This document shows, in pieces, positions 1 through 47,548 of a stretch of DNA of 47,548 nt. The position numbers were made by a program, and so were the translations under genes. Origin of the DNA: Myxococcales bacterium (GTDB lineage Bacteria; Myxococcota_A; Polyangia; Polyangiales; Polyangiaceae); NCBI GenBank assembly GCA_025354825.1, contig JANXMC010000211.1, positions 1 to 47,548 of the forward strand, given 5' to 3'. The notes beneath the pieces were generated by a model. It had not been told where the DNA came from and did not search any database. It saw only the letters and a list, made by a program, of their open reading frames with translations. The stretch's first letter is position 1; every line of letters begins with the position of its first letter.

Positions 1-330
1 GCCGGCGGCATTCGTTACGCCCGAAATCAACGCGTCGAGCTCGCACAATTCCTCGACGATGGGCGACTGCCCATCCACAACAACATGAGCGAGCTCGCAC
101 TTCGACGTGAGGCCATCGGCCGCAAAAACTGGCTCTTCGTCGGCAACGACGAAGGCGGCGACGTCAACGCGGTATTCACCTCACTGCTCGCGAGCTGCGC
201 GCTCCACGCCATCGAGCCCTGGGCGTATCTACGTGACAAGCTCTGTCTGCTGCCCTCGTGGCCCGAGCATCGCGTCCTCGAGCTCTCACCCGTCGAGTGG
301 TCACGCACGCAGGCTCGCGAAGACGTTTAG
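1..330 (+). CDS. IS66-family transposase, C-terminal part (5' end outside window)
   Basis: The frame is open from the first base and ends at a TAG. It reads as the C-terminal catalytic region of an IS66-type DDE transposase. Recognisable blocks are a 'GGIRYARNQ'-like start, 'LPIHNNMSELALRREAIGRK' (N-N followed by the family's catalytic Glu), 'NWLFVGND' and 'IEPWAYLRDKL'. It mobilises an insertion sequence by cutting and joining DNA ends. Whether the gene is whole cannot be told because its start lies off the window. No second IS66 ORF and no terminal repeat are visible downstream. Its orientation is opposite to the IS66 piece at 2428-2964. Confidence 0.85.
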   Translation, partial: AGGIRYARNQRVELAQFLDDGRLPIHNNMSELALRREAIGRKNWLFVGNDEGGDVNAVFTSLLASCALHAIEPWAYLRDKLCLLPSWPEHRVLELSPVEWSRTQAREDV

Positions 331-567
331 CAGCTTCTCGACGCCAACGTGTTCCGGCGCCTCACGCTCGACCGCGGACAGGTAGCCGCTCGGTCGACCG
401 GACGCGGTTCGTCGAACGGATACGACAGAACGTGTCGTTCCGGATCTGCGTGAGCACGGCAAGCTCGCACGCGGCTCGGTCTGTACGTCGCGACGAGAAG
501 GCTTGGAAGGCAAGCGACGCTGACTACTGTGCCAAACCGCGCTCGTCAGCGCAGGCGCTCCCACGGT

Positions 568-2172
568 TCACCGAGCGCGATACCGCCCGTCGAGCGACAT
601 TCGCTCGGACAATGGCCGCAGCAGCGGCTGCGCCTCGTCAGGCCATGATGGCGGCGGCGATACAGCTGGTGCGGTGAGATCGCGATGACCAACGCCTTGC
701 CGCGTGACGAAATACTCACCCTGCCCGAACGAATCGAGGACGAAGGTCACGTCGGTCGTGTACGTCGCTCCCGGAACGGTGAAATAGAACTCGTCTCCCG
801 CGATTTGGTAGAGGCGCGCGGTTCCAGCTTTGCCGACCAGCTCCACCGAAAGTGCCTTTCCCGCGAGCGTGACCTTCATGTCGCCGAGGGACGTGTACGG
901 ATTCTTGTAGGTACCGACGTATCGATTCCAGGTCGACGGATCCGTGCGGTAGTCGGTGATGGCGCCGGTTGGCTGGAGAAACGCGTCGACGGCGTCGAGC
1001 GCCAATCCGTTGGGATCGGACGGGTCGCCGTTGAGAAAAACCGCTACCGCGAAGTTCTTCGAGGGGACGAGCACCCAGCTCGTCCGATATCCCTCGAGCC
1101 GACCGTCGTGTCCGACCACCGACAATCCGCGATAGTCGTACGACAGCATACCATAGCCGTAGCTCGTCGCCGGATCCCAGCCGGTCGCGATCTGCGCGGC
1201 TTCCATCGAATGGACGGACGTCGGCTTCAGAACACCAGCGCCGCGCATCAACATCATTTCGGCGAGATGCGCGTAGTCCTTCACGGTCGCAATCGCGCCG
1301 GCCCATGGAAGCAGGCTGGCGCAATGGAATGCGTTGAGCTCGTAGTGGGTCGTGGGCCCGCCGGGAGCAAGGTAGTGCCCCGTCACGTGATCACCGGCCA
1401 TCGCCTCGCCAACGTCGAACGTCGCCGTCGTCATGCCCGCTGGGACGAGCACGGAATCGTGAATGCGATCCGCGAATGAGACGCCAGTCACCTCGTCGAG
1501 GACGACACCGGCAATGGTGTAACCCGCGTTGGAGTAGTCGAACAGACGGCCCGGCGGAGACCAGAGTGGATCATTGCCGTGGTTCTTCACCCACGTGCGC
1601 TCGTAGCCGTCGACCGTCGGGCAATCGATTTCGTTGATGTCGGGGATACCTGCGGTATGGTCGAGAAGCTGCTCGACCAACACCTTGCTCGCGTCGAAGC
1701 CGACGCCGCGTTTGAAGTACGGGACGTACTCGGTCACCGGATGCGTCAGATCGACTTGGCCCGATTCGACGAGCTCCATCATGCTCGTCGCTACGAGCAC
1801 TTTAGTGAGCGATGCCACGCGAAAGAGGCTGTCAGGAGTCACCGGATCGGTGCCGTCGTCTCGTTTGACGCCCATACCGGCACTGAAGGCGAGCTTGCCG
1901 CGGAGAACCACTGCGATGGCGCCGCCGGGAACCTTCGCCTTGTGAAGCTTAGTGGTGAGATTGGCGACGAGCGCGTCGAACGTGGCTTGCTCGTCCGCGG
2001 TAGGCGCAACGTCAGCTGCGACGTCGGGAAGTGCAGCATCGTCGGTGGAGTCGGCGGAGACGCCGGAGTCGGCGGGAGGCTGCGCGGGTGACGACGAGGA
2101 GCTGCATGCGGAGAGGATGCAAAGGGCGAGGGCGATTGATGCGGAATCACGGACGGCGTGTCGGCGGGACAT
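568..2172 (-). CDS. Secreted serine hydrolase of the class C beta-lactamase / penicillin-binding fold, lipoprotein
   Basis: The 534-residue protein begins with a lipoprotein signal peptide (LSAC, lipidated Cys23) and a Ser/Asp/Pro-rich linker to about residue 60. The catalytic domain shows all three motifs of the family: S121-L-T-K124 (nucleophile and general base), Y213-S-N215 and H355-D-G357. The last 130 residues look like the small beta domain often found after such hydrolases. Members act as esterases, D-aminopeptidases or carboxypeptidases, and true beta-lactamase activity cannot be assumed. It should sit at the outer membrane or periplasmic face. It lies alone between two IS66 pieces, so it may be passenger DNA. 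The 237 bases between the IS66 stop at 330 and this gene show no recognisable gene. Confidence 0.9.
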   Translation of the reverse strand: MSRRHAVRDSASIALALCILSACSSSSSPAQPPADSGVSADSTDDAALPDVAADVAPTADEQATFDALVANLTTKLHKAKVPGGAIAVVLRGKLAFSAGMGVKRDDGTDPVTPDSLFRVASLTKVLVATSMMELVESGQVDLTHPVTEYVPYFKRGVGFDASKVLVEQLLDHTAGIPDINEIDCPTVDGYERTWVKNHGNDPLWSPPGRLFDYSNAGYTIAGVVLDEVTGVSFADRIHDSVLVPAGMTTATFDVGEAMAGDHVTGHYLAPGGPTTHYELNAFHCASLLPWAGAIATVKDYAHLAEMMLMRGAGVLKPTSVHSMEAAQIATGWDPATSYGYGMLSYDYRGLSVVGHDGRLEGYRTSWVLVPSKNFAVAVFLNGDPSDPNGLALDAVDAFLQPTGAITDYRTDPSTWNRYVGTYKNPYTSLGDMKVTLAGKALSVELVGKAGTARLYQIAGDEFYFTVPGATYTTDVTFVLDSFGQGEYFVTRQGVGHRDLTAPAVSPPPSWPDEAQPLLRPLSERMSLDGRYRAR

Positions 2173-2427
2173 GCCGTTTGAGGATGCCTGAAGGCGTGGC
2201 CGCGTCTAGCGGCGTTCGCACGGTCGGGTGCGCCGGACGGACGCCTACGATGTGCGCAAACGCTGCGATTGGTGCATCGCTCGTCAGCCCGTGAAGCACA
2301 TCTGTGGACACTGACTGTCAGGTTTCGAGCGCGCGTCGATTTCGTGAGGTTCGTCGACGCCAGGCTCCCTCTGCGCATGACACTGCAGGTTGGCGCGCCG
2401 TGGTGGCGTCGGACGACGATGCGGCCA

Positions 2428-2964
2428 GTGCTTGGCCTGATAGTCGAAGAAGATATGGTCGCGATCGGCCAGGACGACGAAGAAGTGTCCTTTTCGGCAG
2501 GTTTGTCGTCGTCCGTCGTCGAGTGGCTCGGGTTGAATCGAGACGCCGGTGGCGTCGGTGGAGAGACAGAAGGCGTTTGCGATCGTCTCGCGTCGCGCCG
2601 CCTCGACGATGAAGCCGAGGACGGCGCCGATCTCTTCGGCGTAGCGTGCCATCGTGCCGCGATCGAGGCTGAACCCCTCGCGCGCGAACTGCTGCTCGAG
2701 GCGATGAAAGGGCATACCCGTGGGGTATTTCTGCACGAGCAGGTGCGCGATCATCGAGGGAGCGAGCATGCCGCGGCGAGCGATCTCGCGCGGGCATGGC
2801 GCTCGGACGAAACACGTCGTTGCGGACGCGGCGCTTGGCTCCGAGATCGCGGTCGAGGCTTCGGTCGGTTGCGGCGTCGCGTCGTGCTTCTTCTTGTAGA
2901 CGGCAGGCGTAGCGGCTACGTGCAGCTCGACGCCGACGTGTCCGCCGATGAGCAGGCGCTCGCT
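2428..2964 (-). pseudogene. IS66-family transposase fragment (middle part)
   Basis: On the minus strand the frame shows an IS66 core: 'RRGMLAPSMIAHLLVQKYPT', 'MPFHRLEQQF', then 'LSTDATGVSIQP' with the first catalytic Asp of the DDE triad, followed by 'GHFFVVLADRDHIFFDYQ'. Similarity stops at about 2428, where the family should continue with the second Asp and the C-terminal Glu region. Upstream of about 2964 the reading is low-complexity Arg-rich and not transposase-like. It is therefore a truncated remnant with no activity expected. The Cys-rich lipoprotein gene begins its 3' end only about 220 bases away, which suggests an old insertion between these genes. Confidence 0.8.
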
Positions 2965-3182
2965 GACGCCGCCACGAGCGGTCCTCACGCGCTTCCGACA
3001 GGGACGTGGCTCGGCGGCGGCGGTCAGTTCTCGGCGCGCGCCGACCAGGCCGAGCACGCCATCGTCGAAGCGGCGTCGGCGGCGATCGGTGATCGTCGCG
3101 CGGCTCGAAGCCGATGGGATCGGCCGTGGTCGGCGTCCGTAACCGGACACCCAAGCGTGACAGCGACGATGACGAGGAGCGC

Positions 3183-3893
3183 TCACCTCGGCTCGCACCC
3201 GCCCGGCGACCCCGAGCACGTGCCGGAGGTGAACGCGATGCAGCGTCCGCCGCCGCACTGCGTATCGTCCCTGCACGGCTCGACGCAGACCTCATTCCCG
3301 ACGTCGGTCAGCGATACGCAGCAGTACCCGCCCCCGCACGACTTCGCGGTGCTGCAGCACCCGTAGGCGCTGCCGTCCGCCTTCCCCTTGCACACGAACG
3401 GTCCCGCGGGGTTGCCACTCGCGTCTGCCTGCGGCGCGCAACACCCGCTCGCGCACTCGGTCGTCTTGCTGCAGAGGCACGTCTGGCCGGCGACGACGCC
3501 GTTCGGGAGGCACGCCGCGCCACCCGCGACCAGCTGCGTGCAGCAGCCTTTCGCGGCCGGACACTGGCTGCTCGTTGTGCAGGACTGCGCGCACGTCTTC
3601 GTGCCCGTCCCGTCGTCGACGCACGCCGCGCCCGTCGCGCAACAGCTCCCGCCGCAGGACGGCCGGCCATCGGGACAGCCCGTGCCGGCATCGGTCGCGA
3701 CGCACTGGCACGCGCCGAAGCCCGCGCCGGCCTTGTCGCACGTCTGCGACCCTGTCGCGCCGGTCGGACATACGCAGGCTTGCGTCGTGCCGGGCGTGCA
3801 CGACTGCGCCGTCCCACTGCTTCCGCTGGAACAGCCCGTCGAGGCACCTGCCGCGAATGCCCACACCACGATCACCACCGCGCTCGTCCTCAT
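3183..3893 (-). CDS. Cysteine-rich secreted lipoprotein
   Basis: The 236-residue protein has an N-terminal signal peptide ending in a lipobox (STGC, Cys21). The mature part is packed with Cys pairs in short repeats of the kind 'CGGSCC', 'KGCCT', 'SGCC', 'YGCC' and 'GYCC'. Such proteins are common in myxobacteria and are presumed to be disulfide-stabilised surface proteins, but no function is established and I assign none. It is divergent from the XRE-type regulator at 3988. The 94-base gap between them holds an 8-bp inverted repeat and an AT-rich box, so the regulator may control it. The start ATG was chosen because it gives the complete signal peptide. Confidence 0.8.
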   Translation of the reverse strand: MRTSAVVIVVWAFAAGASTGCSSGSSGTAQSCTPGTTQACVCPTGATGSQTCDKAGAGFGACQCVATDAGTGCPDGRPSCGGSCCATGAACVDDGTGTKTCAQSCTTSSQCPAAKGCCTQLVAGGAACLPNGVVAGQTCLCSKTTECASGCCAPQADASGNPAGPFVCKGKADGSAYGCCSTAKSCGGGYCCVSLTDVGNEVCVEPCRDDTQCGGGRCIAFTSGTCSGSPGGCEPR

Positions 3894-3927
3894 CGCGTAC
3901 CTCCGCCGGCGAGGCGCCGGTTCACGT

Positions 3928-3956
3928 AAACAGCTTACATATTATCTTAGCTGTTT
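3928..3956. promoter_or_regulatory. Candidate operator/promoter between the Cys-rich lipoprotein and XRE genes
   Basis: AAACAGCT (3928-3935) is repeated as a perfect inverted copy AGCTGTTT (3949-3956), with 13 AT-rich bases between. The spacer includes TATTAT (3940-3945), a good -10 element for the plus-strand regulator. An AT-rich palindrome in this GC-rich setting, directly in front of an XRE regulator, fits an autoregulatory operator. Binding is inference. Confidence 0.55.
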
Positions 3957-3987
3957 TAGGAGACACAACTGGCGCGTCCTGCGAGGC

Positions 3988-4260
3988 GTGCCGGACGCGG
4001 ACAAGACCATCAAGAACGTGGGCAAGCGCGTGGCCGAGCTCCGGGAGACGGCGGGGCTCACCCAGGACCAGCTCGCCGAGCAGGTCGAGATGGACGCCCA
4101 GAATCTCCGCTCGATCGAAGCCGGGCGGCGAAACCTGACCATTCGGACGATGTGCCGGTTGGCGACCGCCCTGAAGTGCTCGATGCCGGACCTTTTCCTG
4201 CCGACGAAGCGACCGAAGCGAGGCCCGGGACGGCCGCGGAAACGCACCGAAGGAGCGTAG
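3988..4260 (+). CDS. XRE/Cro-type helix-turn-helix transcriptional regulator
   Basis: The product is about 90 residues and almost entirely an HTH_3 domain: 'VGKRVAELRETAGLTQDQLA' is helix 1-2, and 'AQNLRSIEAGRRNLTIRTMC' contains the recognition helix and the family's typical 'IEAG' turn. The short basic tail is 'RPKRGPGRPRKR', which resembles an AT-hook. The frame is open far upstream, but that part antisenses the lipoprotein gene, so I take the GTG at 3988. A CTG at 3979 behind the AGGAGA at 3958-3963 is an alternative. The size and architecture fit small repressors of restriction-modification, toxin-antitoxin or phage type. It probably binds the palindrome at 3928-3956. Confidence 0.85.
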   Translation: MPDADKTIKNVGKRVAELRETAGLTQDQLAEQVEMDAQNLRSIEAGRRNLTIRTMCRLATALKCSMPDLFLPTKRPKRGPGRPRKRTEGA

Positions 4261-4379
4261 TGCCCATCCGTTGCGGTGATCTTGCCGGGGGCTTCACCGG
4301 AGCCCTTCGATTTTATGAAGTAATTTCAATCACTTATGAATACGGCGAGCTCGGCAAGGGTCTGGCCGTATCATTTGGC

Positions 4380-5147
4380 ATGGTCGCGCCAAGCATCATG
4401 ACGCGTGTCGAAGCAACGGTGCGCTGGGGTATCAGCCGAAGCACGCTGATTCGAGCGGAAGGCACCTCGCTCACGCCCATCCGTGGCGCGGATGGCGACA
4501 TCTCCTACGCCACAAGCGAGCTCGAGGCCTTGGCCGCGAAGAAGCGCCGGCGCGCCAGCAACGACCCCTCGGCGCTCGATGGTGAGAGTGTCGCCGCGAT
4601 CTTCGATTCCCTCGCGGGAGGAGCGTCGCTCGCCGATGTCGTCCGCAAGTTCCGCCTTCACCCCGACCTCGTCGAGACGATCGCGGAGCGCTGGCGCCAC
4701 ATGAAGGCGACGACCCTCGCGCTGTCGCCGCGGGAGGTGGGTCTGCTCCTCGAAGAATTCGGCGTCGAGGACCCGCCCAGCGTGGGCGCCCTCACCGAGC
4801 TGCTCGCCGTCGCGGCTGAGCATCGGAAGAAGACGACGATGAAATTGCTGCAGGGGTCGCCAGTGCCGGACGGAGAGACCTCCAAGAACGACTTCCTCGC
4901 CGCAGTCGTCGGCCGCCTCGAGAAGGAGTTTCGGCACGAGCTCACGCACGACGAGGAATTCGTGGCGTTGGTGGCGGCCGAAGCGCCCAGCCTGTTCGAG
5001 AACCCCGAGCAGCTCGACGATGCCATCCTGTGGATCTGGCAGGAGGCTCTTCGCCGTCTTCGAGCCGCCCACCATCGACGCAACATTGTCGGCAGCCCAG
5101 CGCCCGAGCAACCGGCCGGCCCGTCGAGAAGCCGAGCTCGCAAATAG
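4380..5147 (+). CDS. Uncharacterised protein with a possible MerR-like N-terminal DNA-binding segment
   Basis: The product has 255 residues if the ATG at 4380 is used; a Met seven codons further is possible. Residues about 8-50, with 'TVRWGISRSTLIRAEGTSLT' followed by a 'GDISYATSELEAL' block, resemble the helix-turn-helix plus wing of MerR/excisionase-like proteins. A second region (about 65-100, 'LAGGASLADVVRKFRLHPDL') resembles a helix-turn-helix used in domains that sense 'rules' of DNA, as in transposase-like or phage regulators. The rest is helical and acidic with a basic C-terminus. I do not recognise a characterised family. It sits in a row of small regulators and may belong to the mobile region. 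The 119 bases upstream are unusually AT-rich and may hold its promoter. Confidence 0.6.
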   Translation: MVAPSIMTRVEATVRWGISRSTLIRAEGTSLTPIRGADGDISYATSELEALAAKKRRRASNDPSALDGESVAAIFDSLAGGASLADVVRKFRLHPDLVETIAERWRHMKATTLALSPREVGLLLEEFGVEDPPSVGALTELLAVAAEHRKKTTMKLLQGSPVPDGETSKNDFLAAVVGRLEKEFRHELTHDEEFVALVAAEAPSLFENPEQLDDAILWIWQEALRRLRAAHHRRNIVGSPAPEQPAGPSRSRARK

Positions 5148-5346
5148 GCAACCCCTCCCCCTCTACAACTGCGATTACGCAACGGGTCCCCCCTCGTATC
5201 TCGACGATGAAGCTCCATGGAATCCCATTGCGGTGGGGGATCCCTTTTCTATCTCTCGTAGTGCGCGTGCACCGGTTCACACTCGTGCGCTGCACACAGG
5301 CACAATCGAGTTGCTCCCAAACCGGATTGCTCACACCCTCTCGCCA

Positions 5347-5580
5347 ATGGACTCCAGTCGAACGTCGACCCTCCCGAAGACGCAATCCGTCCGTCTCGAC
5401 GATGCGATGCTTCAGAGGGTCGACGCCGTCGCCCGCGCGCTCTCATTGCGAACCTTGGGCGTGCGCGTCAGCCGCTCCGAGGCGCTGCGCATCATCCTCG
5501 CGCGCGGCCTCGAGGTCGTCGAATACGAGTGCCATGTCGTCGCTGTACAACGGACTGCCCCGACGACGGGCGGCATGTAG
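5347..5580 (+). CDS. Small ribbon-helix-helix-type DNA-binding protein
   Basis: The 77-residue product starts at ATG 5347. The segment 'KTQSVRLDDAMLQRVDAVAR' is a beta strand followed by a helix, and 'VSRSEALRIILARGLEVVE' is the second helix, the layout of the Arc/MetJ/CopG fold. Such proteins repress antitoxin, plasmid or phage genes. No toxin gene is recognisable next to it; the next gene (5664) is uncharacterised. The frame is open further upstream, but that part is low-complexity and overlaps the preceding stop, so the ATG start is preferred. Confidence 0.65.
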   Translation: MDSSRTSTLPKTQSVRLDDAMLQRVDAVARALSLRTLGVRVSRSEALRIILARGLEVVEYECHVVAVQRTAPTTGGM

Positions 5581-5663
5581 CGCCGCGACGTTCGCCAAGC
5601 GAAGCTCCCCGCATGGCGATCGATCCGACGAAGCGCTTTCGGTAGACCCACGAGGAGGATGGA

Positions 5664-6374
5664 ATGACGGCTGACGGCGACGACGAGACGCCGGTCGCGA
5701 CACCGGACGCAGAGGCGCTCCATCGAGCCTGGAACGGCCCCTTCCGCATTCCCACCGAGGAGCTCACCGAATTCGCAGCCAGGAATGCGCCCGCGGTCGC
5801 GCTCTACGCGCCGCTCCTCCAGGCCTTGGCCGAACGCCTGCGCATGCACCACCACCGGCGCGACGACGACACCGACATCGAACCACCGCTCGCCGCCCGC
5901 GCCCGCGAGCTCGCCCACAAGCTGCTCCTCGTCGGCTACTTCCCCAAGGCACCGCGCGCGTACGTCGACGACGCCCAGCGCCTCGCGCGACACGCGCGCG
6001 ACCTCGGCTACGGCGCCAAGCCTTGGCAGGAGGACCTCAAGACCGCGCTCATCCTCGAGCTGGCACGGGCCAAACGTGATGAGAAGGGCTTCCTCGAGAA
6101 GCCGCTCGCCTTCGTGCGGGTGGTACTCACGACGCTCCGGTTGATCGCCCCCGAGCTCCCCGACGTGCTGAAGAAGCCACCAGAGGACGACATCCTCGGC
6201 GCGGCGGCCACGTTCAAGACGATGCGCGTGCGAGGGGCGTACGAGAAGGGCGCGAAGGCGCCAGGCCGGAACACCGTGCAGATTCATGGGGCGATGAAGA
6301 GGTTTGCCGAGGCGTTTGGGTTGGAGGTGCCGGCGTTCGAGAAGGATACGAGGAGGAAGAGGACCGGGGGTTGA
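5664..6374 (+). CDS. Uncharacterised helical protein
   Basis: The 236-residue product begins at an ATG preceded by AGGAGG (around 5651), the strongest ribosome-binding site in the area, so the start is reliable. It is predominantly helical, rich in Leu, Arg and Ala, with no signal peptide or membrane segment and no motif that I recognise. The C-terminal third ('AAATFKTMRVRGAYEKGAKA') is basic. It follows the ribbon-helix-helix gene by 83 bases and may be co-transcribed with it. Codon use matches its neighbours. A structural comparison would be needed to say more. Confidence 0.6.
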   Translation: MTADGDDETPVATPDAEALHRAWNGPFRIPTEELTEFAARNAPAVALYAPLLQALAERLRMHHHRRDDDTDIEPPLAARARELAHKLLLVGYFPKAPRAYVDDAQRLARHARDLGYGAKPWQEDLKTALILELARAKRDEKGFLEKPLAFVRVVLTTLRLIAPELPDVLKKPPEDDILGAAATFKTMRVRGAYEKGAKAPGRNTVQIHGAMKRFAEAFGLEVPAFEKDTRRKRTGG

Positions 6375-6530
6375 CCCCGTGGGGAGGGCGTCGGCAGACC
6401 CCATCGCTTCCGCGAATAGTCGTCCTTCGCTCCTCCGCGTGCTTGATGTTCTTGACCACGCCGTGCCATCTTTGCCCGCTCGGGTGCGGTGATTCGGTCG
6501 CCGACTCCTCGGTGTACTCTGCGAGATGAC

Positions 6531-7328
6531 ATGAGCAGCGTGACCTCCATCGAGTGGACTGACGCGACCTGGAACCCAGTTCGTGGCTGCGCCAAGGTGA
6601 GTCCCGGCTGTAAGCACTGCTACGCCGAGACGTTCGCTGAGCGATTCCGTGGCGTGCCAGGTCATCCCTACGAGCAAGGCTTCGATGTACGACTCGTCCC
6701 CGACAAACTCGCCGAACCTCTCAAGTGGGCTGAACCGAGGCTCGTCTTCGTGAACTCGATGAGCGATCTCTTCCAGGTCGACGTGCCAGATTCGTACGTG
6801 GTGGCAGCCTTCGACCTGATGCGCCGAGCCGACTGGCACGTGTACCAAGTGCTGACGAAGCGCGCCCTTCGGATGCGTCGGTTCGCAAGATCGCATCGCG
6901 AGATTGCGACGATGAACCACGTCTGGCTCGGGGTCAGCGTTGAAGATCGCAAGTACGGGTTGCCGCGGATCGAGCAACTGCAGGAGACGCCGGCTTCGAC
7001 ACGCTTCTTGAGCATCGAACCGCTACTGGAGGATCTGGGTCGCATCGATCTCACCGGCATTTCCTGGGTAATCGTTGGCGGCGAGAGCGGCCCGCATGCC
7101 CGGCCAGTGCACAAGGAATGGGTGCTCGCGATCCGAGACCAGTGCCGTGCGGCGAGCGTTCCGTTCTTCTTCAAGCAGTGGGGCGGCGTGCAGAAGTCCA
7201 AGCATGGGCGGAGTCTCGACGGTCGCCTTTACGACGAGATGCCCGCACTCCCAGCACGCGCGGCGCCGACGGCGGCAAGACGGCGTACCCTTATCTCCAA
7301 CTTCACCTTGCCGGTCGTGCATGGCTAG
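6531..7328 (+). CDS. Gp37/Gp68 family (DUF5131) three-Cys-motif protein, copy 1
   Basis: The 265-residue product carries the family hallmark near its N-terminus, 'GCAKVSPGCKHCYAE' (C20, C27, C30, a CX6CX2C arrangement), after 'IEWTDATWNP'. Further conserved blocks are 'VFVNSMSDLF', 'YQVLTKRA', 'WLGVSVE', 'RFLSIEPLL', 'WVIVGGESG' and 'PFFFKQWGG'. The Cys set resembles the cluster-binding motif of radical SAM enzymes, and the family is believed to bind an Fe-S cluster, but no reaction is established. It overlaps the downstream partner gene tcmP by 8 bases, the expected family pairing. The ATG at 6531 is chosen because it directly precedes the conserved block. Confidence 0.9.
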   Translation: MSSVTSIEWTDATWNPVRGCAKVSPGCKHCYAETFAERFRGVPGHPYEQGFDVRLVPDKLAEPLKWAEPRLVFVNSMSDLFQVDVPDSYVVAAFDLMRRADWHVYQVLTKRALRMRRFARSHREIATMNHVWLGVSVEDRKYGLPRIEQLQETPASTRFLSIEPLLEDLGRIDLTGISWVIVGGESGPHARPVHKEWVLAIRDQCRAASVPFFFKQWGGVQKSKHGRSLDGRLYDEMPALPARAAPTAARRRTLISNFTLPVVHG

Positions 7329-8613
7329 AGCGCCGTATGTCTGGGACCTGGCTGCTCCACCTCGGATCGGGATTCACAGCCGCGCGAAGCACCGCATCCT
7401 CGGCGAGTACCTGCGCCGCTACGTAAGGGTGCTGACGTCTTCGGCACCCGGCATGGAAGCGCTAAATTTGGCGGTCATCGATGGATTCGCGGGTGGCGGT
7501 CGGTACCTCGCCGACGACGGCGAGTTGGTCGACGGGTCACCATTCGTCGCGATCGATGCGCTTCGCGAGGCCGAGGTCTCCCTCAACGCGAATCGACGGA
7601 AGCCGATCAAGGTCAACGCGCGCTTCTACTTCGTCGACGAAGACGCGCCCGCCATGAGCTGCCTCCGCACGTTGATCGATCGGCGTCCCGACCTGTGCCG
7701 CGACAAGGATGGAGCGTCCGTCAGAACGTTCAACTTGGCGTTCGCCGATGCACTCCCCGCCGTCATCGCCGACATCAAGCGAAGCCGCGCGAAACAGCCT
7801 CGCGCGATCTTCATCCTAGACCAATACGGCTACACGGACGTTCCCGTGGGCATGCTCAGGACGATCTTCAGAGAGCTTCCTCGCGCAGAAGCATTCGTCA
7901 CGATCGCCGTCGGTTGGATAGCCGCATATCTTCGCGACCCGGCCGACATCGCTCAGCGGCTTGGCGTGCCGCGCGATCGGATCGCGGAACTCGCGACAAC
8001 CCTTCGTGAAGAGGATGCCCTCGACGTGCGAGCCGGGCGCGACCGTGGGCACTTCTTCCTCATTCAACGAATTCTCAGGGAGGCTTTCGTTCGCGATACC
8101 ACGCAGTTTTACACGCCATTCTTCATCGTCTCGCGCGACAGCAATCGAGCGTACTGGTTGCTTCACCTCGCGAACAGCTCGAAGGCCCACGATGTCGTGA
8201 AGACCTTGCACTGGGAGTACGAGAACCACTTCCAGCACTTCGGGAAGGCCGGGCTCGACATGCTCGGCTACGATCCAGAGCGCGACGCCGATCTCACAAG
8301 GCAGGCTTCGTTTTGGTTCGACCACGACGCGCGAGAGCGGACTAGGGCAGCGCTCCGAGGCGCCGTGGCAGACCGGCTTGGAAGGGGATCGGGCGCCGTC
8401 ACCTTCGACGATCTCTACGCCGGGGTCTGCAACGAGACGCCCGCCACGAAGACCATCTTGGGCGACGCCGTTTGCGATCTCGCGGCCGAAGGCAGCGTCA
8501 CCAAGACGGGCGCCGCGGGGGAGCACCGCGAAGCTCGGACGGTGCCGCGTGGAGACGACATGCTTACAAGGTCGCGGCAGATCTTTCTCGATCTCGGAAA
8601 GCGTCGTCCGTAG
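7321..8613 (+). CDS. tcmP: Three-Cys-motif partner protein, TcmP-like, copy 1
   Basis: The 430-residue protein starts at an ATG inside the end of the Gp37/Gp68 gene. It has a Rossmann/methyltransferase-like pattern: 'VIDGFAGGG' (residues 52-60) resembles the SAM-binding glycine loop, and 'FILDQYG' (164-170) takes the place of the catalytic 'DPPY' motif. The C-terminal third contains a domain like that of DNA-associated winged helices. TcmP proteins are defined by occurring next to PF07505 (Gp37/Gp68) proteins. A methyltransferase role is a fold-level inference only. It is 112 residues longer than copy 2 and shares little beyond the motifs. Confidence 0.85.
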   Translation: MARAPYVWDLAAPPRIGIHSRAKHRILGEYLRRYVRVLTSSAPGMEALNLAVIDGFAGGGRYLADDGELVDGSPFVAIDALREAEVSLNANRRKPIKVNARFYFVDEDAPAMSCLRTLIDRRPDLCRDKDGASVRTFNLAFADALPAVIADIKRSRAKQPRAIFILDQYGYTDVPVGMLRTIFRELPRAEAFVTIAVGWIAAYLRDPADIAQRLGVPRDRIAELATTLREEDALDVRAGRDRGHFFLIQRILREAFVRDTTQFYTPFFIVSRDSNRAYWLLHLANSSKAHDVVKTLHWEYENHFQHFGKAGLDMLGYDPERDADLTRQASFWFDHDARERTRAALRGAVADRLGRGSGAVTFDDLYAGVCNETPATKTILGDAVCDLAAEGSVTKTGAAGEHREARTVPRGDDMLTRSRQIFLDLGKRRP

Positions 8614-8770
8614 GGCGCTTCCATCACGGGTCTGGCGAGAAGCTGTCACCGAGATTGTTGGACATACTCTCCGCGATCTTCGTAATCACGACGCGCCGAT
8701 CCTGGGCGATTCTGATAGGCGGATTTTCTAACCGACAACTAGATCAACTGTCTTGCCCGAGAGACCCTCA

Positions 8771-9325
8771 CTATGGGCGCAGGGCTTTCTTCATGCGCGC
8801 ATACTCTTCGACGACGATATGAATGAGGACCCAGAAAATCGTCGTCAGGATCTTGAGTCGGACCCACCACGGTGAGCAGCCCTCGGCGCGACGTCGGCTG
8901 ATCTCCTCCTCGGCGTCGCCGAACTCCTCGTTCGTGTAGCGTTTCGGCAATAACGCTTCGAACCAGAAGAAGCTATTGGTGTCGCGGGCGGGCGCGAAGC
9001 AGCGCTCTGGTTCGATCGACACCAGAGCCTCGCAGCGCGCGTCGTCGCCATCGATGAAGTGATCAATCGCTTCGCCGACCGCAAGCAGGCGAAGATCGAC
9101 GTGGTCGAGCTCCGCGTCGACCATGCATTCGCCGCTTTCCCGCAGCTCGACGACGCACCCGCGAGGATCCGGGTGAATGTCATAGCCTGCGACGAGAAGG
9201 CCCTCCTTCCAGAGGTCGGCCAGGAGATCTTCGAGCACGCCTAGCTGGAGCCACGAGGAGACGACGACCCGGTAGGTCCTCCCCGCCGTGAACGCTTCGC
9301 GCACCGCGATCGCATCGATCTTCAT
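8771..9325 (-). CDS. Uncharacterised protein with a C-terminal membrane anchor
   Basis: The 184-residue product starts at the ATG that overlaps the stop of the PadR gene by one base (TAATG), so the two are translationally coupled. Most of the protein is acidic and soluble with no recognised domain. Residues about 160-178 ('LTTIFWVLIHIVVEEY') form one hydrophobic segment followed by a short basic tail, a tail-anchored layout with the body in the cytoplasm. PadR regulators are often paired with a membrane protein whose expression they control, which is likely here. Function unknown. Confidence 0.7.
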   Translation of the reverse strand: MKIDAIAVREAFTAGRTYRVVVSSWLQLGVLEDLLADLWKEGLLVAGYDIHPDPRGCVVELRESGECMVDAELDHVDLRLLAVGEAIDHFIDGDDARCEALVSIEPERCFAPARDTNSFFWFEALLPKRYTNEEFGDAEEEISRRRAEGCSPWWVRLKILTTIFWVLIHIVVEEYARMKKALRP

Positions 9326-9642
9326 TATCGCGCTCCTTGTGGAACGAGTTCGAACAGCCCGCGAACGATTGCCCGGGTCTCCCGAAGCGCGCGCGAGCCT
9401 TCCGCCGTGAGCTTGTAGTACCGGCGGGGGCGACCGCCCCGCTCCGGCAACGGATCCGCCTCACGAGACACGACGAGGCCCTCGCGCTCAAGCTCGCGCA
9501 GTGCCGGGTACACGGACCCAGAGCCGAGCTGCAGCCGCCCCCCGGTGCGCTCGTTCACTCGGGAGACCAGCTCCAAACCGAACCCTTCCCCATCAGCGAG
9601 GGACTGGAGAAGAGCTGCCTTCGCGGTGACTGGCGCATCCAT
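9325..9642 (-). CDS. PadR-family transcriptional regulator
   Basis: The 105-residue product is a complete PadR winged helix. It has 'KAALLQSLADGEGFGLELV' (helices 1-2), 'GSGSVYPALRELEREGLV' (recognition helix with the signature 'SVYPALRxLExEGLV') and 'GGRPRRYYKLTAEGSRAL' (wing and 'YYxLTxxG'). These dimeric repressors typically control an adjacent membrane or transport gene and respond to small molecules. Here it is followed by a tail-anchored protein with a 1-base overlap. A nearly perfect 25-bp palindrome lies 30 bases upstream of the start (9672-9696) and is the likely operator. It sits directly downstream of the second Gp37/Gp68 gene on the same strand. Confidence 0.92.
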   Translation of the reverse strand: MDAPVTAKAALLQSLADGEGFGLELVSRVNERTGGRLQLGSGSVYPALRELEREGLVVSREADPLPERGGRPRRYYKLTAEGSRALRETRAIVRGLFELVPQGAR

Positions 9643-9671
9643 GATGCTGAAAGATGGGGCCTGCAGAGGCC

Positions 9672-9696
9672 AATGTCAATGTCTGATATTGATATT
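9672..9696. promoter_or_regulatory. Candidate PadR operator, 25-bp palindrome
   Basis: The left arm AATGTCAATGTC and right arm GATATTGATATT pair around a central T with only two mismatched pairs. Each arm is itself a tandem hexamer (AATGTC twice; GATATT twice). It lies between the Gp37/Gp68 stop at 9706 and the padR start at 9642, where the padR promoter must be. AT-rich symmetry and position support autoregulation. Confidence 0.65.
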
Positions 9697-9705
9697 CGAT
9701 CCGGG

Positions 9706-10473
9706 TCACACGATCACTGGCAGCGACCGTAAGCGCCCGCGATGCGTTGTCGCATGGTCCGCCAACTTTGGCATTTCATCCCACGTTCGACCTTCCAGGA
9801 GACGCCCCGCGCGCTTCTTGTTCTTGCCGCCCCACTGCTTGAAGAAGAACGGCACGCCGGCCGAGCGACATTGGTCGCGGAGATCAACAGCCCATGCCGC
9901 CTCCATCGGTCGAGACCTCGGCCCAGACTCCCCGCCGACGATCGCCCAGTGGATCCCGCCGAGATCCAGTTTCGGAAGCTGCCCAAGCAGTGGCTCCAAC
10001 GAGAGAAACCGGACGTGCGCACGCGTTCGCCGGAGGTCGGCGATGCGCCCGACGAACTTCGCACTCTCGACGCTCACGCCCATCCAGATGTTCGGCGCCC
10101 ATTCGATCTGCTCGTCCAGCACCACGAGGCGCGCGGCGCGCTTTGTCAGCACCTGGAACCGGTGCCAATGAGCGCGGCGCATGACGTCGAACACCTGTTG
10201 GACGTAGGTAACCGGAACATCGTCGTGAAAGAGGTCGCTCATCGAGTTGACGAAGATGGTCTGCGGCTTTCTCCACGTGAGGGGGAGCTCGAGCATCTTT
10301 GGCTGGAGCGTCAACTCGAAGCCGTGGCGGTAGTTCGGTTGCCCCATGGCCTGAAGTCGTTCGGCCATGCGCTCGGCGTAGCAGTGTTTGCAGCCGGGGC
10401 TGATTTTCGTGCAGCCCGTGACTGGGTTCCAGGTCGACTCCGTCCACTCGATTGCTGATCCGTGCGCCATCAT
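9706..10473 (-). CDS. Gp37/Gp68 family (DUF5131) three-Cys-motif protein, copy 2
   Basis: The 255-residue product has 'GCTKISPGCKHCYAE' (C21, C28, C31) and the same block order as copy 1: 'IEWTESTWNP', 'IFVNSMSDLF', 'FQVLTKRA', 'WMGVSVE', 'RFLSLEPLL', 'WAIVGGESG' and 'PFFFKQWGG'. By eye the two copies are clearly homologous over their whole length. The start is the first ATG of ATGATGG at 10473, whose ATGA overlaps the TGA of the upstream tcmP gene, so it is translationally coupled. In this pair the partner gene comes first, whereas in copy 1 it comes second. Presumed Fe-S protein; reaction unknown. Confidence 0.9.
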   Translation of the reverse strand: MMAHGSAIEWTESTWNPVTGCTKISPGCKHCYAERMAERLQAMGQPNYRHGFELTLQPKMLELPLTWRKPQTIFVNSMSDLFHDDVPVTYVQQVFDVMRRAHWHRFQVLTKRAARLVVLDEQIEWAPNIWMGVSVESAKFVGRIADLRRTRAHVRFLSLEPLLGQLPKLDLGGIHWAIVGGESGPRSRPMEAAWAVDLRDQCRSAGVPFFFKQWGGKNKKRAGRLLEGRTWDEMPKLADHATTHRGRLRSLPVIV

Positions 10474-11426
10474 CCAACCGTCTTTAGTAGGTGGTTGGCG
10501 ATCCGGATCGCGATCGGCGCGCCCTTGTCGTTGCCAACAGCGAAGCAGAGCAGGTAGAGCGGACAATTCGCCGAGTTCAGCAGGACCCTCGGCTCGGGAG
10601 CGACGTCCGCGAAGACTCCGCGCAGGCGATCGTTGAAGTAGCGGCCGATCGTCTCGGTCGTCGCCTTGACGACCTTCGTTTCCTGCGTGTCGAATAGCGT
10701 CGGCACATGCTCCACTCTGTAGAACGCATCGTACCACTCGTGCGTGCCCAGCAGCAGATCGAGCCGGCGTCGCCAAGACCTCGGGATCTCGCCAGACCGC
10801 GTGAGCAGCCGGTTCACCCCAACGCCGAGGGGGAACAAGAGCCAGAGGTCGATTGCCCGGGTCGCGGCGACGGCTTCGATCGTTGTCCACTCGACCTGCG
10901 TCCCGTAGGGGTCGAGGAACAGCACAGCGCGGTGCTTCGACCAGTCTTTGGTCTTGGCGCAGAGCGCACGAATCTCCTCATTTGCGTCGCCGCGCCGCAC
11001 GTCGATGTCCTTGGCCAGCGACGGGAATTCGGTCCGCAGCGCCTCGAGCTCATGGCAACGCTCGGCGCTTCGCTCGATGAAGATGTATTTGTCGAACCGC
11101 GGCTCGGTCTTCAGCGCGATCCGCGCAGAGCCGTCGAGGAGGCTCTGCGGATCGGGCTCCGCTAGATCGGGAAAGATCATGCCGTCGTTCGGGCCCTCGC
11201 TGGGATCCCGCAGCGTGCGATAGCCCGTGCCCGCGAACGCGTCGATGTATGCAGTCTTGAAGCGCTGGTTCTTCAGCGCGGTCGTGTAGCCGCGGAGGTA
11301 GTCGCCAAGGATGGCGAGCTTCGTCCCGGTCCAGTCCCCGCCGAACCGGTGCGCCTTTCCCCGAACGGTTGCGCGTCTCCGAGTCACCACGAACACATAC
11401 TGAACGGGAGAGCAGGACTTGTCCAC
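10470..11426 (-). CDS. tcmP: Three-Cys-motif partner protein, TcmP, copy 2
   Basis: The 318-residue product contains the typical TcmP opening 'HRFGGDWTGTKLAILGDYLR' followed by 'YIDAFAGTGYR' (D62 to G68, like a SAM-binding motif I) and 'LFLDPYGTQVEW' (D172-P-Y-G175, like motif IV of methyltransferases). The rest is compatible with the family. A GTG at 11426 gives the listed start; in-frame GTGs about ten codons later are alternatives because the conserved part begins at about residue 25. It overlaps the Gp37/Gp68 gene by four bases (ATGA). It is a standard-length TcmP, unlike the much longer copy 1. Confidence 0.88.
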   Translation of the reverse strand: MDKSCSPVQYVFVVTRRRATVRGKAHRFGGDWTGTKLAILGDYLRGYTTALKNQRFKTAYIDAFAGTGYRTLRDPSEGPNDGMIFPDLAEPDPQSLLDGSARIALKTEPRFDKYIFIERSAERCHELEALRTEFPSLAKDIDVRRGDANEEIRALCAKTKDWSKHRAVLFLDPYGTQVEWTTIEAVAATRAIDLWLLFPLGVGVNRLLTRSGEIPRSWRRRLDLLLGTHEWYDAFYRVEHVPTLFDTQETKVVKATTETIGRYFNDRLRGVFADVAPEPRVLLNSANCPLYLLCFAVGNDKGAPIAIRIANHLLKTVG

Positions 11427-11621
11427 CAGCGTCCGAAAATCCGCCCCCCGCCGGTTCGGAGCTCATTTTCGGCCACGCTCTTCCGCCCGATCACACGGTG
11501 CGGGCGACGCGCCACGTTCCTTTTCCCGCTTCCCTACCCTGCCCTCACCATGCCCAGGACAGGAACCGCCCCATCCGCTCTCCTCCCGCACGACGCCCCC
11601 CGTCGCTGCCGCGAGACCCCC

Positions 11622-12063
11622 ATGAGCGCGCGCCTCCCCGCCCCTGCGCGCCGACCATCGAAGCGCTCCTCCGCGCCCTGATCCGCGAAGAGATCGCCGC
11701 CGCGACCTCAACCTCCATCTCGACCCACCTCTGGAACTACGTCCCCGCCTCCGCGATCTTCCCGACCGCCCGCCAACCGTCCCGCGCCCCAGCCCGCCTC
11801 GCGGCCCGGGAATCCTGGACGCTCACGCGCATCGCCGGCGAGCTCTACGTCCGCCGCATCGACATCGACGCACTCGCCGCACCAACGCGATCGCCCCGCC
11901 GCTCGCCGTCACCGACGACCTTGCGATCGAGACCGACGTCGGCGCCGATCTGTTCGCGGCCTTCGGCACGGGCGGCGAGGACATCGCCGAGCGGCGCCCG
12001 AGCTCGATGCTCGCTGCGCGCGTCCCCGCCGGCATTCGAGGCGTACGAAGGGCGACGCGATGA
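11622..12063 (+). pseudogene. Broken small helix-turn-helix/excisionase-like gene
   Basis: One frame reads 'TIEALLRALIREEIAAATST', 'YVPASAIFPTARQPSR' and 'RIAGELYVRRIDIDALAA', the layout of small excisionase-like HTH proteins. After about 11880 that frame degrades, and the next frame reads well to a TGA at 12063 ('LAVTDDLAIETDVGADLF', 'GGEDIAERRPSSMLAARV'). No good start codon is in frame either; the ATG at 11622 is in a third frame. I therefore read it as a gene with one or two frameshifts. Sequencing error cannot be excluded. Confidence 0.4.
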
Positions 12064-12104
12064 GCACCTTTGACACTCTCTAAGAGTCTCTTCGACTCAC
12101 TCGG

Positions 12105-12694
12105 ATGTCCGACAAGCGCGTCCAAGTCACCCTCCGCCTCCAAGAAGACGATCTCACGCGCGCCGACGACATCCTCGCGAAGATGGATCCGGTCATCGCC
12201 TCGCACCTCGCGCGCGCCGGCCTTCTCGCCGCATGCCTGACGCGCGGCCTGACGGCGTTCGAAGAAGAGCTCTCCCTCCGCGGAGAGAAGGCTTCGCCTC
12301 GCCGCCCCTCGCCGCTGCAGCTCGCGGCGACGAGCGCCGTCCTCTCGCGCACCGCCGACCGACCTCTCTCGAAGCCCTCGGAGTCGAAGAAGCCGAAGTC
12401 GCGGAAGCCTGGAGAAGAAGCGCACGTGATCTCGTCGCGCAGGTGCACTCGATCAAGAAGCGGGTGCTCGGGAGCGGGAAGGTCGCGTTCGATGCGGAGC
12501 GCACGGCGCGCCGCGGGCACGACCGCTTCTGGCGATCGCGCTCGCGTGCCAGCGGGAGCGGGCCGGCGGACGCGCGGGAGGCGGAACGGAGATTGGTGTG
12601 CGGGTACTCGGATAGGGTTCAGACGTCCTTCACCGTCGATAACCAACGCGTACCAGGAGATCTATGTCCTGTGCGTGCTTCCACAGCGCGCTGA
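12105..12694 (+). pseudogene. Ribbon-helix-helix-like gene with a probable internal frameshift
   Basis: The ATG at 12105 opens '[20 protein letters not shown]', then '[20 protein letters not shown]', a strand-helix-helix pattern like DNA-binding ribbon-helix-helix proteins. After about residue 75 this frame becomes Arg/Ser-rich. A second frame then reads '[20 protein letters not shown]' and '[20 protein letters not shown]', with good codon use, from about 12350. The simplest reading is one gene split by a frameshift near 12330-12360. Its tail runs into the 3' end of the HEPN-type gene on the other strand. Family and partner unknown. Confidence 0.4.
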
Positions 12695-13337
12695 GAAATC
12701 GACGCCAGAGCGCTTCTTCCAATGGGAACCTCGCGCCGACGGCGAGGCCCGGCACAAGGGCCTCGAGCGTCGGCAACTCTCGTGTCGTGACGACCCCGCC
12801 GCTGTGCACGATACAATTGCGCAGGAGAAAGCACGCCGTTAGGTCGTCAACACTAAGTTCGTGTTCTGAGCCCAAGCTGACGATGTCGAGTTCGAGCGCG
12901 TCGTCGATGGCAACAGCGCGTTGCTCGTACTTTCCATTGATGACGTTGTTCGCTTGCTTCTCCGCGGTCTTGTTGGGGTTGAACGCTGGATGCGAGGACA
13001 GCTCGCGAATGAGGGTCTGCAACAGAAACTCTTCGTAGAACGTGACCGCGTCCACGAGGGAGAAGTAGTGCAGTCGCAAGGGCTGTTCGCCGAGGCGACG
13101 GTCGAACTCGGGAAGCTCGACGTTGAGATGTGCGGCGATCGCTCCATCGATGAAGTCGCTAGGCCTCGTCGCGGAAGCGGGTCGAAGACGTCGCAGCGCA
13201 TCGAAACCAGCGAGAGTTCTCCAGTAGAAATCGTTGATCGCGGAAATCGACTTCCAGAACGCGTCGAGCGCCCCCGTAACGGGAGGCCGGGCGGTCGTTG
13301 CCGGAAGGGTTGGTCTCAAGGGCGGCGGCACGGGCAC
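12630..13337 (-). CDS. HEPN-type protein (possible ribonuclease)
   Basis: The 235-residue product starts with GTG at 13337. It is largely helical, and near residue 173 carries '[12 protein letters not shown]', an R-X4-H motif in the setting (RN..VH.GG) of HEPN domains. HEPN proteins often act as metal-independent RNases in toxin-antitoxin, abortive-infection and CRISPR systems, but many related domains are only structural. No nucleotidyltransferase (MNT) antitoxin is next to it. The downstream neighbour is a broken gene. An aberrant-growth or defence role is plausible but inferred. Its 3' end overlaps the end of the broken RHH gene. Confidence 0.6.
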
Positions 13338-13581
13338 ATCCTACGCGGCGCTCGGCGACGGCACCTTACGATCGTCATGTACTGCAGACGGCAGCTCGTC
13401 CCCTTGTTGCGCAGACCCAGCTTTGCATGCACGTGGATCGCCCGTTCGTCGCCACGGATCCGCCGCTGGCCACACGAGTGCGCGGTTGCGCGCGCACCGC
13501 GTGTGACTTGCGGAGCGGGAACTTCGTCCACGACCGCGCTTCGACCATCGACGATGGCGCGTGCGTTGAGGCGCGGACCCC

Positions 13582-14132
13582 GTGACGAATCTCCATGGCG
13601 CGGCTCAGGCCACAGAGGATCGGCTGCAGGCGATCCTCGAAGCGGTCGTCGTCGGCGCCGGTGTGCAAGACCCGCGAGCATCACCGGCGGTGAAGGCGTC
13701 GGCGCCCTCTTCGGCATCGCCGGCGCCCTCGCGCCCCCCCGACGACCCCGAGGCGCTCTGCCTCCTCTTCGAGCACTCGAACTCGCTCCGTCAGAACGTT
13801 GACGCCTACGCCACCAACTTCGATGGTTTCGGGCACCGGCTCGACCCCGCGATCGAGTTCGACGCCGACGATGCGGATCGTCTCGTCGGCGAGTGCGTCT
13901 ACCTCGAGCGGCTCGCGCCCAGGAGCGCGGAGACATCCCGCTGGACGCCGAGCTCGAGCCAACGCCCGAAGAGGTGAAGGCGCGCCGTCGCGAGCTCGTG
14001 CAGTTGGCGCGCGCCGAGCGGGCTCGTCTCACGTCGTTCTTCGAGTCGTGCTCGTTCGATCACTCCTTCGTCGCGTTGCGTCGCCGCACGCGGCAGGACC
14101 TCGAGGCCGAACTCGCCGCCGCGGGCGGCTGA
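13582..14132 (+). pseudogene. Phage portal protein, N-terminal remnant with frameshift
   Basis: From about 13735 the frame reads '[20 protein letters not shown]' and '[16 protein letters not shown]', the signature N-terminal part of a phage portal protein. At about 13918-13935 the frame is lost, and the next frame continues with '[20 protein letters not shown]', '[20 protein letters not shown]' and '[14 protein letters not shown]' to a TGA at 14132. The bulk of the portal (normally several hundred residues after this point) is missing. This is a truncated and frameshifted remnant, 12 bases in front of the tail tube gene. The stretch 13338-13581 upstream shows no recognisable gene. Confidence 0.65.
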
Positions 14133-14144
14133 TCGGAGGACGTC

Positions 14145-14606
14145 ATGCCCGTCATCGGCAACCCGCGCAGCTTCCACAAGAAGTTCAAGTTCACCGTCGA
14201 GATCGACGACGTCGGCCACGCCGGCTTTCAGAAGTGCTCCGAGATCTCCGTCGAGGTGGCGAAGGTCGAGTACTTCGAGGGCGGCTCGCTCATCCCCAAC
14301 AAGAGCCCCGGGAGGCTCACGTTCGCCGACGTGACGCTCGACCGCGGGGCGACGCAGGACCGCGATCTGTTCGACTGGCTCCAGGACGTCGCGATCACGT
14401 CGAGCGGTCTCGGGCTCGTCGACCCGTACTACAGGCGCAACCTCGACGTCGTGCAGCAGGACCGCGACGGGACGACGCTCCGGCGATGGTCGCTCTCGCG
14501 CGCCTGGCCGACGAAGTTCGTCGCGGGCGAGTGGGACAACGAGAGCGACGAGAACGTGATCGAGCAGGTCACGCTGGCGTACGACTTCTTCGAGTTGGTG
14601 CAGTAG
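14145..14606 (+). CDS. Phage tail tube protein (T4 gp19-like / PF06841 family)
   Basis: The 153-residue product has the standard length and pattern of tail tube subunits of contractile tails: '[20 protein letters not shown]', '[20 protein letters not shown]', '[20 protein letters not shown]', '[13 protein letters not shown]' and a terminal '[10 protein letters not shown]'. It would stack into the inner tube of a phage tail or injection device. It appears intact with a purine-rich RBS (GGAGG at about 14136-14140). It is the only clearly intact tail gene in the cluster; sheath genes are missing. It is followed, in the opposite orientation and overlapping by 38 bases, by a nuclease-like gene. 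Confidence 0.9.
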
Positions 14607-15711
14607 CCGCGTTCTGCACGGCGATCGTGGTCCGGGTGAACGCCGATATCTTTTGCTGCAAGCCTTCGATGGACCTACGAAGCTTGATTGCCGCGGTCTT
14701 CTCGCCGGCGCCGTCCGCCATGTTCAGATCTCTGCGTCCCGCCACGCTCTGAAGCATCCTGGCTTCGAAGTAAATCTGCGACACCGCGTCGCTCACGCCA
14801 GCAATCAAGCCCTCGCATTCGAACGCGACGGACGAACGTGCGCCGGCCAGGGCCTCGACATCCACCGCGACAGCCGCCGCGTTCGCGCCGGGCAAGCGCT
14901 CGTTGACGGCCGTGAGGCGCAATCGTTCGGCCATCCCGCCCCACCCCTGGTTGAGAATACCCACGGCCGCCCGCGCTCGCCGAGTCTCGACCTCGCGCGC
15001 TCGGATCGCCTCGCCTCGGAGCTCGCGAAGCAGATTCCAACCGTTGCGGCGGTCCGCGTCAGACTTGCTGCGCTCTTGCGCGAGCTCATCGCTCAGCGCC
15101 AACGCGGAATCAGGCAAGTATCGACCGGCGACATCGAGGTTGTCGCGGAGAAGGTCTTCGAGGTCCTGTCCCTCCCGGTATCTGATCGCGCACCCCGCGA
15201 CGCGCTGGTCCGTCGCCGCATGCAAGTTGATGCGAGGCAGCTTCGGAGCTTTTGCCTTCCCGGCCGACACCTTCGTGGCTCCCTTCGCTGCCAACTTCAG
15301 CTTGGCCGCAGCTTCAAGCTCCTTAATGAGAGCGCGCGCGTCGTTACGAAGCTGACTCATGACCCAACCCAGGTCGGGGGCGGAAAGCTGTCGAGGGAGC
15401 AACAGCACCCAAGTATTGCAAGCGAAGGGATGCGCGCATGCCCGCACAAACGCCTCGGTGATCTCTTCGCGGTGCGTCGGCGAGAGCTCCTTGAAGAATT
15501 TGCATTGGTAGACCGTCGCCTCCCCGGTAACAGGGTCCTGAAAACCGACACCGTCAATGCCGCCATCCCCGGCCGTGACGCGGACGTTGTGTACCGTCGG
15601 GTCGGACCTGCGAAGCAGTTCCACCCAGATGTCTTCGTGCAGGTTTCCAGCTGCAGCAGGTGACCCTCCAGGCGCCTGAGCCTGGATCGCTGCGTAGATG
15701 TTTTGGGACAT
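14569..15711 (-). CDS. PD-(D/E)XK nuclease-like protein (cargo gene)
   Basis: The 380-residue product starts at ATG 15711. The N-terminal 75 residues have a PD-(D/E)XK signature: a helix with '[11 protein letters not shown]', then '[12 protein letters not shown]' (D53) and 'ATVYQCKFF' (Q69-C-K71), as in Mrr-type restriction-like domains. The remainder is a long Ala/Leu/Arg-rich helical region with several probable coiled coils and no named domain. The C-terminal residues are encoded inside the tail tube gene and look like read-through into tail DNA. The layout suggests a DNA-cleaving effector or restriction-type defence protein. It is oriented against the tail genes and sits between tube and baseplate genes. 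Confidence 0.7.
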
Positions 15712-15794
15712 GAAGAAGCAGGGTAGACCGGCAGCGCGTCGATGTCCCCCACGCGTCCCGCGAGCGCTTTGGTCCACCGGAGGCGACGCTCGCG

Positions 15795-16563
15795 ATGCCG
15801 CACACGATCCGCTGCCCGTCCGGCCTGACGGGAACCATCCGTGGCCTCAAGGTCCGTGAAGAGCGCGTCCTCGCCGATCGCAAAATCGCGAAGGCCGGCG
15901 GCGTCGTCGACGAGCTGCTCCGCGCGTGCTGGGAGGAGACCGAGGACTACGGCCTGTACTCCTTCGACGCCGGCAAGACCGACTGGGACAAGGTCCTCCA
16001 GGGCGACCGCTTCTTCGCGCTGCTGCAGATCCGCGCGCTGACGTACGGCCCCGACTACGCCTTTGCGATCACCTACCGCGAGGACGCCTGCCGCGCGCGC
16101 ATCGAGTGGGAGCTCGATCTTGACCACCTCCCGGTCCGCCCGCTCTGCGGCGAGAGCCGCGACGCGTTCCTCGCGGGCAGCCGCATCGAGACGCGCCTCC
16201 CCGACGCCGGGCACCGCGTGTGGTTCCGCCTCCTCACCGGCGCCGACGAGCGAAAGCAGCTCTTGGGCGTCGAGTCCTACCTCGATCGCTTCTTCGCGAA
16301 GGAGCAGAGCGACGACGCCGACATATTCTCGACAATCGCGTACCGCGTCGTCGACGGCGACACGCTGTTCAACCTTGCGGGGCCGTTACTTCGCGCCGCT
16401 GCCGCGCGCGTGCGGATACTGGTGGGCGATCGCTGACTTTCTGCCGGACCCGATCCTCGACCCGACGCTCGCGCTCGAGACGGGGCGGGCGATCGTGATC
16501 CCCGCGACGCGTGTGCTGACCGACGTGATCGTCGCCGAGTCACGTCGCAGGGAGCAGGACTGA
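15795..16563 (+). pseudogene. T4-type baseplate protein fused to a gp53/LysM-like tail part, frameshifted
   Basis: The first 155 residues match the T4-like baseplate family: '[20 protein letters not shown]', '[13 protein letters not shown]', '[20 protein letters not shown]' and '[20 protein letters not shown]'. Then, without its normal C-terminus, the reading passes into '[14 protein letters not shown]', and in the next frame into '[20 protein letters not shown]' and 'GRAIVIPATRVLTDVIVAES', which resembles gp53/LysM-like baseplate or tail proteins. The frames change at a run of four G at 16379-16382, where one extra base would explain it. I read it as two tail genes fused by a deletion plus a frameshift. 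Confidence 0.65.
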
Positions 16564-16569
16564 AAAAGC

Positions 16570-17781
16570 TCAACTCAGAACTGGCTCATAGAAAACCGCA
16601 TCAAGGAGGGCGACCCTTGCATTCCAGATCCGTCTCTCGTTCAGGTCCTCCGGCGAAGGCGCCAAGAACCAAGGGAAAGCCCAGATCTGCTGAATCGTCT
16701 TCAGGTACTTCTCGATCGAGTCCGGTCTCTTCCCGAACACCTCGCCGATCCGTCTCGAACTCGCGTTGTTCGCCGGTAGAAACCGATCCGGGCGCTTCAT
16801 CGTCAGCAGGCGCGTTGCGGCACCGAGGGCGACCCCGCGAATCGACATCGCGGCCTCAAGGTAGGCACGCGCCATCGCAATCGACACGGTCCCCTTGAGC
16901 GGCACCTCATCGAGCGCTGCGCTCAGCTCGGCCGGATGCTCACCCGTGAGGTTCTTGAAGTAGCCGGCACCCGACATGTTCCCGATATACCCGCGAGAGC
17001 CGCCGCCCCATCCCGCCACGAGCTTGCGGCGCTCAACCGGCATCTTCTGAAAGTCGGGCGAATCGCGGAAGGCGCGTTGACAGCCTTCGATCTCCTGCAG
17101 ATACGAACCGTTCTCGTGGTCGAACACGTGGATCGTCCAATTCGTACCGGACAACGAGCGCCGCTCTTGCCGTCCGATCAAGCCGGCGAACTGCGACCAA
17201 TCGATCTGCAGCTCACTCGCGGCTGACACCGTCTTCAGCGCCTTCTTGCCGTTGCCCATCTTGGGGGGCTTTGGTCGCGACTCGTACAGGCGCGTGTAGT
17301 CGTCCATCCAGCCATCGTCGGGCTCGAACGCGCGCGGGTGGTGCCACTGCTCGTCGATGAATGATGCGATCCTGACCATCGGCTCGTCGGCGAGCGCGCC
17401 GCCAAGCAACACGTTCAGCTCCGTGTTTCCGGAGAATCCACCCAGCGTAAAGTTGCTCGAGCCCATGAGCGCTCGCGCTTCCTCGCCTCGCCGTGCGAGC
17501 AGAACCTTTGGGTGGAACACGCCGCCCGTATCCGGCACGACCCTGAGCACCGAGAGGTCCCGCAACTCCTGGAGGACAAAGGGCTCCGTCTGGGCAAAGT
17601 GAATCCCGAGCACAACGCGCTTCAGCCGTTCACGCGGAAGCACGGACCAGTGCTCGGCGGAGCCTCCGGAACTGGCCGCCCATGCGTAGCAGAGGCTGAT
17701 CTCTCGAGCCCATTCGCAGAGGCCACGCAGCGCCTCCATCGATTCGTCTGCGCCGCTCAGAATTCGAACCTCTGGCGACAT
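16570..17781 (-). CDS. Phospholipase D-like (PLD) nuclease-type protein (cargo gene)
   Basis: The 403-residue product starts at the ATG at 17781; the frame is open further upstream but that part overlaps tail remnants. The signature is 'GVFHPKVLLARR' (H90-P-K92) followed by 'GSSNFTLGGFSGNTELN' (S108-S-N110, E121), as in PLD-type nucleases and BfiI-like restriction enzymes rather than in phospholipases with two full HKD motifs. The C-terminal half has 'RPDRFLPANN' and a helical region with no clear name. It probably cuts DNA or RNA as a homodimer. It lies opposite to the tail genes, between baseplate and gpD-like genes, and like the PD-(D/E)XK gene looks like inserted defence-type cargo. Confidence 0.72.
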   Translation of the reverse strand: MSPEVRILSGADESMEALRGLCEWAREISLCYAWAASSGGSAEHWSVLPRERLKRVVLGIHFAQTEPFVLQELRDLSVLRVVPDTGGVFHPKVLLARRGEEARALMGSSNFTLGGFSGNTELNVLLGGALADEPMVRIASFIDEQWHHPRAFEPDDGWMDDYTRLYESRPKPPKMGNGKKALKTVSAASELQIDWSQFAGLIGRQERRSLSGTNWTIHVFDHENGSYLQEIEGCQRAFRDSPDFQKMPVERRKLVAGWGGGSRGYIGNMSGAGYFKNLTGEHPAELSAALDEVPLKGTVSIAMARAYLEAAMSIRGVALGAATRLLTMKRPDRFLPANNASSRRIGEVFGKRPDSIEKYLKTIQQIWAFPWFLAPSPEDLNERRIWNARVALLDAVFYEPVLS

Positions 17782-17870
17782 GAGAACCGAGCGTATCAGG
17801 CGGCTCGACGAGCGCGCGCTCCCCGGCACCAGGTGGTCCCATCCGAGGGGTATCCTTGCTTTGCCCCTCC

Positions 17871-18226
17871 GTGAAGCCCGGCGACCGCAGCGCTCCCGGC
17901 GTCCGACTGACGCTCTCCAAGGACGAGAAGGCGACGATCGGCGAGCCCCTCGACTTCGGTGTGCGCTGCTCTCGTTCGCGTTCGAGGACTGCGAGGAGAA
18001 GGCCGACAAGCTGTCGCTCACGCTCGACAACTTCGATCTCGCGCTCTTCGACCGCGAGGAGCTGATGGCGGGCGCGGTGCTCGAGGTCATGCGCCGACAA
18101 CACGTGTTCGACGCCAGCCTCTTCGGCTCGCTCCTTCCTGCAGAAGCGTGGGACCGCGTTCCGGAAGAGCGGCTGAAGGAACTGCTGGCGGCCGCTCCTT
18201 CGTTCCGCCCGCCCCCGCTCAAGTAG
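17871..18226 (+). pseudogene. Phage late control D (gpD)-like tail protein, rearranged remnant
   Basis: A GTG at 17871 begins 'KPGDRSAPGVRLTLSKDEKA' and 'TIGEPLDFG', a typical start of gpD-type baseplate hub proteins. Near 17960 the frame slips by one base, and 'SFAFEDCEEKADKLSLTLDN' and 'FDLALFDREELMAGAVLEV' follow in the next frame. The last 45 residues ('FDASLFGSLLPAEAWDRVPE') do not belong to this family's expected continuation and may come from another tail gene. It is therefore truncated, frameshifted and possibly fused by deletion. It continues the baseplate gene order after the PLD gene. Confidence 0.6.
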
Positions 18227-18982
18227 CCGACGGCTTCCCGCGCGGGGCCGCAGCATGCGATAGCTCGAACATGGGCGGCAAGCGCACGCTCGGCGAGATC
18301 CTCGATATCAAGACGACCCGGCTTGTTGTGATCCACGACGAGTGGGTCCGATACCACCCAGCGCATCGGCACCGGTTGGTTGTTGATGGGCGAGCACATT
18401 GCCGAGAACCGCGTCCACGTGCTGGTTGACCGACGCCAGCGTGCTGGGTGACGGCTCCCGCGCAAAGGCGTGAACGCTGCGAACGAGACAGAGAAAATGA
18501 CCGCGCAACGTATCGAGGATGCCGACTGGCAGAAGCATGGGATCCCAGCCATTCCTGCGGGAGAGGATTATTTTTCACGGCGTCGACGAAGGGGTTGGAC
18601 ATGCGCGGTGTCCACAATACCTCGTCAGCCTGTGTGAGCGCTGCGCTGCCCGCGGTCGGTCGGACACGGGTCAGGTCCCCGCGGGGTCTGTGTGTCGTGC
18701 ACAACAGCCCGCGTGCGTCCGGTTCTGCCGACGAGTGTTTTCGAGCGTGGCCTCAGCTTGCGAGCGTGCCCGGCAGCATGCAGTGGACGGACGGCATGTG
18801 TCTCGCTCCTCGTCGGGAACATCTCGACCACGTGGCGCCTTCGCCGGGCTCTTTCGCTGGCCGTTCGTTCGAAGATGTTCCCGACGACCGCCGCAACGGG
18901 GGTCGATCAAGAGCGAGCCGACCACCACGAGCTGATAGCTCTCGTGGATGTCGCGGATGCTGGTGCGTGATAGGCGTTCCGC
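18227..18982. other. No recognisable intact gene; remnants and an inverted repeat
   Basis: These 756 bases hold only overlapping weak reading frames. On the minus strand between about 18245 and 18600, short well-behaved pieces ('VVDHNKPGRLDIEDLAERAL', 'TLASVNQHVDAVLGNVLAHQ', 'MSNPFVDAVKNNPLPQEWLG') lie in different frames, which suggests a decayed gene of unknown family. A 15-bp inverted repeat is at 18810-18887. Confidence 0.5.
18810..18887. repeat. 15-bp perfect inverted repeat with a 48-base loop
   Basis: TCGTCGGGAACATCT (18810-18824) is answered by AGATGTTCCCGACGA (18873-18887), a perfect 15-bp inverted repeat with 48 bases between. It is in a stretch with no gene. It could be a recombination or binding site, an end of a small element, or a stable RNA hairpin. 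No poly-T follows, so a rho-independent terminator is unlikely. Confidence 0.7.
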
Positions 18983-19189
18983 ATGAACGCCTTTCAGAAC
19001 GAGATTGAAGCTACGATTATCGGAGTCGACGGCGACACCATCACGATTCAGCGCCCCAACGCGATGCCCATGGCGATGACCGCCGCACACACGGGCGTCG
19101 TCCTGCAGGCAGCCGGCTGGATAGACGGCGGAACGCTCTGCAAAGTTACGGTCACCAATGGGCTGATTACAGCGGTCGCGCCGGCCTAG
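18983..19189 (+). CDS. Small hypothetical protein, predicted beta-rich
   Basis: The 68-residue product starts at ATG 18983. It reads 'MNAFQNEIEATIIGVDGDTI' then 'TIQRPNAMPMAM', 'GVVLQAAGWIDGGTLCKVTV' and 'TNGLITAVAPA'. The alternating hydrophobic pattern suggests a small beta barrel of the SH3/OB type. I do not recognise a family. It has no signal peptide or membrane segment. It is the last gene before the tRNA-Phe fragment and may belong to the integrated element. A purine-rich stretch precedes the ATG only weakly. Confidence 0.45.
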   Translation: MNAFQNEIEATIIGVDGDTITIQRPNAMPMAMTAAHTGVVLQAAGWIDGGTLCKVTVTNGLITAVAPA

Positions 19190-19510
19190 CCGCCTCATTG
19201 ATCACGGCGTCGAGATCGTCGCCGCCAACCGCCCGTCGAACGATGGCCGCGACGTCGTCCCTGTGGATCGCATCACGTCACGCGTCCCTCGTGGTCGCGG
19301 CTCGAATGCTATAGCCCACGAGCGGGACGAGCAACCGGATCGCGTCCTCCACCGTCGCCATTCAGCGAGCCTATCGCTTCCCGCCCCTTACGATGGGAAT
19401 CACCGACGTTCTTGGTAGAGTATTGGTAGCCTCGTCTGACGAGGACCTCCATGTCGGGCGAGAAATGCCAACTTTTATTGTGTGTTTCACACTTTGCTGC
19501 CCCCGCCTGC
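19190..19510. other. Gene-free stretch at the presumed element end
   Basis: These 321 bases carry no gene I can support. A short hairpin, GTGTG-TTT-CACAC, is at 19480-19492, close to the tRNA fragment, in a locally AT-rich segment (about 19395-19495). Such segments next to an attachment site often hold integrase or excisionase binding sites, but no repeats strong enough to prove this are visible. Confidence 0.4.
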
Positions 19511-19558
19511 CGCGGATTGAAAATCCGCGTGTCGACGGTTCGATTCCGCCCCTGGGCA
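19511..19558 (+). other. 3' half of tRNA-Phe (GAA), probable attachment site (att) of the integrated element
   Basis: The sequence has an anticodon stem-loop: GCGGA, loop TTGAAAA with anticodon GAA at 19519-19521, then TCCGC. It continues with a T arm (GACGG, loop TTCGATT, CCGCC, one A-C mismatch), the acceptor 3' strand CCTGGGC and a discriminator A. The expected 5' half (acceptor 5' strand GCCCAGG and D arm) is absent upstream. This is therefore a tRNA fragment starting in the anticodon stem, a classic tyrosine-integrase crossover position. The intact gene should lie at the far end of the element, outside the window to the left. Confidence 0.8.
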
Positions 19559-19673
19559 CTGCACTCTCTTTGATACGTGCCCTCGCACTTGGGCACGAGC
19601 GAGCTGCGGCGCATGCCGCGTTGGACGGCCTACTCGACGGCTTGTTCGAAAATGCGAGCTCGAGGGCTCGGGC

Positions 19674-20405
19674 TCACGGCCCGTCGAAACCCCACGGCTT
19701 GGCCGCATTCGAGGAGATTCCGTCGTACGAATAGACGTGGGCGCGCGGGTGATGCGCCGAGTGCTGCGCGCACCAGAGCGACGTGTCGTTCTCGGCGATA
19801 CGCACCTCGGCACACGCAGGGCACACCGGCTCGACCTTCGGCTCCTCGGCCACGCTCTCGTGCTTCTTCTGTCGCACGACGTACACGGGGCACCCGGTGA
19901 GGCGGACCGTCTTCTCGGCGACCGAGCCGAGGAAGAAGCGCTCGAAGCGAGGGAGACTCTCGGTGCCGACGAGCACGAGATCGGCGTCGAGTCGCGCGGC
20001 GCACCAGGCGATCTCGCTGGCAGGAGCTCCGGACGTGACGTGCGCGGTCACGCCCCGCACGTGGAGCGACCCACGCCTGGCGATGAAGGCTTGCACGCGC
20101 CGCACGACGAGCTCTCGCAGACGTGCCAGCTCATCGTTCATCAGCGCCGCCTCCGGGGCGACCGTCGGATCGAGCACGGCGATGCCCGCGCGAACGACGT
20201 TCAGACAATGCACTTCCGTCGCCGGCGTCGAGGCTGCCGTTTCGAGGGCGACGTCGAGCACATATTCGCTGAGCTCGGAGAAGTCGATGCCGACGAGGAG
20301 CCGTCGCGGCCGAACTTGCAACGCCGGGGTGCGCCCCTCGACGGCGGGCTCGGGGAGGAAGTGGTGCGTGGTGTCGCGCGCGTCGACCGTGTTCGGGGTG
20401 GCCAT
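19674..20405 (-). CDS. Universal stress protein (UspA family) with a C-terminal Cys/His cluster
   Basis: The 243-residue product starts at ATG 20405. Residues about 30-175 are a UspA domain: 'LLVGIDFSELSEYVLDVALE' (first strand with the conserved Asp) and 'DLVLVGTESLPRFERFFLGS' followed by 'VAEKTVR', the ATP-binding G-X2-G-X9-G(S/T)-like region. It ends in a 70-residue tail with 'CPACAEVRI', 'WCAQHSAHH' and 'SYDGISSN', where a C-X2-C and a C-X2-H pair could bind zinc. Usp proteins help in stress survival and starvation. It is the first chromosomal gene right of the tRNA fragment, and divergent from the Ada-AlkA gene. Confidence 0.85.
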   Translation of the reverse strand: MATPNTVDARDTTHHFLPEPAVEGRTPALQVRPRRLLVGIDFSELSEYVLDVALETAASTPATEVHCLNVVRAGIAVLDPTVAPEAALMNDELARLRELVVRRVQAFIARRGSLHVRGVTAHVTSGAPASEIAWCAARLDADLVLVGTESLPRFERFFLGSVAEKTVRLTGCPVYVVRQKKHESVAEEPKVEPVCPACAEVRIAENDTSLWCAQHSAHHPRAHVYSYDGISSNAAKPWGFDGP

Positions 20406-20683
20406 GTCTCGCGAGAGCTGCAGCCGATGTGCCAGTCCGCACATGGCGCGAACTGGACACCAAACAACTACAAAGCGCGCTTCACTGTCGTTGTCGCGCC
20501 CTCCAAACCGCGAGGCGGTCTGCCTCGGTGGGGCGCTCCTGCTTTCGACCTCAGTCGGGCGCGTCGGCGTGTCTCGCGTCGGCGTCGGCTGCCACGTAGT
20601 CCAAGGCCGTCGCCATCGCGCGGCTCCGAGCGAGAGCCGACGCACGCAGACTCACCGACTCGTCCGCGGCACCGTGAGCGACC

Positions 20684-22195
20684 ATGTCCGAAAACCGCGA
20701 GCCTCGGGCGGGGTCGCGGACTAACGTGGTCTCCGTGCTCGACCCGCAAGTCTGTTATCGCGCGCTCGAGACGCGGGACGAGCGCTTCGATGGGCGCATC
20801 TTCGTCGGCGTCACGTCGACCGGAATCTACTGTCGTCCAGTGTGCCCGGCGGGTCGCGCCAAGTTCGAGAATTGCCTCTTCTTCTCGTCTGCCGCCGCCG
20901 CGCAAGAGGCTGGTTTTCGACCGTGTTTACGTTGTCGCCCGGAGACGGTCGTCGACCTCGGGTCCTGGCGTGGCACTTCGAATACCGTCGCGCGCGGGCT
21001 CGCGCTGATCGCCGAAGGACACCTCGACGGCGACGACGCGAGCATCGACGAGCTCGCCGAACGCCTCGGCATCGGCGAGCGACAATTGCGACGACTCTTC
21101 CATCGTCATCTCGGGGCCTCGCCGATCGCCGTCGCGCAGACGCGTCGCGTGCTCTTCGCCAAGCAGCTCATCCACGAGACGCAATTGCCGATGACCCAAG
21201 TCGCCGATGCGGCCGGCTTCGGCAGCGTGCGTCGATTCAACGAAGTATTTCGCGAGCTGTTCCAAAGGCCGCCGAGCGCGCTCCGCAGGCAGCCCTCCGC
21301 GCGCTCGTCGAACGCGACGAGTGGCGTCACCGTGCGCCTTCGCTATCGCGCTCCCTACGATTTTGCGGCGATGATCGGGTTCTTCCGGATGCGCGCCGTC
21401 GAAGGCGTGGAACGCGTCGAGGGAGACCGATATCTGCGCAACATCCGATTGCACGGCAGGAGCGGCACCCTCGAAATCGCCCATGTTCCTCGGTTGGAGA
21501 GCCTGTCGGTGACCGTTCGCTTCCCCGACGTGCGCGCTCTTCCCGTGATCGTCGAACGGGTGCGGCGCGTCTTCGATCTCGGCGCCGACGTGGTGGTCAT
21601 CGGGCGGCACCTCTCGCGTGATGCGCTGCTCGCCTCACTCATCGAGAAGCGTCCCGGCCTGCGCGTCCCGGCCGCGTGGGACGGCTTCGAGCTCGGCGTG
21701 CGCGCGATCCTCGGTCAACAGGTGAGTGTCGAGGCGGCGCGCAAGCTCGCCGGCACGCTCGTGCGCGCATGTCACGAAGCCCGTAGCGCGCAGGCGAAGC
21801 TCGCCGATCCGATCGTCTGCTTTCCCGACGCCGCCGAGGTGGCCAGCGTCGATCTCGCCGTGCTCAAGATGCCCGGTGCGCGAAAGAAAGCACTGCGCGC
21901 GCTCGCCGAGGCCGCGATCGCCGATCCATCGCTTTTTCACGCGCAGAATACCGTCGAAGAGACCGTCGCGCGGCTCGTGGCGATCGACGGCATCGGCGAG
22001 TGGACAGCGATGTACATCGCCCTCCGTGCGGCGCGCGAGCCCGACGCGTTTCCCGCCAGCGACGTCGGCTTGCTTCGTGGTGCGACGCCACGCAACGGAA
22101 CGAGGCCAAAGCCGGCCGAGCTTCTCGCGCGGGCGGAGCCTTGGCGACCGTGGCGAGCCTATGCCGCGCAACACCTCTGGATGGCCGAATCATGA
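20684..22195 (+). CDS. Ada-AraC-AlkA fusion: alkylation repair regulator and 3-methyladenine DNA glycosylase
   Basis: The 503-residue protein joins three parts. Residues about 20-95 are an Ada zinc domain with the four zinc-binding and methyl-accepting Cys ('GIYCRPVCPAG', 'FRPCLRCRPET'). Residues about 105-205 are an AraC-type helix-turn-helix ('IDELAERLGIGERQLRRLFH', 'VADAAGFGSVRRFNEVF'). Residues about 215-500 are AlkA with the HhH-GPD region ('AILGQQVSVEAARKLAG', 'GIGEWTAMYIALRAA') and the catalytic Asp in 'FPASDVGLL'. It probably senses methyl-phosphotriesters, activates repair genes and excises alkylated bases. It overlaps the methyltransferase gene by four bases. It starts at ATG 20684. 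Confidence 0.93.
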   Translation: MSENREPRAGSRTNVVSVLDPQVCYRALETRDERFDGRIFVGVTSTGIYCRPVCPAGRAKFENCLFFSSAAAAQEAGFRPCLRCRPETVVDLGSWRGTSNTVARGLALIAEGHLDGDDASIDELAERLGIGERQLRRLFHRHLGASPIAVAQTRRVLFAKQLIHETQLPMTQVADAAGFGSVRRFNEVFRELFQRPPSALRRQPSARSSNATSGVTVRLRYRAPYDFAAMIGFFRMRAVEGVERVEGDRYLRNIRLHGRSGTLEIAHVPRLESLSVTVRFPDVRALPVIVERVRRVFDLGADVVVIGRHLSRDALLASLIEKRPGLRVPAAWDGFELGVRAILGQQVSVEAARKLAGTLVRACHEARSAQAKLADPIVCFPDAAEVASVDLAVLKMPGARKKALRALAEAAIADPSLFHAQNTVEETVARLVAIDGIGEWTAMYIALRAAREPDAFPASDVGLLRGATPRNGTRPKPAELLARAEPWRPWRAYAAQHLWMAES

Positions 22196-22746
22196 GCACG
22201 AACGAGAATTCGGAAAAGCTGCTGATCGATCACTTCGCATCACCGATTGGACGCGTCGCGCTCGTCGCCGACGAACAGGGCCGCCTCTGCGCCCTCGGTT
22301 GGACGGACGAGCACACGCGCATGGCGGGTCAGCTGCGGGCCTATGCCGATCGCGACGCCTCCACGCTCGAAGAGCGCGTCGATCCGCACGGGCTCTCCAC
22401 CGCAGTGAAAGACTATTTTTCGGGCGATCTACGAATCATCGACGGTCTCCCGGTGCGCACCCAGGGCACGGAGTTCCAACGTGCCGTCTGGCGCGCCTTG
22501 CGCGAGATACCCTGCGGGGTCACCTGGTCCTATGCCCAGCTCGCGGTGCGCATCGGCAATCCGAAAGCCGTGCGCGCGGTCGGTCTCGCCAACGGCGCCA
22601 ACCCCGTCGGCATCGTGGTGCCGTGTCATCGGGTGATCGGCGCCAATGGCATGCTCACCGGATACGGTGGTGGTCTCGAGCGCAAACGCTGGCTCCTCGC
22701 GCACGAGGGCAGGCGAATCAGCCACCCATTGGCTTTGTCGTCCTAG
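22192..22746 (+). CDS. ogt: Methylated-DNA--protein-cysteine S-methyltransferase (Ogt type)
   Basis: The 184-residue enzyme removes alkyl groups from O6-alkylguanine by transfer to its own Cys. The active-site motif 'VVPCHRVIGANG' is present (Cys145), with the helix-turn-helix 'TWSYAQLAVRIGNPKAVRAV' before it and the recognition 'GYGGGLERKRWLL' after it. The N-terminal part is the shorter ribonuclease-like domain. The ATG overlaps the TGA of the Ada-AlkA gene (ATGA), so the two are translationally coupled, forming an alkylation-repair operon. Its 3' end overlaps the convergent membrane protein gene by four bases. Confidence 0.95.
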   Translation: MSTNENSEKLLIDHFASPIGRVALVADEQGRLCALGWTDEHTRMAGQLRAYADRDASTLEERVDPHGLSTAVKDYFSGDLRIIDGLPVRTQGTEFQRAVWRALREIPCGVTWSYAQLAVRIGNPKAVRAVGLANGANPVGIVVPCHRVIGANGMLTGYGGGLERKRWLLAHEGRRISHPLALSS

Positions 22747-23042
22747 AACGAGCCGCCGATCGCCTGGCCGGCGCACGCCTCCGGAAAGCGACACACCAGC
22801 GGCCCGGCCCTCAGCGAGCTCCCGAGGTCGTTGCGTTCGTAGACCTTCTTCTTCGACGAGAGACCAATCACCAAGAGCGGAATTCCTGGCCCATCGAGGA
22901 GCAAGAGGGCGAGCGCGGCATGGAATTTCTCGTCCGAATCGCTCGTCTGCTTGCTGCCGACGAGAATGCCAATCGCGAAGAAGACACCGAGGCCGGTGAG
23001 GATCGAGCCGGCGGCGCACGTTCGCAAAAGCGTGGAACGCAT
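22743..23042 (-). CDS. Small membrane protein, uncharacterised
   Basis: The 99-residue product has two hydrophobic segments: 'GSILTGLGVFFAIGILVGS' near the N-terminus and 'AALALLLLDGPGIPLLVIGL' in the middle. After these a basic stretch ('SSKKKVYERN') suggests an inside-out-inside topology. No family recognised. It follows the cytochrome c gene by 19 bases on the same strand and is probably its operon partner. It is convergent with ogt, with a 4-base overlap. Confidence 0.6.
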   Translation of the reverse strand: MRSTLLRTCAAGSILTGLGVFFAIGILVGSKQTSDSDEKFHAALALLLLDGPGIPLLVIGLSSKKKVYERNDLGSSLRAGPLVCRFPEACAGQAIGGSF

Positions 23043-23061
23043 ACCCCAGAGGTACAGCGTT

Positions 23062-23886
23062 TCACGGTTGCGACGGCGCGGCGTCGGCGAATGCTCGCAC
23101 GCACGCGACGAGCTCCGTCAGTTGCTCGCTCGAGAGATTCGAATGCCCCGGCATCGCCGCGCTCATTCCATGCGCGGCCCCGCCGTCGCGAATCACTGCC
23201 GCGAGCTCGGGATCGCTTCGCTTCGTGCTCCAGGTCGAGTCGGCGAAATCGCGAGGCCTCGGCTGCAACGACGTCGCCGCGGGGCCATCACCATGGCCTT
23301 GCGCGCCATGGCATCCGGCACACTCGTTCGCGTAGATCGGCGGGCAGACGTCGGCGGCGGAGCTCTTCGTCGATTCCCTCGAACCTCCGCCGAGCCCGCG
23401 AAAGAGCGGTCTTCCATGGCGCAGCCAGGGCCAGGGAATCGACGAGGCGATCAAGGCGAAGGCGACGAGCGCGCTGATCGCCACCGGCCTGTGTCGCTTC
23501 GACTCGTCCTTCTCGTCCTTCTCGTCCTTCTCGTCCTTCGCCCTCTTCGAGCGCGCGCGCCCGGCATGGAGGACGACGATCGCCAGCAGCATCGTCACCG
23601 CGTGCTCGAGGCCGAAGAAGCGGAGCGTGTGCTCGTGCATCGACGTCTTCGGGGCGTGGAGGAACGCGCGAGAAATCGGGCTCCAAATGAAATAGAGGAG
23701 CAGCCCGAGGAGCATCTGCGTGTCGGCGAGCCCGACCAGCAGCTTGTGCGTCCGATCGTCGCGCGTCGTCCATGCCCGCTGCTTCCGCGCCGCGATCACC
23801 GACGAGACGCCGACCAGCGCCGTGCCGAGGAAGACGCCCCAACGGACGTGCGAGTGGAGAAAGATCGCGACGTCGTAACCGGTCAC
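23062..23886 (-). CDS. Membrane protein with C-terminal cytochrome c domain
   Basis: The 274-residue protein has about four N-terminal transmembrane helices (residues 15-32, 50-68, 90-108, 135-153) interrupted by a charged loop with KDE repeats (117-130). A class I cytochrome c domain follows: C189-A-G-C192-H193 binds heme covalently, and a Met near 241-245 ('MSAAMPGH') is the probable sixth ligand. The N-terminal part resembles small membrane cytochrome or copper-related modules, but I cannot name the family. It likely moves electrons on the periplasmic side. The KDE run is encoded by a tandem trinucleotide-like repeat. It forms a unit with the small membrane protein downstream. Confidence 0.8.
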   Translation of the reverse strand: MTGYDVAIFLHSHVRWGVFLGTALVGVSSVIAARKQRAWTTRDDRTHKLLVGLADTQMLLGLLLYFIWSPISRAFLHAPKTSMHEHTLRFFGLEHAVTMLLAIVVLHAGRARSKRAKDEKDEKDEKDESKRHRPVAISALVAFALIASSIPWPWLRHGRPLFRGLGGGSRESTKSSAADVCPPIYANECAGCHGAQGHGDGPAATSLQPRPRDFADSTWSTKRSDPELAAVIRDGGAAHGMSAAMPGHSNLSSEQLTELVACVRAFADAAPSQP

Positions 23887-24093
23887 GCTGGCATCTTCGC
23901 AAATGCGGACGCTCGCACAAAGGACGATACGGAGACGATTTCTGCCAACGCGATCTTCACACTGCGAAGCTCTTCTTCAGATCACCACCGCAGTGCGTCG
24001 GCGGCACCACGGAGGTGCACCGCCGAACGCACGCCGGAGATCGTGACGCCGCGCAGCTCGATCGCAGGAGCCATCGTCATGCGCGGGATTATC

Positions 24094-24393
24094 TCACGAG
24101 AGCTTCGCCGCCATCACGTCGACCTGTTCGATCTTCGGCGGCTCTGCGAGCAGCTCGCCCGCCTTGGCCATGAGCGCCGCGGCGATGGGGCCGCCGAGAT
24201 GAGCCTTGCGACCGTCGTCACCGGCGAAGGCGTCGAAGATGCCGAACTCGCTCTTCGAGATGCGAATGGCGAACCACACGGTGGTCTTCGCCTCGGCCTC
24301 GGCGAGCGGAAGTGCACCGGCGAGGAAGCCAGCGACCTCCTCTTCCTTACCGGGCTTGGCGACGAGACGAACGAGCAAACCGACTTTGACCAT
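24094..24393 (-). CDS. Antibiotic biosynthesis monooxygenase (ABM) family protein
   Basis: The 99-residue product has the small dimeric alpha-beta ABM fold: 'MVKVGLLVRLVAKPGKEEEV', 'AGFLAGALPLAEAEAKTTVW', then 'FGIFDAFAGDDGRKAHLGG' and 'AALMAKAGELL'. Such proteins are cofactor-independent monooxygenases, quinol oxygenases or structural relatives of signal-type enzymes; the substrate cannot be predicted. The start at ATG 24393 is supported by GGAGG six bases upstream. It is divergent from the GlxA-type regulator, which is a plausible controller. The 207 bases between this gene and the cytochrome gene show nothing recognisable. Confidence 0.85.
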   Translation of the reverse strand: MVKVGLLVRLVAKPGKEEEVAGFLAGALPLAEAEAKTTVWFAIRISKSEFGIFDAFAGDDGRKAHLGGPIAAALMAKAGELLAEPPKIEQVDVMAAKLS

Positions 24394-24496
24394 GGGAACC
24401 TCCGAGCGCGCCTTGTGGTTGGCGACGCGTGGAGGGGAGCATGCGGCGCCGGGGCCGACTTGGTCAGTGGCGGAAGCGACAACGGAGGTAGCGATC

Positions 24497-24509
24497 CCGC
24501 CAATGGCGG
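24497..24509. promoter_or_regulatory. Palindrome between ABM monooxygenase and GlxA-type regulator
   Basis: CCGCCA-A-TGGCGG is a perfect 6-bp inverted repeat with one spacer base. A further TGGCGGAA copy lies about 35 bases to the left, making direct repeats of the same half-site. The spacing, in the 177-base divergent region before an AraC-type regulator, fits a binding site, but GC-rich palindromes are common in this DNA. Confidence 0.4.
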
Positions 24510-24570
24510 AAACCGTACTTTCGATGGCTGAATCGCCAGCAGGTCGATTCGTCGATGCTAGCCTCCGAGC

Positions 24571-25527
24571 ATGCGCGTCGCGGTGCTCGTCCTCGATCAG
24601 GTCTTCGACAGCGGTCTCTCGGTGATCCTCGACACCTTCGCCACCGCCAACGATTTGGCTTCGGAAGGCCGAAAGGCGGCCGCCTTCGAGGTCACCGTGT
24701 GCGGTCTGCGCAAACGCGTCGGCACCGCGCATGGCATGACGGTGCCGACCACGCACGTCGAACAGCTGCGCAAGCCCGAGCTCGTCCTCGTGCCAGCGCT
24801 CGGCGCGAAGACTCCGAGCACCATCGCAGAAGCGCTCGAGCGGCCAGACGTCGTCGAGGCGGCCTCGCTCCTTCGTCAGTGGCACGAAGCCGGAGTGCGC
24901 ATCGGCGGCGCATGCACTGCCACGTTCCTGCTCGCCGCGTCGGGAATCCTCGATGACGGACGCGCGACCACCACCTGGTGGCTCTCGCCGCTCTTTCGCC
25001 AGCACTTCCCGCGGGTCACGCTCGACGAAGGGAACATGGTCGTCGACTCGCGACGCGTGGTCACCGCCGGCGCCGCGCTCGCCCACGTCGATCTCGCGCT
25101 CTGGCATCTCCGTCGGAAGAGCCCCGCGCTCGCGCAGTCGGTGGCGCGCTACCTCGTCGCCGACGAGAGGCCCTCCCAGGCGTCGTACGTCATGCCCGAT
25201 CACCTCGAGCACGCCGATCCGATCGTCGAGCGCTTCGAGCAGTGGGCGCGTCGTCACCTCGACGCGTTCTCGCTCGCCGCTGCCGCGCGCTCCGTCGGCG
25301 CCAGCGAACGTACGCTGGAGCGTCGTACGCGCGCCGTCCTCGGCAAGTCGCCGCTCGCCTACGTGCGCGATCTGCGGGTCGAGTGGGCAATTCATCGCAT
25401 GCGCACGACGAAGGACTCGCTCGAACAAATCGCCGCGGCCGTCGGCTACGAAGACGGCGTCACGCTGCGCACGCTGCTCCGGGAAAAGACGGGTCGCACC
25501 GTGCGCCAGCTGCGGAGCAATGCGTGA
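24571..25527 (+). CDS. GlxA-family transcriptional regulator (DJ-1/PfpI domain plus AraC HTH)
   Basis: The 318-residue protein has an N-terminal DJ-1/PfpI-like domain (about 1-190) with the nucleophile elbow 'GVRIGGACTATFLLA' (Cys115), then an AraC helix-turn-helix (about 225-315): 'FSLAAAARSVGASERTLERR', 'SPLAYVRDLRVEWAIHRMR' and 'EQIAAAVGYEDGVTLRTLLR'. Members activate or repress amine, amino acid or aldehyde metabolism genes, with the DJ-1 part as effector sensor. Divergent from the ABM gene. Start is ATG 24571. The 'DGRATTTWW' block is typical of the family. Confidence 0.93.
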   Translation: MRVAVLVLDQVFDSGLSVILDTFATANDLASEGRKAAAFEVTVCGLRKRVGTAHGMTVPTTHVEQLRKPELVLVPALGAKTPSTIAEALERPDVVEAASLLRQWHEAGVRIGGACTATFLLAASGILDDGRATTTWWLSPLFRQHFPRVTLDEGNMVVDSRRVVTAGAALAHVDLALWHLRRKSPALAQSVARYLVADERPSQASYVMPDHLEHADPIVERFEQWARRHLDAFSLAAAARSVGASERTLERRTRAVLGKSPLAYVRDLRVEWAIHRMRTTKDSLEQIAAAVGYEDGVTLRTLLREKTGRTVRQLRSNA

Positions 25528-25564
25528 CGAGGTGAGGCATACTCTACGCAAGAGGGCTTCACCC

Positions 25565-26749
25565 ATGTCTCGTCAGCACCACTTTCTCCTCCGACTTGCC
25601 CTCGCGCTTCCCGCGAGCGTGGCGTGCGGCTCCGATTCGTCCGATGCGACTGCGGTCGACGACACGGCGGCGCAACCGAGCGACGCCGCGAGGAACGACG
25701 ATGGCACGCTCGACGGTGCCGACGGTCGTGTGACAGGCGACACCGGAGGACCCGCGTCGGACACCGCGTCACCCTCCGACGGCACGACGCCGCCCACCGG
25801 CGAAGGGCTGGCCGCGAAGTATCCGCGCGACGAAGGAATCGAGAAAGATCCGGCGGTGATCTTCCACAGCGACTTCGAGAGCGACCTCGCGGGATGGACC
25901 GATTACATCAAGGACCCCGCGCGTATTTCGGTGGTGAACGACGCGGCGACGGCGCATGCGGGAAACAAGTACCTATCGGCGACGGTGACGAAGACGATGT
26001 TGAAGGGGAGCCTCGGCCCCTATGTCGCCGCGGCTGCGCAATACCGTTTCGCGAGGACGACGGACACCGTGTATTGGCGCTATCACGTGCGATTCGTCGG
26101 TAAATCGGCGCCGCCGCATCATTGGGTGAGGCTCGCCGCGGGCAACGCCTCCTACGACTCCGACGGGCTCGCCAACACCGTACCGCCCGGCAACGGGGGA
26201 TTCTGGTTCGACTTCGACGGGCACGACGACGGCCTCTTCGACTTCTATGCCTATTGGTACAAGATGCGCTCGGGCCGCTGCAACGATGGCACGGCGGTGC
26301 CTGGCTGCGCGGGTGATCAAGGCACTACGTACTATTACGGCAACAACTTCTCGCCGGCGGGCCAAGCGCCTTTTCCGCGCGATGCCTGGTTCTGCGTCGA
26401 GCTGATGGCCAAGGCGAACACCGTGGGAAAGAGCGACGGTGCGGTCTCGTATTGGAAGGACGACGCGCTCGTCGGCGCCTACGAGCCGGGCAAGCCGCAT
26501 GGACGATGGCTGCGCGACAACTTCTTCACCTGGGGTCCGTACTATGCGGACGAGGGAGCCTTCGCGGGGTTCGACTGGCGCAGCTCGCCCGACGTGCACT
26601 TCAAGAAGATCACGCTCGATGCGTATTACGAGCTCGGATCGCTGACGCAGCGGGAAAAAGACCTCGGCGTGACGTTTCCCGAGGCGCAGCAGATTCTCTA
26701 CGACGATGTCGTGGTGGCGACGGAGCGCATCGGCTGCCGGACGAAGTGA
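25565..26749 (+). CDS. Secreted lipoprotein with a jelly-roll, polysaccharide-lyase-like domain
   Basis: The 394-residue product starts at ATG 25565. It has a signal peptide with lipobox 'SVACG' (Cys21), then an Asp/Thr/Gly-rich linker of about 60 residues, as in myxobacterial lipoproteins. The folded part (about 85-390) begins 'DPAVIFHSDFESDLAGWTDY' and contains 'YWRYHVRFVGKSAPPHHWVR', 'WFDFDGHDDGLFDFYAYWYK' and 'ITLDAYYELGSLTQREKDLG'. It looks like a beta-sandwich of polysaccharide lyase or concanavalin type; catalysis is not proven. It follows the regulator gene by 37 bases and may be part of its regulon. The 291 bases downstream contain no recognisable gene. Confidence 0.65.
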   Translation: MSRQHHFLLRLALALPASVACGSDSSDATAVDDTAAQPSDAARNDDGTLDGADGRVTGDTGGPASDTASPSDGTTPPTGEGLAAKYPRDEGIEKDPAVIFHSDFESDLAGWTDYIKDPARISVVNDAATAHAGNKYLSATVTKTMLKGSLGPYVAAAAQYRFARTTDTVYWRYHVRFVGKSAPPHHWVRLAAGNASYDSDGLANTVPPGNGGFWFDFDGHDDGLFDFYAYWYKMRSGRCNDGTAVPGCAGDQGTTYYYGNNFSPAGQAPFPRDAWFCVELMAKANTVGKSDGAVSYWKDDALVGAYEPGKPHGRWLRDNFFTWGPYYADEGAFAGFDWRSSPDVHFKKITLDAYYELGSLTQREKDLGVTFPEAQQILYDDVVVATERIGCRTK

Positions 26750-27040
26750 ACCGACGGACGCGTGCAATACCGCGGTCGGTGGTCGCCGATCGTGGCGAGT
26801 TGGCGTCGTGAGGCGGTTTTGCGCTCGAGAGTGTCTCCGGCGCGCCTCGAATCGGGGCACCTGAAGGCACGTCTCACGGCACCTCTGGGACGGCGCATCG
26901 CTTGCAGTGGTCGCCAAACGGCGCTCGGGTCGGCTTCGTTATGGCAGCCCTCTTCGCGATGGGATTCGGCCTCTCTCGCCTCTTCGCCAAATGACGAATT
27001 GGGGCGCATTCGCGTGAACATCAACTGACGGAGAATTGTC

Positions 27041-27478
27041 ATGAATACCAAGACCTCGACCCGACATGACTTCAAGCCGACGTGGTGGAACGAAGCGAAC
27101 ATGACGGCGTGGGATCGCGTGAAAGAAGCGATGCGACGTGACTGGGAGCAGACCAAACACGATCTCGCCGTCGGTGGGCACCAGCTCAACCAAGGAGTGA
27201 CCGACACGGTGAAACAAGCGATGGGCGATCAAAAGATCCCCGATCCGTCGAAGGCCAATCCTCCGAAGGTCATCGGCACCTGGGACGACCTCGAGGCCCC
27301 GATGCGCTATGGGCATGCCGCGCGCGCACAGTTCGGGACCGAGCATCCGCGGTGGACGCCGCAACTCGAGGCCAAGCTCCGGTCGGAGTGGGAGGCGAGC
27401 GTCGACTATCCCGGAACGAGCTGGGAGGACGCTCGCGACTACGTCCGCAAAGGCTACGAGTTCAGCCACGCTTCGTAG
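27041..27478 (+). CDS. Uncharacterised hydrophilic protein (stress-protein-like)
   Basis: The 145-residue product starts at an ATG with GGAGAA eight bases upstream. It is rich in charged residues and Trp ('DFKPTWWNEANMTAWDRVKE', 'QTKHDLAVGGHQLNQGV', 'HPRWTPQLEAKLRSEWEAS', 'TSWEDARDYVRKGYEFS'). It has no signal peptide or transmembrane segment. The amphipathic helices near residues 20-60 resemble those of general stress or CsbD-like proteins, but I cannot assign the family. It is 199 bases upstream of the giant kinase gene on the same strand; whether they share a promoter is unclear. Confidence 0.65.
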   Translation: MNTKTSTRHDFKPTWWNEANMTAWDRVKEAMRRDWEQTKHDLAVGGHQLNQGVTDTVKQAMGDQKIPDPSKANPPKVIGTWDDLEAPMRYGHAARAQFGTEHPRWTPQLEAKLRSEWEASVDYPGTSWEDARDYVRKGYEFSHAS

Positions 27479-27677
27479 GGGCATTACGGCCACGCCGCGC
27501 AAGATTGCCCCGCTGCGTTTCGACGCTCGAATTCGAGCTCTCGGCGAGCAGTGGGGCATTCTGCCACGGGCCTGATGTGGGAGAAACGGCGGCGATTTCG
27601 GCGCTTAACGGGCGTTGGGGGTTTGTGTCACATTGCGGCCCAATGCGTGCACTTCCGCGCGCGTCTAGGGAGCCGCC

Positions 27678-30600
27678 ATGTCGAACACCACCGACCCTTC
27701 GACCGTCACGAAGCCTCGAGCTCACGAGGGCTCGTTCGGCCGCGACATGTTGCTCGCCCTGCAGCGCTTCAAGGAAGGTGACTTCACCGCCCGCCTCGGC
27801 GCCGATTTCACCGGGATCGACGGCAAGATCGCCGAGACCTTCAACGAGATCCTCAGCGTCAGTGCTCGGCGCGCCGACGAAATCGAGCGTGTGTGTCGCG
27901 TCGTCGGCAAGGAGGGCAAGCTCAAACAGCGAATGAACGTCCCCGGCGCCGTCGGGGGTTGGGCCGACGAGGTCACTTCGTTGAACACGCTCATCGACGA
28001 TCTGGTGTGGCCGACCAAGGAGGTCACGCGAGCGATCGGCGCCGTCGCCAAGGGCGATCTCACGCAGGCGATGGCGCTCGACGTCGACGGAAGGCCGCTC
28101 GAAGGCGAGTTCCTCCGCTCGTCTCAGCTCGTCAACAACATGATCGATCAGCTGTCGGTCTTCACCTCCGAGGTCACACGCGTCGCGCGCGAGGTCGGCA
28201 CCGAAGGAAAGCTCGGCGGACAGGCGCAGGTCAAAGGCGTCTCCGGGGTCTGGAAGGACTTGACCGAGTCGGTCAACCAGATGGCCGGCAACCTCACGGC
28301 GCAGGTGCGAAACATCGCCGAGGTGACCATCGCCGTCGCCAGCGGAGACCTCTCGAAGAAGATCACCGTCGACGTGCGCGGCGAGATTCTCCAGCTGAAA
28401 GAGGCCATCAACACGATGGTCGAGCAGCTCCGCTCGTTCGCCTCGGAGGTGACGCGCGTCGCCCGCGAGGTCGGCACCGAGGGAAAGCTCGGTGGGCAGG
28501 CGGTGGTCCCGGGCGTCGCCGGCACCTGGAAAGACCTCACCGACAACGTCAACTCGATGGCGTCGAACTTGACTGGGCAGGTGCGCAACATCGCCGAGGT
28601 CACCACCGCCGTCGCCCGCGGCGACTTGTCGCGCAAGATCACCGTCGACGTCAAAGGAGAGATTCTCCAGCTCAAAGACACCATCAATACGATGGTCGAT
28701 CAGCTCAATGGCTTTGCCTCGGAGGTCTCCCGCGTCGCTCGTGAAGTCGGCAGCGAAGGAAAGCTCGGCGGACAAGCGCAAGTGCCCGGCGTCGCCGGCA
28801 CTTGGAAAGACCTGACCGACAACGTCAACTCGATGGCCTCGAACCTCACCGGTCAAGTGCGCAACATCGCCGAAGTGACCACCGCCGTCGCCCGTGGCGA
28901 CCTGTCGCGTAAAATCACGGTCGACGTCAAAGGCGAGATTCTCCAGCTCAAAGACACCATCAATACGATGGTCGATCAGCTCAATGGCTTTGCGTCCGAG
29001 GTCTCCCGCGTCGCGCGTGAGGTCGGCACCGAAGGAAAGCTCGGCGGACAAGCGCAAGTACCCGGCGTCGCCGGAACGTGGAAAGATCTCACCGACAACG
29101 TCAACGCGATGGCCTCGAACCTCACGGGCCAAGTGCGCAACATCGCCGACGTCGCCAAGGCCATCGCCAATGGCGACTTGTCCCGAAAAATCACGGTCGA
29201 CGTCAAAGGCGAAATCCTCGAGCTGAAGAACACGATCAACCGCATGGTCGATCAGCTGAACGCGTTCGCGTCCGAGGTCACGCGCGTCGCCAAGGAGGTC
29301 GGCACCGAAGGAAAGCTCGGTGGCCAGGCGGAGGTCGAAGGCGTCGCCGGCGTCTGGAAGAACCTCACCGAGAACGTCAACTCGATGGCCTCGAACCTGA
29401 CCGATCAGGTGCGCAACATCGCCGAGGTCGCGACCGCAGTGGCTCGCGGTGACTTGTCACGCAAGATCACGGTCGACGTCGAAGGCGAAATCCTCGCGCT
29501 GAAGAACACCATCAACACGATGGTCGATCAGCTGAACGCATTCGCCTCCGAGGTCTCTCGCGTCGCCCGCGAGGTCGGCACCGAGGGCAAGCTCGGCGGC
29601 CAGGCCCAGGTCGGCGGCGTCGCCGGCACGTGGAAAGATTTGACCGACAACGTCAACTCGATGGCGTCCAACCTGACGGGCCAGGTGCGCAACATCGCCG
29701 AGGTCACCACCGCCGTCGCGAAGGGAGATCTCTCCCGCAAAATCACCGTCGACGTGAAGGGCGAAATCCTCCAACTGAAAGACACCATCAACACGATGGT
29801 CGATCAGCTCAATGGATTTGCGTCAGAGGTCTCTCGCGTCGCGCGCGAGGTCGGGACCGAAGGAAAGCTCGGCGGCCAAGCGGCGGTTCCCGGCGTCGCC
29901 GGCACCTGGAAAGATCTCACCGACAACGTCAACTCGATGGCGTCCAACCTGACGAACCAGGTGCGCAACATCGCCGACGTCACCATCGCCGTCGCCAAGG
30001 GCGACCTCTCGCGAAAAATCACCGTCGACGTGCGCGGCGAGATTTTGCAGCTGAAAGAGGCCATCAACACGATGGTCGATCAGCTCAATGGCTTTGCGGC
30101 CGAGGTCACCCGCGTGGCGCGTGAGGTCGGGACCGAGGGCCGCCTCGGCGTCCAGGCCGTGGTCCCCGGCGTCGCCGGCACTTGGAAAGACCTCACCGAC
30201 TCGGTCAATGCCATGGGGACCAACCTCACGGCGCAAGTGCGCAACATCGCCGAGGTCACGACCGCGGTCGCGCGCGGCGACTTGTCACGAAAGATCACCG
30301 TCGACGTCAAAGGCGAGATTCTGGAGCTGAAAAACACCATCAACACGATGGTCGATCAGCTCCGCTCCTTCGCCTCCGAGGTGACGCGCGTCGCCCGCGA
30401 GGTCGGGACCGAAGGAAAGCTCGGCGGGCAGGCAGACGTGCCGGGAGTCGCCGGCACCTGGAAAGATCTCACCGACTCCGTCAACTTCATGGCCGCCAAC
30501 TTGACCAATCAGGTGCGCGGCATCGTCAAGGTCGTCACCGCGGTCGCCGACGGAAACCTGCGCCAAAGACTGACGGTGGAGGCCAAAGGCGAAGTCGCGG

Positions 30601-33600
30601 CGCTCGCCGAGACCATCAACAACATGACCGACACGCTCGCGACCTTCGCCGAGCAGGTCACCAACGTGGCCAAGGAAGTCGGCGTCGAAGGGCGCCTCGG
30701 CGGTCAAGCCAACGTCCCCGGCGCCGCTGGCACTTGGAAAGATCTCACGGGCAACGTCAATTTGCTCGCTGCCAATTTGACGAACCAGGTCCGCGCCATC
30801 GCCGACGTCGCGACCGCGGTGACGACGGGCGATTTGACCCGATCGATCCAGGTCGAAGCCCGCGGTGAAGTCGCCGAGCTCAAAGACAACATCAACACGA
30901 TGATCGACAACCTGCGCGGGACGACCGATCGCAATCAGGAGCAAGATTGGTTGAAGACCAACCTCGCGAAGTTCACGCGCATGCTCCAGGGACAACGCGA
31001 GCTCGTGACCGTCGGTCGAATGTTGCTGTCCGAGCTCGCGCCGCTGGTCGACGCGCAGCAGGGCACGATTTACCAGATGGAGCGGAGCGATCCCGGCGAG
31101 GCGGCCGCCCCGACCGGACGCAATACGCTGCAGCTGCTGGCGACCTACGCGCAACGCGCAGACCTACCCTCTCGCATCGCGCTCGGCGTCGGTTTGGTCG
31201 GCCAAGCGGCTGCCGAGCAGCAGCGCATTCTCCTCAACGACGTGCCGCCCGGCTACACGACGATCGAGTCGAGCCTCGGCTCGGCGCCGCCGACCAGCGT
31301 GATCGTCCTCCCGGTGCTCTTCGAGGGCGAGACGATGGCCGTGATCGAGCTCGCGGCGCTACGACCTTTCACCAATACCCACCTTCAATTCCTCGATCAG
31401 CTGACGCAGTCGCTCGGGGTCGTCTTGAACACCATCGAGGCGACGATGCGCACGGAGAATCTCCTCCAGCAATCGCAACAGCTGACGACCGAGCTCCAGA
31501 CCCGGCAAATCGAGCTTCAACAGACCAACGAAGAGCTCGCGTCCAAGGCCAAACAGCTCGCGGAGCAGAACGCCGAGGTCGAACGGAAGAACAAGGAAGT
31601 GGAGCACGCGCGAAGGGCGCTCGAAGAGAAGGCCGCGGAGCTGGCGCTGACCTCCAAGTACAAGTCGGAGTTCCTCGCCAACATGTCGCACGAACTGCGC
31701 ACGCCCCTCAATTCGATTCTGATTCTCGGTCAGCAGCTCTCGGAGAACGTGCATGGCAATCTCAGCGGCAAGCAGGTCGACTTCGCGAAGAACATCCACT
31801 CTGCCGGCACCGACCTCCTCACGTTGATCAACGACATCCTCGATCTCTCCAAGATCGAATCGGGAACGGTCACCGTCGAGCCCGAGGAGATCACCTTCGC
31901 CGGCCTGCGAGAGACCGTCCATCGGACGTTCCACCACGTCGCGGAGACGAAGGGGCTCGGCTTCCACATCGACGTCGACTCGTCGCTCCCCCGCGCGATC
32001 ATCAGCGATCCGAAGCGCCTTCAGCAAATCCTCAAGAATCTCCTGTCGAACGCCTTCAAGTTCACGGCCGCGGGCTCGGTCGCCCTCTCGCTTCGATTGG
32101 TCACCTCCGGTTGGAACACCGACCACGCCGTCCTCGGCTCCGCCACGTCGGCCATCGTCTTCGAGGTCACCGACACCGGAATCGGAATCGCGCCCGAGAA
32201 GCAGAAATTGATCTTCGAGGCTTTCCAACAGGCGGACGCGGGAACGAGCCGCAAGTACGGCGGAACCGGCCTCGGTCTCGCGATCAGTCGTGAGCTCGCC
32301 AACTTGCTCGGTGGTGAGATTCGACTTCAGAGCAAGCCGGCGGTGGGGAGTACGTTCACGCTCTACTTGCCAGTCGCCTACACTGGCCCGACGCAAAGGT
32401 CGGCGGACGCCGTCGGTCGCGCCCACTTGCCGACCACGGCGCCGGTCCTCACGGTGGTCAAGGTCGAAGAGACGGTGCCCGACGATCGCAACCAGATCGT
32501 GGCCGGCGACCTGGCGCTCTTGATCATCGAGGACGACGCCCACTATGCGCGCATCCTCCTCGGAATCGCGCGCACGAAGGGCTTCAAGGGCATCGTCGCC
32601 AACCGCGGTGGGCAGGCGATGTCCCTCGCCCGAGAGTACAAGCCAGCCGCCATCAGCCTCGACGTCTTCTTGCCGGACATGCTCGGATGGACGGTCCTCA
32701 ACAACCTCAAGTTGGATCCGCAGACGCGTCACATCCCCGTGCAGATGCTCTCGGTCGAAGAGGAGCGGCAGCATGGGCTCTCGCGCGGGGCCTTCGCGTA
32801 CCTCGTCAAGCCGGCGACCACGAGCGAGCTCGAGAGCGCGTTCGACAAGCTGCGAACGTTCGTCGAGCCGCACACCAAGCGCCTGCTCGTCATCGAGGAC
32901 AACGGGCGCGAGCGGGAGAGCATCGTCGAGCTCCTCACGCACGACGACATCGAAATCGTCGCGGTCGGTACCGGCCAGGAGGCCATCGCAGCTCTCCACC
33001 ATGGCCGCTTCGACTGTTGCGTCGTCGATTTGCGGCTGCCCGACATGACCGGCTTCGAGCTGCTCGAGAAGCTTCAGGGGGAGCCGGCGCTGCAGGAGAT
33101 TCCGGTCGTCGTCTTCACCGGGAAGGAGCTCACGCCAGCGGAAGAGAAGCAGCTACACGCCGTCGCGAAGAGCGTGATCATCAAGGACGTGCAATCGCCG
33201 GAGCGCCTCTTCGACGAGACCGCGCTCTTTCTCCATCGCGTCGTCAGCGAGCTGCCGGAGCCCAAGCGCAAGATGATCGAGCGTCTCCACGGCTCGACCG
33301 AGGTGCTCCGCGGGCGCAAGGTCCTGGTCGTCGACGACGACGCGCGCAACATCTTCGCGCTGACGACGATCTTGGAGAGTCAGGAAATGGAGGTGCTGAG
33401 CGCGACGAATGGTCGGCAAGCGATCGAAACCATCCACGCGACCACCGAATTGAGCGTGGTCCTGATGGACATCATGATGCCGGAGATGGACGGGTACGAG
33501 ACGATGCGCGAGATTCGTAAAGACGCGCGATTCCGTACCCTGCCGATCCTCGCGCTCACCGCCAAAGCGATGAAGGGCGATCGCGAAAAGTGCCTGCAGG

Positions 33601-33680
33601 CCGGCGCCTCCGACTACATCGCAAAGCCGGTCAACACCGACCAACTGCTCTCGCTCCTCCGCGTCTGGCTGTATCGATAG
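27678..33680 (+). CDS. Giant soluble poly-HAMP hybrid histidine kinase with GAF and three receiver domains
   Basis: The 2000-residue protein has no membrane segment. Residues about 20-165 hold divergent HAMP-like units, and 166-1085 are ten tandem 92-residue HAMP repeats ('[17 protein letters not shown]', '[18 protein letters not shown]', '[16 protein letters not shown]', '[13 protein letters not shown]'). A GAF domain (about 1109-1259) and a coiled coil (1260-1325) follow. HisKA has the phospho-His1338 in '[12 protein letters not shown]'. HATPase (about 1435-1570) shows 'DTGIGI' and 'GGTGLGLAI'. Three receivers carry Asp1662, Asp1784 and Asp1931. It strongly resembles the HAMP arrays of fungal Nik1/Os-1 osmosensing kinases, enlarged. 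The next kinase begins nine bases after its stop. Confidence 0.95.
28173..30932 (+). repeat. Ten tandem 276-bp repeats encoding the HAMP array
   Basis: Ten units of exactly 276 bp start at 28173, 28449, 28725, 29001, 29277, 29553, 29829, 30105, 30381 and 30657, each opening with a Val codon of 'VTRVAREVG' or a variant. Units 3 and 4 are almost identical in protein and highly alike in DNA, while the first and the last two are more divergent. All units are in frame. Such near-identical repeats are prone to unequal recombination. Confidence 0.92.
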
Positions 33681-33689
33681 GAGCGCCTG

Positions 33690-35276
33690 ATGCAGGAAAT
33701 CATCAACATTCTCCTCGTCGATGACGAATCGCGAAACCTCGACATTCTCGACGCGATTTTGAGCGATCCCGGCTATCGGCTCCTGCGGGCCGACAACGCC
33801 GACACTGCCCTGCGTACTCTCCTCGAGAACGACGTCGCCGCGATCGTCCTCGACATCAAGATGCCGAACGTCAGCGGCTTCGAGCTGGCGCAGCTCATCA
33901 AGGGGACCAAGAAATTCCGTCAGATTCCCATCGTCTTCCTGACTGCCTATCTCGTCGACGACAAAGACGTGATCACGGGCTATGGCGCGGGCGCCGTCGA
34001 CTACCTGACGAAGCCGGTGAATCCGGAGATCCTGCGGCACAAGCTCAGCGTCTTTGCCGAGCTCTTCCGCAAGACGCGGGCCCTCGCCGAGCTCAACGAG
34101 AACCTCGAGTCGCGGGTGCAGGAACGAACCCTGAAGCTCGAGAAGTCGGAGGCGGCGCTGCGCGAGGCCAACGAACAGAAGGACCGCTTCCTGGCGACCT
34201 TGGCGCACGAGCTCCGCAACCCGCTCGCGCCGCTGCGCACCGGACTCGACATCCTCCTCGGCGAGAGCGAGCAGACCCCGACGGCCGCGCACACACTCGC
34301 GCTCATGAATCGACAGGTCGACCACATGGTCCGGCTCATCGACGACCTCCTCGACGTCTCGCGCATCAGCCGCGGAACGTTGGAGATGCGAAAAAAGCAC
34401 GTCGACCTCGCCGAGGTGATCGAACACGCACTGGAGACGATGCGGCCTGCCCTGGTGCGTCGCAAGCAATCAGCCGAGGTGCGGGCGGAGGTGCCCGTGA
34501 CGGCGATGGTCGACGCCACGCGCGTCGCCCAAATCGTCGGGAACCTCGTGAACAATGCTTCGAAACACTCGGCGATCGGGGCGTCGATTCAAGTCGTGCT
34601 CCGCCTCGAGGGCGACGACGCGACCATCCAGGTGATCGACGATGGCGTCGGCATCGCCCCCGATCAGCTCGCGCGCGTCTTCGAGATGTTCACGAAGATC
34701 GAGCGCTCGTTGCCGGGCACCAACGACGGTCTCGGAATCGGGCTCGCGCTCTCACGTCAGCTCGCCGAGCTCCACGGTGGCTCACTCCGGGCGGCCAGCG
34801 CCGGCGAAGGGAAGGGAGCGGCCTTCACCCTCACGGTGCCGGTGGGAATCGCCGAGAACGCTGGCGCGAACGCGACGGGCGAATCGAAAGCTCCGCCGGT
34901 CACGACTTCCAAGCTGAGCATCGTCGTCATCGAGGACAACGAGGACGCCGCCGAAATGCTCGCGACGTGGCTCACGGGGCTCGGGCACCAAGTGAAGGTC
35001 GCGCACACCGGCCCCGCGGGGGTAGCGCTCGTCGTCGAGGTTCGTCCCGATGTGGTGTTGTGCGACGTCGGGCTACCCGAGTTGAGTGGAACCGAGGTTT
35101 GTCGGCAGATCGTCGCCGCAGTCACGCCAACCCCGTTGATGATCGCGCTCACCGGATGGGGGATGGAGGAGGATCGTCGGCGAACGGCGGAAGCGGGGGT
35201 CCGTCATCACCTCGTCAAGCCGGTCGACCTCGAGAAGCTGCGAGCGATCTTGAGCGACGTTGGAAGGCGACCCTGA
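33690..35276 (+). CDS. Hybrid histidine kinase, REC-HisKA-HATPase-REC
   Basis: The 528-residue protein starts at ATG 33690 with GGAG just upstream, nine bases behind the giant kinase stop. The N-terminal receiver has 'LLVDDE' and Asp55 ('LDIKMPNVSG'). A coiled linker follows, then HisKA with His173 in 'LATLAHELRNPL', HATPase ('DDGVGIAPDQLARVFEMF', 'GLGIGLALSRQLAELHGG') and a C-terminal receiver with Asp459 ('LCDVGLPELSG'). The REC-first order suggests that it receives phosphate from a partner, most likely the upstream kinase, and passes it on. Cytoplasmic; no membrane segment. It is followed directly by the STAND regulator. Confidence 0.95.
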   Translation: MQEIINILLVDDESRNLDILDAILSDPGYRLLRADNADTALRTLLENDVAAIVLDIKMPNVSGFELAQLIKGTKKFRQIPIVFLTAYLVDDKDVITGYGAGAVDYLTKPVNPEILRHKLSVFAELFRKTRALAELNENLESRVQERTLKLEKSEAALREANEQKDRFLATLAHELRNPLAPLRTGLDILLGESEQTPTAAHTLALMNRQVDHMVRLIDDLLDVSRISRGTLEMRKKHVDLAEVIEHALETMRPALVRRKQSAEVRAEVPVTAMVDATRVAQIVGNLVNNASKHSAIGASIQVVLRLEGDDATIQVIDDGVGIAPDQLARVFEMFTKIERSLPGTNDGLGIGLALSRQLAELHGGSLRAASAGEGKGAAFTLTVPVGIAENAGANATGESKAPPVTTSKLSIVVIEDNEDAAEMLATWLTGLGHQVKVAHTGPAGVALVVEVRPDVVLCDVGLPELSGTEVCRQIVAAVTPTPLMIALTGWGMEEDRRRTAEAGVRHHLVKPVDLEKLRAILSDVGRRP

Positions 35277-35325
35277 CGCGGCCTGCTTGGAGAGCGCATT
35301 GGAAGCGTCTACCACTCCGAGGGCG

Positions 35326-37902
35326 ATGCCCGTGCTCCCGCGTCTCCTCGATGCTCTCGACGAGCCGCTCCTCGTCGGACGCGAAAACGAGCTCGCGGTG
35401 ATCGCGCGCGCACTCGAGACCGATCGGCTCGTCACGCTGATCGGCTTGGCCGGCATCGGGAAGACGCGTTTGGCGGCCCGCATCAGCGCCGATCGCTTGC
35501 GCGCAGCAGGCGCCGGAGAGGGCGACCCGACTTGGTTCGTCGAGCTCTCGCGGGCGACGTCGCCAGAAGAACTCGTCGCGGCGATCGCGCGGGCGCTGGG
35601 TGTTCCGCGACGGGCAGAGCTCGCCGTGGTCGCGGACGCAGTCGCCGCGCACGGGTCATCCTTGTTGGTGCTCGACAACCTCGAGCAAATTGCCGGCGCC
35701 AGCGCGGTGGTCGACACCCTCCTGCGTACGGCGCCGTCGTTGCACGTGCTCGCGACGTCACGGAGCCCGCTGAAGCTCTCGCGCGAGACCCTCTTCGAGG
35801 TCGGGCCGCTCGCCGCCGCGGTCGACCTCTTCGTGGCGCGCGCCCGGTCCGTACGCAGAGACCTCACCTTCGACGAGGGTTCGATGCGCACCATCGCAGC
35901 GATCGTCGCGCACCTCGATCGGATCCCGCTGGCTGTCGAGCTGGCCGCGGCGAGGGCGCGCACGCTTCCGCTGCGAGACATTCTCGAACGTCTCGACGTG
36001 CTCGAGGTCTTCGCGGCGCCGAGGCACGACCGCCCACCGAGACAGACGACCCTGCGCGGTGCGCTCGATTGGTCCTGGGATCTACTCGACGATCGAGCGC
36101 GTTCGGCGCTGGTGGTCAGCGCCGTCTTTCGCGGGCCCTTCGACGTCAGCGCGTACGCCGCCGTCTCCCGCTGCGACGAGCTCGAGGCGATCGACCAGCT
36201 CGAGCAACTGGTGGATGCGTCTCTCGTCCACGTCGTCTCCGGTGAGCGCGCGCGATTCGCGCTCTTTGGGCCCGTGCGCGTCTGGGCCGATGAGCGCTTG
36301 TCGATGGCGCCGCAAGGCGAAGGGGTGCGAGAACGTCACGCCCGCCTCTTTTCGTCGCGTGCCGAGGCGGACGACGGAGCCGATCTCGAAGCTGCCTTGG
36401 CCTTCGCCGCCGCTCGCCGCGACGTACGAGAATTCGTCGACGTCGGTCTTCGTCTGGCCATCGCCCTCGCGCGCCTCACGCCAGCCGACGGACTCTCCAA
36501 TCCCGCGCTTTCGGCCCTCGATTCTCTGCTCGACGCATCGCCCGAAGACGCGGACGACCAGGCGGCGCGACGCATCGCCGAAGCCAAGTTGGAGCGCGCC
36601 TATTCACTCGTGCTCCTCGGTCGAGTCACAGCTGCGGAGGACGATGCGCGTGCCGCCCTGATCGTCGCCGAACGCCTCGGTGATGGGGCGATGCTCGCCC
36701 GTGCGTGCCGCGAGCTCGGCCACGCCAGGTTTCGCGCCGGGGCTCCGATGGAGCTCCTCGAGCTGAGCCGACGCGGCCACGCGGCGCTCGAATCGATGGG
36801 CGATCGACGCGGCGCAGTCGATCACCTCAAGGGCGAGGCCGTCGCCCTTCTCTACCTGCGTCGCCTCACCGAAGCTCGGGTGCTGCTCGAGGACATTCGC
36901 ATGCGCGGCGCCGCGCTCGGTGACGTGCACATCGAGGCCTTCGCCGAGAACGGGCTCGCCATGAGCGCGCTCGAGCTCGGCCAGTTCGAGGTGTCGCGCG
37001 AGCACTACCTACGTTGTTTGGAGCTCGCTCGTCTCGCCGCATCGCCGCGAGTCGCGATGATCGCCACGGGTTTTCTCGGCCTCCTTCACCTGGTGTTTGG
37101 CGACGACGACGAAGCTCTCGGCTACGCACGCGTCGCAGTCGAGAGCGCTCGATCGCTCGGCGATCCCTTGGCCGAGGCGATGTTTCTCGCGACCTCGGCG
37201 TCGAGCCTGGCCCAGCGAGGCGAGCTCGCCGAGGCGGCGGAACTGCTGCGCGTCGCCGCTCGCAAAGCCGAGGGGAGCGAGCACGTCAGTCCGGTCATCG
37301 AGCTGTTTGGCGCCGTGCTCGAGCTTGCACGCGCGCGCGGCGCCGCGACGGCCGGAGAGCTCACCGCCTGGAATCGCGCGCGCGGGCTGGCGCGGCAACG
37401 GCTCGACGAGGCGGAGCGCGTCCGCGAAGGAGGGGGAAATCTCCTCGACCGCTCGTCCTTGGCTCGCATCGTCCACGAGCTCGTCACGCGGCTCCTTCGA
37501 AGGTGCGACGAGTCGCCAGGTGCGAAGAACCAACCCGAGCAGCCCGCGTCCTCCGAGCGCGTGCGAGGGAAACTCATTCTCGATGAGAATGGAGGCTTCA
37601 CCCTCGGGGGTGTATCGGTCGACCTCTCTCGCCGCGTGGCCATGCGAAGGATCCTCGTCGCGCTGTGCGAGCAGCACGAAAGCTCGCCAGGCGTCCCCCT
37701 CTCGCTTCGGGTGCTGGTCAGGCGCGGATGGCCCGAGGACAAGCTGCCTCGGGACATCGCGCAGAACCGAGTTCACGTGGCGCTGGTCACGCTCAGATCA
37801 CTCGGTCTTCGGGGAGTCTTGCTGCGGAGGCCGGAGGGCTACCTCTTCGAGCCATCGCTCGAGCTCGAGCGCACCGAGCCAGTCGGCGACGCGTCGCGAT
37901 GA
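35326..37902 (+). CDS. STAND-type ATPase regulator with C-terminal winged-helix domain
   Basis: The product is 858 residues from the ATG at 35326; an in-frame TTG at 35260 overlaps the upstream kinase gene and is the alternative. 'LIGLAGIGKTRLA' (Walker A, about residues 40-47), 'SLLVLDNLEQI' (Walker B) and 'VLATSRSPLKLS' form a STAND/NB-ARC ATPase core, followed by helical TPR-like repeats (about 400-700). At the C-terminus an OmpR-type winged helix ('RRILVALCEQH', 'RVHVALVTLRSLGLRGVLLR', 'RPEGYLFEP') should bind DNA. This resembles AfsR/MalT-type regulators, but with the DNA-binding part last. It likely acts as the output of the two kinases. Its 3' end overlaps the convergent gene by 110 bases. 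Confidence 0.85.
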   Translation: MPVLPRLLDALDEPLLVGRENELAVIARALETDRLVTLIGLAGIGKTRLAARISADRLRAAGAGEGDPTWFVELSRATSPEELVAAIARALGVPRRAELAVVADAVAAHGSSLLVLDNLEQIAGASAVVDTLLRTAPSLHVLATSRSPLKLSRETLFEVGPLAAAVDLFVARARSVRRDLTFDEGSMRTIAAIVAHLDRIPLAVELAAARARTLPLRDILERLDVLEVFAAPRHDRPPRQTTLRGALDWSWDLLDDRARSALVVSAVFRGPFDVSAYAAVSRCDELEAIDQLEQLVDASLVHVVSGERARFALFGPVRVWADERLSMAPQGEGVRERHARLFSSRAEADDGADLEAALAFAAARRDVREFVDVGLRLAIALARLTPADGLSNPALSALDSLLDASPEDADDQAARRIAEAKLERAYSLVLLGRVTAAEDDARAALIVAERLGDGAMLARACRELGHARFRAGAPMELLELSRRGHAALESMGDRRGAVDHLKGEAVALLYLRRLTEARVLLEDIRMRGAALGDVHIEAFAENGLAMSALELGQFEVSREHYLRCLELARLAASPRVAMIATGFLGLLHLVFGDDDEALGYARVAVESARSLGDPLAEAMFLATSASSLAQRGELAEAAELLRVAARKAEGSEHVSPVIELFGAVLELARARGAATAGELTAWNRARGLARQRLDEAERVREGGGNLLDRSSLARIVHELVTRLLRRCDESPGAKNQPEQPASSERVRGKLILDENGGFTLGGVSVDLSRRVAMRRILVALCEQHESSPGVPLSLRVLVRRGWPEDKLPRDIAQNRVHVALVTLRSLGLRGVLLRRPEGYLFEPSLELERTEPVGDASR

Positions 37903-39493
37903 ACCCCAGCCCGACGAGCGCTTCGATGGCGAACGCGGCCGGACCGTCGTTGCCAGAACCGCGGTTGCCAGAGCCGCCTGCGACGACGCAGCCGCAGCCG
38001 GCGCCATCGCCCGGACTCGCCACCTCGGCGTCGCCAGGCGGAGCGGATACGCCCGAATCCGTCGCCGGTTTGGCGTCGTCGCCTCCATCGATCGGCGAGC
38101 CATCGAGCTTGGTGCCGGAATCGACATCGGAGTCGGAGGCTCGAGTGTCCCCGACGCTGCCATCGGTGACGGAGGCGTCGGCTCCAGCATCTTCGCCGCC
38201 CGTCACGGCGCCCCGCTCGTACGCGCCGCGATCGGGGCCTTTGCCTACCGGGCGGCTGGCGCCGGTGAGATCGAAGGGTGAAGTGAGGCTCGTCGTCGCC
38301 GTGTCGAGGGCCGGGCTGTCGGAGGCGAGACGAAAGTCGGCCACCAGCGGATCGAGAGACGCCGAGAGCACCTTCGGATCGGCGACCACGTCATTCGCCC
38401 CCTTCACGGCCACCTTGCCGCCGAAGTAGACGTTGTAGTCGTAGGTCGCGGTCGACGAGCCGGGCTTCGAGTTCACGTCTCCGTCGGTTCGACCGATCAT
38501 CACGTTGTTGAACATGTGAACGTCGTCGGAGGAGTTGGCGAAGATCTCCGCATAGCCGACGACCTGTCCGTTTTGGTAAGTCGTGTTGTGGATGATGTCG
38601 ACGTGGTCGCTATGGTACGCGTGAATTCCCGAGCCGCCGTTGCCGACGCTGAGGTTGTCCTCGACGAGGAATCGCCCTTTGTAGGCGGTGAGCGGCGGCG
38701 TCAGACCGACGTTGCGCGCCGAGTCGATGATGATGCCGTTGCCGTCCGACAGCTTGTCGATCTCCGTCCACTTGACGAGCGTCTTGTTACGGAAAACCCG
38801 ATTGCGCCGGACGATCATCTTAACGGTGGTGGCGTCGTCGAAATTCCAGGCGTTCAGATAGCTGATTCCGCTCGAGGCGTAGCGAGTGTGCCAGGAAGTC
38901 TCGTGGACGAAGTTGTCTTCGACGGTGACGTAGTCCGCTTGAATCGCCGAGATGCCGGCGCCAGGGCAGTCGTGCACGTCGTTGCCCACGATGAGGACGT
39001 GATGCGCCTTCGCGTCGACTGCCCGACTGTCGATCGAGATGCCATTGCCGTTGCATGCGGGGTCGGGCGCCACGCCGGCCACGCCATTGGCGACGCATTG
39101 GTCGAGCGTTCGACTGGCCATCGCGCCGATGACCTCGAACCCTCGAATCTCGATGTGATGCGCCGACTCGATGTAGATCGCGTTCCAGGCGCTCGACTGC
39201 ACCTTCGGTTTCGCACCAGCCTTCGCGACGAAGCGTATCCAGGCGAGGTCGGTGCCCGAATTCTTGATGGAGAAGGGATCGTAGTTTCCATCGTCGACCT
39301 CGACGACGTCACCGGCCTTGGTCGCGTTCGCAGCCGCTTGCAGCGATCGAAGCGCGAGCGCCGACGTCGAGCCGTCGTTCTTGTCGCTGCCCGTTCCCGA
39401 GACGTGAATCGTCTTCGCGGAGGCCTGCTGGGCGAGGAGACTGGCGAGGAGCACACCTAGCGTGGAGACCCACCCGATGAGCGCTTTCTTCAT
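37793..39493 (-). CDS. Secreted right-handed parallel beta-helix protein with MYXO-CTERM-like tail
   Basis: The 566-residue product has a signal peptide ('LLASLLAQQASA') and a DUF1565/pectate-lyase-like start 'TIHVSGTGSDKNDGSTSALA'. It continues with long beta-helix coils rich in N/D/V ladders ('IYIESAHHIEIRGFEVIGA', 'HHVLIVGNDVHDCPGAGISA', 'VDIIHNTTYQNGQVVGY'). A Ser/Asp/Gly-rich linker (about 425-500) follows. The C-terminus has a Cys pair ('GAGCGCVVAGG'), a hydrophobic span ('AFAIEALVGLGFI') and an Arg cluster ('RRRLAR'), the MYXO-CTERM layout for surface sorting. It may degrade polysaccharide. The final ~30 residues lie antisense to the STAND gene. Confidence 0.8.
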   Translation of the reverse strand: MKKALIGWVSTLGVLLASLLAQQASAKTIHVSGTGSDKNDGSTSALALRSLQAAANATKAGDVVEVDDGNYDPFSIKNSGTDLAWIRFVAKAGAKPKVQSSAWNAIYIESAHHIEIRGFEVIGAMASRTLDQCVANGVAGVAPDPACNGNGISIDSRAVDAKAHHVLIVGNDVHDCPGAGISAIQADYVTVEDNFVHETSWHTRYASSGISYLNAWNFDDATTVKMIVRRNRVFRNKTLVKWTEIDKLSDGNGIIIDSARNVGLTPPLTAYKGRFLVEDNLSVGNGGSGIHAYHSDHVDIIHNTTYQNGQVVGYAEIFANSSDDVHMFNNVMIGRTDGDVNSKPGSSTATYDYNVYFGGKVAVKGANDVVADPKVLSASLDPLVADFRLASDSPALDTATTSLTSPFDLTGASRPVGKGPDRGAYERGAVTGGEDAGADASVTDGSVGDTRASDSDVDSGTKLDGSPIDGGDDAKPATDSGVSAPPGDAEVASPGDGAGCGCVVAGGSGNRGSGNDGPAAFAIEALVGLGFIATRRRLARCARARAMARRGSPPASAARLPEDRVI

Positions 39494-39594
39494 GATCGGG
39501 GTGTCGCATGGCTACGCGACGGGACAAGGCGCGCGCCGTAAATTAGGTCATAAATCGGCCGAGATCCGCCAATTTCGCGCCTTCTCGTGCACCG

Positions 39595-40989
39595 TCACTT
39601 GTACGCTGCCGCCAACATCGCCTGTGCCCACGCTTCGCGATAGAGCCGAATGCCCTCGGCGTTGGGATGGAGGTCGTCGCGGAAGAGCGTGCTCTTTCCG
39701 GTGAAGAGGGCATAGAGATCAGGCCCCTTCAGCATCTGAGGAAACTCGGTGTACAGCGCATCGATCTTGGCATTGAGCGACGGCGCGTTCGCCTGCAAGC
39801 CGGTGCTCGGTGCCCACGGCACCTTGGGCACGCAGAGAATCTTCCCCGCCGCGATCACCTTGGTCGCGATCTTGCGGAAGTTGTCATAGGCAGTCGCCAC
39901 GCCCGCGGGGTTACCGTTCACGTCGTTGGTGCCATAGCTCAAACAGACGAATCGGCCGGGAAACTTGGTCAGCCAAGCGTCGATGTGGGCGAGCGCGTCG
40001 TCGGTCTTGGTGCCGCCGATGCCACCTGCTTCGGCAGCCGGGTAGTACGCTGGATTGCCGGTGAACTTGGGGAGCGTGCTCGTCGGATTGCCCGCGTTGA
40101 TCAGCTGGCCGAAGCTGGTGAGTCCCGTCGCGCCGGCCGAGTCGGTGCCCATCGCGAAGGCGGTGATCGAGTCGCCGTAGAAAATCCACGAATCGGTCGC
40201 GCCTGCCGACGCGTCGTGCACGTCGAGGTTGATCGAGACGTCGGCGTTCGAGGGCGAGCCGTCGCTCTTGGTCGTCCGCAGGCGAATCCAGTTGTAGCCG
40301 GCGAACGCCACCAGGTGCTGTCGTGAATGGAGCGTGTTGCCGGTGACGGTCGCCAGCGCCGTCCATCCCGTCGTCGGCGCGCTCGAAGCCGTCGCTGCGG
40401 GATTGCCTTCTACGACATAGTCGCCGGGAACGTTGTAACCGACCTCGGCAAAATACGAGTGGTCCCAATTGTAGGTGGCGGTGTTGTACCAAGCGACGAC
40501 GACCTGTGCGCGATGTGCCGTCGGTACGCTCGAAAGATCGTAGGCGAGAGTAGCCGGCGTCGCGGCGGAGATGGCGCCAGTCGAGCGCCAGTTGGTGTCG
40601 TAGCTGGCGTCGTTGGCGTCCTTGGCAGTGCCCGACGACGCGAAGGCCGGAACCCCGCGGCTGATCAGCGGCATCGGCGCGAGGTGCGCGGAGCCGGCGT
40701 CACCCGTGTCACCGCTGCCACCCGAATCGCCGACGTCGGACGAGGAATCACCGGCATCGACGACGACGGAGTCGGGCCCCCCGTCGGCGATCGACGAGTC
40801 GAGCTTCGCATCGCCGCTTGCGTCGGTGATCACGTCCGCCGAACTGTCGCTCGCCCCCGAGGTCGAATCGACGTTCGCATCGGAACCGCTCGCGGGCCCA
40901 TCGTCGCTCGACGACGAACATCCGACGGGGAACGCGGGGAACGCGAAGAGCGCCACGAGCAAAGGCGCCAGGGCGAAGGTTCGAGCCAT
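39595..40989 (-). CDS. SGNH/GDSL-family hydrolase lipoprotein with a discoidin-like domain
   Basis: The 464-residue product begins with a lipoprotein signal ('FPAFPVGC', Cys24), then a Ser/Asp linker to about residue 100. Residues about 108-260 ('GTAKDANDASYDTNWRSTGA', 'ATLAYDLSS') look like an F5/8-type or CBM32-like carbohydrate-binding domain. The SGNH hydrolase domain follows, with Ser274 in 'FYGDSITA', Asn355 in 'SYGTNDVN' and 'DDLHPNAEG' with the D-X2-H dyad (Asp438, His441). It likely removes acyl groups from a surface-bound polysaccharide. It lies in the same orientation as the beta-helix gene (101 bases apart) and the downstream lipoprotein gene, so these may be one carbohydrate-directed cluster. 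Confidence 0.85.
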   Translation of the reverse strand: MARTFALAPLLVALFAFPAFPVGCSSSSDDGPASGSDANVDSTSGASDSSADVITDASGDAKLDSSIADGGPDSVVVDAGDSSSDVGDSGGSGDTGDAGSAHLAPMPLISRGVPAFASSGTAKDANDASYDTNWRSTGAISAATPATLAYDLSSVPTAHRAQVVVAWYNTATYNWDHSYFAEVGYNVPGDYVVEGNPAATASSAPTTGWTALATVTGNTLHSRQHLVAFAGYNWIRLRTTKSDGSPSNADVSINLDVHDASAGATDSWIFYGDSITAFAMGTDSAGATGLTSFGQLINAGNPTSTLPKFTGNPAYYPAAEAGGIGGTKTDDALAHIDAWLTKFPGRFVCLSYGTNDVNGNPAGVATAYDNFRKIATKVIAAGKILCVPKVPWAPSTGLQANAPSLNAKIDALYTEFPQMLKGPDLYALFTGKSTLFRDDLHPNAEGIRLYREAWAQAMLAAAYK

Positions 40990-41035
40990 CCCTTCACGGT
41001 ATCTGCGCAGGAGAGAATGGCAACGTCACCCGCCG

Positions 41036-42508
41036 TCACTCTGCCGAGATCTCTTCGATCACCACGGCGATCACTGGATATTGCTTCTGGTCGATGGGGG
41101 TATATTGGTCACCGAGAATGACGACGAAATCGTAGTCGCCCGCCGCGGCGATGGGGCGTGTCTCGAGGGTCGTCGGCTCGCCAGCGACGTCCATTCCGAG
41201 GACGGGAGCGGCGAGAGGCGTGAGCTCGCTGATGCGGCGGTTGGGCACGGTGACGCCGCGATCGAGCTTGGCCATCACTTCGAAGCGGAGTTGGCCGGTA
41301 TAGGCATCACCGGTGATCGAGTGCGAGTCCGCGAGAAGGCGATAGCGCAGCCGCACTTTGCCGGGCTTGCCTAGGTGCACGCGTCCGGCATACCCGATGC
41401 GCGTGGAGCGGAACCGCGCGTCGATTGCGGGGCCGAGCAAGAGGCAGCTGCCCGGCGTCGTGCACACCGCGTCGGGTACGTCGGTGCTCGTCTTTCCATA
41501 GGCGAAGCCCGGGACGACGCCGCCGACGAAACGATGCGTGGCGATCGCAGGCCCCGGGTCGACGAGCTTGATCGAGCCGGAAAATGGGAGAATCGCGTTG
41601 CCGGCGGGATCGTGCGCGCGTCCATTCACGTGGACGACGAGCGGGCCGAGCACGTCGGTGCGTAAGGTGCCCCGCGCGTCGATGACGCCGAGGTAGCCAT
41701 CGTTCGGCAGGATGGGGCCGAGGCCGAAGAGGTCGACCACGCCACCTTCGACGGTGATGGCGTCGGGGAAGTCGAGGAGCGGTTCGCTTCCGAGCACGCT
41801 GATGTACTCCCAGGGAAAGAGCGCATCGGTCGGGCCGTCGCTGGAGCCCCCGAGACGCACCGAGGGAACGGTGGCGTCGGGGATCAGCGTGCCGGTCGCG
41901 CGCACTTCGGCCCCCTTCCCGGTGACGGGATCAGCGGTCTCGAAACCCGTGCCCGTGAAGCGAATCGTGCCGTCCGCGCCGCGTGTGAGCACGAAGCCGG
42001 AAAACTGATCGACCAACGTGACGCCCGAGCCATCGGTGACGGCCCACTCGACATCCGGGCCATCGATGACCGGCGTGAGCTTCATCGTCTGCTTCGCGCC
42101 GTCGAGCTCGCCGAAATAGCCGACCGCAACACCGAAGATTGGATAGATGCCGATGTGGTAGGCGTCGTGCTCCCACATGATGTCGAAGCGGGCCTTGGCG
42201 CCGATCGACGGCCCACGCGTGACGGGCACGCCGTCGACCTGCACGTCGTCGAAGCGAAGATCGTGAGCGCCGAGCCAGCGCGCGTCACGCGGACTGACCA
42301 CGGGGATGTGGTCGCCGAGGGGCGGAAGCGGCCGACCGCCGCTGGGCACCTGCACGCCGCCATTGCCGCCATTGCCGCCGTCTAGAGGCTCTGCCGACTT
42401 CGAGCCCCCGCAGCCGGCCATGGTGCCGGCGGTTCCGGCGGTTCCGGCCACGAGCCCGAGGGCGCAGATGCTGGCGAGGGCGAAGGTATGGGGACGAAGC
42501 ATGAGCAT
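41036..42508 (-). CDS. Uncharacterised secreted lipoprotein
   Basis: The 490-residue product starts at ATG 42508 with a signal peptide ending in lipobox 'MAGC' (about Cys33), then a Gly/Asn-rich linker. The rest is a large beta-rich protein with many strand-like stretches ('AKARFDIMWEHDAYHIGIYP', 'GFVLTRGADGTIRFTGTG', 'KVRLRYRLLADSHSITGDAY'). No domain recognised; repeated strand patterns suggest a beta sandwich or lectin-like fold. A second ATG (42502) two codons later is nearly equivalent. It is the most upstream of the three secreted genes on this strand. Three tandem 'GGNGG'-type repeats mark the linker. Confidence 0.6.
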   Translation of the reverse strand: MLMLRPHTFALASICALGLVAGTAGTAGTMAGCGGSKSAEPLDGGNGGNGGVQVPSGGRPLPPLGDHIPVVSPRDARWLGAHDLRFDDVQVDGVPVTRGPSIGAKARFDIMWEHDAYHIGIYPIFGVAVGYFGELDGAKQTMKLTPVIDGPDVEWAVTDGSGVTLVDQFSGFVLTRGADGTIRFTGTGFETADPVTGKGAEVRATGTLIPDATVPSVRLGGSSDGPTDALFPWEYISVLGSEPLLDFPDAITVEGGVVDLFGLGPILPNDGYLGVIDARGTLRTDVLGPLVVHVNGRAHDPAGNAILPFSGSIKLVDPGPAIATHRFVGGVVPGFAYGKTSTDVPDAVCTTPGSCLLLGPAIDARFRSTRIGYAGRVHLGKPGKVRLRYRLLADSHSITGDAYTGQLRFEVMAKLDRGVTVPNRRISELTPLAAPVLGMDVAGEPTTLETRPIAAAGDYDFVVILGDQYTPIDQKQYPVIAVVIEEISAE

Positions 42509-42824
42509 TGGATGGACACGGCTTGGAGCGAAGAGTCCCGCAGCGATCGCGAGTGCTCTGCGCTCGATCCTTCGACCGTAGACGACAGGGTACCCCGCGG
42601 GGTTCTCTCGGGTGGGGCGCATCGCGTCGGTGGGGCGTGTGGGCCTACGAATCTGCCCCGCCCGCAGGGGCTTGGATGGCCCCTTCATCGGCTCGGTTTT
42701 CCGGTGAAATCGTGCGCGGCGGTACTTGGCACGTCATCTGCTGAGCTGTTCGCCGAACGGCCGGGGGCGCCGCTCGGGGGCATCGGTTCGCGAGAGACGC
42801 GTCCCATCGAAACGGAGATCACCC
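42509..42824. other. Intergenic stretch without recognisable gene
   Basis: These 316 bases separate the divergent lipoprotein gene and BON gene. No gene or repeat of note was seen, and both promoters must lie here. The right end shows a purine-rich stretch (about 42805-42815) as the likely ribosome-binding region for the BON gene. Confidence 0.5.
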
Positions 42825-43193
42825 ATGAAGTCATTCGTCATCCTCGGCCTCGGCCTCGCCCTCGTGGGGACCGCGGCGTGCAACAAGGACAACAAAGTCC
42901 CGAACGACAACACCGAGAAGAACGATCGCGACAAGGACAACAAGACGCTCACACCGACGGACCAGAGCAACGAGGAGGTCGATACCAAGATCACCCAATC
43001 GATTCGCTCCAATCTGGTGAAGAGCGACTCGCTTTCGACCTACGCGAAGAACATCAAGATCATCACCATCCACGGCGTCGTCACCTTGCGCGGCCCTGTC
43101 GAGTCGGCGCAGGAGAAGAGCGACATCGCCGCGCTGGCGAAGAAGATCGACGGCGTCCAGGACCTCCACAACGAGCTGGAAGTCACCAACTGA
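42825..43193 (+). CDS. BON-domain lipoprotein (OsmY-like)
   Basis: The 122-residue product starts at ATG 42825. 'LVGTAAC' is a lipobox (Cys19). A short Lys/Asn/Asp linker precedes the BON domain: 'QSIRSNLVKSDSLSTYAKNI', 'KIITIHGVVTLRGPVESAQ' and 'VQDLHNELEV'. BON proteins such as OsmY bind phospholipid or act in osmotic and envelope stress. It is followed 67 bases later by the YflT-like gene and then by a GHKL ATPase gene, which suggests a stress-response cluster. The stop codon is the first part of a 9-bp tandem repeat. Confidence 0.9.
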   Translation: MKSFVILGLGLALVGTAACNKDNKVPNDNTEKNDRDKDNKTLTPTDQSNEEVDTKITQSIRSNLVKSDSLSTYAKNIKIITIHGVVTLRGPVESAQEKSDIAALAKKIDGVQDLHNELEVTN

Positions 43194-43217
43194 CGTCGCT
43201 GACGTCGCTGACGTCGC
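43191..43217 (+). repeat. TGACGTCGC tandem repeat, three copies
   Basis: Three exact copies of TGACGTCGC follow each other, the first of them starting with the TGA stop of the BON gene. Each includes the palindrome TGACGTC-like core GACGTC. Further copies are not seen nearby. It may be only slippage, or a binding site for a regulator of the next gene. Confidence 0.85.
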
Positions 43218-43260
43218 TGCACGGCTCGCATCACCCATCGGACATCGGAGAATTCGAACA

Positions 43261-43794
43261 ATGACCATGCACACTTCGGTTCTGGGCCTCACCACCACCC
43301 GTCAGCAGGCCGAGACCATCGTCGCCGCCTTGCACGAGCAGGGCATTCCTTCGCAGGACATTTCGGTGCTGCTGCCGAACAAGGAAGGCACGCACGACTT
43401 CGCCCACGAGAACAACACCAAGGCTCCCGAGGGCGCCATCGCGGGGGCCAGCGCCGGTGGAGCGCTCGGCGGCGGTCTCGGTCTCCTGCTCGGAATCGGC
43501 GCGCTCGCGATCCCCGGACTCGGCCCCTTCATCGCCGCGGGACCGATCATGGCCGCGCTGAGCGGGGCTGCCGTCGGTGCGGCTGCCGGAGGTCTCGCTG
43601 GCGCGCTCATCGGCCTCGGCATTCCCGAGATCGAGGCCAAGGCCTACGAAGGGAAGATCAAGAGCGGCAACATCTTGCTCGCGGTGCACGTCGGCGACTC
43701 CGGCGCGCGAACCCGCGTGAAGAAGGTCTTCGAAGCCTTCCAGGTCAAGGACATCGTCTCGGTCGGTGAAGTTCAGGCGAAGAAGAGCGCCTGA
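43261..43794 (+). CDS. YflT-like general stress protein with glycine-zipper membrane segments
   Basis: The 177-residue product starts at ATG 43261. The N-terminal part 'SVLGLTTTRQQAETIVAALH' and 'SQDISVLLPNK' and the C-terminal 'KIKSGNILLAVHVGDSG' form a split ferredoxin-like fold as in YflT/general stress protein 17M. Between them is a Gly/Ala-rich hydrophobic hairpin ('AGASAGGALGGGLGLLLGIG', 'GAAVGAAAGGLAGALIGLGI') like a glycine zipper. Members are induced by heat, salt or starvation. It fits with the neighbouring BON lipoprotein as a stress cluster. Location is likely membrane-associated. Confidence 0.85.
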   Translation: MTMHTSVLGLTTTRQQAETIVAALHEQGIPSQDISVLLPNKEGTHDFAHENNTKAPEGAIAGASAGGALGGGLGLLLGIGALAIPGLGPFIAAGPIMAALSGAAVGAAAGGLAGALIGLGIPEIEAKAYEGKIKSGNILLAVHVGDSGARTRVKKVFEAFQVKDIVSVGEVQAKKSA

Positions 43795-43948
43795 CGGCGA
43801 CGACACGACGACACGCCGGCGCGCCTCTCGCGGATCGCGGATCGCGGATCGCGAGGAGCGCTGGCGTGCTCGTACCCCGTTGCACAGAAATGAATCGACC
43901 GCGGTCGCACGCGCTGAGACATGCTCCTCAACTGGACTGGGGGACTCG

Positions 43949-44590
43949 ATGGGAATCTCGCCACATTCATCGACGCTGGAGTCATATGACGACGAGCCGG
44001 GATCGCTCGAGGCTGCATGGGGTGACTCGGGTGACGAAAGCGGCATCCGCTACGTCGGCCTGAGAGCGACGCCGCACGATGTTCGCTCGCTCACCCTGCT
44101 CGGTCACACAGAGCCACTGGCATGCAGCGACGAGTCATACGTCGTCGTAGACCCCTCCGCCCTGGCGCGAAGACTTCGCGATCGCGTGCTCGTTGCGGCC
44201 CGCGCGCGCAACATCGACATCTCGATCTATTGCACCTGCGACGAGCTCCGGGTCGCGCCCCTGGCGTTCGCGCAGGCCGTCCACGAGCTGCTCGACAATG
44301 CCGTGCGTGCGACGAGGCCGGGTCACTCCGTCGTCATGGACGTGCGGAAGACGCCGGCCGGCGAGGTGATTTGGCAACTGCAGGACGACGGCGAAGGAAT
44401 GTCCCCATCGACCCTCGCTTCTCTCGGTCGGGGCACGGAAGGCGGTGGCGCAGGACGCGGGGTCGCGCTGGCCTGGGCCGTGGTCGAGGCGCACGGCGGC
44501 CTCCTTCGCTTCGAGTCGGCGCCGGGCCAGGGGACCACGGCGAGCATCTGGCTGCCGCAACGATTCGGGGCGGGCGCGCGACGGGCCTAG
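43949..44590 (+). CDS. Stand-alone GHKL/HATPase_c ATPase without HisKA domain
   Basis: The 213-residue product is taken from ATG 43949, behind GGGGGA. The frame is open further upstream, but that part is low-complexity. It has a HATPase domain: N-box 'HELLDNAVRATR' (Asn117), G1 'LQDDGEGMSPST' and G2 'GGGAGRGVALAWAVVEAHGG'. There is no HisKA or phospho-accepting His. Such proteins act as anti-sigma or kinase-like serine kinases (RsbW/SpoIIAB type), or as a partner ATPase of a separate HisKA protein. A link to the neighbouring stress genes is inference. No sigma factor gene is beside it. Confidence 0.8.
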   Translation: MGISPHSSTLESYDDEPGSLEAAWGDSGDESGIRYVGLRATPHDVRSLTLLGHTEPLACSDESYVVVDPSALARRLRDRVLVAARARNIDISIYCTCDELRVAPLAFAQAVHELLDNAVRATRPGHSVVMDVRKTPAGEVIWQLQDDGEGMSPSTLASLGRGTEGGGAGRGVALAWAVVEAHGGLLRFESAPGQGTTASIWLPQRFGAGARRA

Positions 44591-44683
44591 CTTCGGCGTT
44601 CACTATACAGGACACAAATCCGGGCCGAGGCGGCCGGCCTGCGGGGCGTGAATCGCTCACGGCAATGACCGTCGGGCCGTATC

Positions 44684-45049
44684 TCAATCGTCTTCGTCCT
44701 CGCCTTTGCCTTTGTCTTTGCCTTTGTCCTTCTTCTTCGACTCGTCGTGCACCGAGAGATCCGGTGCCCATTCGATCGCGCCCTTGTCGTTCGTCTGCTT
44801 GACCTTGATTCCGAGCGTGGTGCCGTCCTTCATCGTGCTGATGCACTCGAAGGTGTCGCCCGCCTTGGCCACGATGTTCTCGGGGCACTTCACCGACTTC
44901 ACCGGCAGCACCCACTTGTTCATCATGCCCTTCTTCAGATCCTCCTCGAGCTTGGCCGTGTCGAGGCGCTGACCACATGCGGCGAGGGCGATGGGCGCGA
45001 GCAGCACGAGGATTGTCGGGAAGGCGAATGCGGGGCGAAGGGGACGCAT
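44684..45049 (-). CDS. DUF4333-domain lipoprotein
   Basis: The 121-residue product has a lipoprotein signal ('IALAACGQ', Cys25) and a DUF4333-type domain. In the domain, 'VKSVKCPENIVAKAGDTFEC' has the two Cys and the 'AKAGDTFEC' core, and 'TTLGIKVKQTNDKGAIEW' follows. The tail 'KKKDKGKDKGKGEDEDD' is encoded by a repetitive stretch and is probably unstructured. DUF4333 lipoproteins are secreted and of unknown function. It is convergent with the GHKL gene, and divergent from the dioxygenase gene at 45144. Confidence 0.85.
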   Translation of the reverse strand: MRPLRPAFAFPTILVLLAPIALAACGQRLDTAKLEEDLKKGMMNKWVLPVKSVKCPENIVAKAGDTFECISTMKDGTTLGIKVKQTNDKGAIEWAPDLSVHDESKKKDKGKDKGKGEDEDD

Positions 45050-45143
45050 CGGCTAGAAATACAGCGCTCGCTTCCGCAACGGCATCGCAATCGGTGGGAG
45101 CGACTTCGCAGCAGCGTCGCGACGTCTGTTATACTAGACACCG

Positions 45144-46232
45144 ATGCACTCCGTCGAGACCCACGCGAGCCACCTACGTGTCCACTTCGGCAGCAGCAAG
45201 CCGAGCCACGCCGACTTCCACTACCTATGGCTGCGCAACGCCTGCGACGACGACCGACATCCGCTCACGCGCGAGCGGATCTTGGACGCGAGTGACCTCT
45301 CGCTCGAGGTGCGACCGAAGGCTGCGCGCATCGAAGGGTCGGTGCTGGTGGTCGAGTGGGAGGGCGAGTCGCGCGTGAGCCGCTATCCGGAGGAGTTTCT
45401 CCGCCAGCACGCCTACGCAGCCGATCGAGAGGCGGTTTCTCCGCCTCCCTCCGACGTTCAGGCCATCGAGCTCGACGCCGCCGAGCTGTCTACCGAGGCA
45501 GCCGCGGCTGCAGCCCACGAGCGCGTCAGGCGCGACGGCGCGGTGATCGTGCGGCGATTCGCTGGCGGGCGCGATCCGGAAGCGGCAACGAAGCTCATCG
45601 TCGAGGCCTTCGCCGCGCGGGGCCTCGGCGTGCGCACGACCCACTTCGGCTACATCGAAGACCTCCGCACCGACAACACCACCAACGCCAACACCGATCA
45701 GCTCGGGTACACCGACGCGCCCGTCGACCTCCACACCGATCAACCCTTCCTCGAAGACCCGCCCCGATACCAACTGCTGCAGTGCCTCCGCCCCGCTGCC
45801 GAGGGCGGCGAAAACCAGGTCGCCGACGCACAGGCGGCCGCGCGCTACCTCGCGAGCGAGAACCGCGACGCCGCCGAGCTCCTGCGCACCTTGCCCGTTC
45901 GATTTCATCGGAAGCAGAAGGCGTTCGAGGCCATCGTCGATGCGCCCATCCTCCGCGACGACGCGCAGGGTTTCCAAGTGCGCGCGTCCTACTTCACCCT
46001 CGCACCGCACCAGCACTCGTTCGATCGAATGGAGGCGTATTACGCCGCCTACCGAAGGTTCTTCCGCCTGGTGCGCGATCCCCGTCACCAATATCGGTTT
46101 CGCCTCGATGCCGGCGATTTCCTCTTCTACGACAACCATCGCATGCTCCACGCCCGCAGCAGCTTCCGCGGCGCGCGCTGGCTCCGGGGCATCTATTTCG
46201 ACGAGTTCGACGACAGACGAGAAGCCCCGTAG
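45144..46232 (+). CDS. Gamma-butyrobetaine dioxygenase-like Fe(II)/2-oxoglutarate oxygenase
   Basis: The 362-residue product has a short N-terminal DUF971-type domain ('FHYLWLRNACDDDRHPLTRE', then 'LEVRPKAARIEGSVLVVEWE') followed by a TauD-like double-stranded beta helix. Iron ligands are H197-T-D199 ('VDLHTDQPFLEDPP') and the distal His in 'DNHRMLHARSSF' (332 or 336). The typical 'HFGYIEDLR' and 'NTDQLGYTD' blocks are present. Members hydroxylate gamma-butyrobetaine to carnitine or trimethyllysine, but other substrates occur. The start is ATG 45144. It is not obviously in an operon. Confidence 0.9.
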   Translation: MHSVETHASHLRVHFGSSKPSHADFHYLWLRNACDDDRHPLTRERILDASDLSLEVRPKAARIEGSVLVVEWEGESRVSRYPEEFLRQHAYAADREAVSPPPSDVQAIELDAAELSTEAAAAAAHERVRRDGAVIVRRFAGGRDPEAATKLIVEAFAARGLGVRTTHFGYIEDLRTDNTTNANTDQLGYTDAPVDLHTDQPFLEDPPRYQLLQCLRPAAEGGENQVADAQAAARYLASENRDAAELLRTLPVRFHRKQKAFEAIVDAPILRDDAQGFQVRASYFTLAPHQHSFDRMEAYYAAYRRFFRLVRDPRHQYRFRLDAGDFLFYDNHRMLHARSSFRGARWLRGIYFDEFDDRREAP

Positions 46233-46245
46233 GCCCAAGCACGCA

Positions 46246-46267
46246 CTTTTCTGCGGCTTTTCTGCGG
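46246..46267 (+). repeat. 11-bp tandem duplication downstream of the dioxygenase gene
   Basis: CTTTTCTGCGG occurs twice in direct succession, 13 bases after the dioxygenase stop. It is a minor slippage-type repeat with no stem and no poly-T tail, so not a terminator. Confidence 0.7.
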
Positions 46268-46310
46268 CATCCTTGACAAGCCGGTCTCGGCGGACCAGAA
46301 CCATCCGCTC

Positions 46311-46320
46311 ATATCGATAT
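46311..46320. promoter_or_regulatory. ATATCGATAT palindrome in front of the ArsR-methyltransferase fusion gene
   Basis: A perfect 10-bp palindrome lies eight bases before the start of the regulator, in a GC-rich background. A TTGACA hexamer is at 46273-46278. The position over the ribosome-binding region fits autorepression by the ArsR-type winged helix. SAH- or SAM-responsive regulation is inference from the fused methyltransferase domain and the metH gene downstream. Confidence 0.55.
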
Positions 46321-46328
46321 CAGGATGC

Positions 46329-47270
46329 ATGAACCTCTCCCACTACGTCGAAACGCTCAACCTGCTCGGTGACGAGAGTCGCATTCGGCTCTGCGTGCTC
46401 TTGCGCGAGCGCGAGCTCTGCGTCTCCGATCTGGTGCGGGTCACGGGCATGGCGCAGTCGCGGGTGTCGACGCACCTCGCGCGTCTTCGCGAGGCGGGCT
46501 TCGTTTGGGATCGGCGACAGGGCTCGCAATGTTTCTACGGGCTCGCCGTCGACGCATTGCCAACCACCGCCAAGGCCGTGCTCGACGGTGCCGAGGCCGG
46601 AGGCGATGCGACGCTGCTCGGCGATCAGAAGCGCCTGCAAGAGTTGGAAGCCGAACGGCGGGAGGGCCTCCCCGAATCCGTCACCCACGAGCTCGAACGT
46701 TACTATTCACCAGGCCGCACGTGGCAATCGCTGGCCATCGGCATCGCCGCACTCCTCGAGCTCGGCGACGTGCTCGACGTCGGCTCGGGAGATGGCGCGG
46801 CGGCTTCGTCGCTCGCCCCGCGCTGTCGTTCGCTCACCTGCATCGACAGCAACGCACGCATGATCGAGCTCGCCAAGGAGCGTCTCGCGCGCTTCTCCAC
46901 GGTGACGGCGCAGGTGGCCGACGTGCATGCGCTGCCCTTCCCGAAGGCCTCGTTCGACGCCGTGATGATGTTCCACACGCTCACCTACGCAGAGAAGCCT
47001 GCTCGCGCGCTCGCCGAGTGCGCCAGGGTGCTTCGTCCCGGTGGACGCATGGTCCTTCTCTGCCTCCATCGACACCAACAGCACGAGGTGACCGCCCGCT
47101 ACGGCGAGCTTCACCCCGGATTTACCCCGCGCGCCGTTCGTCAGTTGTTGACGACCGCCGGGCTCGACGTCCAAGTCTCGGAAATCGCCTCGCGCGAAGC
47201 CAAGAAGCCGCACCTCGAAGTCGTCTTGGCCATCGGCGACAAGCACCCCACGAAACGCTCCCACTCCTGA
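46329..47270 (+). CDS. ArsR-family regulator fused to a SAM-dependent methyltransferase domain
   Basis: The 313-residue protein has an N-terminal ArsR winged helix ('LNLLGDESRIRLCVLLRERE', 'VSDLVRVTGMAQSRVSTHLA', 'RLREAGFVWDRR') and, from about residue 130, a class I methyltransferase domain with motif I 'DVLDVGSGDGAAASS' (D150 to G156), 'DSNARMIELAKERL' and 'FHTLTYAEKPARALAE'. Fusions of this kind control methionine/SAM-cycle genes in response to SAH or SAM. The 12-base gap to metH supports that role. No free Cys cluster for arsenic binding is seen in the ArsR part. It starts at ATG 46329. Confidence 0.93.
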   Translation: MNLSHYVETLNLLGDESRIRLCVLLRERELCVSDLVRVTGMAQSRVSTHLARLREAGFVWDRRQGSQCFYGLAVDALPTTAKAVLDGAEAGGDATLLGDQKRLQELEAERREGLPESVTHELERYYSPGRTWQSLAIGIAALLELGDVLDVGSGDGAAASSLAPRCRSLTCIDSNARMIELAKERLARFSTVTAQVADVHALPFPKASFDAVMMFHTLTYAEKPARALAECARVLRPGGRMVLLCLHRHQQHEVTARYGELHPGFTPRAVRQLLTTAGLDVQVSEIASREAKKPHLEVVLAIGDKHPTKRSHS

Positions 47271-47282
47271 TCCGTTGCAAGA

Positions 47283-47548
47283 TGCCGAACCTCCATCCGC
47301 TCCAGAAGCTCCTGCAGAGTCGCATCGCCATCATCGACGGCGCGATGGGCACGACCATCCGCACCTACGGCATGACCGAAGCAGACATCCGCGGGAAGCG
47401 GTTTCAGAGCTCGACCAAAGATCTGCTGAACAACGGCGACCTCTTCTCGCTGACGCAGCCGGCGATGATCTGCGACATCCACCGTCGTTTCCTCGAGGCC
47501 GGCGCCGACATCATCGAGACCAACACGTTCGGCGCCACCAGTATCACC
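47283..47548 (+). CDS. metH: Methionine synthase, N-terminal part (3' end outside window)
   Basis: The visible 88 residues are the start of the homocysteine-binding Hcy domain: 'LQKLLQSRIAIIDGAMGTTI', 'FSSTKDLLNNGDLFSLTQP'-like text, and 'AGADIIETNTFGATSI'. Cobalamin-dependent MetH makes methionine from homocysteine and methyl-THF; the zinc-binding Cys lie further on, outside the window. The ATG at 47283 follows the regulator stop by 12 bases, indicating co-transcription. The 'DGAMGT' and 'IETNTFGA' motifs are exactly those expected. Confidence 0.95.

Follow-up and report, generated by a model that had tools for sequence, protein, structure and literature searches.

The window analysed here, a 47,548-nucleotide stretch that constitutes contig C482 of a metagenome bin (G000; 8.98 Mb in 859 contigs), carries an orphan 3′ part of a tRNA-Phe (GAA) gene on the forward strand at positions 19512–19559. 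We read this orphan as the attR core left by a tyrosine-integrase element in a host tRNA-Phe gene, with the element or an array of elements on the left, chromosome on the right and the matching partner lost by misbinning, and we give this reading a probability of about 0.8. It is favoured because the same arrangement of intact and orphan copies is found together with integrases in relatives and attP-like copies are found in viral contigs, because the tRNA-Phe of one other genome (G038) is identical to the orphan and has similar phage-tail pieces on its integrase side, and because IS, phage and defence genes abound in the left region. Against it stand the lack of an identical tRNA-Phe in the bin, the lack of an integrase in the window, the inverted order of the tail-gene block in G038 and the affinity of the right flank to family f1.

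The orphan spans the tRNA from the 5′ strand of the anticodon stem to the discriminator base (19512–19558). The anticodon stem is formed by GCGGA (19512–19516) and TCCGC (19524–19528) and encloses the loop TTGAAAA (19517–19523) with the anticodon GAA at 19519–19521. A variable loop (19529–19533) is followed by a T arm with the stem strands GACGG (19534–19538) and CCGCC (19546–19550) around a loop at 19539–19545, and then by the acceptor 3′ strand CCTGGGC (19551–19557) and the discriminator A (19558). CCA is not encoded, which also holds for the order's intact tRNA-Phe genes, and the single mismatch in the T stem, A-C at 50:64, is common to the intact tRNA-Phe of G038, G083 and G023. Nothing corresponding to the D arm or the acceptor 5′ strand lies upstream of the orphan, neither ARAGORN nor Rfam called a tRNA anywhere in the window, and the complete cloverleaf of a functional tRNA gene was not found. 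Thus, the 3′ half without a 5′ half that had been reported in the preliminary description is confirmed, with coordinates correct to within one base. The orphan is identical at 39 of 42 bases to the tRNA-Phe 3′ half that is most frequent in the order, compared with 23–25 for the best site in ten shuffled windows or in the rest of the window, indicating that the match is not due to chance. BLAST comparison of the orphan gave E=1.2e-13 with the bin's own tRNA-Phe and E=1.6e-18 with that of G038. The window therefore contains a displaced tRNA end fragment, which is one of the criteria for an island. The closest gene with a Pfam match, encoding a USP, begins at 19674 (the Pfam scan took in part of the ORFs crossing the fragment).

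The 42-nt tRNA-Phe 3′ half was present in 129 of the 184 genomes searched within the order, with at least two copies in 28, both counts including G000; excluding this bin, two or more copies were present in 27 of 128 genomes. The copies within a genome were mutually identical in 23 of the 25 other genomes read, and G000 is a clear exception. An intact and an orphan copy lie on one contig in G013, G036, G053, G081, G082, G091, G140, G145 and G154. In all nine, the orphan is downstream of the intact gene in the same orientation, separated from it by 1.6–107 kb with an element between. The part shared by the tRNA-Phe copies of the relatives starts at the anticodon loop, and comparison of the copies identified a segment common to nearly all orphan and viral attP-like copies of the order (TTGAAAATCC... 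to ...GGCAC), which corresponds to 19517–19559 on the forward strand of the window. From this comparison we infer a crossover in or near the anticodon loop. Additionally, an integrase-like gene adjoins the intact copy in many relatives, its frame running antisense into the tRNA (G038, G083, G031, G020, G140, G091 and others). In G140 and G091 there is also an integrase to the right of the orphan. G031 contains a tandem array (G031:C3, L040:2879-15123) of three tRNA-Phe orphans 4.7–7.5 kb apart, two of them with an integrase or remnant.

The tRNA-Phe 3′ half was also present in six IMG/VR contigs. In four of these (L121, L122, L124 and L125) the core lacks the tRNA 5′ half and an integrase reads into it, which is as expected of an attP or of a junction between elements. 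The exact core of the orphan did not occur in the viral contigs, and a search of them with back-translated patterns found no relative of the G038 integrase. The many IS remnants and deletions to the left of the orphan would fit a plain tRNA pseudogene, whose 5′ half was deleted or which was copied as a fragment by an IS, with no site-specific integration; this is very unlikely, given that the break falls at the anticodon stem and loop, the same place as in integrase-associated orphans and viral attP-like sites.

The integrases of the order differ in where their frames end. In tRNA-linked integrases such as those of G038, G083, G031 and G140 the frame stops 18 nt past the core, within the tRNA (...CSTN* or similar), and in the viral contigs it stops 60–222 nt past the core. 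An integrase frame that crosses the core and has an altered tail was thus seen in relatives and viral contigs, not in the window, with ...STRGFSIRCSTN* as the tRNA-linked tail and other tails in the attP-like copies. The Myxococcus phage Mx8 is reported to carry its attP within int, the 3′ end of which is thereby replaced on integration (PMC6070905). Similar to Mx8, the integrase frame of the relatives runs through the attachment core, and the C-terminal tail changes on integration. Unlike Mx8, the target in the relatives of the locus is tRNA-Phe, and the window itself is without an integrase. Tentatively, a diverse family of tyrosine integrases across the order may keep its reading frame open on the antisense strand of tRNA-Phe. 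With every integration the C-terminus of the enzyme would then be exchanged for a host-tRNA-encoded one (...RGFSIRCSTN), which might serve as an integration-excision switch of the kind reported for Mx8. Phage records gave 14 weak matches to the G038 integrase at E 1e-3, none a myxophage by name (the collection may not include Mx8). Because this integrase shows no myxophage relative by sequence, the comparison with Mx8 is one of likeness in working and not of membership.

In the preliminary description it had been proposed that an intact tRNA-Phe with an identical 3′ part would be found together with a tyrosine integrase. This check failed in the assembly. Within the bin, the intact tRNA-Phe most similar to the orphan is on contig C618 and differs from it at 4 of 48 positions (28, 42, 50 and 64, of which 28:42 is a compensated change), and no intact tRNA-Phe identical to the orphan was found in the bin. 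No integrase was detected in the 14 kb tested beside the C618 gene, where a search at full sensitivity returned only the tRNA's own antisense. Likewise, the 47.5-kb window yielded no integrase or integrase remnant, its sole profile match being the antisense of the tRNA piece. This match scores 25 bits and falls within the range of about 18–39 bits given by our controls, tRNA-Phe genes that have no integrase next to them, when read in antisense. The visible left part covers 19.5 kb, and the place where an integrase is expected, adjoining the intact tRNA, would fall past the contig edge. What stands of the proposed integration boundary with an element on its left is the downstream position and same orientation of the orphan in 9/9 relatives, along with the IS, phage-tail and candidate defence genes on the left; the in-bin partner does not.

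Two contigs were considered as the missing end of the element. C618 was rejected as the opposite end for its four differences and lack of an integrase. C555, an integrase contig of the bin, was rejected as the left end since the tRNA 3′ end with which it opens is not that of tRNA-Phe and the integrase it encodes does not match the tRNA-Phe family. On C555 (L076:1-668), a tyrosine integrase lies antisense towards the apparent 3′ end of this other tRNA, which probably represents another insertion at a tRNA gene within the bin. A further contig, C620 (7.7 kb), has an eight-tRNA array called by ARAGORN at L006:6727-7520, which includes a second, divergent tRNA-Phe.

To the right of the orphan, positions 19674–47548 read as host chromosome, with genes for USP, Ada-AlkA, a HAMP-rich kinase, TauD and an ArsR-methyltransferase, and the start of metH. 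The kinase (27678–33680) is a 2000-aa hybrid kinase with 10 to 11 HAMP matches and up to 80% nucleotide identity to genes of other genera. A histidine kinase proved useless as a binning marker, having too many paralogues. None of the tRNA-Phe 3′ flanks examined in relatives matches the right flank of the window beyond the tRNA itself, and the genomes compared, which included no close relative, yielded no empty site. We also considered whether the orphan is a junction within a tandem array, so that the DNA on its right is element as well. Such junctions exist in G031, where two of the three orphans in a row have integrase sequence just to their right, and the integrases right of the orphan in G140 and G091 point the same way. 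The window orphan has no integrase on its right, the 25-bit match is within the control range, and the right side runs to the metH operon, making this arrangement quite unlikely here.

The metH operon also bears on the origin of the contig. The ArsR-methyltransferase and the metH start (47282–47548) at the end of C482 have an orthologous pair on C406, a contig of typical G000 composition, where the metH start lies at L162:1090-1344. The two pairs share 71% nucleotide identity, with 87% amino acid identity for metH, and other genera match the C482 copy better than the C406 copy. The tetranucleotide profile of the right flank correlates with the G000 pool at r 0.726 and with G038 at 0.886. Two orthologous metH operons in one bin and the mismatch in composition point to misbinning of C482, and a second organism in the bin is probably the simplest and best explanation of the missing tRNA-Phe partner.

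It is unlikely that the contig truly comes from the main organism of the bin, with an orphan that is unlike the resident tRNA-Phe because it arrived with a foreign element or stems from an additional tRNA-Phe gene that has since disappeared. An IS66 fragment at 2428–2906 that is 92% identical to G000:C735 would fit such an origin, as would a beta-helix gene with a 74% nucleotide relative on C91 and none in other genomes of the order among the matches listed, and the right-flank genes are, like G000, of family f1 affinity. However, this origin would place both orthologous ArsR-methyltransferase/metH operons, at 71% nucleotide identity and with the C482 copy closer to other genera, in one genome, and it must also account for the differing composition of C482 and for the identical tRNA-Phe copies in nearly all relatives.

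Composition also differs within the window. The left part correlates with the G000 pool at r=0.82, compared with 0.726 for the right, and left and right correlate with each other at r=0.68, as might be seen if the assembly had wrongly fused two sequences across the shared 48 bp. Usual final assembly k-mers are longer than 48 bp, and the composition of mobile elements often deviates, so a chimera is highly improbable.

The exact 48 bases of the orphan occur in only one of the 184 genomes, G038 (JANYDK010000051, a Deltaproteobacteria MAG), within its intact tRNA-Phe (48/48). Just downstream of this gene is a PF00589 integrase, the final 20 residues of which are encoded inside the tRNA. Past the integrase lie decayed phage-tail pieces 82–91% identical to positions 12425–12605, 13634–14064, 14147–14606 and 15881–15987 of the window. 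Because the tail-gene block of G038, seen from the att site, has the opposite direction and a different internal order from that of the window, these similarities support a shared kind of insertion and not the same element. An assignment of C482 to the genus of G038 is unsupported, as the right-flank genes are closest to genomes of family f1 and not to G038's family f8.

The left region begins with the C-terminal remnant of an IS66 transposase (1–330, forward strand; PF03050, E=5e-14) that is cut by the contig edge; the left boundary of the element would lie outside the contig. It is followed by a cargo gene for a lipoprotein of serine beta-lactamase fold (568–2172, reverse; PF00144, E=2e-56), the IS66 transposase fragment (2284–3276, reverse) that includes the stretch matching C735, and a phage-repressor-like HTH regulator (3388–4260, forward). 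Next are two candidate defence pairs, PDC-M30-like (6489–8613) and PDC-M41 (9706–11426), for which both components listed in PADLOC-DB are present and which are candidates only. The first consists of a DUF5131 protein that is a candidate PDC-M30B/M41B component (6489–7328, forward) and a PDC-M30A-like partner with a GMT-wHTH domain (7075–8613, forward; E=1.6e-16). The second consists of a DUF5131 protein as candidate PDC-M41B (9706–10890, reverse; E=1.3e-120) and a candidate PDC-M41A (10470–11426, reverse; E=5.2e-123). The two pairs are oppositely oriented, and their B genes share a stretch with 69% nucleotide identity.

Closer to the orphan is a collapsed cluster of phage-tail type (14096–18087, forward), collinear with viral contig L166 and with internal deletions. 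It includes a gp19-type tail tube gene (14145–14606, forward; phrog_4542, E=2.8e-44), which has matches of 97% amino acid identity in viral contigs, and a baseplate-hub gene fragment (15795–16257, forward). Two ORFs on the reverse strand overlap the tail remnants and are doubtful, a weak Mrr/LmuA-like ORF (14569–15777) and a weak PLD/DrmC-like ORF (16570–18552). Since tail genes of this type are common throughout the order and sit there on contigs separate from the one with tRNA-Phe, they are by themselves no proof of a tRNA-Phe phage. The left 19.5 kb may be one element or several accreted insertions.

In the model we propose, the attP of the element would duplicate the tRNA sequence from the anticodon loop down to the 3′ terminus. 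A crossover within that loop would supply the tRNA with an element-derived 3′ half, and the original 3′ half would come to lie at the opposite side of the element. This element or element array would occupy positions 1 to 19.5 kb and continue past the contig edge, with host chromosome on the right, and would by now be mosaic in structure, combining IS66 pieces with candidate defence genes and collapsed phage-tail genes. The absence of an intact partner tRNA and of the integrase would follow from the contig having been binned with the genome of another organism. In the Islander catalogue, a displaced tRNA 3′ fragment marks the end of an island, an anticodon-centred class of crossover is described and tandem arrays are known (PMC4383910). 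The relatives, with their paired intact and orphan copies and adjoining integrases, show this signature. Like these islands, the window has a displaced 3′ tRNA fragment with a predicted crossover at the anticodon, and the orphan is probably a real attR-type scar of this known kind with its element on the left. Unlike them, its cognate tRNA and integrase are absent from the contig and the bin, and a strict search would miss the locus.

The test for a matching tRNA in the same genome thus breaks down when a metagenome bin combines two organisms, and here the tRNA-Phe mismatch itself helped to reveal the mixing. The orphan locates one boundary of an island that carries candidate defence genes, and in this order of myxobacteria tRNA-Phe emerges as a hotspot at which integration has recurred.
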